Assembly (NCBI RefSeq): GCF_030253575.1
Contig: NC_080559.1
Coordinates: forward strand, 16,478,501 to 16,542,500
From: Rhododendron vialii
Taxonomy: Eukaryota > Streptophyta > Magnoliopsida > Ericales > Ericaceae
DNA length: 64,000 nucleotides
Direction of reading: 5' to 3'
Below the pieces are notes generated by a model. It ran no database searches, had not been told where the DNA came from, and worked only from the letters and a program-made list of their open reading frames with translations. Both the position numbers and the translations under genes were made by a program. Shown one piece after another: positions 1 through 64,000 of this stretch (within the stretch, counting starts at the first letter, position 1; every line of letters starts with the position of its first letter).

Positions 1-1165
1 TGATGATACGATGCTATTGGAAGTACGGGGCAAGCTTTCGGGAGGCTGAGATGAGGGTGAGCACGAGCTTCTCTAGGGGGAGGTAACGCGTCTCGGCGGG
101 AGTCATGGTTTTGCTGGAGTAATAAATTGGTTGGTGCTCCCGGCCCTCCTGTTGGACGAGCACCGAGCTTACAGCGTGCGGGGAGACAGCTAGGTAAAGG
201 AACAAATCCTCCAGGTTCTGAGGAGTGACGAAGAGAGGAGCTGTGGAAAGATACTCCTTTAGTCGTTGGAGGGCTCGATCACAGTCTTCTGTCCAGTTGA
301 AGCTTCGTCGGCTGCCCTTTAGAAGTGCGAAGAATGGCTGACATTTGTCCGAGGAACGACTTATAAATCGATTCAGTGTTGCTGCCATGCCTGTTAGACG
401 CTGAACATCGCGCTTGTTGTGGGGAGCCGAGAGCTGATCAATAACGCGAATCTGGGAAGGATCGGCCTCAATGTCGCGTCGGGAGACGAGGTGGCCAAGA
501 AATTTGCCGGAGCTAACACCAAAGACACATTTCTCGGCATTGAGGCGGAGCTTGTGGTTCTTGAGTATCTCAAAGACTTCGGCGAGGTGAGTGAGATGAT
601 CACCGGCGCGCAAACTTTTGACCACCATGTCGTCAATGTACGCCAGCATAGTGTCGCCTAGTAATCGCTCGAACATTTTGGTTATCATTTGCTGGAAAGT
701 TGCCCTGGCGTTTTTTAAACCGAAGGGCATGACAAGGTAACCGAAGATCTCGTGGGGGGTAATGAAGGCGGTGTTCTCGATGTCGCCTTCGCTCATGGCA
801 ATCTGGTGATAGCCTCGGTACGCATCCAAGAAACTGAGTCGCTCGTGTCCGGAGGTGGCTTCGACGAGTTGGTCGATACGGGGAAGAGGAAAGAAGTCCT
901 TTGGGCAGGCGTCGTTGAGGTTTGAGTGGTCGACGCAGACACGCCATTTGCCATTCTTTTTCTTGACTACGACGGTGTTGGCCAGCCACTTGGGATATTG
1001 GACCTCTCTAATTGCCCCTGCGTTCAGGAGTCGGTTGACTTCTTCAATGACGGCCTCGGAGTGAATAGGAGAGGACCGTCGTGCCTTCTGTACGACCGGT
1101 CGTTTGGCTTTGTCGATGTTGAGCTCGTGGCATTTATTAACATTCTCAATATTCCTCACGTTACT
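1..1165 (-). mobile_element. Ty3/gypsy (Tat-like) pol fragment, reverse transcriptase to RNase H
   Basis: A reading frame on the minus strand (1159 to 14) matches the reverse transcriptase and start of RNase H of Ty3/gypsy elements. Visible motifs in order are KKKNGKWRVCVD, the LDAYRGYHQI block, VMPFGLKNA, the catalytic YIDDMVVKS, the FLGHLV block and the tether segment before RNase H (YYSSKTM, YLPLEKLVL). It resembles the pol of the complete element at 19.9-30.6 kb block by block but is clearly a different copy. No LTR, gag, protease or integrase is present and the piece runs off the window edge, so it is a partial, old copy. Confidence 0.92.
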
Positions 1166-2195
1166 ATTCTAATGTCCAACATTTGTTAAAATTCATCATG
1201 ATCTCTATTCGCAAAAATTATTTATTATCACTATAGTCATAATGAACCACCCAATAATTTTCTTAATAATATTTGGGCTTTGTTACAAAAAAAAATATAC
1301 AATTTTATTCTTCTATCAGTCTATGTACTTTGTTAGATTAAATTCTCTTTGGGGTAGTCTAATACTCCTATTTAATGTAGTCATATACATTGTTTCTTCC
1401 ATAACAAAATTAGAGCTTATATTTATATCTAAATAAATATATTTTATTAAAATAAGGTTTAGTTAATGTTTAAACATATTATAATTACATTCATGTTCCG
1501 TAAAACAATTAGTATTAGTCATTCCAAACACTTCAATGTAACAATAGTGCAAACAAGAATCCAGTCAAACCTAGTCTACTGTCGAAATCGAAACCTAATT
1601 ACCAAAGGAGTAGAATTGAGAATTAACATAAACACATGGAGCAAACTGTAATTTCAAGACCTGACTTTTTAAAAACTAACGTGCAAGTTACAGTGCAAAT
1701 GAGTTTCATTTTCAGAAAACAGGGTAAGTTCGGATCACATGGATTTGATACATGGGGATGATTTCCTTCACTACAAATTCTCAAAATGATTATATGGGAA
1801 CTAAATATACTTAGAAGAAGCGATTAATCTACCTCGAGTTCGGTCGAAAATGTAGTGAATGATATTGGTGGGTTTTCATCAAACGGAGAAGGTGACCGGA
1901 ACGGGGGCCTCGGGGTGGCCGATCCGATACTGTTTTGAAGTCAAAACGGGCCGTGTTCGGGTTGTTTTCAGAGTGAAACAGGATCATTTCGGGGGCTGGG
2001 TTTTGGGACTATTTTCCGAGATGTTTCGGAGAGGAACACGGCTGTTCGGGGACTGTCGTTTCCAAGCCGCAATTATCCTTTATTAATAAATGATTTGTAC
2101 GCAATTATCCTTATTCTTGTTGATTTCATTGGTGAGCTCAAATATAGTGTTTAGTCAAGCAGTTTTCAACCGTATCATTCCTTTGATGGGAATAC
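1166..2195. other. AT-rich non-coding stretch with one GC-rich island
   Basis: I see no gene here. Most of the stretch is AT-rich. Bases about 1858-2075 are distinctly GC-rich (many CGG/GGG words), have an open frame of 75 residues with no family I recognise, and could be an LTR or gene scrap. Confidence 0.5.
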
Positions 2196-2255
2196 GATTC
2201 AAAGATTCAAAATTTTACCAAACTTGATTCAAAGATTCAAAATTTTACCAAACTT
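2196..2255. repeat. 30-bp tandem duplication
   Basis: A 30-base unit beginning gattcaaagattc is present twice in direct tandem (2196-2225 and 2226-2255) without a difference that I can see. Confidence 0.9.
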
Positions 2256-5200
2256 AATTTTTAAGAGGTGACGCTGGTTTTGGGCCTTTTTGCGTAATAC
2301 ACACCTACTTATCCTGATTTAAAATAAATAACTAGTCTAATTACTATAATCATGTCTACCATTAAACTGAGAGCTTCTTCCTGGACCATTATTTTGTTCC
2401 CCTCCTTTGTGCTTAGCTTTTTGCTTACACCGTACTTGGGAATAGTTTCCATTGTGTAAACATCTTATTTGTTTATCGGAAATGCTACGTACACAAACAA
2501 CCCACCACAACCACAACCTCAACCTCAACCGCAACCACAACAGCCTACGTGGTGTGCCACGTCACCACTAGTCCCACCAACTTGTTACAGCCAAAAAAAA
2601 AAACTCAAAATCAAAAACATTTTCTCTCTCCTTACTCCAACCTTCCACCCCCTCTCTCTCACCACCACCACCACTATCTCCACCATCACCGGCGCCAACA
2701 CCCACCACACCACAGCCGGCACAACGTCCCTTCAGTCTCACTTACCCCTCTCCTCATGTTTTGCACGATTCTCTCTTTCCCCCGATTGAACCTGCATCTT
2801 CACTATGTTAACAAGGAACTCTACTACCCTAGCGAATTACGTTTTGGCACTAACGTTCCAAAACATGGTACACAACCATTCCAAGATGGAAAATTTAGTG
2901 ATCCAAAGCGATTCCCTTAGTTTTTCCCAAAATGTCAACTTATAATGGTAAAAATAGAGAGAAAATGGAATTTCGGGGGGAGAAAGTGTAAAAAGTTCAG
3001 TCTTTACACTCCTAGATATGTGTTTTGTATGAATAATTTGACAAACAATGTTTAGCTGCATTGGATGTTTATTGTTGGAAGAGTAAGTTTTAGTTTTGTT
3101 ATCTATAGAAGCTTACCCCTAGCGTACCACAATTTAAGCATGTGGCGTTCCGCATTCCTATTCCCGTTCTTCGTACCGGAATGATCCGTGTTCTAGGTAA
3201 CATACCCCACCACCACTCGAGAGAGATGTCGAGGTACGTGTAGACGACCGCAATAGAAGTAGAAAGAAATAGATCAACCCAAGGTTTTTGATTCACATTA
3301 GTAAAGAACATAAAAGCAACACCATATAGTATTTCATACATGGAAGTACAAAGAAATAACACATCACACAGAGTAAATTAATCCTTCCCCTCTGTTCTTG
3401 TTACAAAGTAAAGAGTACTTAACCCATTTTTACTCTATGAACTTCATCACTGTGTTTCCTCAAATGGGGCTTGCCTCTAAACAGAGCAAACAAAAATCAA
3501 AATAAAATAAAGAGGACGTTCCTTTCATTCTAAGTTACAGTTATACCCTCCAGATTTGATTAAAATTTCTCACAATTTTACCCTCTCCCAACTTAAAATA
3601 TTTTGATCATCTTTCTTAACCCAATTTCTGAAAATCTCATGAGGTCGGTTTTTTTTTTTTAACTCAATTTCTTTACAGTTAGATTGCATTTACATCTTGA
3701 TTGTCTATTTTTGTACTTTTTAAAAAAATTGAGTTACTATCAATTTTTTTTTTACTTTTTCAGTTCCTCTCGTTGAGACAAAGACATAATTCACAAATGT
3801 TTGACGCAAAACTACCAAATGCAAATTTTTTTTGAATAAAGACGAAAAAAATCACTCCCTACTTTTTAATCCAAACCCACCCTGATTATCTGAACCTTTC
3901 TAACAACATTCGCTACAGCGTGCTCTCTCTTAGTTTTCTTTTACCACAAAATGCCAATTTAGATAGGTATTTTAGTCATTTAGATGTATAATATGGTATT
4001 TTTATTGTACATGGGTATTTTAGTTATTTAGATGCATATGGGTAATATGGTCATTTCAGCGTACATGGATATTTTAGTCATTCTAAAATTTTAACATATA
4101 TGTAATTGGGTTAATGCCGTTCAAAATTTTTTTTGTAATTGAGTTAATGGACAGATCGAGTCTAGTTTTAAATAAAGGGTCCTTCTATATACCGCCCAAT
4201 AGGCGGATGGTAGGCGGGTTTCCCGGGACAATAATGACAATACTATGAGACATTTACTATACAAAATGTCAGTGAAAAGTAGAAGATTTTAACATTGGAA
4301 AGTAAATGACCAAAACACCCCTTCAATAATGCTACCTGGGTTCCACCCACCAGATATACCATATCTCTTTCAATTCAACCTTCAGGCAAATCGCTTGAAA
4401 GAAACGAAACACTTCAGGAAAAACAGGGTCCTTAGCGGCACCACCGCCGACGGCGTCCCCCTGCGTCTTAGCTTCTCACCGCCGGCCACAAGCTCAAAAC
4501 AGGATTGGGAGGACGCCCATATTTACTTTGTCAGACGAAATGCTGATCAACGAAGTGCAAACCTAAATGATTGCAGTGAAATTTGGGAATTTTGGAAAAG
4601 GGGCTTTTAGTTTTGGGGTTTTGATTTGGAATTTTTTGTGTGAAATTCGGCTTGAAGTTGGAAATTATGTATTCAATTAAATTTTTTTTTTTTGAGCTTT
4701 GTGATGGAGCTTGTATTACAATCAGTACATCTCCCTGAGATTTACATGGGTACTGGAGTGGAGGATTTTTTTTTGTTTTTGTTTTGGAGTGGGGGTGTTT
4801 GAGAATCAAATTTATTCTACTCTTAAGATTTGTTTTCGCCTATCAAAAAAAGATTTGTTTTCCAACATACTACCATAGAATTGCAACAGTTGATCCTCAC
4901 CTTTGTTGGAGTTCAAGAGCTCAAGAAAAAAAATACGTGCCTCAAATTGTTATCAATTAATGGTGAACAAAAAGAGTATTTGAAAAAAGCTCAAAGACTT
5001 GTTCTTTGGAGGAGGAGGAGGCAGAGGGTCAGTAAATATTAGGCAAATTCTTCCGGTTCGGTTTCCATCCAAGGATGAGACACACGCTCTTCTCTCTCTT
5101 CACCACTGTTTTGTCTTCAACCTGTATCATTGACTCATAATCGAAGTTCAGAAACTGAAGAATACGAAATTTCAGAGAGGGGGAGGCCGGGGAGAGAGAG

Positions 5201-5499
5201 AGAAGAGGGGTTTCTGGGTTTATGTGAGTCAATTGACTTGGAATCAGTACACCATAATATTTGCTATCACAGAGTTGCCGGTTTTTTCAGCCGGTGATGG
5301 ATTTGCAAGTCAGTTGCAATTTTGATCTATTTAGGTCTGGAAACTGGTCTGCGTGAAAGAAGTGGTATGAGGGTTAATATTGTCATTTGGACAAAAAAAT
5401 TCAATCAGTTTCAATGGGTAACGTCATGCATTGGAACTCACAGAAAACAGTTCTCAAATGGGCGAGTGGACTCGCGCGTGCACCCCACTATTTTCCCTT
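2256..5499. other. Non-coding region, low-complexity tracts
   Basis: No supported gene. A CCA/CAA-rich stretch (about 2500-2720) produces overlapping frames rich in Gln-Pro and His that look like low-complexity translations. Bases 3955-4100 contain repeated words of the type tttagtcatttagatg and recur in reverse orientation near 17.14-17.28 kb, so they belong to a dispersed repeat. An open frame of 93 residues at 4329-4610 has no recognisable domain. Confidence 0.5.
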
Positions 5500-5640
5500 A
5501 AATAAATGGGTTGGGTTGGGTTGGGTAAGGGTAGTTAGGCTAATGACTAATGGGTTCTAAATGGGTCAATGACCCATTAAAGAACCAACCCACTTATAAC
5601 TTGCCCAATTTAGCCCAAACTTGTCCATTTGCCACCCCTA
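5500..5640. repeat. Relic of a hAT-type MITE end
   Basis: Repeated aatgggttgggttggg and gacccatt words end at tttgccacccct, the reverse of the common plant hAT terminus AGGGGTGGCAAA. A related sequence lies at 17.96-18.10 kb. Only one terminus is visible, so this is a truncated relic. Confidence 0.45.
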
Positions 5641-5817
5641 CCTAGAAGCAATACCTAGAAAAGGATCGTAGTAACTCGATCGCAGTACATAACAGTGAAC
5701 AATTTTTCAATTATGCCTTGTTACCCTTGGCTCAACCATGGCCAATTCTCCCTTCCCCATGCATCCTACGGTTCCTACCTCAGCAAAAGGGAGAAAAAAC
5801 TCGGAAAGTAATAAGGA

Positions 5818-5825
5818 ATCAAACC
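5818..5825. repeat. hAT target-site duplication, left copy
   Basis: atcaaacc directly abuts the left terminus (caagg). The same 8 bases follow the right terminus at 9739-9746. Confidence 0.92.
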
Positions 5826-5925
5826 CAAGGTTTTCAAATCGGGATACGTATCGTGTATCGGTTTTATGATTTTTCGTATCGTATCGGGATACATATCGAG
5901 TATCGTAAGATACGGTAACAAAAGT
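5826..5925. repeat. hAT left end and subterminal palindromic motifs
   Basis: Contains the left inverted terminus and several overlapping copies of gatacgtatcg / gtatcggg / atcgtaagatac. These mirror the right-end array at 9560-9738. In hAT elements such subterminal motifs are binding sites for the transposase BED finger; that role is inferred here. Confidence 0.75.
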
Positions 5926-6210
5926 TAATTTACACTAATTAATCATAAATACATTGCAATAAACTACAAATTGATAGGACATATGAAAAAGAAAAGCATT
6001 TAGGATGCAAAATAACACATCTTAGGCCATCTAAAGTGTTCCAAAAGAGTAAGGTGTACCAAAAGATCAAGTATTAGAGACTGACATCCTCTATCCACCT
6101 TAATTGCATGATTCATAACCATTTACTACTAATGTGCCAACTTAAAAGCTCAAAAGTCAAAAGTAACAAGTAAACCAAACATATCAAGTTTGTCTTTTTG
6201 CTCAAATCTC

Positions 6211-8712
6211 CTATTCCTCTCTCACGGTAATGTCGTAAAGATCATCATCATCTTCAAGGTCATCCCCAAGCACCACCCCATCATCACCAATATATTCTTC
6301 TTCTTCCTCTATTTCTTCCTCTACATCATCATCAATAACTTCAACCTCATTCTCTTCTCCAACAAACTTCCTTTTGCCTTTTCTGTCATTTTGAAGGTTT
6401 CTTGGTCCTATAAAAATGGAAGCAATAACCAATTAACTATTGCATTTACATATACATAAATATAATTATTTGAAAGAAGATAAAGATTGCATGATTGCAT
6501 CCAATGAAATATACCTCTACTTCCTTTTCTACTAGTTTCTCCCTCATTAACTTCAAAGCACTCATTCATATCCATCCATGAAGGGTCTAGTGGTAAGCAT
6601 GGGTCTTCTCTTTCGGTAATCCATTCGTCATCGGATTCCATATCGGAGAGACAAATAGGATCGTAAGCATCACCATTCTCCTCTCGTTTCTTTTGCCTCA
6701 ACTCCAAAGTGAGATTGTACTTAACAAAGACTAATGCATTCAATCTTTGTGCTTCTAACCGGTTCCTTTTCTTTGAATGGATGTGTTGAAAGGTACTCCA
6801 ATTTCTTTCACACCCGGTAGCACTACATGTGAGGGATAGAACTCTCGTGGCTAACTCTTGGAGTTCTTTGCAACTACCTCCATAGCTCTCCCACCATAGT
6901 CCTAAAAAGAGAAAGCTAAATTAGTATAAGAAAGAAACATTGACAAACATTGTTAAGATGAGAGTTAATACCCGGTTGTTTCTTCTCTCTAGTTATAACG
7001 GCCATATCAATGCCAAACATACCAACGGCGTTATGGAATTTGTCCATTTGGGCATCAAGTTTTAATCTTGCTTGGATACCCGGATACATCCTTTCTATGA
7101 CCGTGTACAATCCCAATCTCACTTCCTCATCCGCCTCAAATGAAGCATCATAATGAAACCTAAAATGAACATTGAAACTTACGTTCATGATAGAAAGTCA
7201 CAAGAAGAAATGATTTCATTATTGACAGATTAAATGTTACCTAGGATTAAGAAAATAAGCCGCCGCATGAAGAGGTCGATGAAGTTGCAATGCCCAACGC
7301 TCATCAACAATCTTCCAAATCGCAGCATATCTTCTTTTCACTTTGTTGAAATTTTTTTCAATTTGTTCTTTTGCCCTATCCATTGCTTCATAAATATAAC
7401 CCATGGCGGGCTTTGCATCACCATCAACTAGTCTTAGGACTTTAACCAAGGGAAGTACACCTTTCAAGCAATACCTAATTGCATTCCAAAACTTAGCATC
7501 CAACACTATTTGTTGGACATCTAACCCGTTACGAGTCTTGGCATAAGAACTCTTACACCAAGCCGAAGAAGTAAACATGGCTCTAAGCCCATTTCTTTGA
7601 GTCAAGATACTTTTCAAAGTGAGGTAAGCGGTGGCAAATCTTGTCACGGCGGGCCTTGCTAAGTTATGATTCTTTGTATGCTTCCTCATCAAATTAAGCA
7701 CCCAAGTATGTCGGTAGATATAAACAGTGAGTGTCTTTGCTTTGGTGATTGTGTCATGATGCACCGGTAGCCTACCAATATCTTTAAGCATCAAATCAAT
7801 GCAATGAGCCGCACATGGAGACCAAATAAGTTTTTTCCTCTTGTCCATTAGCAACTCACCGGCAAGGACAAAAGCGGATGCACTATCGGTCACTACTTGT
7901 ATTACATTTTCTTCACCAATTTCCTCAACAAAATTATCAAGCAACTCAAACAAAGCAACACCATTCTTGATAATTGAGGAGGTATCCAATGATTTTAGGA
8001 AAACGGTTCCCTTTGGACTATTAACAAGAAAATTAGTGATAGAACGTCCACACCCATCTTGCCATCCATCCGACATCAAAGAACAACCCGTTTTCTTCCA
8101 CTCACTTTTGTACTTGTCTAAAGTTGAATGCACATTATCAACCTCTTTCTTCAAGAATGTGACTCTAACCTCATGATATGAAGGAGGTTTCAAACCCTTG
8201 CCATATTCCCCAATTGATTGTACGGCGGTGTGAAACCATGAACTCTTAACCAAGCTAAAGGGCAAAGCCTCTGCATATATCATTCTACATATGTCAACAC
8301 ATGGTTTTGTTCGATCCTTCAACATAGAAGGCAAAGTGACTTGTTTCGCCTTTGTTTTGCTTACATATTGATCCATACTTCCTCTTTTAGATATCACATT
8401 TTCCACCTCATCAAAGCAATCCACATCATCTTGCTCAATGCAATTTCTTTGTTTCAACTCTCCCAATATTTTTAGAAACATATTTGTAACATCTTCTGAA
8501 ACTTTTTCACAAGGTTTTGCATTATGATGGGTACGAGCTAAGTGGTGCTTCATTCTACTCACACCACCGGACAATGTCTTACCACAATAATTGCACACTA
8601 GTTTTAGTCTAGTGTTATCAACAACTTCAGGATCTGTTAGCTCAGTAGCACGTACACAGTGGTTCCATGTGGGATCTACCGCATTCTTACTTTTCTTTTT
8701 CGGTGGAGCCAT
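6211..8712 (-). CDS. hAT transposase (BED zinc finger, DDE core, hATC), 4 exons
   Basis: Exons on the minus strand are 8712-7241, 7159-6972, 6901-6515 and 6407-6211. All three introns are GT...AG and the phases agree, giving 747 residues. The start is placed at MAPPKKKSK, a basic, nuclear-localisation-like N-terminus; an upstream in-frame Met is possible. Residues 13-63 form a BED zinc finger (C40, C43, H57, H62). The RNase H-like catalytic core shows the first Asp in LMSDGW (D215), the second in VTDSAS (D276) and the Glu in GCERNW (E585). The hAT dimerisation region (WWESYGG, KKRNRLEAQRLNALVFVKYN) follows at about 555-625. The C-terminus is very acidic (runs of Asp and Glu). It would cut and paste the element in the nucleus. 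No stop or frameshift interrupts the exons, so it looks functional. Confidence 0.9.
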
Positions 8713-9242
8713 AAAACTACAAAACAATACAAAAGATTGCATAAAAAATATTTAAAACTGTAAAAGAAAGTCATGGGATGGTTGAATAATAAAATACAGT
8801 GCTGTGAGTCTGTGATGATAAAAAAACAAAAACAAAAACAGTGCTATGTTTTTGTTGTCTCTTAGTGGAATGAGAAAGGAACATGCTTCACTTATTTTAA
8901 TGGAGTAGTGGTCCCAAGAAAGAGATTTGAAAACAGAAAAAAAAAAAAGAGGGTCGGTGGTGGACTGGTAGGTGTCCATGAATAATGGAGTCAAAGAGGA
9001 CCAGTGGGCATGTATAAACTGTGCTCCTTTCGTAAAGGCTCTGGTGGGCTTTTACTATATATATATAATACATATATAAAGGGTCGGTGCTGTCTGCTGC
9101 TACTGTGTATATAATATATATATATATATGTTACACACACATACTACTTGCATAAAGCAACAAAAACAGAGCAGTAGAACCCACTTTACCCAAACACAAA
9201 AAAAACAGAGCACTCACGGACGCACCCTCTCCAAGTCTTAAA

Positions 9243-9470
9243 GAAAAGGGCAAAGCTTTCAGAGATCGGATGAAAGGAGCACAGTTTCAGAGATCAGATG
9301 AAAACCATACCTCTCAGTCAACGAAAAGGGCAAAGCTTTCAGAGATCGGAGAGGGATCGGAGAGTAGCAGTCGGAGTCTCGGAGAGAGGAATCCTTTCAC
9401 CGTCGATTACGTCAGAGATCGGAGAGTAGCAGTCGGAGAGTGGAGTCGACTAGGGCTTAGGAGTCGTCCA
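9243..9470. repeat. Purine-rich repeated cassette inside the hAT 5' region
   Basis: A 28-bp direct repeat (gaaaagggcaaagctttcag and the following bases) occurs at 9243-9270 and 9323-9350, and gatcggagagtagcagtcgg occurs twice near 9355 and 9416. TATA-rich DNA lies at 9050-9130. On the plus strand a frame of 81 residues spans 9270-9515 with no known domain. It lies upstream of the transposase and may be promoter or leader sequence, or captured host DNA. Confidence 0.5.
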
Positions 9471-9559
9471 TGGTGTATCTCAGTGGGTAAAAGAGTAAAG
9501 GTATGGCCCGTATGAGATCAAAATTGAATCGGGGGTTTAAAAAGGTAAGTTTTTACTGT

Positions 9560-9738
9560 GTTATGAAATCGTACGATACCATCTCGTATCCCGATACGTA
9601 TCGACTCGTACGATACTCCAAGCTTAGCGTACGATTTCTGTTCAAACACGGTACGACGGTCGATACGTATATATTTGTATACGATACGATACGTATCGTA
9701 CGATACGTATCGCGTAGCGTACGATTTTGACAACACTG
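9560..9738. repeat. hAT right end and subterminal palindromic array
   Basis: Dense repeats of the words cgtacgatac, gatacgtatcg and cgtagcgtacg end at the right terminus cgattttgacaacactg. The array is longer than the left one. Confidence 0.8.
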
Positions 9739-9746
9739 ATCAAACC
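9739..9746. repeat. hAT target-site duplication, right copy
   Basis: atcaaacc, identical to 5818-5825. Confidence 0.92.
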
Positions 9747-10321
9747 TACTAGAACAGCTGTAGTATTAAGCTGTCTTTCTGGATATCAAAGGAATAAACA
9801 GCACTCCTCAGATAGCTTTTGTATCACTCGCTAAAAATTCAATTGCTCCCTGCCAATTACAAAAAAGCTTGTCAGGAGTTGAAGTTTAAATGATGACAAT
9901 AGATATCACACTTAGCCTTCCCAGTAACACGAGTGAATGACATCGACATTACTTTACTAGATAAACCACTTCGCTATGATAAATTCTAATGTTGGTATAT
10001 TGCACAAACAACTTAAACAAGCTTTGTTGAGGTGGAACAGATAAGAATTGTTCTATGCCAAGATAGCACTAACAAACTATGACAAAAATTAAAAAAAATA
10101 TCAATCACACAAAACGCATGTGTGGTAGAAGCTGTAATGTGAGGTAAGAATAAAACCATCCATATAGAATGGGAAGCAGTCACTCTCAAGAGTTCTACGT
10201 TGCATAATGCAATCCACAAATCAAACTATGGAGAAGAAGATGCGATGAATGTATACAATTTCTAGGTGAAAGAGATATATGACGAAAAAAGGCCTTTTGC
10301 ATATAGTCACGGAGTGGTCTT
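9747..10321. other. Non-coding sequence between the hAT and the NOT1 relic
   Basis: No gene supported. A possible 3' acceptor (minus strand, near 9855) is followed by a short open stretch, but I could not match it to NOT1. The recognisable NOT1 homology has already ended. Confidence 0.45.
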
Positions 10322-10492
10322 ACAAAGCCAGAAAATAATTCACGAAGTAGGTGTTTGCTTCTGCCTCTATATCATCTGAACATTCATCAGGTGTTGTTGA
10401 ATCTGAACTCCTAACATTCTGCAGTCTCAGACCTACATCCATGGATGCCTTACAAAACCTTTTTAGTTCCTCAGAGAGCTTCTCAGAGGTAA

Positions 10493-10708
10493 GAGCATCC
10501 ACAATGTAATAATCAAAATTAAAATGTTGTTAAAATTAGCAATGTTTGTTCAAAAAAGTGCTCACATTGTAATAACCAAACTTAGCAACCTCTTAGCAAC
10601 TCATCAGATATTGGCCTTTGAATAATCAAAACTAGCAACCTTTTGCCAATAATCAAATCTAATGGTCCCCATATTTTCTCAATCAAGTACACCTATCATT
10701 ACATAAAA

Positions 10709-10757
<49 letters not shown>

Positions 10758-11216
10758 CAATATTGTTTCCAGAAATTATTTTTAAAAACTTTTTTTTTTC
10801 AGAAACTTAAAAAAAACAAATAGTATTTACAAAAAAAAAAACTCTTTTGTTTTTACACAAAAACTGTTTTTTTATTATTAGAAAAACAGTTTCTAACAGT
10901 TTTTCAAAAAAAAAAGTTTTTTTAAAACTATTTTCTTTTTGAAAAAAAAAACTATTTAAAATAAATTCACTAAACTATTTTCTTAAAAAAAACTGTTTTT
11001 TTCTCTCAAAAAGAGTATTCAAATTATTGTAAAAAATTTTAGTTTTTAGAATTTTGAAATTTAAAAAGGTGATATGGCAAGTTTTGGTTATCCAATTTTG
11101 ATTATTACATTGTGGACCTCTATATTGCTAACCTTAGCAATGTCTTAAATGGATAACCAAAAGATGATGTGGCAACTTTTGATTATCCAATTTTGATTAT
11201 TACATTGCGGATGCTC
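10493..11216. mobile_element. Tourist-like (PIF/Harbinger) MITE inserted in a NOT1 exon
   Basis: The termini are GAGCATCCACAATG at the left and, read inward from the right, GAGCATCCGCAATG; the inverted similarity continues through aataatcaaaatt. A TAA target duplication flanks it (10490-10492 and 11217-11219), as for PIF/Harbinger elements. The host sequence on either side, minus one TAA, reads continuously as the NOT1 exon. Similar terminal motifs are repeated internally near 10560 and 11095, so the element may be partly duplicated or nested. It has no coding capacity. Confidence 0.88.
10713..10754. repeat. (TC)n microsatellite
   Basis: About twenty TC units within the MITE, followed by A/T-rich homopolymer-like DNA up to about 11040. 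Confidence 0.95.
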
Positions 11217-11660
11217 TAATATGTATAGCATTAGTATCAAGGGCCTAAAAATCATCATATTGTTACAAGCCACCGAATGAACTAAGAAATCATGGAAGAT
11301 CAATAGCATAAAACATAACACAAGTAAATAAATTGAACCTTCAAAATGGTTGAACTAATGTTGAGATTTAAGTTTGCAAGACCGCAAGAATGTTGAAAGG
11401 AATCTTCAGAAAGAGCTTCTGGTGTAAAAAGCATCTCCTCTAAAAACTCGAGGCACTCCTGAAGTTAGCAATAGGGATATTACATACTAGCGTAGAATCG
11501 AAGGATTTTGTTGACTTAATGAACTTAAAGCCTTGACTACCGATTGACAAAAAAATAACCTTAAAGCTTGAGCATGAACTAAAATTTACGAATACATCTT
11601 TATGAGTTCTTATATGATGCTGAAGTAAATTGGCACCTGCTCCAGTATGGATGACAAAAT

Positions 11661-12340
11661 CTGCCATATGACATGAACTAAGAAACTAGATAAACAAACA
11701 ATAGCAAAGCATAAAGAGTAAGGAGCAAAAACATTATAAAAAAAAAATCAACAAAGGACATGTAAAGAAACAATTAATCATATTCAGCTGTGTTTTTACT
11801 AAAAAGTTGTGCCTCCCAAGAATACCATCAATTTTCCATTCGGTGATATGCCCAAGACCACAAGTTTTATAAGTGATTCCTTGTCCCCTCTATGGACTAC
11901 CTTTCCTGCAACAACGACAAACTGAACAGTTGCAGTTTTCCAACTGGTACACTTGACAACATTTGGTAACACATGCCCAGCCATCTAAACCAGTTTTCTC
12001 ACATACATTTATGAATTTCCATAACCCATAGCATAAACGATATGCTACCATACTGTCAATGATTGTGTTGGCGCAATACTTCTTATGGAGGCAAGTGTCT
12101 TCCCAGTTACCATTACACAAGTGTTCATCATTGAAAACAACTTTCCCATTGATTTTTTTGCTTTAGTTTTCTGAATGGATGCAATTCACAATTAGGATAA
12201 GGTCTTCTGACTCACGAATCAGGATAAGTTAAATAGTACATCTCAAGTAAATAGTCTTTTCGATTAATCATCTTATATAAATAGTACTCCCAATTTTTCA
12301 AATAGCTAATAAACAAACAGCGAATAATAATCAGTTTTAC
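11661..12340 (-). other. Intron of the NOT1 relic with an unexplained open frame
   Basis: This lies between two NOT1 exons. Two overlapping minus-strand frames (12120-11890, Cys-rich; and 11984-11799) stay open, but I recognise no family in them. I treat them as chance or an unrelated insertion. Confidence 0.4.
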
Positions 12341-13921
12341 CTTCAACTCCTAACAAATGTCCAAAACTTTAACCATGTTGCCTTGGTCTATTCTCATTAT
12401 ATCCAGAAATCCTTGCAAGACAAGCTTGGGAATAGATTGCCAAAGCTGCAGAACGATACTACTTCCAGTGGCATAGGCAACTATTATGGGGAAGACAGCA
12501 GAAAACACTTCATATTGAAGTAGATTATAGGAGTCTGCAAAAGCAACACTTGATTTCACTACTTGCACACAGAGAGTGACAAATCACCATAAGAAATAGA
12601 AAAAAAAAAACCGGAAGTAAATATATTAATCTAAGCAATCCCAAGCAACAAAAGTTCAGGGCATTATTTAAAAGGCGACTCCAAAATTTGTCGAACAGAT
12701 TTAGCATGGTCCCTTTCAGCTAGCCGGCGCAACACCTCCAGAAGGTCAAGAGATTTCCACGCATGATTTGTTAGTCTTTGTGGAACCACCTTATCACTTA
12801 ATGGATTAACACACGCCTACAGGAAATAAACGGTAAAGCCATAAGCAGGAAAAAGAACAACACAAAAAGTTTATGCAAATGTAATATACGAGGACATGCG
12901 GCAAACCATACCAGCTTCCTAGAAGAATGGGCAAATGTAAATACTTCTGGTGGTGCTGAAACAACGTATCTCAAAAAAGACAACTGGCCTGCATAAGGCA
13001 TGCAGCGGAAAGGGTTCCTGCATATTTCATTTTGTATTGATTACATCTTAGCTCCGCAAGAAGTAAAATTGCAATGTCCAATACAGACGCGAACATAATA
13101 CCTGAGATGCACGATGATAAATGGACATGAAAAGGGAAAATGTGTGGCCATTAGGAAGGTAAAAACCCTCATGGTCCAGATTCTCCGTAACGTGCATCCA
13201 GTTGGCATCAGGAGCCTAATGTCAGAAACATCAATGTCTTGGTGAGAAACCAATATTGCCTAGTCACGTTGTTGAGGGATGAAGATGGTACTATTAACTG
13301 AAAGCTAAATAATCAATTGAACTTACAAGTTGCTTAATTGAATCCACGAAGACAACAATATTCCAAGAGCTCAGACATGATTAGTCATAAGTGGCACTGC
13401 CACCAATAGAAGTGTAGAACGTTGAACAATAATTTTGGTTGACCACGAGACCAGTATGCGTGTGGGCAATTGTACCAAGTATTCTTGATAGCGTGGCTTC
13501 AGTGAGTGGCAAGAAAAGAGATAACACCTCATTGCAATGTGAAGCATCAATTGTGCATCCATAACCTAGCTCCGACATAATAGACAACATGTTGGTTTTA
13601 CTCACCATCTCCGCCAAAATTGCATCAAACTCATTTTCTCTACAACCGTAGAACAAATCCATATTCCTAGAATAACCACACATGGCACTACGATTATTAA
13701 TATGGTTACTACCAAATTAAATGGTAGAATACATGAAGAAAAACAATTTTATCATTTTATAGTTCATTATCATCATCATCAGCAGAAGAAGAAGATAGAG
13801 ATAAGTAACTTAAGAACCTGGCCTCGACTGTATCATGGGAAAGCAATGGAGAGAATATCAATGGAGTCCTCTCCTTTGGCTCCATCAAATATAGCATTTG
13901 CATAAAGGAATCCACATGCTT

Positions 13922-14079
13922 TGAAAGGCCCTCCGAGCAATCCAAAAACATAATAACATTTTGAATTTTCTCGGCAGACTCTAATACAGCAGAACTTCTC
14001 TGAAAGGCCCTCCGAGCAATCCAAAAACATAATAACATTTTGAATTTGCTCGGCAGACTCTAATACAACAGAACTTCTC
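13922..14079. repeat. 79-bp tandem duplication inside a NOT1 exon
   Basis: 13922-14000 and 14001-14079 are direct copies differing at only two positions that I can see. The unit begins tgaaaggccctccgagc. Since 79 is not a multiple of three, it shifts the NOT1 frame. Confidence 0.93.
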
Positions 14080-14258
14080 AACAATTGATCAATTTGGCCT
14101 ATGCAGAAGTTTTGTCCTGATAACCAAACAATAGTTGGTCAAAATAAGGTATCAAGGGACTGACACACAGAGGAAAGATGCAGCAACACAATATGGATCA
14201 AGAAACTTACCATTTGGAGCGGCAGTATGCTTCCCTCACATCCATAGTCAACAAACAA

Positions 14259-16592
14259 ATATCACCCATGAGTAAATCAACTAGAAATGATTGCAGTAGA
14301 ACCCCAATAATTCCTATGACAAATAAGAAAGATCAACTATAGTTGCTCCTATGGACATTAAAATTGACACAACACATCCACTGTTGTCAAATGCACTCCT
14401 AGGACCAAAGAAGTCCCAGGTTCATCAAAAGAAAGTGCCTCAATATATGACAGGCCAAACCCTTTTAGTAGGTTCCATTCACAGAAAGATGTTCCTTCTA
14501 TCTTAATAATTCAAGCTTGTGCTAGGCTATGGGGAACCTTAGCGCTTCGAGCCTTTTAGAACTAAGATCACATTCATCAATATAATGACAAATCACATCA
14601 CGCCAGTATGAAAATAGCAAACTAACGAGTTTCACCAACATCATACAGTCTTACATGTGAAACACCAAATACATTACATGCAAAGAGCATCTTCAAGACA
14701 TAATAACAAGAAATGGTAAGTTTTAAACATTCCAGTTTGTGCCAACCGGTCACTAAACAAGCCTGAAAGTTGGGTTGGCCAGTTCGGGTTTAAATATTTA
14801 AAATATTTAGGAATTAAGTTATCTATACCAACATGTCATGACCCTCGGACCCAAACCAATCCAATCCAATTCTATAGTTCAATGCATTCCAGATTATTTA
14901 TTTTAAAAACAAATTATTTTGAAATTTTCTGAATTGTTCCACAAATTTCCATTTATTAGTAATTTATCAAGTTACGCAATGCCGATCAACACTCCTTCCA
15001 TGGTTTCGATAAAATAATCTAATTGTTCATGTCCGACTCCCTGTGGTGTAGTCTATAGGGTAGTCTGAGAAAGTATGTTTCAATCTCAACCATCAAAGCC
15101 CCAGAAATATATGTCAGAGAATTATTTTAGTTTGATTATACTGTTTTTTTTGTACCAGGAAACACTGCAACCAAAGCAAGTCCTTAGACCAATTTAGATA
15201 TTACAAAAATAAGTCATATCAACCAAGTTAGTCAAATTCAACTCACGCTTGGCTTGGTAAGATTTCCTTCAATATCGGCTCCTTTTATAAATAGACCAAA
15301 CTTTAATATATTTTGAAACTCGTTATTTTGTTTAGCTTGGCTTGATAAGCTCACGAGTACACTTAAAAACCAATCTACTAAATCTCGGGAGATCGACGTG
15401 AACCGGGGAAGCTTCAAATAGAATTCTTTACACATTGACTCGAGTTATGGAGTTTACCACCCTAATTTTCTCAAAGAAATGCAATACCAAATTTAATCTC
15501 AAAAGCATAATCCGCCACTCCATATACATTAGCCTCCTCCAAGGTTACAATCTTGTGACCGTTTAACTATCCACCATTGAACACAATTTTTGGTAGGGCA
15601 CAACCTTAGTCACATTATTCGTTGGATACCCCTCAACTACGCATTAGCTTAGGAATCCACAAACGGAAAACCAGCTGGAATCTAGATGCAGTTTGGTAAA
15701 TAGGGACTAAGTTCGCGATCTGTCGGCTGGATCCTTGTTTAAGCCAATGGTAGGCCACCATGTGTTGAGTTCAAAGGACATCTGCAATCCCTTGCACGCG
15801 TGGACAAGCTGCCTAGCAACTATATCATTGCAGCGGCAATGAATTGGACAACAGACCTTGTCATGTTGTTTCAAAACTCTATCTGTTGTGCTATTGTACC
15901 AAAAGAGGAGGTTTTTGCATATACACAACCAGAACAATTACTTTATCCCCAAAAAGAAATAATATCTACATCGAAATAAATTACATCTTGTATAAACAGA
16001 AACTATATTCTTTATTATCTCTACAGGTTGTAAATTTTAAGTTTCAACAGGTTTGATTGACTGAATGACCATATTCCTTTACGAAAGGGTACTTCTAAAT
16101 TACGAATATCTTTCTTTTCTAGGGCATGAAATTTTACTACTTACCATGTGATTATTCAAAATATTATGCATGACACATAAAAATGTAAGTAAATAAAGAA
16201 AATACACGGAGACGCTCTGTCTTACAGCTCTTCTAAAGATCAAGGCTCTCGTGCTCCCGCTCTCGCACCCCCATGCTCGTGAACACGAATTATGTGACTT
16301 AGGGCACAAGTCTACCCTAAACCATTGGAGAACCAAATAAAGTACGTAAAGAATATTGTAAAAGAAAGTTATGAAGATCCTTAAAAACGAGATATTCAAT
16401 ATGTTCAATTAAACGAAGTAGTAATCAGTTATGATCAAAACTCGACTTCAACCGAATACAATCCGATCATAACCAACCAAAGCAACTACTATAATATGCA
16501 CGTATACGCTTGCATGTGTGTCCATATCATATCATATCATATTTATGCACGAACGTAAAGAGAATGAGAGTGAGAGAGTGCGTGAGAAAAAC
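14259..16592. other. First intron of the NOT1 relic
   Basis: Non-coding DNA between exon 1 (ends at 16593 with donor GTTTTT) and the exon-2 remnant. An open frame on the minus strand at 15937-15707 has no domain I recognise. NOT1 exons expected between the exon-2 remnant and the exon at 14116 are missing. Confidence 0.5.
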
Positions 16593-16691
16593 CTGACAGA
16601 GCTCACGGAAGACGGAGTCGGAATTGGACTCGTCAAGGCTTTGGAGCAAGAACCGAATCTGAGCGGCGATGAGTGTGTAGAAAAGTACCAT

Positions 16692-17823
16692 TGCGAGTGA
16701 TGCGAAGGAAGTTGAATATTGATCGAGCGATCAAGATTGGTGAAATATTATTCCGTGGAGTACGTGTTCGAGCGATAGAAAAGGTTTAGGGTTTGTTCGA
16801 AGTTGTGTAGACGAGAGAGAGAGACCGTCGTGATAGTGGAACTTGTGCGAGTAGTATAGAGAAAGTTAGGAATTTTTTTTTCGGTCAAACGGAAATTCTG
16901 AGAGCTGGGAATTTGTGCCGTTGTGACTTGTGATTGAGATTTGGTCCCACCGTTTTGAAGAATAGTGGAGTAGTATTTCTGAATGTGTCAAATTAGATAA
17001 ATTGTAAATGGGGGTTGAGTTTTTAATGGGCCATTAACTCATTTAGACCCATTGATTATGAGCTCAATTACCCATATTCAATCCGACCCATTTATTTAAA
17101 ATCAAACCCGACCTGTCTATTAATCCAATTACATGTTATATACTAAAATTTAAAATGAGTAAAATACCAATGTACACTAAAATGACCATATTACCCATGT
17201 AAATTTAAATGGCTAAAATAACCCTATAAAATTACTATACTATCCCTCTACAACTAAAATGACCAATAATAGAAAGTGTCCAAATAGGAATCTTCAAATG
17301 TAAACCCTACGTGTGCAACGGATCCAGATCCTCTATGAGAATTCCTCTGTGAAAATTGTGAGAATTGTATGAGAATTTTAATGAGAGAGTGACACCTTAC
17401 AAATGAAGGAATCCAACGACAGATAATAAGGCACTCATCTTTTATCATAATGACATCATGTGGGAAGCAAAAATCGAAACGGAGAAAAACGGAACAACTA
17501 CCAGAATTGCAGCCTACTTTTTATTTTTATTTTTTACTATTCGCGACCAGATGAGTTTGTTCCTCACATAGAACCCCTTTCCAGCTGCAATTTCAAACAG
17601 AGAAAATAACAATCTTCTTCAGCATCTTCACTCACCGAGCCTTGGATTTGATAAAAGCTTTTGTATTTCCTCAAGTGTTTTTCTCCAATTTGAAATTTAT
17701 ATTGCAGTCGATACGCTCGTCTTATGTTATGAAAGACATCTGATTTATTACTTGGAGAAGAAAGAAGGCAGCCTTGCACTTTGACTGAGTCAACAAGGGA
17801 AGCTAAGAGGCTAGAGGAGAAGA
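16692..17823. other. NOT1 relic upstream region and repeat relics
   Basis: Upstream DNA of the NOT1 copy (to about 16900) is followed by a dispersed repeat at about 16990-17280 (gacccattgatt, acccatttattt, aaaatgaccatattaccc). This is related to the sequences at 3955-4100 and 5500-5640. No gene is supported. Confidence 0.45.
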
Positions 17824-17825
17824 GG

Positions 17826-17828
<3 letters not shown>

Positions 17829-17889
<61 letters not shown>
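17829..17889. repeat. (GA)n microsatellite
   Basis: About thirty GA units. It generates a Ser-Leu open frame on the minus strand that is not a gene. Confidence 0.97.
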
Positions 17890-17890
<1 letters not shown>

Positions 17891-17959
17891 GATTCTTTGG
17901 GAAGTCAGACATGTGAAAGGAAAGTAAACGGCATTTAACTTCTCTGTTTGGGTTTTTTT

Positions 17960-18105
17960 TTGTCGTGCAATTAATACCCAATTAAGTCCAATTAATAAAT
18001 GGGTTAGATGGGTTAGACCCATTCTGATCCAACTTATAAATGGGCTGGGTTGGGTCTATTTTTTAGTGGATGGATTTGGGTTTAATTTGCCACCCTTATA
18101 ATTCT
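17960..18105. repeat. hAT-type MITE end relic
   Basis: Words such as aatgggttagatgggttagaccc and ggctgggttgggtc end at aatttgccaccctta, resembling the relic at 5500-5640. Only one terminus is visible. Confidence 0.4.
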
Positions 18106-18118
18106 TAATTCATCTTTT

Positions 18119-18563
18119 TAGGATAAATTACAAAAACCTTCCCTAATTTTTATGATAACTACGCTATGACCTAAAACCTTTTAATTAATCACACTAACAT
18201 CTCTTGAATGGGAATAATTGAGCTCAATAAGATACACTTTGCAATTCTTTCGAAGAGTTGTGGATTCCAAGTTTCTAGTTACGGTTTACTTTTTCAACCC
18301 ATTTAGTAGTATCAAAAAATCTTATAATTAATTTCCAGGTATGGATTCTCTGAGAGAAACTTATGGCCAAAATGGGAGTTACACAAAGTTCTTTTTCAAA
18401 GCAAGTAACTTGGAATCCACAAATCTAACGGAAAACAATGGAGTCAATCAAATCAAGTGAAATTATTTTCCCTTACAAAGGAGGCCGGTGTAAAAAGTTT
18501 TAAAGGTTGGGGGTGCAATGTATTTGTCAAAAAACCTAGGGGAGGTTAGTGTAAATTACCCTA
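18119..18563. mobile_element. MITE with TAGGGTAATTTAC-type inverted ends
   Basis: The left end is taggataaattac; the right end read inward is tagggtaatttac. The similarity extends to the next stretch (aaccttcccta against aacctcccctagg). The T-rich flanks share only ctttt, so the target duplication is uncertain. No coding capacity; superfamily not assigned. Confidence 0.6.
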
Positions 18564-19878
18564 CTTTTTTTGGCTGCTAAAAATTTGTGTCCGAAGGCAC
18601 AACGCAATGCATTTTGGAATAACTAAAATGAATTATGGTTCTTTACTATTGACCACTCTCACCAACGAAACTAAGTTTTTCCGAGGAGTCTTTTTGAAAT
18701 AAAGTCAAGGCAGAATATATCTAGCTTTTATTACTTGTGCCTGAACACTTACCTATTATACTCGATTAAAATGTTAACCATATATCTAACGATTGTTCTC
18801 ATGCCTCAAGGCATGACACAACACATTCTCAACATAACTACAATGAACTAAGCTCCAATATTTTTAACGACCCCACCAATGAATTCGACTTCTCTAAAAA
18901 GCCGTTATTTAAAAAAAAAAATCAAAAGAGAAAGCAAAATAAAACATAGTGGTGAGGTTCTAGCACAACCAAAGCATTCTCACTTCAAGCACAAATATTG
19001 TGATCGATCACAGTGGGAACACTTGAGTACATTTCAATTGTTTGCACCTTTATGTACGAATGAAACGCATTTTGCACCATACCAACAAACAAACTTAACT
19101 TCTCTAAAATAATTCATATGAGCTTCAGAAAAAGTTCACGTAACAAAAAATGGAAACAAATTATAGAATTAAACAGTTAATAACCAATCAATCCAAAACT
19201 ATCTGATCTCGAGAATATATTTAATCAATTCTTCAAATATATACTAATAGCAATAGCAAGAAAAAAATGCACAATCAAATGGAATTTCAAGTCGATTCTC
19301 ACTTTTTAATAGAGGCAACAACTGATAGACCAAAAAGGTCGCGGATATGCTTGCAAACATGGGAGTTGATCAAAAAGATAGAATGGTGTCGCACATCATC
19401 CCGCCTGACAAGATAGTGCCTTTCAAAAGAGTTTAGTTGGTTTTTCATTTTCTACTCTACCCCAAAAAAAAAAACACCCCCCACTGATAAACAAAAAAAA
19501 ATACACAACAAAAAAGAAAACACACACACCAAAAAACTTAAAATTGATCAACCGATAAACAAAAATATAACATTCTTACCCTTTTATTTAGTTTACGATT
19601 TGTATTGCACTAATTTTATACATTAATGTTTTTTACTTTCCATCTTCCCATAACAATAGAGAGTTGGGATAGGAAAAGTTAGAGAAGATTTCACCTTGCT
19701 ACGGAGAGAGGGAGCACTAAGGTTTCAAAAACTTCCCTTTTTTATTACAAAATCTGGCTCTTTTTTTTGTTAATGAAATTTTATTGTTTTCTATCTTTCA
19801 ATAACAAAATAGAGTTGGAATAGGAAATGTTAGAGAAGATTGAAAATAGGAATTTTCAACCCTAGGACCCTTCTCAGC
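18564..19878. other. AT-rich non-coding DNA
   Basis: No gene supported. A diverged direct repeat of about 65 bp (containing gttagagaagatt) occurs at about 19630-19694 and 19783-19846, just left of the LTR element. Confidence 0.5.
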
Positions 19879-20731
19879 TGGAGGTATTCCCGAACAGGTG
19901 CAAAATGAGCCCGAGCATGGTCAACTGAGGGTCAACGCACTGTGGACCACTGATATGAGAAGTCAATAGTCCAGAGAGGTTGTACGATTCTCGGTACAAT
20001 AACATGAGATGTTATTAGGACCAAATACAAGAAAAGTGACATGAGATGCCACTGTTCATAGAAACTTGTTCGGCAAGAGAGAGCCGAACAGGAGGAAAGC
20101 TCCTTACAAAGGATATGGTTCAAATTATTTCCTCAGGACCAGTAACACGTGAGGTAATTGGTCCAGGCCATCTGTTCGGCCATGAGATGGCCGAACAGAG
20201 AGAGAAGTACTATTTGAGGGAACATTCTGGAAGGTTCCAGAGTAGTCATATCCCATAAAGGGATAAAGATCCCAAGAATATAGGATCTGAGAAAGATACC
20301 CAACGAATATGGGATGTTCGGCTCTTAAAGGAAAAGATTCCTAAAAGGACTCTTTTCCATAAACTGATAAAGGAAACAAGACTCCTTGATATCCTGGGTT
20401 TCCTATACGAGTTAGGAATCCTATGGCAACATGGATGCTTGGACAGCAAGCATCCATAAATCTATAAATATGAGGTAAACCTAGAGGTGAAAGGTACGCA
20501 ATACACTGCATTCTTATTGCTTTCCTACTGATAATTAGGGTTTGATCATTAGTACGAAATACTAACAAAGGCATCGGAGGGCCTTTGCCACGAGAGGCAA
20601 AGGTGCGCTCACTCCTTGTCTGTTTTGCAGGATAAGGGTTTCTCTGACGAATTAGGGTTACGTTCAAGAGGCACGTGGAGCCGCTGCATTCCAGTGCTGT
20701 TCAAAGCACTACTTGAATTTATCCACCTACA
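19879..20731 (+). repeat. 5' LTR
   Basis: About 853 bp, from tggaggtattcc to cacctaca, nearly identical to 29779-30635. It contains ctataaatatgagg (20462-20475) as a probable TATA region for transcription. Confidence 0.92.
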
Positions 20732-20733
20732 AT

Positions 20734-20751
20734 TGGCGCCGTCTGTGGGAA
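20734..20751 (+). promoter_or_regulatory. Primer-binding site
   Basis: TGGCGCCGTCTGTGGGAA lies two bases after the LTR end. This is a tRNA-primer site common in plant Ty3/gypsy elements. Confidence 0.85.
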
Positions 20752-20779
20752 ACGAAAGAGTTCCCTTTGAAATACGACC

Positions 20780-23700
20780 ATGGTGGAAGTAGAGCCAGCA
20801 ACGCCACACGACCCGAAGGATGTGCTAATTGGAGGAGGGGATAAGTCTCCACCCGGGGCTCCGAGAAAGCCCGAAGGAGGACACAAAAAGACCACGAGTA
20901 AGGGCCACCCCCTTACTATCCATGGCAACTCCAGAAATAGGGATGGAGAGACGGCATCGAAGTCCACGAGAAGGACTAAATCCCATCGAGGGGATGAATC
21001 GATTGCACACTCCAGGAGTATATACCGTAGCGAAGACGTTCTTGATAAGAAGAGACAAGAAATCGAGGAATATGCTCGTTTGATCAAAAAACGAGAACAT
21101 GAGATCAGAGAATTAGAGAGAATCAGAGAACATCCGGAAGACTCTGGACTATCTCGAAGAAATTCTAAAGACAGTGAATACGCTTTGGTACAGTACCAAA
21201 AGGCTCCTTCACGAGGAAGGAGGAGCAGAAGCAGAAGTCTGACCCCGAGGCGACATAAAACTTCTCCACGAAAAGGGAGGAGCAGGATCCGAACACCCGA
21301 GCGAAGGAGGATATCTCCAAGAAAGAGGAGAAGCAGAGGTCGGAGTTCTACCCCCGAAGAAGAAGGGAGTAGAAAACATCATAGGGACAGGTACGAGAGG
21401 CCTGATTCCGATTGGGAACGAACTAGATCCAAGAAAGGACCAGAGGATGAAGCCATGACTGCACGGGAAGCAGCACGGAAAGCACTGCAGAATATAGCAT
21501 CCTCCCCTTTTGCAAGAAAGTTACAGGAGGCTAGATTGCCGACCAGGGTAAAGCACGGGACATTCATCCTCTACGAGACAGACGCTGATCCCGTGGCCCA
21601 TATACAGCATTACCAGCAAGCGATGTTTATGCATGAAGGGGATGATGCAATCATGTGCAAAATGTTCCCGTCGAGTTTGGGGAAGGTTGCTCTGTCCTGG
21701 TTCCACAAACTGGGCTCGCGCTCCATCCGGACATGGGTGCAATTGGCCGAGGAATTCACTGCATGGTTCTTGACGAGCAGGAAAGCTCCCAAAACCTTTG
21801 AGAGTCTTTCTTTTATGAAACAAGGAGAGGACGAGCCGATCAGAACTTATGCAAAGAAGTACTGGGAAACCTTCAACGAAATTGAAGGATGTAGTGAAGA
21901 ATACGCTATAGCCACGTTCAAAACGGGCTTACCTGTTCGGGGGGAACTGCGTAAATCTCTAAACATGAGTCCCGTGCAGACATTGGCAAAATTAATGGAA
22001 AGGATTGAGCAGCACGCCAGGAACGAGGATGACATCCTACGAGAGGATGGAAAGTTGGCCGCCGAGCAAGCGAAGGGGCCTATAAAGAAAGTTGACAAGC
22101 CAGAGCCCAAAACTTATCGTGAAAGGAAAGACTATGGGCAGGCGAAGAAAGAGCAGTACAAGGATAAACAAGCTCCGGATCCCAAGTCATTCTTTTCAAT
22201 AAACACGGTTTGGAAAGAACCCATTTACAGGATTCTTTATCGAATAAAGAATCAACCATACTTCAAATGGCCCCCAACTCTTGGTGGGAATAAAGATGCA
22301 AAACGTGCTACGAATCAGCACTGCAGTTACCATAAGGATTGGGGTCACATGACAGAGGACTGTGAGATGTTTAAACGACATCTTGATGATTTGGTCTCAC
22401 GAGGTTACCTCAAAGAATTTATCCAAGAGGATTCCAAGGATAAAGACAAAGCAATGGAATTGGATTACGAACAAAATCCAAAAGGGGTAATCCATATGAT
22501 ACATGGATTAGCCGAACCTTATACGAGAAATGAGGTGAGATTGCTTCAGAGGCAAGTAAAACATAACCAACATGTGATGCAGTTGGGGAAGAAAAGAGGT
22601 CGCAACGAAGGGGCAAGCAACGAAGGCATAGTTTTTACTGATGAAGATCTGGGAGGAGTCCAGGTACCTCACAATGATGCTTTGGTCATAACCCTACGAG
22701 TTAGGGAATATGATATGGAGAGAATCCTGGTGGATTCAGGAAGTTGCACCGAAGTGCTATACTACGATGCGTTCAAGAAACTGGGGCTCACACAAGAAGA
22801 TTTGGTACAATCAGTAACTCCATTGGTCGGATTTGGAGCAGGAGCAGTTTGGCCGTTAGGCAAAGTAACTCTGCCTGTTCGGGCTGGGACGGTGGTGCTG
22901 CGAACCGACTTCTTAGTGGTGGATGTACCGTCTTCCTATAACGTGATTATAGGAAGGACATGGTTGCACAAGATGAGGGCAGTCTCTTCAACTTTCCATC
23001 AGATGGTAAAGTTCCCAGGGTCTAATGGGATTGAGCACATCAAAGGTAACCAAAAGATAGCTCAACAATGTTTGGTTTCCATCATTAAAAGAGTCCATAA
23101 TGCCCACCATGTTAATACCGTGGAAATTCCGGATCTGCCGACCATTGAGGATATTGGAAAAGACCCAACCGAGAGGGTAGTTGAGGATTTGAAGAAAACA
23201 CTGATCAACGAGACTGATCCAGATAAGTATTTTCTAATTGGGGAATCGTTGCCAGAAAGGGAAGAAAATGAATTAATAAGTTTCTTGAAAACTTATGTCG
23301 ATGTATTTGCTTGGACACCAGAGGAGATGCCTGGGGTAAATGCAGATGTTATTTGCCATCACTTGAATATAGATCCACAGCACAAACCGGTCATTCAAAA
23401 GAAACGAAGGGCAGCCGTACAGCACGTTGACGCTGTAATCGAAGAAGTGGATCACTTGTTGGAAGCCAAGGCAATAAGGGAAGTTTATTATCCAGAATGG
23501 CTATCGAATACTGTTGTCGTCAAGAAAAAGAACGGAAAATGGCGCGTATGTGTCGACTTCACAGATTTAAACAAGGCGTGTCCTAAAGACAGTTTTCCTC
23601 TTCCAAGGATTGACCAGTTGGTTGATGCAACGGCGGGATATGGACGGATGAGTTTTCTCGATGCATATCGAGGATACCATCAAATTGCAATGTTTGGGCC

Positions 23701-26452
23701 AGATCAGGAGAAGACGTCTTTCATTACACCACGAGGGTTGTACTGTTATAATGTCATGCCTTTTGGATTGAAGAATGCAGGGGCAACGTATCAGAGACTG
23801 GCGACCATCATGTTTAGAAAATTGCTCGGCAAAACTATGGAGGTTTACATAGATGACATGGTGGTAAAGAGTAAATCTGGGCAAGGCCATATAGCAGATT
23901 TGAGAGAAGCTTTCGAGATTTTGAGGAAATACAAGTTGAAACTCAACGCCTCGAAATGTGCGTTTGGAGTCGGCTCTGGAAAGTTTTTGGGCCATCTTGT
24001 AACTCTAAGGGGAATAGAGGCAAATCCCGACCAGATAAAAGCCTTACAGAATCTGGAAAGCCCTCGGACAACGAAAGAAGTCCAACGATTAACAGGGATG
24101 GCAGCAGCTCTTAATCGATTTATTAGCCGATCAAGTGACAAGTGCAGACCTTTCTTTCAGTTATTGAAGAAAAGGGAAGGGTTCGAATGGGGAGCAGAAT
24201 GTGAACAAGCCTTTCAGGATCTAAAGGGATATTTGGCCTCTCCTCCCCTTCTTTCGACTCCAGAAACAGGTGAGTCTCTGATTTTATACTTAGCTGTTTC
24301 TGAGCATGCTGTAAGTGCAGTACTTTTAAGAGATAAGGGATCCGAGCAAATCCCAGTTTATTATGTGAGCAAAACTTTGTTAGATGCCGAAACAAGGTAT
24401 TTGCCCCTCGAGAAACTGGTCCTAGCACTAAAGACAGCAACTAGAAAATTGCCACATTATTTCCAGAGCCATAAAGTTGTGGTCTACACTGAGTTCCCAT
24501 TAAAATCACTGCTCCGAAAGGCAGATTTCTCGGGAAGGATCTCAACTTGGTCCGTTGAGTTGAGCCAGTATGACATCGACTATCAGCCGCGCACAGCAAT
24601 CAAAGGCCAGGTGTTGGCAGATTTTGTGGCAGAGTTCTCACCTGCGGTTGCACCTCTGCCTCCTACGAGAAAGGAGTGTGAAGCAAAGTCTCCTGTAACG
24701 AAGAAACAGGCATTAGCTGAACAAGATCCCCTGGAATGGAAGCTGTTTGTTGATGGATCAGCTTGCAACACCGGTTCAGGAATTGGAGTTGTGCTTTTGC
24801 CCCCTGAAGGGTCAATGTTAGAATTATCTGTTCGGCTAGGGTTCAGTGCGTCAAATAATGTGGCAGAGTATGAGGCACTCTTAGCTGGTTTGAGAAGTGC
24901 AAAAATCCTAAAAGCTAAACGAGTTAGGGTGTATTCTGACTCACAGCTCGTGGTCCATCAACTGTCCGGGCAATATGAAACCCGGAGCGAGAAGATGGCG
25001 GCATATGTACAGGTGACCAGAGATCTGCTCGATACCTTCGAAAGAGTGTATATTGAACAGATAAGTTCTGGAAAGAATGCTCATGCAGATTCATTGGCAT
25101 GGTTAGCTGCAGCTGTGCCATCTGAGTTTAGAAGAAAAATAGCCGTAGAATATTTGGCTGAGCCGAGCATTGGCAGAAGTGTAGAGATGGTCTTGGACGT
25201 GAGCCAAGGACCAAGTTGGATGGACCCAATAGTGGAGTTTTTACGAGATGAAGTACTTCCTTTGGACAAAAAGGAGGCACATAAAATCAGGACCAAATCT
25301 GCTCGGTTCTGGTTATCCCCAGAGGGAAAACTATATAGGAAGTCTTTTACAGGACCCTACTTGCTTTGTGTGCATCCTGAGATGGTGCAAAAGTTCCTCC
25401 ACGAAATTCACGAGGGGACTTGTGGAAGCCATGCTGGTGGTCGGTCCATAGCCCACCGAGCAATCACCCAAGGGTATTGGTGGCCGTACATGCAAGAAGA
25501 TGCTAAGGTGTACGTAAAAATTTGTGAGAAGTGTCAGAAATTTTCACCAATGATTCGAACACCAGCCGAGGACCTGGTGCCACTGACAAGTCCTTGGCCG
25601 TTTGCTCAATGGGGAATGGACATAGTGGGTCCACTACACAAAGCAACTGGGAATCGAAAATTCCTATTAGTTGCAACAGATTACTTCACTAAATGGATTG
25701 AGGCTGAGCCGTTGGCCAAGATTACTGAACCTATGATAGAAAGGTTTGTGTGGAAAAGCATCATAACTCGCTTTGGGGTACCCTATTCGTTGATTACAGA
25801 CAATGGATCGCAATTTCAGAGGAAATTCAAAACTTTCTGTGCCCAGTATGGGATAAGAAATTATTATTCAACTCCAGCTTACCCTCAGAGCAACGGACAA
25901 GCAGAGGCTTCGAACAAAACAATCCTTGATGGGATTAAGAAACGTTTGGATAAAGCAAAGGGGAAATGGCCCGATGAATTGCCATTGGTCCTATGGGCAT
26001 ACCGAACAACGCCTAGGCGGTCTACGGGAGAGACCCCCTATTCATTAGCATATGGAACAGAGGCTGTTATTCCATTAGAAATAGGTCTGCCGACCAACAG
26101 GACCACTTTGGTTGAAAGTGGAGGAAATGACAAAGCCTTGGAGATTGAGCTAGACTTTGCCGAGGAACGACGAGAACGGGCCTTGGTGCACTTGGCCTCA
26201 TACCAAGAGCAGCTCATCAAAGGTTATAACAAGAATGTACACCCACGAGAGTTTGGTGTTGGAGACCTTGTGCTACGAAAAGTGCTCGGCAATACTAAAG
26301 TGGCTAATGAGGGAAAGCTGGGGGCAAATTGGGAAGGCCCATATCGAGTTACAGAAATCGCAGGCATTGGGGCTTATCGATTGGCAGACTTGGATGGGAA
26401 CCCAGTGCCAAGACCTTGGAATGTCCATAATCTAAGAAAGTTTTTTATATAA
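20780..26452 (+). CDS. Retrotransposon gag-pol polyprotein, 1,890 residues
   Basis: One uninterrupted frame. An Arg/Ser-rich N-terminal region (to about residue 220) precedes the gag core (about 225-425, with WFHKL and the ETFNEIEG block) and a Cys/His segment (CSYHKDWGHMTEDC, about 515). The protease active site is VDSGS (about 650). The reverse transcriptase (about 865-1050) has catalytic YIDDMVVKS. RNase H starts at LFVDGSACNTGSG (about 1320). Integrase has a HHCC finger (about 1550-1590) and catalytic blocks GMDIVG, ITDNGSQF and NGQAEASNKT (about 1610-1710). The pattern is typical of Tat-lineage elements. The reading frame looks whole. Confidence 0.95.
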   Translation: MVEVEPATPHDPKDVLIGGGDKSPPGAPRKPEGGHKKTTSKGHPLTIHGNSRNRDGETASKSTRRTKSHRGDESIAHSRSIYRSEDVLDKKRQEIEEYARLIKKREHEIRELERIREHPEDSGLSRRNSKDSEYALVQYQKAPSRGRRSRSRSLTPRRHKTSPRKGRSRIRTPERRRISPRKRRSRGRSSTPEEEGSRKHHRDRYERPDSDWERTRSKKGPEDEAMTAREAARKALQNIASSPFARKLQEARLPTRVKHGTFILYETDADPVAHIQHYQQAMFMHEGDDAIMCKMFPSSLGKVALSWFHKLGSRSIRTWVQLAEEFTAWFLTSRKAPKTFESLSFMKQGEDEPIRTYAKKYWETFNEIEGCSEEYAIATFKTGLPVRGELRKSLNMSPVQTLAKLMERIEQHARNEDDILREDGKLAAEQAKGPIKKVDKPEPKTYRERKDYGQAKKEQYKDKQAPDPKSFFSINTVWKEPIYRILYRIKNQPYFKWPPTLGGNKDAKRATNQHCSYHKDWGHMTEDCEMFKRHLDDLVSRGYLKEFIQEDSKDKDKAMELDYEQNPKGVIHMIHGLAEPYTRNEVRLLQRQVKHNQHVMQLGKKRGRNEGASNEGIVFTDEDLGGVQVPHNDALVITLRVREYDMERILVDSGSCTEVLYYDAFKKLGLTQEDLVQSVTPLVGFGAGAVWPLGKVTLPVRAGTVVLRTDFLVVDVPSSYNVIIGRTWLHKMRAVSSTFHQMVKFPGSNGIEHIKGNQKIAQQCLVSIIKRVHNAHHVNTVEIPDLPTIEDIGKDPTERVVEDLKKTLINETDPDKYFLIGESLPEREENELISFLKTYVDVFAWTPEEMPGVNADVICHHLNIDPQHKPVIQKKRRAAVQHVDAVIEEVDHLLEAKAIREVYYPEWLSNTVVVKKKNGKWRVCVDFTDLNKACPKDSFPLPRIDQLVDATAGYGRMSFLDAYRGYHQIAMFGPDQEKTSFITPRGLYCYNVMPFGLKNAGATYQRLATIMFRKLLGKTMEVYIDDMVVKSKSGQGHIADLREAFEILRKYKLKLNASKCAFGVGSGKFLGHLVTLRGIEANPDQIKALQNLESPRTTKEVQRLTGMAAALNRFISRSSDKCRPFFQLLKKREGFEWGAECEQAFQDLKGYLASPPLLSTPETGESLILYLAVSEHAVSAVLLRDKGSEQIPVYYVSKTLLDAETRYLPLEKLVLALKTATRKLPHYFQSHKVVVYTEFPLKSLLRKADFSGRISTWSVELSQYDIDYQPRTAIKGQVLADFVAEFSPAVAPLPPTRKECEAKSPVTKKQALAEQDPLEWKLFVDGSACNTGSGIGVVLLPPEGSMLELSVRLGFSASNNVAEYEALLAGLRSAKILKAKRVRVYSDSQLVVHQLSGQYETRSEKMAAYVQVTRDLLDTFERVYIEQISSGKNAHADSLAWLAAAVPSEFRRKIAVEYLAEPSIGRSVEMVLDVSQGPSWMDPIVEFLRDEVLPLDKKEAHKIRTKSARFWLSPEGKLYRKSFTGPYLLCVHPEMVQKFLHEIHEGTCGSHAGGRSIAHRAITQGYWWPYMQEDAKVYVKICEKCQKFSPMIRTPAEDLVPLTSPWPFAQWGMDIVGPLHKATGNRKFLLVATDYFTKWIEAEPLAKITEPMIERFVWKSIITRFGVPYSLITDNGSQFQRKFKTFCAQYGIRNYYSTPAYPQSNGQAEASNKTILDGIKKRLDKAKGKWPDELPLVLWAYRTTPRRSTGETPYSLAYGTEAVIPLEIGLPTNRTTLVESGGNDKALEIELDFAEERRERALVHLASYQEQLIKGYNKNVHPREFGVGDLVLRKVLGNTKVANEGKLGANWEGPYRVTEIAGIGAYRLADLDGNPVPRPWNVHNLRKFFI

Positions 26453-26689
26453 TTTTTCTTTATGCACATCGTGATTGTGTGGGAGTTACGAATAAAACTC
26501 TCTTGTGTTCTAGTTTTGTTATTTTTACAAGGGATACGAGTAACGCCCTCTTGGGTTTTACAGTTTATAAATGAAGTTACGTTTTTTTTGTCTAGACTGC
26601 TGTTTTCTTGGTATTTGTTTTGAATACGAAATCACGACATTGGTTTCCCTCATTCGTATTGGGGAGCAGGGTATAGGATATCCTTTTAA

Positions 26690-27065
26690 GTACGTGATAC
26701 TTGAACACAAGTTCGAAACACTTGTGTGAACTTCAAACAAGTACGAAATACTTGAGAGATTGTTCTAAGTACGTGATACTTTAAAGTACGTGACACTTGA
26801 AAGAACGCAAGTACGAACAAGTACGAAATACTTGAGAGATTGTTCTAAGTACGTGACACTTAAAAGTTGCAACACAAGTTCGAAATACTTGTGTAAATTT
26901 CAAACATATAAGTACGTGAAACTTAAACGTTTAAAGTACGTGAAACTTAAACTCTACGAGAAGTACGTAAAACTTGGAAGCATACGCATATATGCATAAA
27001 AGTACGTGAAAATTTTAAATACGTGAAACGAATTAAGTTCGAAATACTTAAAACATCTTAAAACA
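26690..27065. repeat. Array of short AGTACGTGA.ACTT-like repeats
   Basis: Many imperfect copies of agtacgtgaaactt / agtacgaaatacttg occur in the spacer between pol and the antisense gene. Tandem arrays in this spacer are common in Tat elements. Confidence 0.85.
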
Positions 27066-27138
27066 TCCATATCAGCAACATGTGGACAAGGTATCTTGAC
27101 AGGAATAATTCAAAAACAGATGTGAAGAAAGGCAGAGC

Positions 27139-29208
27139 TCATTCATCTTCTGTGAGATCTTGGACAGCTGCAGGAGTAATTATAGGAGCTACTGGAGCAG
27201 CCAGCTCTTCTATGGGATTTTCATCTCCAAGTTGACCATCACTGACTTCCTTTTGGCCAGGATTGGTCATATTAACTTGAGGCTCCACTTCAGACACAGG
27301 TTGCTCAGCAGACACGGTCACCTCCTGCTCATCATTTGTCTCCTCAGCAACATCCTCCTCTTGACTAGCAGCACTGGGTAGTTCAATGTTGGTCCATAGA
27401 GGAGATGATTCAGGAATCTCAGCCTTGGCAAGGCAAGCTGTCCAAGAGGCCACCCAGACTTGGTCTTGTATCCCAGGCATTTGGCTAGTATAGCTCTCCG
27501 TGGCAATCTTGATTCCTTCATTATATCCTTTCTCAAAAGCAGCTTTGGCTTCAGTCTGGGTCGTCTCAAGCTCCTTCAAAGTTTGAGCAAGACTGTCCTC
27601 CGCCCCCTTCAGTTGTCCCTTTAACCCATCTGCCACTGCCAAGGCTTGGTTCCTTTCTTTCTCGAGCCTAATGATGGTACGTTGAAGCTTGGTATTCTCA
27701 CTTGCAAGCTTGACACGTTGAGGCTCAGACTGGCTAAGCTTTTGAGCCATAGCCACCATTTTTTGCATCACCTGGAACGATCAAAATAGTTAAACATGGA
27801 AACCAAATGCTATGGTATGCTATGATTTACAAAAGCGAACTTTTTACCTTGGCATTGTGAGACATGAATGAGCTTAGAAGGTTGTCAGGCGAGCTTGCCA
27901 CCTCCTTCTGCATATCTCCTGGCAGCAGAAAAGCTTGAGACAAGGCAAGGGCAGTGCCTTCTGACTCAACACTGTCCCGAACAGTGATAGCTCGGCTCCC
28001 GTGTGAGAATGGAGGAGCCCAGAGGGGAGCAGGAGATGAGGAGGATGTAGGGGGTCTTTCTTGAGTTTCCTCCACTCGTTGACGTTTTTCACGGTGAAGG
28101 GTTTCAATCTCTTCAAGGGAAAATCCAGGGGGAGCATCTGTTTGAGTTTGGAGGCGACGACCACGACCTTGAACATTTTGGCCCCGACCACGACCTCTAC
28201 CAGGAATGGTGAGGAGGCTGCCCAAGTCAATTGGCCGGTTCATCTCTGAAGTTGAGAAGGTACGGCCGCTGGAAGACGAGTTGGATGTGGAACTGGAAGC
28301 TTCCTCAGCAAGAGGGATAGGCTCGTCAGAGATTGGAGGAGTCTGGGAACGCCTCTCTTCTTGTTCGGGAACTGGTCTTGAAGGACCAGCTACTGCAGGA
28401 TTATCAGCTGCTCGGGTTCGCCGATCAATAAACCCACCATATGAAGCTTTGTAGCTGAGAAGTACTTGGGCTGCTCTTGCTCGGCCTGCAAGGTATGTCC
28501 CTTCGCCGTTGAATGCAAGTGCTCGTCTGATATCAGCTACGTGAACTTGAGGGGTTATAATGTTATAACCACGGTTGATATTTGATGCTGAAAAAAAAAG
28601 GCACAAAGAAATTAGAAGCACGAAAAAGCTCTTCTTATGAAAAAGGACAACACATATGAAATTAGGGAAAAGCACTAACGTGGGCTCCCGAATATGTGAG
28701 GGGCATGAAAACCAATCACTTGGCCGTCCTCATCTCTGGGTTCGAAGTTGCCCGTGACAATCAGGAAGTCGTCGTCATCCCCTCGAGCAGAGTCAGGGAG
28801 TTCAAGGACTAGCTTTTTTCTAGAATCCCTACTTTTTAGATAATAAGTAAGGGCATCCCCAGTTCTGGAAATACTGTATAGATGGTGAATATCATACAGG
28901 CCTAGCGAAGTCCCTAACATTTGGTTTAAGGTATTTATGCCCATAACTACCCTGAAGAAATTAGCAGAAACCTGCATTGGCGAAAGCCTGTAATACGCTA
29001 AGACTTGGCGGAGCAGAGGGGCTAGGGGAAACCTAACTCCGCCTTCAACGACGGCTACTACTGGAATATGAAGGGTGTCAAAATCGAAGCTTTCACGAAT
29101 GGCATCCTCAGGAGCCAAAACAGTAGCTACGTTGTCAGGAATCCCATATCGAGATCTGAAACTAGCCATGGCTTGAGGAGTACTACAGTGCCTACGAAAT
29201 CTACCCAT
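27139..29208 (-). CDS. Antisense gene (aORF) of the Tat element, three exons
   Basis: Three open blocks on the minus strand (29208 to about 28680, about 28593 to 27850, and about 27775 to 27139) are separated by short introns with GT...AG borders. The first block contains GVRFPLAPLLRQVLAYYRLS and NFFRVVMGI, which resembles the plant 'gypsy-type transposon' domain (Pfam Transposase_28). The middle block is Pro/Ser/Arg-rich with an RGRGRGQ segment. The last is a predicted coiled coil rich in Glu, Gln and Leu with an acidic C-terminus. Antisense genes at this place are known in Retand-like elements; their role is not settled. It looks whole. Confidence 0.75.
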
Positions 29209-29763
29209 TACCAGATAGGATTTTGGAATTCTACGAAGTGTAAAACAATGGGGACAATGAAACCCTAAACTGCGGTTGAAAACAATCCACTAGAGAAATG
29301 GAGTTGTAAGAAGAAGAAATGATGACTTACGAGAATAGTCGATGGAATCCTTAGAAGGAGAGGTCTTGAGACGATGAACAGAGCTTCAATGGCGGGCGAA
29401 CGCTTGAACAGTTTTTTCTTCTGCAGAGGGAGTCTAAGGGGAAGATTGGGGTGTTTTGAAAAATGGGACGAAAACCCAAAAATACCCCAAAAGTGGGTGG
29501 CGTACGTGAAACGTCATACCAGACGCCGTTTGAGCGTTCCGTTTTCCCATAAACACGTCAGCTCGTATTTAATGGAACGCAATACGATGATCGACGCGTG
29601 TAAAGGTTAGGGCTAAAAGCCTGTGACGGCCACAAGAAAAGATGATTTTTTCTTAAGCAAAGTGGTGAAATATTGCACCAATATGTGAAATAAGGTGCAG
29701 AAACAAAGTGAATTTGTTCGCTTAAAAGCTTTACTCGTCATCTGAGTAAAATATAAACGAGCA

Positions 29764-29778
29764 AAGCTGGGGAGCAAT
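29764..29778 (+). promoter_or_regulatory. Polypurine tract region
   Basis: The purine-rich aaagctggggagcaa directly precedes the 3' LTR, where plus-strand priming is expected. Confidence 0.7.
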
Positions 29779-30635
29779 TGTAGGGAGGTATTCCCGAACA
29801 GGTGCAAAATGAGCCCGAGCATGGTCAACTGAGGGTCAACGCACTGTGGACCACTGATATGAGAAGTCAATAGTCCAGAGAGGTTGTACGATTCTCGGTA
29901 CAATAACATGAGATGTTATTAGGACCAAATACAAGAAAAGTGACATGAGATGCCACTGTTCATAGAAACTTGTTCGGCAAGAGAGAGCCGAACAGGAGGA
30001 AAGCTCCTTACAAAGGATATGGTTCAAATTATTTCCTCAGGACCAGTAACACGTGAGGTAATTGGTCCAGGCCATCTGTTCGGCCATGAGATGGCCGAAC
30101 AGAGAGAGAAGTACTATTTGAGGGAACATTCTGGAAGGTTCCAGAGTAGTCATATCCCATAAAGGGATAAAGATCCCAAGAATATAGGATCTGAGAAAGA
30201 TACCCAACGAATATGGGATGTTCGGCTCTTAAAGGAAAAGATTCCTAAAAGGACTCTTTTCCATAAACTGATAAAGGAAACGAGACTCCTTGATATCCTG
30301 GGTTTCCTATACGAGTTAGGAATCCTATGGCAACATGGATGCTTGGACAGCAAGCATCCATAAATCTATAAATATGAGGTAAACCTAGAGGTGAAAGGTA
30401 CGCAATACACTGCATTCTTATTGCTTTCCTACTGATAATTAGGGTTTGATCATTAGTACGAAATACTAACAAAGGCATCGGAGGGCCTTTGCCACGAGAG
30501 GCAAAGGTGCGCTCACTCCTTGTCTGTTTTGCAGGATAAGGGTTTCTCTGACGAATTAGGGTTACGTTCAAGAGGCACGTGGAGCCGCTGCATTCCAGTG
30601 CTGTTCAAAGCACTACTTGAATTTATCCACCTACA
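29779..30635 (+). repeat. 3' LTR
   Basis: Begins tgtagggaggtattcc and ends cacctaca. Nearly identical to the 5' LTR at 19879-20731. Confidence 0.92.
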
Positions 30636-30958
30636 AGTGATAAGTTTGAGCTGTTAGATTTATGTACACAAGATTTAAATACTGAGCTATTTTTTATTAT
30701 ATAAATTTCAACACATACAAGGCATATTATGAATTGTCATATTCTCTATACAAGAAAAAAGCTGGAACACGATGTATAAATTGCCAAATATCAAACATAA
30801 ATTCATTTCTTGTTCCAAAAAAAAATTGCATTTAACATGTTTGTATGTATTTCTTTTTTTATACTCGTCTGTATGAAATACATATATTCGTTTTTATGTA
30901 TCACCATAAAAGAGACTTTTGAATATGAAGATGGAGGAAAGTATTTCTATATAGAGAG
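30636..30958. other. AT-rich spacer
   Basis: No gene or element recognised. The last five bases (gagag, 30954-30958) form the left target duplication of the next element. Confidence 0.6.
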
Positions 30959-31679
30959 TGTAGTGGTCCGAATATTCTGGTTCGGCCACAGTCGCTACGT
31001 TTGATGGAAGGCCACGATACTACCCTCCACGATCCATCTCGGCTCGGCCCAGAGCTAGGCAACTAGGCTCGGCCATGTCTCCCACAATGCTCCCTTGAAG
31101 CTCAGGCTCGGCTCGGAGCTAGGCAACTGGGCTCGGCCATATCTCCCACGATGCTCCTTCGAAACTCAGGCTCGGCCCGGAGCTAGGCAACTGGGCTCGG
31201 CCATGTCTCCCACGATGCTCCCTCGAAGCTCGGCTCGACCCGGAGCTAGGCAACTGGGCTCGGCCATGTCTCCCACAATGCTCCCTCGAAGCTCAGGCTC
31301 GGCTCGGAGCTAGGCAACTGGGCTCGGCCATGTCTCCAATGATGGCTCACACTAACCGCCTTATCCACTACGTCACGGGTGACGTCAACCAATGCATGTC
31401 AGACACATAGACGAACTTGGAGAGCAAGCCAAGAATCCTCTATAAATACCGAGGGATAGTCGCCCTAAAAGGTACAAGGGCTTCTACCCTCGAAACCCTA
31501 GTCCTTTGCTTTCCTCTCTCTGCACTATTCTCATCCTCGCGCCGGAGGGCCATTCCGGGGCTCCTCCGGTGTGGTCTTTAGTCGTGCTTCGTGGTGCAGG
31601 TTAGGTTCAAGGGAACGAGGTTAGATCCAGACAAACAACAGTTCCAAAGGAAGCGAGCCACGTTCATCGGAGCCCCACA
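30959..31679 (+). mobile_element. Solo LTR of a gypsy-like element
   Basis: A 721-bp block starts TGTAGTGGTCCG and ends GGAGCCCCACA, so it obeys the TG...CA rule. It is flanked by gagag on both sides (30954-30958 and 31680-31684). It has a TATA region (ctataaatacc, about 31441) and a GC-rich stretch after it, as LTRs do. No primer-binding site or internal region follows. It is probably the product of LTR-LTR recombination. The target duplication is low-complexity, so the borders are good but not certain. Confidence 0.75.
31041..31345. repeat. Five tandem 64-bp repeats within the solo LTR
   Basis: Units start at 31041, 31105, 31169, 31232 and 31296 with ggctcgg or ggctcga and contain gagctaggcaactgg. 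Four are 63-64 bp and the last is cut short. They sit upstream of the TATA region, in the presumed U3. Confidence 0.92.
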
Positions 31680-31684
31680 GAGAG

Positions 31685-33046
31685 TACCGTGGAGAAAGAA
31701 CCACAGGATATTGGGAAACTGCAACGCTTGCGCCCTGGTTAATGCTGCAGATTTGTATTTTATAGATAATTCGTATTTGTGGGCTTTTTAATATAAGACA
31801 AAGTTCAAGCCAAATAGAGATCTTTTTTAGTATTATTATATATATACACACACATAACTCTATATATTCCTATCTAAAATACAAACTTAATCACGATCAT
31901 ACGATTAAGGTTGATGCAAATCGATTATAAAAATTAAATGACATACAGCAATTTATGTAACTTTGAAAGGAACCGAAAATAGATTGGATGGAACACAAGT
32001 CCAATGAAAAATTATACTCCAGTATCTTATTGGTTAAAACAGTATCATCCATTATTATATTGTGGATGCTCTACGTATTTAGGAAATGTTCACTCACTTA
32101 GCTAAGCAGCCAAAAAAAAAGAAGGAAAAAGAGATCACTCACTTTGTTAGCAAAATAAAAAATAAATCATTCCTCATAAAACCCAAATTACATTATGCCA
32201 TAAGGTACGAGCTCCCCATTAGGATCAATAAACAAATCAACTAGGTCCGAGTTTGATCTCATGTTTAAACGAGCTATCAAATTGTTGCATAAAAAAGCAA
32301 AATTTAAACATTTTTTAGGCTCTTTAAACTTTCCAAACTAAGATTAAACGAACCATTAATCAGCTCGTCCACTTATGGTGATTGAATAATTCAAACTACT
32401 CAAAATCAAATTGTTAGTAACTCAATGCAATCTCATTTAAAATCGACTCATCTTCATAAACGAACTATACTTGAACATATTTTGAGAATTTGTTAAATTT
32501 TCAGACTAAACTTATACATTTAATTGCTCAGCTCATTCATCAATCTTACTACCCATATGTAGTGGTGACAAATAGTTAAGAGTTCAAACTAATCTTTCTC
32601 GAGGTTTTGCCGTGGGAATTTCACAAGAGTTTTTTCCGCCTTGAACTTATCGTTTCAAAAATCTCACAAAAATTCCACTTTAAACTTACATTAAAATTTT
32701 TGTCACATAATTTTACATTAAAAATTGGTCTCGTTGAATAAATTATTACTCCCTCCGTCCCACTTTGTTCCGCCTATTTCCTTTTTGGAACGTCCCAAAA
32801 AATTGTATATATTTCGTTGGATATCTCTCGTCAGTATGATTTTTGGTATGGTCGAAGTACTCGTCGAACTCTATTATATGAACAATTCCGATCATCAAGC
32901 GAGGCCCGAAAAGGGCACTGAAAATGCAGAACTGCACGCTGTGCAGTTTGCTCCAAAACTACAGTAAAGCCATCTCCCTAAAGAAGACCCCTTTGTCGTT
33001 TCTAATGAAACGCTTGCTATATTTCGGTTTTTGCAACTACTCTTGA
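31685..33046. other. Non-coding DNA with two orphan MITE ends
   Basis: No gene supported. At about 32050-32073, ttatattgtggatgctcta matches the terminus of the MITE at 10493-11216, but its partner end is missing. At 32747-32760 tactccctccgtccc is a Stowaway-like end with no partner nearby. Confidence 0.5.
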
Positions 33047-33436
33047 GAGCATTTCCTACCCATACTTTATATCTCTATTTGAGAGTATTAAAGCATTCCA
33101 ATCCAGCCTCTCAATCCTCCTCCATTTGAGAGTATTGAATTTTGATCCTTTATATTTGGAAGGTAAAAGAAAATATAAAGGATCATCTCCATAACACTAT
33201 TCACCTTTTTAAAAGACATGTTTGTCCTTGTAAGCTTTTCTTACTAAATTTTTATACCAACCATATTCTTATGAGAGTATAAAAAAAGTTTTTTTTTTTT
33301 TCGTAAAGTGATTTTAGAGGGAAAAATAGAGGGTTTGTGGTTGGAGTAAATAGAAATAGTAATTTTCTCTAAAATTACTTTATGAATAAAATGAGTATTT
33401 TGATACCCTCAAATAGAGTATTGGATTGAAGATGCT
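33047..33436. mobile_element. Probable Tourist-like MITE, about 390 bp
   Basis: The left end gagcatttcctacccata and the right end read inward (agcatcttcaatccaata) share inverted similarity, continuing into tctatttgag.gtat. The target duplication is unclear (tga against taa). No coding capacity. Confidence 0.5.
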
Positions 33437-33530
33437 ATAACAGAATTTGAGGCACAGTTCGGCCTGCTAAAGCCAAATTAAAATTCCAATTTCCAAACGG
33501 AAGCTTGGGCTTTCACTTTTTGAATCCAAC

Positions 33531-33698
33531 GTCTCTCTCTCTATCTCTAAAGTCTCGATTACGCTCCCCTCTCTCTCAATAAACCGATTACGCTCCTCTC
33601 TGATTACCGATAACGTCTCTCTCTCTCTCTCTAAAGTCTCGATTACGCTCCCCTCTCTCTCAATAAACCGATTACGCTCCTCTCTGATTACCGATAAC
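33531..33698. repeat. 84-bp tandem duplication
   Basis: 33531-33614 and 33615-33698 are direct copies beginning gtctctctctct and containing attacgctcccctc. They lie in CT-rich DNA resembling a plant 5' leader. Confidence 0.9.
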
Positions 33699-36600
33699 GT
33701 CTCTCTCTCGTGCTCCTCTCACAACCCGATTCTCAATCCCTTGCATAAACCCCTCTCTCTCTCTACGTTCAAAAAAACCTCTCTCTCTCTCTAAAAAATC
33801 GCGACATTACAGATTCTTCTCGTGTAGAATCATCTGTGCTTTTTTAGGGTTTTCACTGGAACACCTGCTCACAAATCCTAGGGTTTTTGGTGCCCTAATT
33901 TTCGGAAACATTCGTTACGAAATCTGTTGCTCACTTTTTTTTTTTCCCTCTCCGCTTTGTTCTGATGAACTCGATGCTGAAGAGGACGAGAGAGAACCGT
34001 CGACGGTGACGCCATCAACGTCGACGGTGACGCCATCAACGTCGACGAAGATGAGTGATTTTAATGGTTCGTATTTATTTATTTTTAAATTTTTTGAGTG
34101 ATTTCAATGTGTTGCTGTTTATTGGTCTTTGTACATGTCCAGAGAACCGGTCGACGGAGAGTCAGTGACGCCCTCAACGACGACGAAGATGAGGACGACG
34201 GTATTATGGCCTTCTCTTCTGCTTTTTGTTTTGTTTCTCCCACTTTATACTCTTGTTTGTGCCATCTCTTCATTCTAGTTGGTTTCTAGGGTTCTGACGG
34301 CTCATTTGGGTTTATTTGGTTTCACCTTTTTTGCCCGGGAAGAAGGGACTTATTTTAGTAGGTTACTAGGGTTTGTGAAGCTACGATGAATGATGCTTTT
34401 TCAAAACTGCCTTTTCTCTAGCCTTTTTCTTCTGTTGAATCTGACCAAAAGCTTCATTGGATATTAGGCCCTCCAATTGGTAACCCCAAGTTGAAGCACT
34501 TCCGTAAATGCAATAAAGGTAGAGTGGTTAATTTGGAAACCCCAAATTGGCCTTGAAAAATTTTGAGCAAAGGAAGGACACTTGATTTGGATAAACAAAA
34601 TTCGAGTAAAATTAATTTTGATAGAGTTCGAGTATAGAATCGCAGAGGGATTTATGAGTTTTTTTCTTTGACTCAAGTTTCAGTCAATATTTCACTAAGC
34701 TTGGGGGATGCTTTGATTATAACTTGTATGTTGTGCAAAGGTTCTTCAAGATGGAAGTTGAAGTGAGGAAGATGCCGCTATTTTTGTGCACGGAGATGTC
34801 ATTAGTACTAAAAGCGGATATATAGTTGTTGCCCTATATGAACATTGAGAGTCAAGTTGCCAAGTTTCTCTATGTATTCATGTGTTTATGAAGTGTTGCC
34901 CTATATTCGCGTTTTCTTATCTTCTTCCCGCCCTAATAGTAGCAAGAGTGTCATATGAGCACCATTTTTGAAGATAAACAGAGATGCCCAATCCATTGTC
35001 TAACCTTAATAAAATAGAAAACCCTTCCCTGAATTGAAACCAAATTTTCCAAATCAGTTATAAAGATCGGATGATTCAAAACATTATGGACTCTCTCTCT
35101 CTCCCCCCATGGGACGAGGGTTGGAGCATCATGGACTCTTAGTTTTCCTGTTTTGAGCTCCATCTCCTCGTCCTCTTTGTCTAACTTCTCCCTACAGAGC
35201 TTGCAATCACTCCCTCAGTGGTAATTTCCCTTATTACTTTTGGTTCAGTGTCATAGCTAGATTGAGTAATTTGCTTGTACTTTTTGGGTTGGTTAGGGCT
35301 AGAAGACGGTTATTTTGTTCTCTTTTGTGGTTTTCTATGTTGGAGAGGTAATTTTCCGTTGGTTTTCAGTTTCTACGATTTGTGCATTATATGGTAATAT
35401 GTTGTACGTTTGCTTTAGAATTGCTGCTTTAAATGATGCATGTATTCCATTTATGGTGTCCCTAGGATCTTTAAATCACACAATGCACTGGATTTTACAA
35501 CATGTCACTGAATCATGACGCTTATAAGGCAGCTACATAGGTTCAGAAAAGCTATATTTTTTTTAGTGAAATAATTTTAAGCATCAGTAATAGAAGTAGT
35601 AGAAGCCACATAAATAGCCACTGAGGTGTGAAGAAAGGAAAAAGAGCAAGGTAGAGGGAAAACGAAGGAAAAAGTAATTAAGGAAAGAAAAAGGGAAGAT
35701 GAGACAGAAAATATAGTAATTGGTGGGACAAGTAATTCTATTAAAGTTATCGTGGGTAGGCACTAGGCAGTAATTATGTTTTTCCTTTTTCATGTACCCT
35801 AATAGATTTTTTTGCATTGTCTTTCTTGTTCATTTTATCTTATATATAGTAGGGGATACAGATTTGCCTATGTTGGACTTCCTTTGTCATCTTGTATGTG
35901 TGTGCACCAGAACACTTTGATTGTCCTTTGGAGTTCAATAGTTAAAATCAACTGAAGGATGATGACGACTATGCTCCTTATAGACTTGATTTTCCAATGC
36001 TCAAGATAATCAGTGAATCCTCTATCTAATTTTCTATATGTTTTCTTTCACATGATTTACATTCGATTGTTCTTTGATAAAAGCCACTACATGCAATGTA
36101 CAGTTGGAGGAACTCGCTTAAAATCGATGATTACTGAACTGTTGTGAACGTATAAGGCTACGACTTAGTATAAAATGCTTTGGAATTTGTTGCTCTCATC
36201 ATTGTCTTGGGGAGTGATTTTAAAGAATTGGTGTCGAAGCCGTAAAACTATTGTGTTTGTCTGTTTCCATGAATAATTGTATTGCTTGGTATGTCTGAGA
36301 TGATTTTAAGGAGATACGAGATAACATGATTTCAAAGAAGCTAATATTATTTTGTTGCGTTTGGAGAGAGATGAGAACAAAGAGTTATTAGTAAAAGAAA
36401 CTCCATTTTCTGCTTGATTATTGGAGAAGAAAAATATTGTAGGCAAGGCTCATTTAGTTGGCATTCACATTAAATTCCATGAAAAATTCAAGATTCAAAC
36501 ACATCGTAAAAGCTCAAGTATGGGGTCATATACTAATGAGTAATGAGTGATATCAAAAAGTGGTATTTATTCTCCAAGAAATACTTTTTTAGGCTGTGGG

Positions 36601-38839
36601 TCTTGCAAGTCTTGGATACATATATATGCTCTGCTGGTATTTGATTGGGAGCTGGAAATTTGCTTATGTCATTTATATTTCTTTGTACTCTTGTTGGCAA
36701 ATATTCTATATCTTGTGATGGTATGTACATTATACACATATATACATAAATGTTGTTTTGATTGCCAGAAGATGATTCCGAATGGATGCTCCTTGGTCAC
36801 TCCGAGTATTTTCCTGAAGGTATTCAACTCAAAGTCTCATTTCTCGGGTGCATATGGTAGCATCCCTCCTTTGCCTTCCCGTGTTTCCTATCCAAGCATT
36901 AGAAGTTCATGGAAACCCTTTCAAGGGCTGACATTGCAGTCTTCCATCAGTATGTTGACATGGTTGTCAAGTTGATGCTCTCTTGTTTGTTTCATTTAGG
37001 TTGCATGTTTTGAAATTAGATCCTGGATTTATGTAATTGGAGTGATTTTTGTGGTAAAAAGTCTTAGTTTCTTGTACCCAGATTATATGATGTTAGGTGA
37101 AGGAATATATAGCTTTGGTTCCCGCTAAGTGATGTTTTTTAATGTGGTCATTTTTCTTCAAAATCTTAGTTGCTCAAGGCTTGGAATTATTTTGGCACGG
37201 GCTTCTTTCAGCCTACATTATCCAGCAATCTATCTAATAAAGGAACTCAGTGTTTTTGAATCCCCATATTTTCAACAGTTAGATCTGATCATATTTCCTG
37301 ACCATCCCCCGGCCGTTGGATCTTAGAAGATGCTTCCTTTGCACTCCGGTCCCCATACCAACGTCAGATCCCTCCTCTCTCTCTCTCTCTCTCTCCTGCG
37401 ATCTGCTCCTCCACGCAACTTGACAGCTGTAGATCATTCTCTCTTTCTCTGATCAAGGGAAATGTGGGTGTTTCTCTCTCTTTCAAAATTCAAACGGCTC
37501 TCTCTCTCTCGGTCCCTGCAACAGTGCAACCTTCGGTGAGTTCATTCATTGTAGTTTTTATTTTGTTGCTCTTTTTTAAGTTATTGATCTTTAACCTATC
37601 TAAGTTTTGATTTTGACGTGCAGGGCTCAGATCTGATTTGGACTCATGGACGACAGCAACTTATCCAACCTATTGTATAGGAGGTTCCGACTTTTGATTT
37701 TGTTACTCTATTTTTTATTGTGTAGTTGAAGACTGATCTGATTTAGTTGTTGATCTTTTTAAATCTGATTGTGTGTTCTTCTCTCTAATGGACTCATTTC
37801 ACATCTGATTGGTGTACAACATTTTTGGTAGAGTTGTGCATTTTTTTTTGTTGATTTTCCGAAATTGATGTTTTCTAGGTGTTGAGAACACAATGTAGAG
37901 TTTTTTTGCTTCTTTTGCGTTGCAGACAAGCCGTAACTGTGACTTCAAGAAAATCATGAAGCCCTTGACAAAATGAGATGGAGCAAAGTTTCTTCATTAA
38001 GTAGAGAAAATAATAAATTATGTTTTTAGTCTGTCGTCCATTTTGTGCGTACAGTTTTCTTCTCTTACCAATATGTTTATATAACTTCTCTTGGCAAGGA
38101 CATTGCAGCAAAACCTAATCCAAAATTGTGCATGTGTGGGTGAACAATGGGAAATGGGATCCTCACTATTCTGTTAAAATTGTGGAATTTCTTATTTTTT
38201 GTGCCATTGTGGAAGTTGGATTGTATATGAACAAGTTTTTGATCTACAACAGGTAAGAAGTTGTTTTCGGTGAATGTGCTTATGTTGCATGTAGGTGGGT
38301 TTTCTACCTATATATCAAGCTCCCATTTTTTAGTTCTCATGACCTTTGCAACGGAACATATGGTACGGCCAAAATATCGACAAAGGCTGGTATATTTTGA
38401 ATTTTAGCAAAGGCTGACGCTCTTAAAACAGATTTTTCTTTTTCCCCTTCAATCGTTTTGTCCCCTTCAATCTTTTTCCCCTTCCCGTTTTTTCTTTGTG
38501 CTGTCCGACAACGCTACACCTTTTGCAACTATTTGTTGCTTCTTATTTTTGTTTTGTCTACAATCTATTAGATGTTAGCCTGTGTAACTAATTTCTCCAT
38601 TTCGCTGTTTGGTTTTTGCCAAAAATGTGAAAAGGAATTGTCAATTGCTTTCCCCTTAAGATAGGGTGGTGTTTTTGTTACTAAATTGTTGTTTTTGCCC
38701 ATGTAGCTGTTTACAAATTGAAGATTTTATTGCAGTTAGTATTTTGCTTTGATGGGGATCATCAGGTGAAAGCTGTTAGGGATAGTAAGAGAGGGAAGGG
38801 GAAGCTAGGGGGATCATCTGTTAAGTTCATAATTATGCA
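33699..38839. other. Non-coding or undefined transcribed-like region
   Basis: Around 33970-34200, CT-rich leader-like DNA is followed by a GA/CG-rich stretch with a repeated gtcgacggtgacgccatcaa. This could be the 5' end of an unidentified gene, but I cannot follow it into a coding sequence. A stretch at 36770-36823 (EDDSEWMLLGHSEYFPEG in one frame) lies between a possible acceptor and donor but is not identified. A CT tract lies at 37373-37396. No gene is supported. Confidence 0.4.
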
Positions 38840-38847
38840 CCCACAGA

Positions 38848-39408
38848 TAGGGCTGCAAACGAACCAAGCCGCTCGCAAGCGGCTCGCAGCTCGGCTCGTT
38901 AGTGGCTCGTTCAAGCTCGGCTCAGAAGTTAAATGAACAAGCTCGAGCCGATTTTTTCAGCTTGTTTTTTAAATGAGCCGAGCTCGAGCTAGGATAAGCT
39001 CGGCTCGAGTCGGCTCGCGAGCCGGGGTATATACACTAAGTTAAAGATTTTTATTGTTATTTCTTAATTTGTTCTTTTCGTTTTCGGTTTCCAGTCATTA
39101 AGGGAGGTGAGAGCACACGTACACCAGCACACCATCCCTCCATAAGAAAGTGAAAGATATATACCTTCACAATCAAAATATTTTTGGTTGTATTAGGCCT
39201 ATGCGAGGATATATATATACATTTTTCGTTGGTCCGTTGAGGCTCGTGAACGAGCTCGAGCTCGAGTCAAGCCAAGTCCCGAGCTCGACTCGTTAAGTTT
39301 TCACTAAGCTCGAGCTTGAGCTCGAGCTCGTGTTCCTTAAAAACTTAATAAACAAGCTTGAACATAGTAAAGCTCGGCTCGGCTCGGCTAGGCTCGTTTG
39401 CAGCCCTA
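38848..39408. mobile_element. hAT MITE, 561 bp, with perfect inverted ends and 8-bp target duplication
   Basis: Termini TAGGGCTGCAAACGA and TCGTTTGCAGCCCTA are perfect inverted repeats. The target duplication cccacaga flanks both sides (38840-38847 and 39409-39416). The interior is rich in gctcgagctcg and cggctcg words in both orientations, so the element can fold. It has no coding capacity. Confidence 0.93.
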
Positions 39409-39416
39409 CCCACAGA

Positions 39417-42400
39417 GATATGAAAAAAGATGTATTTTCATGCTAATCTATTTAATTGTTTGATTGGTTGATGTTGTAGTTGAATTTTGGTTACTCCGTT
39501 AAACCTCTTGGGATGGGGTGTCCTGAGCTCCTACTTTGTTTTCCTTCGAAAGGAACTGATTTCCACTCCTATTTCGGGCATGACACCATAATGGTAGTTG
39601 AATCTTAAAATTCAGTGTGTATTTTCATCTCCTTTTTGTGCAATCAGAACCCAAATTGTATGTCTTATGCATTTTTATGCAATAATAATAAGATTTTTTT
39701 ACCTATGTGGATTCTATAGATTGATTACTTTTTTCATGTTTATTTTTTTGAAAAGGTTGTGAATAACCTGAGAAGCTTGGGGCTTGGAGTAGGAAAGCTT
39801 GGGTAAGTCGTTTTTTTCTTTTTTTGCCAGCAAATGAATTTTCGTTGTATATCTAAATTTGGTTACTATTCCCTGAAGTCATTGAATATGTATCAGTAAA
39901 TAAGGTTCAAGATTTGTTACCCTTTAAAAATTAAAACACTTGATGCAAAGGAGTGCGGTGCTGCTCTTTCTTAGAAATTGTATCTTTGCTGGGATGGGTT
40001 TAGCTTTAAAGTACCTAAGAGCTGTCTTGGAGATAGAGCAAAAATTAGATTAAATCTTGGTCACATTAAGCGCTTGAATAAGAAGAAATAGACAGGAATA
40101 TAGTTTCAAAACATAAAAGTAGAGGGGTAAGGACTACATATTTATTGAAGAGCGAATTTGTACTTCTAAGTTTTAAATTGAAGGTAGTCAACTTGATGCT
40201 GAAAATTAATGATCCATTTGTAAAGCTTTTTAGAAGTCAGCTTGCTAGGCAAAGGTACTTGCCAGTTGCTTTAAATTGGGGTCATTTTATAGGCACTGGT
40301 TATTCTCAATGGGGTATTCAGTTTGAGTTGGTTTAGCAATTTTTCCCTATTCCTCTGGTTGAAGCATTAACGCCAAGAGTTTCTTTTTGCAGCACATGGC
40401 TATAGCTAAGTTAGGTAGAGCACGATGATTGTAGGCTCACACCAATCAATTGGAGCATAAGGTGTTTCAATTGAGGAAAACAAATAAGTGTCTCAAAACA
40501 TAAAAGGCACGTCGTTTCCTATGCCCCTCATCTTCTTTATAAAAGCTTATATATTTCTACATAGAAGTAATTTTTGTATACATCATCTTGGAATAACCCG
40601 TTTTTTCCAATGCCCGATTCACCTACCACTTTTGTAATGCATAGTTTCTCTTTCACAATGCCTGTTTGTTCCCCATGTTAATGCATGGTTGATCTTCTAT
40701 GTGGTTTAGGCCTGTCATTTCCTATTGCTATTTTTCTTATAGCTGTTATCTTTGTGCTCGGTTTGGTCTCATTGCTCTGCGTTAGGATTCATGTGGGTGA
40801 CCAAATCAAGTAGTAGGGTGGTATCCTTTTGTCTTTTATTTTTAGTGGTATTTCTAGTGGTATGATTCTTTAGCCATCCTTTTGTCTTTTATTTGCCTTT
40901 TCTCACCAAATCGGACTGAATATTGTTCAAGCCAATGAGTAGTTTTAAGATATGTGTATATCTTTTAGTTGTTAATTTCTATTGAGTTTTCTTAGAACGT
41001 CTCCTTCGAGCATAGTAATTCAAATCAAGATTTCTCTGGTATTCTATGTCAAATCACCAAAAGAAACCAAAGCAATATTGTATCAAACACACTCTCCTTT
41101 TTAGGAAACAAGGTCTAACTTTTTTTGCTCATATTTAGGGGTCTAATGATAACACGATATCAAAAGCTTCATTAGCTCAACGTAAAAGATGAGAACGAGA
41201 AAGAAGTGAAAAAATCACCCTTCGTCTAAATCGGGGTAATTCTATTGTGCATCCAACCGATAAAAGCCACGTACTATACTTCAAATTGTGTAGATAATAC
41301 AAGGGTTTTTTTTTTTTCCAATTGTGTAGACACGTACTAACTTTTTGTGTGTTTTTACCACTGAGATTGAACTTTAATGTTGAACTAATGGCTAGGATGA
41401 AACATTTGATTTTACACTTCCCCCTCAAAAAATGCAAGTTTGGATCCTACCAAACCCCTCACTGGCTTTAGACCACTCTTTACCAAATGGACACGCAACT
41501 TCTGTTTCTCTTTCAACTCTGTTTCATCCACACAGCCAAACATCTCTCCCCTATGTTTCTCTTAGTATAAAACCCACCCACACATAGTCTCTCTCTCTCT
41601 CTCTCTCTCTCTCTTGCGTGTGTGCAACCCCCACCTGTCAATCTCTCCATCTGTTTCTCTATGTTACCCAGAGGGGACACCACCAACCGAAGTTGCCACT
41701 AATCACTAACAAACTGTTTCATTTGCTTTCCATCTGTCAACCCCCACCTGTCAATCTCGCCATCTGTTTCATCTTGCTTTCGCGGTAAGTTTCATTTGCT
41801 TCATTTGGAAACTACTGATCACTAACAAACTTGATGAAGTTTCATACTCTCCATGTATTGTTTGTTAGGTTGGCACGAATGTTGGAGGGATAGCTGTGAG
41901 ACTGGGTTGGGTCCCTCTCCAACCACTTCCTGAGTTGCTTCAACTCCATCTTCTGGAATTGTAAGCAACAGGTTGCTTATTATAAGCCAAACTTTTTTTC
42001 TATAACAAAAAAGAAAAGTTCTAACCATCATTCTATGTAGATATCCAATGCTGGAGACAATTCAGAAATATCTGTGGCCCAGACTATGCAAGCTGGATCA
42101 GCAAACATTGTAAATTTAGTGTCACATTATTTTTTGTTTTTGTCTATAAATCGAAAAAGTAGGAATTAGTTTCATTTTATTCTGTGTATTTCCCTGATCG
42201 GCATGCAATGAATGTACAGGTACGAACTACATGACCAGATGATTACATTTGGAAAGGTATGTAATCATGATCTTTCCCTTACTATAAGCATCAAATGTGA
42301 CTAATGATTGCATGAAGCTCGTACTCTTCATTTTAGCTGTTATTGAAGTGTTTGGCGAGTGTTAGAAAAAAGAGACAAGCCTGAATGCATATCAATAATG

Positions 42401-42642
42401 CCGTACAGCATACCTTATGCTTATTGCTAGAATCTTGATGAAGTGTTAGGGCGGCACCCTTGTCATGTATCCAGACACATCAACAAATGTTAGAGACCAT
42501 GTTGCTTGTATATTTCCATGTTCATAATTGAGTTCTAAACTTCCAATAATCAAATTGCAATAATTTCTTGATATGGGTCTTTAAATGTAAGTTGGTCTGC
42601 TTTGTCGCATTACTTGTTTAGCTAGTTGCTCTAGTTGTCTTG
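39417..42642. other. Non-coding DNA
   Basis: No gene supported. A (CT)n tract lies at 41588-41614. Short open frames show no domain. Confidence 0.5.
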
Positions 42643-42764
42643 AATATCTGAGGAACATAAGCACTACTAGACTGGAAAAACAAGTATATACTCATCAGAA
42701 GGGGAGGGTGGTGGGTGGTTGTCAAAGAGACGACTGCTTATGCGCATTTATTCGAAAGTCATAA
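42643..42764. repeat. Dispersed repeat, copy A (partner at 59727-59853)
   Basis: aatatctgaggaacataagc, gaaggggagg and ggttgtcaaagaga are shared in the same order and orientation with 59727-59853. The two copies flank the large tandem duplication. Confidence 0.8.
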
Positions 42765-42773
42765 TGATGTAAG

Positions 42774-42981
42774 GAGTGCAATTTCAAGGAGGGTGAACAT
42801 TACCTTCCTTCCTATTGGTTGGAATTGTGTGGATCCCACCACAAAGTGATGTCATGCTTACCATGCAATACACTTTTTGGTAAGTATGACATCACTTTGT
42901 GGTGGGATCCACACCATTTCAACCAATAGAAAGGAGGGTAATGTTTACCCTCTTAAGTGGAGGGTGAACAAAACTCAACTT
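42774..42981. mobile_element. Foldback MITE (MULE-like) with 9-bp target duplication
   Basis: tgatgtaag flanks the insert at 42765-42773 and 42982-42990. The interior 42789-42952 is a nearly perfect hairpin with arms of about 75 bases (gagggtgaacattacc to ggtaagtatgacatc). The related repeat at 59.8 kb lacks the insert, so it acts as an empty site. A 9-bp duplication fits Mutator-like elements. Confidence 0.8.
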
Positions 42982-42990
42982 TGATGTAAG

Positions 42991-43773
42991 CCAGTGGCTA
43001 TTTGATCCAACGACAAGCATTCTACGTGAAAGTCTCTCTAACAAGTAAGGGTTTTCGTTCATTTTAATATTCTTCCCCAAACAAATCTCAACCCTCCATT
43101 TCTACAAATCCGATGGTCTAATTCTATCCCTCTCACAAACAAACCTTTTGGATGGCATGTTTCGTAAATAGTGTGTAATCCTGGGGCTTTTGAGTGGCAT
43201 TTCAATAAATACCTCACATCTAATTCCATTGTGTATTTCAAAATTTCACCTCTTTTTTTTACTCCGAATACTCACCGTCAGATTGGCTCACTTTCAAAAT
43301 TAATGGATGGATTTGATTACCTTCTTCCAAACCTCTTTCCTTCAGCTTCCCCCTGCCCCCCTCTCCATCTCTCTCTCCATACAGATGGCTGAATGCGTGT
43401 GCATCCACGGTCCAACACCACCAGGCCGGTCTCCTTCGCCTCAGAATCGTGCAAATCAACCCAAATCCTAGCTCCTCCGTCATGGCCTTCACTGTGATGC
43501 AACCATTATCAATGGTGGTTGACTGGTCGGTGGTTGCATCATTCATTCGTACTAAGTTTCCATGATTGGTGGAAATTTCTGTGAGTAATCAAGCATTCCT
43601 TTGTTCAGAATCAAGGTAAACGATTTTAGTTCTTTCACATGCTTTTGATTTTGACTTTTTCTGAATCATTCTTCTTTTGGTTCAATTTCATTCTTTCCAT
43701 TCGTTTCTTGAATGATACTGAAATAGAGATAAATGTGAACATGCAACAGATGTACGTATTGGTATGCTTTACC
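42991..43773. other. Leader-like, undefined sequence
   Basis: CT-rich DNA (about 43340-43384) precedes an ATG at 43385 with a short open frame of no known family. The minus strand is also open (43546-43259). Neither is supported as a gene. Confidence 0.4.
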
Positions 43774-45565
43774 TGATCACTACGTGTTTGATAGAAAGCC
43801 TTAATGAAAAATCAAATTTGACTCATCGACTTTATAGTATTTTCTCTGTTACCTTTCTGATATTATCTTTTTGCAATTTCAGGAGCAAAGAACAGGTGTT
43901 CTGCTTCTGCAATGTTATGTGCAGATTGTAAGGGTAAGTAGTTTATGGGTAATTTGAAAGTGGGGGTTGGAGCGTTAATAGAACTCTGCATTTTAGTTAT
44001 TGAAACTTTTTTTTTTTTTCATTTCCAGAAGATTGCAGGCATCAAATTCCACGCATGCTGAGGACCAAAATTTAATCTGAAGGGATACAAACCTAGGTAA
44101 TGGAAAAAAAAACAGCTTGAATTCTATTCTTTTTGTAATCATATCATTGCTTTTTATGTTTTCCTTTTGCTGGGTTTCAGTTTCATTCAATTTGTTTTCT
44201 CCTTTTTGTGTTAACTAGGATGGGTGGTGTTTCTCCCCTTTTTACCTGTTTTCAGCTTCATATCTGGAGGTGGTGGCTATGCTAGCAGTAGGTGGTGCAG
44301 TGCTCTTCAAGCAGGTACTCAGAGTTGACCGATTGATATTGCATGTTTTTTCTTTTTTTGCTCAACGACTGCTATTGTATGTTGTGGTTGGTTGTTTGCT
44401 TTTATGCGAAGTTGATAAATTTTGGGTGGGGAAAAAATTGAAATTTTAAACTGTAGGTGCCTCGGTGATATAGTGGCATGAAGTGTTTTAATATTTCATG
44501 GGATCATACACATCTAATTTGTAAGGTAAACCCGATTTCTTTTTCCTATTGTGTTTTTCGTCAGAGAATATCTATTTTCTAATGACTTTTGGAGGGCATG
44601 AAGTCATATTTTTATACAAACTATCAGATATCCCTTTTGTGGTTTGATTGAGTGGATGGAGACATCTTTGTTGAAATTTATACAAACTGGACATAGAAGT
44701 AGGATAAAGTATACTGGGGCTGTTTAATAACTTGGAAATTGGCTTGCACATGAGATCAAGATGTGTAGGGCTTATCCATTATCTAGGGTTCAAATAGTTT
44801 CTATGGTTGTCAACACGCTCAAAAGTAAGCAAGGTCTTCATTAACTGTGATAGTAAGACTAAAATGAAAGCAGCGGCAGTAATGACGGTTGTTCTCTCCT
44901 ATTTTAATTGGTTATCTTTTCTAATGTAGGTCCTCATTAGATTGTATATGCACTTGATAGTTTACTTATCAGAAAAAAGTATTTGCACTGGGGTAGCCTT
45001 TTAGTATTTGCATCTCTGTAACTTTTTAGTGGAATATGGCAGCACATATTTGGACTACTTCAAATTTCAAATATCTCTCTCTCTCTCTCTCTCTCTCTTA
45101 CCTCTTCCATCTTCATCTTTGGTGAGGGGTCCTTCGATCACCACTCGAATCTGTACACCTCCGGCATGTGCATCGGCAAAGTACAGCCCTCTATGAGAAG
45201 CGCTGCCATGTAAGTTTCTTTCTCTTTCCAATTCATGAACCTTAATTTCTGCTATACAGCCCTTGCAGCCAGCTACCTCTCTATTGTCATTATCTAATTG
45301 GGTTAAATATCTACTTGACCCTTAAGCTAACCAACTTTTGTATACTTCGCCCTATAACTACCAAATAGTTACTCCTTCCATCCAATCCCTAACACCCATC
45401 CAATTGTCTAACGGAAAACGTAACCCCTCTTCCCAAAGTGTGGTTTTGGTGCCAAAACTAGGGCACAACAAGGGTAATCTCGACATTCCAAGTGAAACCC
45501 TAAATCCTAATGCAACCAAAACACCTTCATCCCTTTTTACGGTAATAAAAACGCAGAACAATAAA

Positions 45566-45572
<7 letters not shown>

Positions 45573-45651
<79 letters not shown>
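45573..45651. repeat. (GA)n microsatellite
   Basis: About forty GA units inside MULE copy 1. The equivalent in copy 2 is 53337-53392. Confidence 0.97.
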
Positions 45652-45653
<2 letters not shown>

Positions 45654-47432
45654 CAGTTTACAATGGCATGGATCTTGAGAGCTCCAAATGGAAGAAAACC
45701 TCAATGTAAGGCTTTTATTTATGGAATTTCAGTATTGCATGATTTTATAAGCCTCCTGTTTTAATATGATAATCTCACCCCTTTAGGGCTTTATGAATTA
45801 TTATATGGGTACCACTGATAATGGCTGTTTTTATATGTTTGTTGTGGAATTTGTGCATTTATGGTCCCAATGTGGCCCTACAAGTTGAGGAATTTTTTTT
45901 TTTAGTATAAAGTTGTCTGGAAGTGCATAAAAGTTGCATGTTTGTTTACTTGCCCCTTTTAACAATCGAAAATTTGTTTACCTACAATCCAAACTACCAG
46001 CATTTTTGTGTTCCTTTTGTTTGGACAACAGAAACTGGTTGTTTATTGGTTTCATATATACCTTTGTAGATTCATGTGCTGAGTATTTTATTATCAAGTT
46101 AAATCATGATGGAAATATAGTTAGGGAGGATATGATAGAGTATAATGTTGGTGGTACTGTGAGCTACATTGATTACTGTGATAATGATAGAATTTCTAGA
46201 ACAGAGTTGCATGCAATGTGTAAGGAAGTTGCATGTGTGGAAGAAGTAGATCTCTTCTACAAGGTTAGTGGTTTAGATGAAAAATGGTTTTTTAAGAAGA
46301 TCCAAACTGATAGTGATGTCACAAGCATGGTTGAAAGCCGTAAAAATGATTTGGTGGAAGTGTATATAGGGGATAGTAATTTGGAAGGTCCTACTATTGT
46401 TGAACAAACTGCCAATGTGGATGTGGAACATGGCCTCCTAGATATTGATACTAGCAATTGGGAATGGGATGGTGGAATATTTTTACAGGACACCCTTACT
46501 GTTGTGGATTTGGCAACTCACATACCTTCCATTACACCAAACCCACCACCCGCCAATGAACCACCACCCACCTTTACAAGAAAACAAGCTAGAAGAAGAA
46601 AAGTTTATCATGATTCTGATTCTGAAACTGATAATGAGGTTTTTATAGACAGTGATTATGACCTGAGTGAAGTTGATGATGCCTTGTTTGATGAGAATGT
46701 GGATGAAGACGTAGAGTGGTGTGGTGTGAGGAAAAAAAGAAGAGATATAACTAAAATCCTCCATAGTTGTTTGTCTGAAACTGAATCTGAGGCGGGGGAT
46801 TCCTCAGATGGGTTTTTGAGTTTTGACTCATCTTCTGATGAAGACAGGGAGGATAGGCCAAAGTATAGGAAATATAGGCTTATTAATGCAATAAGGGACT
46901 TGTTGCCTTTTGTGGAACATAGACACTGTGTTAGGCATCTACACAGCAATATGAAGAGAGCTGGATATACAGGTGAACACATACAGTTTTATTGTATTTT
47001 TACTCTCAGGTTTATAGTGAATGCAATCTGTCAATAAAATTGTGTTAGCCCCTCAGTGTTTGGTTTTAACAAAGATACATTCTTTTACTTATATATGTAC
47101 AGGTGAAGCTGTTAAAGACAGGCTGTGGAATCTTGACAGAGCTACCTACATGGGGAGGTTTAAAACCGTTACGGAAGAGTTCGAGAAAGAGGACGGGCCA
47201 GCTTTAAGTGGCTTTCTAAGCATGAACCCAACCACTGGCCTAGATCACATTTTAGTGTGGCCCCAAAATGTGACATGCTGTTGAACAACATGTGTAAGTC
47301 ATTCAATGCTGCAATACTAGATGCTAGGGACAAGCCAATAATAACCTTGCTAGAGAGGATTAGGATTTATATGATGAGGCATTTAGTGAGGAGGAGGGAT
47401 TCTATTAAAAAATGGCATGGTCGGATAGGTCC

Positions 47433-48241
47433 AAAGATTGTGAAGTTGTTAGAGAAGAACATTGCACTATGCAAAGAATACATTGTTGTCTTAACTGGGG
47501 ACAACCAGTTTGAAACTAGCGGTTTTCATGGAAACAATTTTTGTGTTGACATGACAGCCAATACGTGCTCTTGTAGAAGATGGTAGTTGACAGGTAATAC
47601 ATTGTATATAATACCGCCCCCCCCCCCCCCCCCCCCCCCCCGCCCCCGTCCCCTTTTTTTTTCTTTTTTCTTTTTTAAGTTGTGTAACTAATGTCAATGC
47701 CTTCTGTGTTCATAGGTATCCCTTGTGCACATGCACTTTGTGTCTTGAGGGAGTCAAACAAAAAACCTGATGATATTGTGCATAAGTACTACAAGAAGCA
47801 GACCTACGTCAATACCTACTAGCAAGTAATCTACCCCATGAATGGAAAGGATATGTCTAAAGATTGTGAAGTTCTTAGAGAAGAGCATTGCACTATGCAT
47901 GGAGTACGTTGTTGTCTTAACTGGGGACAACCAGTTTGAAACTAGAGGTTTTCAGGGAAACAATTTTTGTGTTGACATGACAGCCAATACATGCTCTTGT
48001 AGAAGATGGGAGTTTACAGGTAATACATTGTAAGTTATGCCCTTTTTTTTTTTTTTTCTAAGTTATGTAACTAATGTCAATGCCTTGTTTGTTCATAGGT
48101 GTCCCTTGTGCACATGCACTTTGTGTCTTGAGGGAGTCAAACAAAAAACCTTAGGATATTGTGCATAAGTACTGCAAAGAAGCAGACCTACATCAATACC
48201 TACAAGCATGTAATCTACCCCATGAATGGAATGGATATGTT
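47433..48241. repeat. Tandem duplication of the SWIM exon in MULE copy 1
   Basis: 47433-47858 and 47859-48241 are direct copies with an intron each, both starting aaagattgtgaagt. The same arrangement is present in MULE copy 2 (about 55119-55893), so it predates the segmental duplication. Confidence 0.85.
47619..47658. repeat. Poly-C tract
   Basis: A run of about 30 C residues with a few G or T, in the short intron of the SWIM region. Absent from the equivalent intron of copy 2. It may be real expansion or a sequencing artefact. Confidence 0.8.
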
Positions 48242-49225
48242 GGAGCAGACAAGCAAACCTCCCATTCAATCCGCACATTACACCTGGAAGGGAGGGAGGC
48301 CCAAGAAATGCAGGAGAAGGGATGCAAATGAGCCACCTGCTCCAAGTGATGGAACTAAGAAAATGAGAAGGAATCTGAAGAAACTGAGTACGAGAAGATG
48401 TGGGGGAAAGGGGCCCAATGTGAGGACTTGCCCATCTGGCTTTACAGCACCATGGTCCACAAAAATGCAATGCAGTCAGCCACAATCAGAACCAATGTTC
48501 ACTATGCTATCACAAGCATCAGAGCCCACACCCGCAACGTCAAGAATTCTGAAGGCCCCCTCTAGAAGGGGTGGTTTAGCTACAAGGGGAGGAGCAGCTA
48601 GAAGGGGAGGTAGGTGCTGCCATTTAAATTTCTATCTTGCTACTTTTATGGTGCAGCCTTGTTTTGACACAGTTAATGGCAGAAATGCCTTCTTTTGCTA
48701 CTTTTATGGCACAACCTTGTTTTGATACCGTTTTGGAAATGGCCTCTTTTGCTACTGTTCTTTCAGCCTTGTTTTGGCTGTAAAAGCCTTCTTTTGAAGG
48801 TAGTATGTTGATGCTTGCGCTACTGCTCTGGCTATTTATGCCTTGTTTTGGTACTACTTTTATGGAACCATTATGTTTGTGGTACTGTTGTTGTATATGG
48901 AAGCATGATGCATTATGTTATGCTCTTTTTTTGCTACTGTCATGGACTGTTATTGCATTTATAGATTGCATTCATAATGCTTCCTTTGGAAAGCAGCGGA
49001 CTGCATTCACAATGCTAGCAAAAATTTTCATTCATTCATACTACAACCCCATTACAGATAGGTGATTGGCAATTGGAGTGCATTACATTCATGGTAATGC
49101 TAGGAATTAACAGATTGGTGTTTCATTTCATTCATGGCAATGCTAGGAATTTGCCCCTTGGAACACTAGAAAACTTAGAAAGGAGTTTAATTTTATTAAC
49201 TTGTAGTTTATGCAACCTACAAATT

Positions 49226-49229
<4 letters not shown>

Positions 49230-49298
<69 letters not shown>
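49230..49298. repeat. (GA)n microsatellite
   Basis: Inside the right part of MULE copy 1. The equivalent in copy 2 is 56892-56925. Confidence 0.97.
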
Positions 49299-50374
49299 GA
49301 ACACAGTAGGAATGTGGCGTGTACTGTGATAAACAGATGAGGAAGAAAGTGATATACGTACATATACTTATAGATTGGTAGGTTAAAGACATAAATAACC
49401 TTGAATAGGTAGTTAAAGGATGGAGGGTTAAGTTTTCCGTTTGGGATTTGGACGGGAATGAGGGATTGGATGGAAGGAGTAACTATTTGGTAGTTGGAGG
49501 GGGAAGTATGTTCAATTGATAGTTGGAGGGGGAAGTAAAGAAAAGTTGATTAGTTTAAGGGGCAAGTAGATATTTAATCCTTATCTAATTCATGCTTTAT
49601 GGAGGACATCGGCATGCAATTTGACTCAAATATTTTTGGAAACAGACTTTGCTAAGAAGATATGGGAGTACCATGACTTCTTGGTTAAAGATTGTTATTG
49701 TGCAGGAAATTGGTGTTGTATTGATCAAAGGGGACCTAATATTTTGAATGGTAAAGCAGGGGACATAATTGGTGTCCATTAGCTTCGTAACAGGCCATTG
49801 TGAGACCATAATTTTTATTTGATCATGGGGGTAAAGTCGGGTTCTTCATTATTTGCGTGTTAAAAGTTCAGAATTTTATGTGGGTTTTATGACTTTGATC
49901 TTCTATGAGTGCACTGCAAGCATTGGGTCAAGACAGCGGAGTTCTTTTTTCGTCTTTGTTATAGGTCAATTTTTGCATGTGTCATAGTCACCGTTGGTAA
50001 TTTACATATTCATATCCCACTCCTTTTTTTCTTTCTAAAAACTGGTTTGGTTCTGTTTGTTGGAATGGATTTGCGGTGATGATCTACGACATGGCCAACG
50101 TGGTAAAACCAATGCCGTAAGAACCATAGCATGCCATTCTTCATTATAAAATCTCTTCTGAGTTGGAGTTGCCTATGGTAATTTTGCAAGAACTTTGTTT
50201 GTCTATGAACTTTGTTTGTCGTATATTGTCCTCTTTCCCCTTACCCCCTTTCTGCTCCTGTCTCTACCATAGTTATATACAATTCGTCCTCTTCATCCTC
50301 TACCCGCTTGAACTCGCTGACCGGCAACCGCAGTTACCTTCCCTCCCTTTCCGCCGCTGCATCTACAAACTGCA

Positions 50375-50486
50375 ATGGCGATTGCATCGTCCACCAGCAT
50401 AGTGCGGCTGGACTCCTCCTTTGTGTCCCTTCGTAAAGGCATTGATTTTAGCTTCTATTTGCGGTCACACCAATTAACTTTCTTTG
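50375..50486 (+). CDS. Duplicate first coding exon of an unidentified gene (unit 1)
   Basis: ATG at 50375 opens 37 codons plus one base, ending at a GT donor (50487). The start MAIASSTSIVRLDSSFVSLR is Ser-rich, Arg-containing and nearly free of acidic residues, resembling a plastid transit peptide. Unit 2 keeps the same exon at 58000-58111, with several amino-acid changes. The duplication breakpoint lies a few bases beyond the donor, so this copy has its donor but no downstream exons before unit 2. It is probably a partial gene copy. Function unknown. Confidence 0.4.
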
Positions 50487-50552
50487 GTAATGATCACTAC
50501 GTGTTTGATAGAAAGCGTTAATGAAAAATTAAATTTGACTCATCGACTTTAT

Positions 50553-51517
50553 CAGTGATTTAAAAAGCGCACGAAGTGCGAGGCGCAATGCAGCGGAAGG
50601 ATTGCGCTTCGGAACTATGGGCTATAGTGCGAACACAAAGGCGCAAGAAAGGCGCTGAGGCGCGCGCTATAGCGCAAGGCGCCAAGGCGCTGAGGCGCGC
50701 GCTTTTTGCTGTGAGGTAAAAATCAGTCTTACGTTTGCGATGCACTGAATAATTTCTTCCTTTAAATCGATGGCAGCCCTATTCGATCGACAAACCAGAT
50801 CGAGCAACAGCCTCTTCGACGATTCAGAGTCTCGGACGATCGGACCCAGCTTCTTCTTCCTCCTCCTCCCTCTTCCTCCTCCTCTCACCGTCTCACGTTT
50901 GCTTCCTCCTCCTCCTTCTCCTCTCACCTTCTTCTTCCTCATTTTCTTTCTATTTTCACCGATTGTCCAGGACCCCCCTTTTCTTTTTTCTTTTTTTTCC
51001 AGTCACAACCCCCCTTTTCTTTTTCTTTTTCTTTTTTCCAGTAGTAGGACCCCCCTTTGCTTTTTTTTTTTTTCTTTTTTTTTCACCTATTTTTTTTTTG
51101 TTTCCAGCTTTGTTTAAAGTATTTGTTCAGTTTGTTGTATTTATTTGTACTTGTTATTTGTAGATGACATCTGAAAATTCTAGTAATGCCTATGCATGCC
51201 TCTAGATTTTATTGTCTTTAATCCTTTTGTTATGTCTCTAAGGCTAAACATTATTATGTTAGCTTTTCATGGATGATATGTTATGTTTAGTGTTTGGTAC
51301 TTTCGTTTAACCATTGACATGTTATGTTTTATGACATTTGAAAGTTTTACAAGTTTTTATTTGTGTTGAAAACTTGTTCTAATAAAATTTGCCTTGCTTA
51401 GATTTTTTTTTTTTTTTTTGCGCTTCGCGTCAATAAAGCGCGCCGCGCCTTGCGCTTTGCGCTAAAGCCCCAAGGGATCGTTGAGCCTTGGTGCGCCTTT
51501 CGCCATTTAAAACACTG
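50553..51517. mobile_element. Non-autonomous hAT, 965 bp, with 8-bp target duplication
   Basis: Termini CAGTGATTTAAA and, read inward from the right, CAGTGTTTTAAA. The target duplication gactttat lies at 50545-50552 and 51518-51525. Unit 1 has a single gactttat at 43828-43835 as the empty site. Both ends are rich in GGCGC/GCGCC words, a known feature of one plant hAT MITE family. The interior contains CT-rich DNA and long T tracts (50840-51100) but no transposase. Confidence 0.94.
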
Positions 51518-51735
51518 GACTTTATGGTATTTTCTCTGTTACCTTTCTGATATTATCTTTTTGCAATTTTAGGACCAAAGAACAGGTGTTCTGCTTCTGC
51601 AATGTTATGTGCAGATTGTAAGGGTAAGTAGTTTATGGGTAATTTGAAAGTGGGGGTTGGAGCTTTGGAGTTAATAGAACTGTGCCTTTTAGTTATTGAT
51701 TAGAGCTACTTTTTTTTTTTCCTTTCCAGAAGATT

Positions 51736-51823
51736 GCAGGCATCAAATTCCACGCATGCTGAGGACCAAAATTTAATCTGCAGGCATCAAATTCCACGCA
51801 TGCTGAGGACCAAAATTTAATCT
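51736..51823. repeat. 44-bp tandem duplication private to unit 2
   Basis: gcaggcatcaaattccac and the following bases occur at 51736-51779 and again at 51780-51823. Unit 1 has one copy (about 44034-44077). Confidence 0.9.
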
Positions 51824-53331
51824 GAAGGGATACAAACCTAGGTAATGGAAAAAAAAAAGCAGCTTGAATTCTATTCTTTTTGTTATCATATCATTGCTTT
51901 TTATGTTTTCCTTTTGCTGGGTTTCAGTTTCATTCAATTTGTTTTCTCCTTTTTATGTTAACTACTATGGGTGGTGTTTCTCCCCTTTTTACCTGTTTTC
52001 AGCTTCATATCTGGAGGTGGTGGCTATGCTAGCAGTAGGTGGTGCAGTGCTCTTCAAGCAGGTCCTCAGAGTTGACCGATTCATATTGCATGTTTTTTCT
52101 TTTTTTGCTCAACGACTGCTATTATATGCTGTGCTTGGTTGTTCGCTTTTATGCGAAGTTGATAAATTTTGGGTGGGGAAAAAATTGAAAATTTAAACTG
52201 TAGGTGCCTCGGTGATATAGTGGAATGAAGAGTTTTCTTATTTCATGGGATCATACACATCTAATTTGTGAGGTAAACCCGATTTTTTTTTCCTATTGTG
52301 TTTTTCGTCAGAGAATATCTTTTTTCTAATGACTTTTGGAGGGCATGAAGTCATATTTTTATACAAACTATCAGATATCCCTTTTGTGGTTTGATTGAGT
52401 GGATGGAGACATCTTTGTTGAAATTTATACAACCTGGACATAGAAGTAGGATAAAGTATACTGGGGCTGTTTAATAACTTGGTAATTGGCTTGCACATGA
52501 GATCAAGATGTGTAGGGCTTATCCATTATCTAGGGTTCAAATAGTTTCTATGGTTGTCAACACGCTCAAAAGTAAGCAAGGTCTTCATTAACTGTGATAG
52601 TAAGACTAAAAGAAAGCAGCGACAGTAATGACGGTTGTTCTCCCCGATTTTAATTGGTTATCTTTTCTAATGTAGGTCCTCATTAGATTGTATATGCACT
52701 TGATAGTTTACTTATCAGAAAAAGTATTTGCACTGGGGTAGCCTTTTAGTATTTGCTCTCTGTAACTTTTTAGTGGAATATGGGAGCACATATTTGGGCT
52801 ACTCCAAATTCAAATCTCTCTCTCCCTCTCTCTCTTACCTCTTCCATCTTCTTCTTTGGTGAGGGATCCTTCGATCACGACTCGAATCTGTACACCTCCG
52901 GCATGTGCATCGGCAAAGCACAACCCTCTATGAGAAGCGCTGCCAGGTAAGTTTCTTTCTCTTTCCAATTCATGAACCTTAATTTCTGCTATACAGCCCC
53001 TGCAGCCTGCTACCACTCTATTGTCATTATCTAATTGGGTTAAATATCTACTTGCCCCTTAAACTAGCCAACTTTTGTTTACTTCCCCCTCCAACTATCA
53101 ATTGAACACACTTCCCCCTCCAACTACCAAATAGTTACTCCTTCCTTCCAATCCCAAACGCCTATCCAATTGTCTAACGGAAAACGTAACCCCTCTTCCC
53201 AAAGTGTGGTTTTGGCGCCAAAACAAGGGCACAACAAGGGTAATCTCGACATTCCAAGTGAAACCCTAAAACTTAATGCAACCAAAACACCTTCATCCCT
53301 TTTTACGGTAATAAAAACGCAGAACAATAAA

Positions 53332-53336
<5 letters not shown>

Positions 53337-53392
<56 letters not shown>
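53337..53392. repeat. (GA)n microsatellite
   Basis: Inside MULE copy 2. Shorter than the 45573-45651 counterpart. Confidence 0.97.
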
Positions 53393-53396
<4 letters not shown>

Positions 53397-53676
53397 TGTT
53401 TACACTGGCATGGATCTTGAGTGCTCCAAATGGAAGAAAATCTCAATGTAAGGCTTTTATTTATCGAATGTCAGTATTGGGTGATTTTATAAGTCTCCTG
53501 TTTTAATATAATAATCTTACCCCTTTAGGGCTTTATGAATTATTATATGGGTACCACTGATAATGGCTGTTTTTATAAGTTTGTTGTGGAATTTGTGCAT
53601 TTGTGGTCCCAATGTGGCCCTACAAGTTGAGGAAATTTTGTTTTTTAGTATAAAGTTGTCTGGAAGTGCATAAAAG

Positions 53677-56290
53677 TTGCATGTTTGTACTTGCCCCTTT
53701 GACAATCTGAAATTTGTTTACCTACAATCCAAACTACCAGCATTTGTGTGTTCCTTTTGTTTGGAAAATAGAAACTGGTTGTTTATTGGTTTCATGTATA
53801 CCTTTGTAGATTCCAGTGCTGAGTATTTTAGTATCAAGTTAAATCATGATGGAAATATAGTTAGGGAGGATATGATAGAGTGTAATGTTGGTGGTACTGT
53901 GAGCTACATTGATTACTGTGATAATGATAGAATTTCTAGAACAGAGTTGCATGCAATGTGTAAGGAAGTTGGATGTGGGGAAGAAGTAGATCTCTTCTAC
54001 AAGGTTAGTGGTTTAGATGAAAAATGGTTTTTTAAGATGATCCAAACTGATAGTGATGTCACAAGCATGGTTGGAAGCCTTAAAAATGATTTGGTGGAAG
54101 TGTATATAGGGGATAGTAATTTGGAAGGTCCTACTATTGTTGAACAAACTGCCCATGTGGATGTGGAAGATGGCCTCCTAGATATTGATACTAGCAATTG
54201 GGAATTGGATGGTGGAGTATTTTTGCAGGACACCCATACTGTTGTGGATTTGGCAACTCACATACCTTCCACTACACCAAACCCACCACCCACCAATGAA
54301 CCACCACCCTCCACTACAAGAAAACTAGCTAGAAGAAGAAAAGTTTATCATGATTCTGATTCTGAAACTGATAATGAGGTTTTTATAGACAGTGATTATG
54401 ACCTGACTGAAGATGATGATGCCTTGTTTGATGAGAATGTGGATGAAGACGTAGAGTGGTGTGGTGTGAGGAAAAAAAGAAGAGATGTAACTAAAATCCT
54501 CCATAGTTGTTTGTCTTAAACTGAATCTGAGGAGGGGGATTCCTCAGATGGGTTTTTGAGTTTTGACTCATCTTCTGATGAAGACAGGGAGGATAGGCCA
54601 AAGTATAGGAAATATAGGCTTATTAATGAAATAAGGGACTTGTTGCCTTGTGTGGCACATAGACACTGTGTTAGTTAGGCATCTACACAGCAATATGAAG
54701 AGAGCTGGATATACAGGTGAACACATTCAGTTTTATTGTATTTTTACTCTCAGGCAAAGATACACTCTTTTACTTTTATATGTACATATGAAGCTTTTAA
54801 AGACAGGCTGTGGAATCTGGCCAGGGCTACCTACATGGGGAGGTTTAAAACCCTTATGGAAGAGTTCAAGAAAGAGGATGGGCCATCTTTTAAGTGGCTT
54901 GCTAAGCGTGAACCCTACCACTAGTCTTGATCACATTTTAGTTTCGCCCCAAATTGTGACATGCTGTTGAACAACATGTGTGAGTCATTCAATGCTGCAA
55001 TACTAGATGCTAGGGACAAGCCTATAATAACCATGCTAGAGAGGATTAGGATTTATATGATAAGGCATTTAGTGAAGAGGAGGGATTCTGTTAAAAAATG
55101 GCATGGTCAGATAGGTCCAGAGATTGTGAAGTTGTTAGAGAAGAACATTGCACTATGGAAAGAGTACATTGTTTTCTTAACTGGGGATAGCCAGTTTGAA
55201 ACTAGAGGTTTTCGTGGAAACAATTTTTGTGTTGACATGACAGCCAATACATGCTCTTGTAGAAGATGGGAGTTGGTAGGTAATACATTGTAAGTTATGC
55301 CCTTTTTTATTTCTTTCTTTTTTTAAGTTATGTAACTAATGTTAATGCCTTGTGTGTTCATAGGTATCCCTTGTGCACATGCACTTTGTGTCTTGAGGGA
55401 GTCAAACCAAAAACCTGAGGATATTGTGGATAAGTACTACAAGAAGCTGACCTACCTCAATACCTACAAGCATGTAATCTACCCCATGAATGGAAAGGAT
55501 ATGTCTAAAGATTGTGAAGTTGTTCGAGAAGATCATTGCACTATGCAAGGAGTACGTTGTTGTCTTAACTGGGGACAACCTGTTTGAAACTAGAGGTTTT
55601 CATGGAAACAATTTTTGTGTTGACATGACAGGCAATACATGCTCTTGTAGAAGATGGGAGTTTACAGGTAATACATTGTAAGTTATGCCCTTTTTATTTT
55701 TTATTTTTTATTTTTTTAAGTTCTGTAACTATTGTCAATGCCTTTTGTGTTCATAGGTATCCCTGTGCACATGCACTTTGTGTCTTGAGGGAGTCAAACA
55801 AAAAACCTGAGGATATTGTGCATAAATACTACTAGAAGCAGACCTACATCACTACCTACAAGCAAGTAATCTACCCCATGAATTGAATGGATATGTGGGA
55901 ACAGACAAGCAAACCACCAATTCAACCCCCACATTACACTAGGAAGGGAGGGAGGCCCAAGAAATGCAGGAGAAGGGATGCAGATGAGCCACCTGCTCCA
56001 AGTGATGGAACTAAGAAAATGAGAAGGAATCTGAAGAAACTGAGTTGTAGAAGATGTGGGGGAAAGGGGCACAATGTGAGGACTTGCCCATCTGGCTTTA
56101 CAGCTCCGAGTTCCACAGAAATACATTGCAGTCAGCCACAATCACGACCAATGTTCACTATGCCATCACAAGCATCACAGCCCACACCCGCAACTTCAAG
56201 AATTCCGAAGGCCGCCTCTAGAAGGGGTGGTATAGTTACAAGGGGAGGAGCAGCTAGAAGGGGACGTAGGTGCGGCTATTTAAATTTCTA
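53677..56290 (+). pseudogene. MULE transposase remnant, copy 2
   Basis: Same order as copy 1: N-terminal block, acidic region, late MULE domain, SWIM finger (here CSCRRWEL is intact) and zinc knuckle (CRRCGGKGHNVRTCP, with the CCHC pattern intact). It shares the loss of the catalytic core. It carries its own lesion, a TAA at 54517-54519 after the acidic region, and the intron sequence differs in length. Where one copy has a stop, the other often keeps the older codon, so the lesions arose after duplication. Confidence 0.85.
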
Positions 56291-56887
56291 TCTTGCTACT
56301 TCTATGGTGCAGCCTTGTTTTGATACAGTTAATGGCTGAAATGCCTTCTTTTGCTACTTTTATGGCACAACCTTGTTTTGATACTGTTTTGGAAATGGCT
56401 TCTTTTGCTACTGTTCTTTCAGCCTTGTTTTGGCTGTAAAAGCCTTCTTTTGATGGTATTATGTTGATGCTTGTGCTACTGTTATATGGCTATTCATGCC
56501 TTGTTTTGGTACTACTTTTATGGAACCATTATTTTTGTGGTACTGTTGTGGTTTATGGAAGCATGATGCCTTATTTTATGCTCTTTTTTTGCTACTGTCA
56601 TGGACTGTTACTGCATGCATAGATTGCATTCATAATGCTTGGCTATGGAAACCAGCGGACTGCATTCACAATGCTAGCAAAAAATTTCATTTATTCATAC
56701 TACAACCCCATTACAGATAGGTGATTGGCAATTGGAGTGCATTACATTCATGGCAATGCAAGGAATTTACAGATTGGTGTTTCATTTCATTCATGGCAAT
56801 GCTAGGAATTTGCCACTTGGAACACTAGAAAACTTAGAAAGGAGTTTAACTTTATTAACTTGTAGTCTATGCAACCTATAAATTTGG

Positions 56888-56891
<4 letters not shown>

Positions 56892-56925
<34 letters not shown>
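56892..56925. repeat. (GA)n microsatellite
   Basis: Inside the right part of MULE copy 2. Shorter than its counterpart at 49230-49298. Confidence 0.97.
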
Positions 56926-57999
56926 GAACACAGTAGGAATGGGGGTGTACTTTGATAAACAGATGAGGAAGAAAGTGATATACATACATATACATATAGA
57001 TTGGTAGGTTAATGGCATAAATAACCTTTAATAGGTTGTTGAAGGATGGAGGGTTAAGTTTTCCGTTTGGGATTTGGATGGGAATGAGGGATTGGATGGA
57101 AGGAGTAAACTATTTGGTAGTTGGAGGGGGAAGTATGTTCAATTGATAGTTGGAGGGGGAAGTAAAGAAAAGTTGATTAGTTTAAGGGGCAAGTAGATAT
57201 TTAACCCTTATCTAATTCATGCTTTATGGAGAACATCGGCATGCAATTTGACTCAAATATTTTTGGAAACAGACTTTGGTGAGAAGAGATATGGGAGTAC
57301 CTTGAGTACTTGGTTAAAGATTGTTATTGTACAGGAAATTGGTGTTGTATTGATCAAAGGGGACCTAATATTTTGAATGGTAAAGCAGGGGACATAATTG
57401 GTGTCCATTAGCTTCGTAACAGGCCATTGTGAGACCATAATTTTTATTTGATCATGGGGGTAAAGTAGGGTTCTTCATTATTTGCGTGTTAAAAGTTCAG
57501 AATTTTATGTGGGTTTGATGACTTTGATCTTCTATGAGTGCACTGCAAGCATTGGGTCAATACAGAGGAGTTCTTTTTTCGTCTTTGTTATAGGTCAATT
57601 TTTGCATGTGTCAGTCACCGCTGGTAATTTACATATTCATACCCCACTCCTTTTTTTCTTTCTAAAAACTGGTTTAGTTCTGTTTGTAGGAATGGATTTG
57701 CGGTGATGATCTATGACATGGCCAACGTGGTAAAACCAATGACGTAAGAACCATAGCATACCATTCTTCATTATAAAATCTCTTCCGAGTTGGAGTTGCC
57801 TATGGTAATTTTGCAAGAACTTTGTTTGTCTATGAACTTTGTTTGTCGTATATTGTCCTCAACCCTTGCCCCCTTTCTGCTCCTGTCTCTACCATAGTTA
57901 TATACAATTCGTCCTTTTCATCCTCTACCCGGTTGAAGTCGTTGACCGGCAACCGCAGTTACCTTCCCTCCCTTGCCGCAGCTGCATCTACAAACTGCA

Positions 58000-58714
58000 A
58001 TGGCAATTGCACCGTCCACCAGGATAGCGCGGCTGGACTCCTCCTTTTTGTCCCTTTGTAAAGGCATTGATTTTAGCTTCTATTTGCGGTCACACCAATT
58101 AACTTTCTTTGGTAATGCACAGTTTCCTATTAACTTTTTTTTCCCTTCCTGAAATGATTGGGGTTGGTCAGTGATTTTTTCTTTCGTTGAATTAGATGTA
58201 GAGGATTTGTTTCTCATTTGAAGGTAGAGAAAGGGAGTGTGCATTTTGATCCCCGTCCTATGTTCATTTATTTGGTCTTGAACCTGCTAGTGTCTATAAC
58301 TTTTGTTTTTGCTATTTTTTTTTGGCCAAATTTGTGCATGTATAGAACATTTTATACCTCTAATTTTGGCTTTGTTGGTTCTCTAATGTCTTGATATTTG
58401 ATGGTGGATCTTTAAAGGGACCGGGTTACTTGGTCAGCTCAAGGGTAGGGCAACAATCGGTAAGTAAAAATGAAAGGTTTTGTTCCATATGAAGTTACTA
58501 ATTTATTTTTTGCCTATTGAGTTGTTTGCTTCTCTGAGATTTATTTATTAGTTAGTTACTTATTAAAAAAAAAAGGAAGTTAGTTGATTACTTGCGGCTC
58601 TTTGATGTAGCTTTGCTTCTTTTTAATTTATCTTTGACTTCAATCAATTGGATTTTTATTTTGGCTTTAGGTTGTTGCAAGGAAAATAATTATTTTGGCT
58701 ACAGAAGTGATTAA
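58000..58714 (+). CDS. Unidentified small gene, possible three-exon model
   Basis: Exon 1 (58000-58111) starts MAIAPSTRIARLDSSFLSL and ends at a GT donor. A possible exon 2 is 58418-58459 (acceptor ttaaag, donor GTAAG; TGLLGQLKGRATI). A possible exon 3 starts at 58671 after tttag and reaches TAA at 58712-58714. Phases agree and would give 65 residues. The N-terminus resembles a plastid transit peptide. I do not recognise the product, and it may be a decayed or wrongly joined gene. Its 5' exon and promoter are also present in unit 1. Confidence 0.3.
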
Positions 58715-60994
58715 GTTGGTGCTTTGAAGATGAAGGAGGAAGCTTCATTATATGGTTGGTGTTTGCTTTGATCACTGTTAGTGATCTTACTGTGTTTCCT
58801 TGCATGTACACTTTTGTTGACACGTTACGGGAAAAAATAGTGGTGGTGTTGATGTAATCTTGAATAACAGCTCCCTAATTTTTGTAACAATTTTGTATTT
58901 GCTTTGATTCCTTGGGTAATATCTTCAATTGAGATTAAGTAATTTTAGTGTTGAGGGTGCATGAAAGTTTTTCATTAGTTTATGTCAATACTTTTGATTT
59001 GTGCCTTCGGGCATGGGCACAGTTGCACTCCTCAAATTTTTCCTTTGAAGTTATTTCATTTTAGTCACGTTCAAAGCCATGTTGCGATGTGCCTGTTGGA
59101 ATCAATTTTCCCAAAGATAAATCTTCAACTTCCTCCCATCATGTAATTTTTCCTTCACAAATCAACATGCTTGTCGAAAGATCCTCATCTGGACCTCCAA
59201 CTAAGTACTTTCAGCCATTCGGCCTTCCAATGTACTATTTCCAGAATCTAGAAACAGGTCAAACTAATTTTGATGTTTGTGAAGCTTAAATTCCATAGTG
59301 AAAAATCTTTCACTGTTGAATTACTGCCATTTCTTTGGTGCTTTAGTGATATTGTATCAGTTCATCTGACATTTTATGTAAGAAACTATTTGCATAGTAA
59401 GTATAATTCTTTGTATTTTTGTCATATTCATATCTTTATTATTTTGAAAATAGGTGTGGCTTGTGTCCCCTAGATAGGCACTGACAGTGATGATTCATTC
59501 CTGGATATTTATACAGGTTTTCTGTACAAAGAGCAAACAAAACTGCAATGCGTGTCCAATGAGAGGAGACTGCAGACACTTTGCAAGTGCTTTTGCAAGG
59601 TATACCATTCAACCTTCGTTCAAAAACACTTTCAGTTGATAACCAGGAGCATTATCATCATCATTACCTATTGGATCAAAGCTCAGCTCAAAAGTTGGAC
59701 ACTCAATTTAGTAACATTTAAATATCTGAGGAACATAAGCACTACTTGACTAGAAAAACAAGCAGTATATACTCATTAGAAGGGGAGGGACGGAGGGTGG
59801 TTGTCAAAGAGATGACCGCTTATGCATTTATTCGAAAGTTATTGATGTAAGTCAATTGCTATTAGGTCCTAAAACTATGACAGAAGAAAAAAATAAGAGG
59901 AAAATTAACCACATAATGAGTGTTATTTTGTCCTCAAAATGAGTTAGTTGGAAAACCACTGGCTCAACTAGTCACGAAGGAGGTCACAATTTCCAGCACA
60001 CACTTAGAGCGGGAAAGAAAATTTGAAAAAAATTTAACACACTTAGGTTTGGACCCAGGACACAAATGTTTGAACCACTCTCAACATGCGTCCTTTGGAA
60101 AAGAACATTATCATTAGTTTCTTAAAAATCCAGTTTAAGTAAAAAAAGAACCGATGCAATCCTAGAAGATACTAAGAATTTAGGACTGTGTTCCCCAATA
60201 AGTTTTCTATCCAATTATTACTCTCATTTCTCTGTCTCTCTCCAATCATTACTCCAAAAACCCCACTCAAAAAGCAAATCAAACAAAACTCTAGATGCAT
60301 CAAAGGCAATGACATTTGAGGTGTTTTTGTTTCCATCATTTAGAACCATGACACAATACATGTACTCACATATTGCAAGGTCAAAAAATCGATCGTATGT
60401 CTTGGAAATAAACCTTTAAGTTTTTAACAAAATCCAAAAAGAAACTCTTAAGTACCGAATATGCATGAATGTTTTGTTTATCAGATATTTTTAGAGAAAT
60501 AAAGAGGAAATATTGAACCTATATCCAAATGTGACTAATTTTGCTAGAAAAATAGGAAAGAGAAAGTGGAAGAATAGAGGCAAAATAGGTGGAGGTATAT
60601 GAACAATATTTCAATTGCTTGACTAATGTAGCCATAGGAGAGGGGATCATATGGTAAGTTGGTAACATCCTTAATACTTTGGCCACTTAATTATCTGATG
60701 TAGGAAAACAAAATGAAAAGGCCTGGAACCGACTGAACATCATGTGGAACAATATTATATATGAAAACAAATAAACGTATTCCATTTTGTTCATAAATTT
60801 GGGAAGAGCAAGATCATGTGCTTTTACTTGTTGAATCCCCCCTATTTATGCCCTTTGGATGTCTACAAATAGGGGAGCTGTTCTATTAGGAAAACCATTT
60901 TGGGATGGGGATGGAAGAACCTTGTGAAAGGAACAAAACCTACCTCACTAGAAAAAAATAATACCTGAGTGAGCTACCTTTTGGAAGTCCCACT
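58715..60994. other. Non-coding or undefined sequence
   Basis: A frame of 66 residues at 59089-59289 is followed by a possible donor after YYFQNLETG but has no known domain. The repeat pair of 42.64 kb lies at 59727-59853. No gene supported. Confidence 0.45.
59727..59853. repeat. Dispersed repeat, copy B (partner at 42643-42764)
   Basis: Shares aatatctgaggaacataagc and ggttgtcaaagagatga with copy A, without the foldback MITE found there. Confidence 0.8.
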
Positions 60995-61697
60995 TGTTAA
61001 GGCATCCAACTCATAGCCAATTGGCAATGAGTGGAGAGGCCACCCAAGCTCATATACTAGGTTTGGAGGTTATATTCAATCAATGTGGGACAAGTTCCAA
61101 CACTCTCCCGCATGTGCGACCCCTGACTTGCACGTGGTGAGGTAAACTTCAACACATACGACAACAATCAATTATTAACGACAAACAAAGGGGGAACCTG
61201 TTACATGGTCTTAGGTAGAACTCGACCCCAAAAGCTAATTATTGAAGTGAGGGTGCCCTCACGCTTATATTCATCATATTACTTTGGTACCCAAGCGATG
61301 TGGGACTTTGCTTCACACCTTCCCTCACGCCTAGTGTGCTGACTCAGCAGTACCTGTCGCGTGCAGGCCAGGGACACGCACCCTACCCATCCTTGGCATA
61401 CCCGACTTTGATACCATGTTACACGGTCTTGGGTAGAACTCAACCCCAAAAGCTAACTATTGAAGTGAGGGTGCCCTCACGCATTCATCATATTACTTTG
61501 GTACCTAAGCGATGTGGGACTCCGCTTCACAAACCATCAACAACATATAGTCTTGTTCAAAAGTCTCCGAAAACCTTGCTCTGATACCATGTTAAGGCAT
61601 CCAACTCAAAGCCAATTGGCAATGAGTGGAGAGGTTGCCCAGTCTCATATACTAGGTTTGGAGGTTATATTTAACCAATGTGGGACAAGCTCCAACA
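60995..61697 (-). mobile_element. Outer TRIM retrotransposon (about 703 bp) interrupted by a second TRIM
   Basis: 108-bp LTRs lie at 60995-61102 and 61590-61697 (TGTTAAGG ... CCAACA on the plus strand). On the minus strand the 5' LTR is followed by TGGTATCAGAGC (61589-61578), the initiator-tRNA-Met primer site typical of copia-type and TRIM elements. There is no coding region. Flanks are ccact and ccacc, so a target duplication with one change is possible. The LTRs differ at several bases. Confidence 0.85.
61199..61531 (-). mobile_element. Inner TRIM nested in the outer TRIM
   Basis: LTRs of 119 and 115 bp (61199-61317 and 61417-61531) start TGTTACA and end CTTCACA on the plus strand. The primer site, TGGTATCAAAG on the minus strand, lies just inside the second LTR (61416-61406). 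An aacc target duplication is visible at 61195-61198 and 61532-61535. It belongs to a different TRIM family from the outer one. Confidence 0.82.
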
Positions 61698-62190
61698 CCA
61701 CCTTCATCAAAAAATGATCAGATTAACTATCCAAAGAGAACAAGATTTTCCTATTTAAACCCCCAACAATTTCCTTAGGAGAAAACAACCAAATATAAGA
61801 AGCTAGAAATGTAGGGTGTAAAGATTAGCTAAGACAAAATCTAAAACTACAAAAAAAAATGCCCTAGTGATCCTAGAACATGTTTTATTGTTCGAAAGAC
61901 ATACTCTGAAATTGTCATCCACGACAGCTGATCCATAATGTGCAACAAGGTTGGGCATGCGGCGTACCACTTTCTCAAACTTCATATAGAAATGATTTTC
62001 TTTCAATGGAAAGCACATTCGTACATATCTAACAACAGGACATTATACTTTTTTTTTGTTTTTTTTGGTGTGGGTGTTGGGGATGGGGGGGACGTGGCAA
62101 CCACTCATCTTCATTTTGAACAGTGGCAAAAACTAGCACCCCACTTGCAATGAATTATTTGCATTTTATACTCAATATGAATACTTGAAC
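61698..62190. other. Non-coding, possible intron of the glycosylase relic
   Basis: Open frames on both strands (61803-62153) show no domain. Lies just upstream of the DEMETER/ROS1-like exon. Confidence 0.4.
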
Positions 62191-63707
62191 TTTGTTTTTG
62201 GCGTGCAAGGCTTGTAGAGGTGTCAAATGTGCCGGCACGACCCGTTTAACTTCGTGCTAACCGTGCTTCATGCCGTGCCGTGCCGGCCCGTTTACTTTAT
62301 TTACTTAAATCGTGCTGTGTCGTGCCGTGCCGTGCTGTTTGTCAATCGTGTCGTGCCGTGCCGGCCCGTTTACTTAAATTGTGTTGTGCCGTGCCATGCC
62401 ATTTGTCAATCGTGTCGTGTCGTGCCGGCCCATTTCTGAAATCGTGTCGTGTCATGCCGGCCCAATTTCTTAAATCGTGTCGTGTCATGTCATGCCGGTC
62501 CGTTTTCTTAAATCATGTCGTGCCATGCCGTTTTCAATCGTGTCAAGATGTGCCGGCCCATTTACTTAATCGTGTCGTGTCGTGTCGTGTCGAATCGGGC
62601 CGGGCCGGGCCGTTTTAAGTCATGTCGTTTTAGTCTGCCCTAACATTTGCTTTCATATTAAATTACTCTTGCACCATAAATATTTTGATAAGTTTTTTTA
62701 ATTTTACTTGTTATCTTGTATTGTAATGTTAAATTTGCAAACCAAAGGTCCAAAGCCTATTTAATTTTACTAACAAAAACAAAACAAATATTTTTACCGA
62801 ATAAAATTTGATAGTTTTTTAAAAGTAAAAAAATGATTTTTTAAAAACATGATTTTTTAATAAATTGTTTTTTAAAAAAAATTAAATATCTTAGTTGTTT
62901 ACCTTTAAAAATAGGTAAACAAATATTTTTAACGGAATAGAAATTGTTTAATTTTTTAAAAATTTTAAAAAAAAACCATGTGGCTTATTTAATTTTTTTT
63001 CCCTTGCTTCGTGCCGTGCCCTTTCGTGCCCATGCTCGTGCCTATGCCCGTGCCTTGCTAGAACCGTGCCATGCCGTGCCGTTCCTGTCCACTTTTCGTG
63101 CCCGTGCCCGTGTCGTGCCGTGCTGTGCCAGGCCAACTTTCGTGCCGTGCCCGTGCCGTGCCAGGCCAATACCGTGCCTGTGACGTGCCGTGCTACCCCG
63201 TGCCCGTGTCGTATCGTGCCGGTACGGCCCATTTGACACCTCTAAAGGCTTGCCCTCCCAAGTCTAGAAGAGAAAAGTATAGTGGGTTCAACAACTCCAG
63301 CAGCCACTGACAGAAGCGCTACAATAGGAATCAGGCCCATTCCATTACTAACAGCTGATAGAAATGAACCGAAAGAGATCGGATCAGTTTTGAGGAACTG
63401 TGAACCTATTGTCGAGGAACCAGCAACACCAGAAGGTCCAGAACCAGAAACTGCAGAGTTCACGCTGAACCAACACCAGTAGTGACATCGAAGATGTGTT
63501 TTATGAGGATCCTGACGAAATTCCTACAATCAAACTCAACCTTGAAGAGTTCACGCTGAATCTACATAACTACGTGCAAGAAAAGATGGAACTGCGAGAG
63601 GGTGATACGTCCAAAGCTTTAGTTGCTTTGTATCCACAGGCTGCTTTGATCCCTACACTGAAACTGAAGAATGTGAGTCGACTACGCACATAGCACCAAG
63701 TGTAAGT
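62191..63707 (+). pseudogene. DEMETER/ROS1-like DNA glycosylase pseudogene exon, split by a hAT MITE
   Basis: After the MITE, 63246-63480 reads RLALPSLEEKSIVGSTTPAA then LRNCEPIVEEPATP, and 63484-63690 reads SDIEDVFYEDPDEIPTIKLN then LKNVSRLRT. These are hallmarks of the C-terminal half of plant 5-methylcytosine DNA glycosylases (DME/ROS1/DML), which remove methylated cytosine in the nucleus. Left of the MITE, 62191-62214 keeps a trace of the FASARL segment. It is broken: the 62215-63244 insertion, a frame change near 63470 and TAG at 63691-63693 where the family has Glu (RLRTEHQV). A possible donor (GTAAG) follows at 63703. The glycosylase domain exons are not seen in this window; the rest may continue beyond it. 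Confidence 0.88.
62215..63244. mobile_element. hAT MITE, 1,030 bp, with perfect 8-bp target duplication
   Basis: Termini TAGAGGTGTCAAATG and CATTTGACACCTCTA are perfect inverted repeats. The target duplication aaggcttg lies at 62207-62214 and 63245-63252. Both subterminal regions (62230-62620 and 63010-63230) are packed with CGTGCCGTGCC/CGTGTCGTG words in opposite orientations; the middle is AT-rich. It has no transposase. The Cys/Val/Pro-rich open frames within are repeat translations. Confidence 0.95.
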
Positions 63708-64000
63708 ACGCATCTTCCAACTACATCTTAAATGTTAGTTTATAACAGACAAATACTAGTACAGCAAAACTGAGTCTGCTTAGCGCTTACATATATTGGA
63801 TTCCTAAGGGTATATATGACGAGGTCTGCATATCAGCTGCTGATAAAGGCTGACTGTACCAATACTGTCCAGAAGACAACAGCTGTGAACTCTTTCCGAA
63901 ATGAAAGACGCAAAAATACAAAACCTAGCAGGTAACTTACTTGTATCAGGTTGATACTTGCCTGATTAACCAAGACATGTTGATCACAGAATGTTTTGTA
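63708..64000. other. Probable intron of the glycosylase relic
   Basis: Non-coding sequence after the possible donor at 63703. No further exon is recognised before the window ends. Confidence 0.5.

Follow-up and report, generated by a model that had tools for sequence, protein, structure and literature searches.

Copy-number change in plants can be formed by non-homologous repair, and the cited part of PMC4812662 describes tandem segmental duplications of this kind, with direct, collinear copies, repeat-free breakpoints, and overlaps of 0 or 1 to 10 bp. In maize, tandem copies also arise by reversed-ends hAT transposition; in the cases set out in the cited part of PMC3744419, the element is located right at the junction, and at one end one of the elements lacks a matching target duplication. 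Permuted re-insertion of circles has been reported in the human genome (PMC7188851, in the part cited here). The window, the whole 64,000-nucleotide stretch of Rhododendron vialii DNA that was analysed, contains a duplication that belongs with the first of these systems. It probably represents one tandem duplication of ancient date, produced by end joining or a template switch and seemingly located in an intron of a decaying gene. The copies are direct and collinear, the breakpoints are free of repeats, and the overlap falls in the same range, so that we see no difference in kind from the plant duplications in the cited part of PMC4812662; here the duplication is old and carries a dead transposon. 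It is a known kind of event, an ordinary genome accident, and no function is indicated for the duplicated block.

Self-alignment and the breakpoints delimit two units on the forward strand, unit 1 at 43774 to 50490 (6,717 bp) and unit 2 at 50491 to 58115 (7,625 bp; 6,652 bp without a 965-bp insertion and its 8-bp target duplication). Self-BLAST of the window returned two long direct matches, pairing 43828-47010 with 51518-54754 and 47070-50492 with 54755-58117, and the full alignment of the units contains 6,229 identical and 320 different bases among 6,549 aligned (95.1%), with 31 gaps, the largest of 973 bp and close to the start of unit 2. Identity of 95% over 6.5 kb is far beyond chance, and these matches bear out the preliminary description of the units as collinear and direct. 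The possibility that two haplotypes, or a wrong join, had been set in tandem during assembly was also considered. Unit 1 contains a run of 25 C that might be a weak spot, but the window is without any N, the units differ by 5%, by one insertion, and by many indels, and a haplotype artefact should, as a matter of argument only, join the right flank to the left flank and not the units to each other at unrelated ends. We therefore regard an artefact as highly unlikely.

All three breakpoints carry TG (43774-43775, 50491-50492, and 58116-58117), and comparison of the breakpoints shows that these are the only bases common to all of them. The duplicated segment runs from TGATCAC to GGTAATG, and the sequence at the junction between the units, where TG occupies 50491 to 50492, is GGTAATGATCAC. 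Of the 20 junction bases preceding TG, all 20 are identical to the right end, and of the 20 following it, all 20 are identical to the left end. Between the outer flanks and the unit ends, no more than 3 of 20 and 6 of 20 bases agree, indicating that there is no homology beyond TG, just as had been proposed when TG was first named as the shared bases. When end joining or template switching makes a tandem duplication, direct, collinear units joined at unrelated ends that share no or a few base pairs are expected, and they are seen here. The same comparison bears on non-allelic homologous recombination between repeats flanking the segment. Dispersed repeats do occur nearby, for example at 42640-42773 and 59718-59851 (87.7% identity), but they lie beyond the breakpoints, at distances of about 1.0 and 1.6 kb, and at the breakpoints themselves the sequences are as dissimilar as the flank comparison shows, making recombination between repeats extremely improbable. 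The earlier preference for end joining or template switching over repeat recombination is upheld by the repeat-free breakpoints, but the 2-bp overlap in itself is weak evidence. In 200,000 random pairs of breakpoints drawn from this window, 17.2% share at least 2 bases; an overlap of 2 bp is no longer than chance allows and cannot identify the mechanism, so that end joining, template switching, and joining without microhomology are indistinguishable here.

The 965-bp insertion (50553 to 51517) is found in unit 2 only. hAT elements have CAGTG ends and make an 8-bp target duplication, and the insertion shows both features: it runs from CAGTG to CACTG, and the 8-bp sequence GACTTTAT is perfect on both sides of it. 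Unit 1 has the corresponding empty site. Since the hAT-like element is present in unit 2 only, it was most simply inserted after the duplication. It is a candidate non-autonomous element, and its reading frames of at least 100 amino acids look low-complexity. An element of this class about 60 bp from the junction, with its 8-bp target duplication, could be seen as the trace of reversed-ends hAT transposition, and direct tandem copies accompanied by a hAT-like element close to the junction are indeed shared with the maize duplications in the cited part of PMC3744419. Unlike those, however, the insertion here is a normal one, lying 62 bp inside unit 2 (the junction is at 50491), with both target duplications matching and the site empty in unit 1. 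We consider it very improbable that such transposition made the copies.

On either side of the duplicated block lie sequences related to the ROS1/DEMETER 5-methylcytosine glycosylases (DNA demethylases), in order and on the same strand. To the left are three exons within 41869 to 42256 (forward strand; 41869-41961, about 42042-42110, and about 42221-42256, with exon ends set by eye), identified by sequence match. To the right, the next exon (59517 to 59597, forward strand) retains the iron-sulphur cysteines (CNACPMRGDC), and further coding sequence follows at 63244 to 63700 (forward strand, ends approximate), where it is frame-shifted and its start is cut off by a 1,028-bp element (62216-63243). 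A query made of exons that we joined matched the structures 7yho (E 3.0e-79) and 7yhq (E 3.8e-79), and the joined-exon query in Pfam returned no glycosylase family. An approximate probe detected no earlier (upstream) glycosylase exons in the window. The Asp of VDTNVG, which we take to be the conserved, catalytic Asp of the glycosylase domain, is replaced by Gly: the window reads VGTNVGG against VDTNVGR in 7yhq, and 7yho has N at this position. The gene is broken and, with Gly in place of this Asp, reads as a pseudogene relative of ROS1/DEMETER and not a working member. A conserved Asp in this domain is described in the cited part of PMC8928260. We infer that the exons flanking the block belong to one gene, and the block apparently lies inside an intron of this pseudogene, bordered by an exon that ends YELH.QMITFGK and one that begins VFCTKSK.

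A possible first exon ends near the right edge of each unit. In unit 1 (50375 to 50486, forward strand) it is open and ends at the possible donor GTAATG; in unit 2 (58000 to 58111, forward strand) the donor runs into the right flank. Both copies are open over 37 codons with the donor present, a weak hint of use. Six codons differ between the copies, five by replacement and one synonymously, and purifying selection appears to have left no sign in this comparison. The preliminary description had placed the right breakpoint just past a first-exon donor and had held that the promoter and first exon of a small gene were copied whole. The breakpoint does fall after the GTAA of the possible donor (exon ends 50486 and 58111), and the possible exon and its donor are retained, but the donor is only a possible one, and the small gene is a putative one with no family match: searches of Pfam and PDB with the exons joined in both possible ways gave nothing credible (best PDB E values 0.84 and 1.9). 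This exon also bears on a different reading of the junction, in which the order across the two units is the older one, and a gene with exon 1, intron 1, and exon 2 that lay on a circle or an array was opened within that intron and inserted into the glycosylase intron as two permuted copies. The exon at 50375-50486 reads in frame, by eye, through a GT-AG intron to a short exon that is open at about 51573 and whose counterpart in unit 1 was also translated. A cut within the copied segment, as in the circle-mediated events in the cited part of PMC7188851, could explain why the outer breakpoints share one unit position; both would coincide at the place in intron 1 where the circle opened, and the Mutator-like element described below would be a passenger, a detailed version to which we give very little credence. 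Agreement of frame is easily reached by chance, however, the short exon being open in two of its three frames; the first exon is also in frame with exon-like sequence in the right flank at about 58418; and neither join is backed by a protein match. Plain tandem duplication accounts for the same facts, and we judge permuted entry to be decidedly unlikely. If it were true, a locus elsewhere would be expected to carry first exon, GTAATGATCAC, and next exon in that order, and the block would give plants a testable example of circle re-integration.

More than half of each tandem unit is filled by a dead Mutator-like element. Mutator-like elements have long terminal inverted repeats and a target duplication of about 9 to 11 bp, and both features are present in the unit 1 copy (45300 to 49580, forward strand, 4,281 bp) and the unit 2 copy (53037 to 57207, forward strand, 4,171 bp, with terminal inverted repeats of about 156 bp). 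In unit 1, where one arm has lost 29 bp, the arms show 86% identity across 127 aligned bases; in unit 2 they show 90% across 156. The 10-bp target duplication TTATCTAATT flanks both copies at the same site, indicating that this insertion predates the duplication. The unit 2 copy gave a SWIM match (9.1e-08) and a zinc knuckle (7.9e-06; at 26 bits, just under the cut-off of 27), and the Mutator-like pieces searched gave no Pfam match to a MULE transposase (DDE) domain. As the ends are intact, we read the absence of the transposase as loss in a dead copy, the remnant of an element that would no longer work. When the element's first frame was searched against PDB, five rows came back, the best with E 0.003, which we take as chance. 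Relatives were sought in viral_contigs (8 pattern matches) and genome_contigs (35), neither of which is a plant collection, and none was confirmed. Scans of the DNA for tRNAs (bacterial settings), for Rfam families at gathering scores, and for Helitron 3' ends on either strand (a simple hairpin and CTRR scan; with the bases of one strand simply shuffled five times, the hits numbered 0, 0, 1, 0, and 0) found nothing.

Within the Mutator-like element is a tandem repeat of about 390 bp (47423 to 48240, forward strand, in unit 1; 55110-55896 in unit 2). Among seven two-against-two sites in this repeat, six pair like copies across the units, one conflicts, and none pairs copies within a unit, showing that the internal repeat is older than the 6.7-kb duplication. 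A reading frame of the element differs between the units by 1 synonymous and 21 replacement changes in 702 bases (ratio of proportions 5.2). With 140 of 699 sites synonymous, about 4.4 of the 22 changes would, by our own arithmetic, be expected to be synonymous, and the chance of seeing at most one is about 0.05. Adaptive change was rejected on this count, and the differences are taken as a probable lack of constraint, with no apparent sign of purifying selection.

Together, these observations suggest an order of events. The Mutator-like element entered the host DNA first, as its 10-bp target duplication in both units shows; the 390-bp stretch inside it was then doubled, as the site patterns show, and part of its transposase coding sequence was probably lost. 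The segment from TGATCAC to GGTAATG would next have been doubled head to tail, its ends without homology beyond TG, by a route that the junction suggests was end joining or a template switch. Thereafter the copies would have diverged by about 5%, unit 2 probably gaining the hAT-like element and a 44-bp repeat as other indels arose; the differences are observed, and their direction is the likely one. Being datable, with its breakpoints intact and the order of its events readable from nested insertions, the duplication makes a clean small example of intron growth in dying plant genes.

The K2P distance between the units is 0.0505. The alignment proposed earlier as a check on divergence supports collinearity but not youth: the duplication is old, not recent, because the copies differ by about 5%, by a private hAT-like insertion, and by other indels. 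Substitution rates of 2.5e-9 to 1.3e-8 per site per year would place it about 10 to 2 million years ago. The divergence varies from one part of the unit to another (chi-square 59.6, 22 df, p 2.6e-5), with 224 differences in 4,126 bases within the Mutator-like element and 96 in 2,423 beside it (p 0.0075), and could reflect later exchange between unit 1 and unit 2. The substitutions are rich in transversions (132 transitions to 188 transversions), which is unusual for neutral drift and is only partly explained. Differences older than the duplication likewise show no transition bias (6 transitions and 9 transversions, small counts), and in the four-way comparison of the internal repeat, singletons are present in both units (again small counts); for these two reasons, we discounted sequencing noise in a single copy as the source of the excess. 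The transversion-rich differences could serve to check how CpG loss alters the mutation spectrum of old repeats.

Self-BLAST of the window returned two long direct matches covering 43828-50492 and 51518-58117, save for 59 bp of unit 1 (47011-47069) that are absent from unit 2. A full alignment of unit 1 (43774-50490) with unit 2 (50491-58115) from the proposed breakpoints produced 6229 matching and 320 mismatching positions (95.1% identity) and 31 gaps, the large one being 973 bp opposite 50530. The left breakpoint reads ...GCTTTACC-TG-ATCACTACG, the junction between the units ...TCTTTGGTAA-TG-ATCACTACG, and the right end of the block ...TCTTTGGTAA-TG-CACAGTTTC. Beyond the TG the breakpoints have nothing in common: compared with the unit ends, the left outer flank matches at just 3 of 20 bases and the right one at 6 of 20. 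Self-BLAST, alignment, and junction sequences thus agree with the preliminary description on the existence, position, and breakpoints of the tandem duplication. The meeting of the two units at unrelated ends and the 5% difference between the copies make an assembly artefact unlikely, and recombination between repeats fails as an origin because the breakpoints lack repeats. Such an overlap is compatible with end joining or template switching, as had been proposed, but 2 bp are proof of neither: at least two shared bases were found in 17.2% of 200,000 random position pairs from the window. In one rice study (PMC4812662), non-homologous recombination was credited with 52.98% of copy-number changes (4,872) and recombination between repeats with 0.48% (44), which makes the favoured route a frequent one.

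The Kimura two-parameter (K2P) distance between the units is 0.0505. Substitution rates of 2.5e-9 to 1.3e-8 per site per year would make the duplication about 10 to 2 million years old and therefore not recent. Overall, the duplication is real and correctly located, older than was implied, and ordinary in kind. Divergence is uneven along the unit (p 2.6e-5), which leaves room for later exchange between the copies. One Mutator arm is 29 bp short in unit 1, and unit 2 alone contains a 44-bp direct repeat (51735-51836) and a 965-bp element (50553-51517) that starts CAGTG, ends CACTG, and has GACTTTAT on each side. We take these ends and the duplicated GACTTTAT to be marks of a hAT element. The corresponding site in unit 1 is empty, with a single GACTTTAT, and the insertion is most simply placed after the duplication. 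By the criterion given in PMC3744419, reversed-ends hAT transposition fails as the origin of the duplication, since the element is a normal insertion that lies 62 bp from the junction.

Each unit also contains a dead transposon, at 45300-49580 in unit 1 (4281 bp; inverted arms with 86% identity over 127 aligned bases) and 53037-57207 in unit 2 (4171 bp; 90% over 156), with the 10-bp TTATCTAATT bordering each copy at both ends. From the layout of plant Mutator-like elements (MULEs), it is presumably one of these. Its reading frames matched a SWIM zinc finger (9.1e-08, with pieces joined by hand) and a zinc knuckle (7.9e-06; 26 bits, below the cut-off of 27); no transposase core was found in the pieces searched, and we read the element as a MULE minus part of its transposase. 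In its 390-bp internal repeat, 6 of 7 two-against-two sites (three-state sites excluded) pair like copies across units, none pairs copies within a unit, and one conflicts, indicating that the repeat is older than the duplication; MULE insertion and internal repeat thus both precede the duplication. A run of 25 C (47617-47641) in the MULE copy of unit 1 is missing in the three related repeat copies; it is odd for this AT-rich DNA and possibly an assembly weak spot.

The preliminary description had the promoter and first exon of a small gene copied whole. A possible first exon with an ATG start and open frame, ending at GTAATG, is indeed found in both copies (50375-50486 and 58000-58111), which differ at six codons, five with a residue change. 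The exon could continue in two ways, over the unit/unit junction or into the right flank, and neither gives a credible match, so copying of an entire promoter and first exon is possible but unproven. The remaining alternative for the block is a permuted double copy from a circle, which needs the unit/unit junction to be the old gene order; frame agreement across the junction is the sole point in its favour.

Parts of a ROS1/DEMETER-like pseudogene (41869-63700) lie on either side of the duplicated block. Three exons lie to the left (41869-41961, about 42042-42110, and about 42221-42256) and one to the right (59517-59597), all on one strand and consecutive within ROS1/DEMETER-type glycosylases. 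Joined with a downstream piece near 63.2-63.7 kb, they matched ROS1 in PDB (3.0e-79, 7yho; 3.8e-79, 7yhq); Pfam named no glycosylase family for this joined query. Gly replaces the conserved Asp of VDTNVG, a 1028-bp element (62216-63243) removes the start of the downstream exon, and that exon carries a frame shift. No earlier glycosylase exon was found within the window. Exon order and strand suggest that both sides were once one gene, and the block seems to lie within a former intron of this broken gene or gene fragment, an intron that now spans about 17 kb. The types of gene and transposon present point to a flowering plant. A direct repeat (42640-42773 and 59718-59851; 87.7% alike) also flanks the block, and after its left copy comes an inserted hairpin element (about 42774-42990) at which TGATGTAAG is repeated.

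Differences between the units comprise 132 transitions and 188 transversions, or 105 and 153 with gap edges and simple repeats removed; most other repeats in the window lack this richness in transversions. Eleven control rows (75-99% identity, at least 60 bases, outside the units) gave 84 and 26, a contrast whose Fisher p of 2.3e-10 is overstated because three rows overlap in one tandem repeat; subtracting two of these leaves 66 and 24. Some controls were not rich in transitions: single rows stood at 13:10 and 5:5, and 115 and 134 were counted in a pair of Gypsy sequences with 64% identity, excluded for saturation. CpG observed/expected is 0.16-0.21 in the MULE and 0.35-0.64 beside it, down to 0.08 in one kilobase, and this poverty deprives the units of some of the sites at which transitions usually arise. 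It explains the transversion excess only partly; outside CpG the units show 107 transitions and 156 transversions. Differences predating the duplication (arm versus arm, repeat a versus b) comprise 6 transitions and 9 transversions, and later ones in the same stretches 32 and 36 (arms alone, 8 and 5); transitions make up 22 of 45 singletons in the four-way repeat. Small as these numbers are, the missing transition bias seems to be a property of the units' sequence rather than of errors in one copy.

Elsewhere in the window, a young LTR element (19880-30639; LTRs differing at 2 of 856 bases) has a 1893-residue open frame matching gag, reverse transcriptase, RNase H, and integrase, a domain order that we take to be Gypsy. 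A minus-strand frame with BED zinc finger and DUF659 (7237-8751) presumably represents parts of a hAT-type transposase. A search for a Helitron end found none. Plus-strand CT-rich, first-exon-like stretches with possible donors, picked out by eye at 33500-34200, 37300-37700, 41580-41800, 43340-43620, 45080-45210, and 50240-50490, are perhaps captured gene starts.
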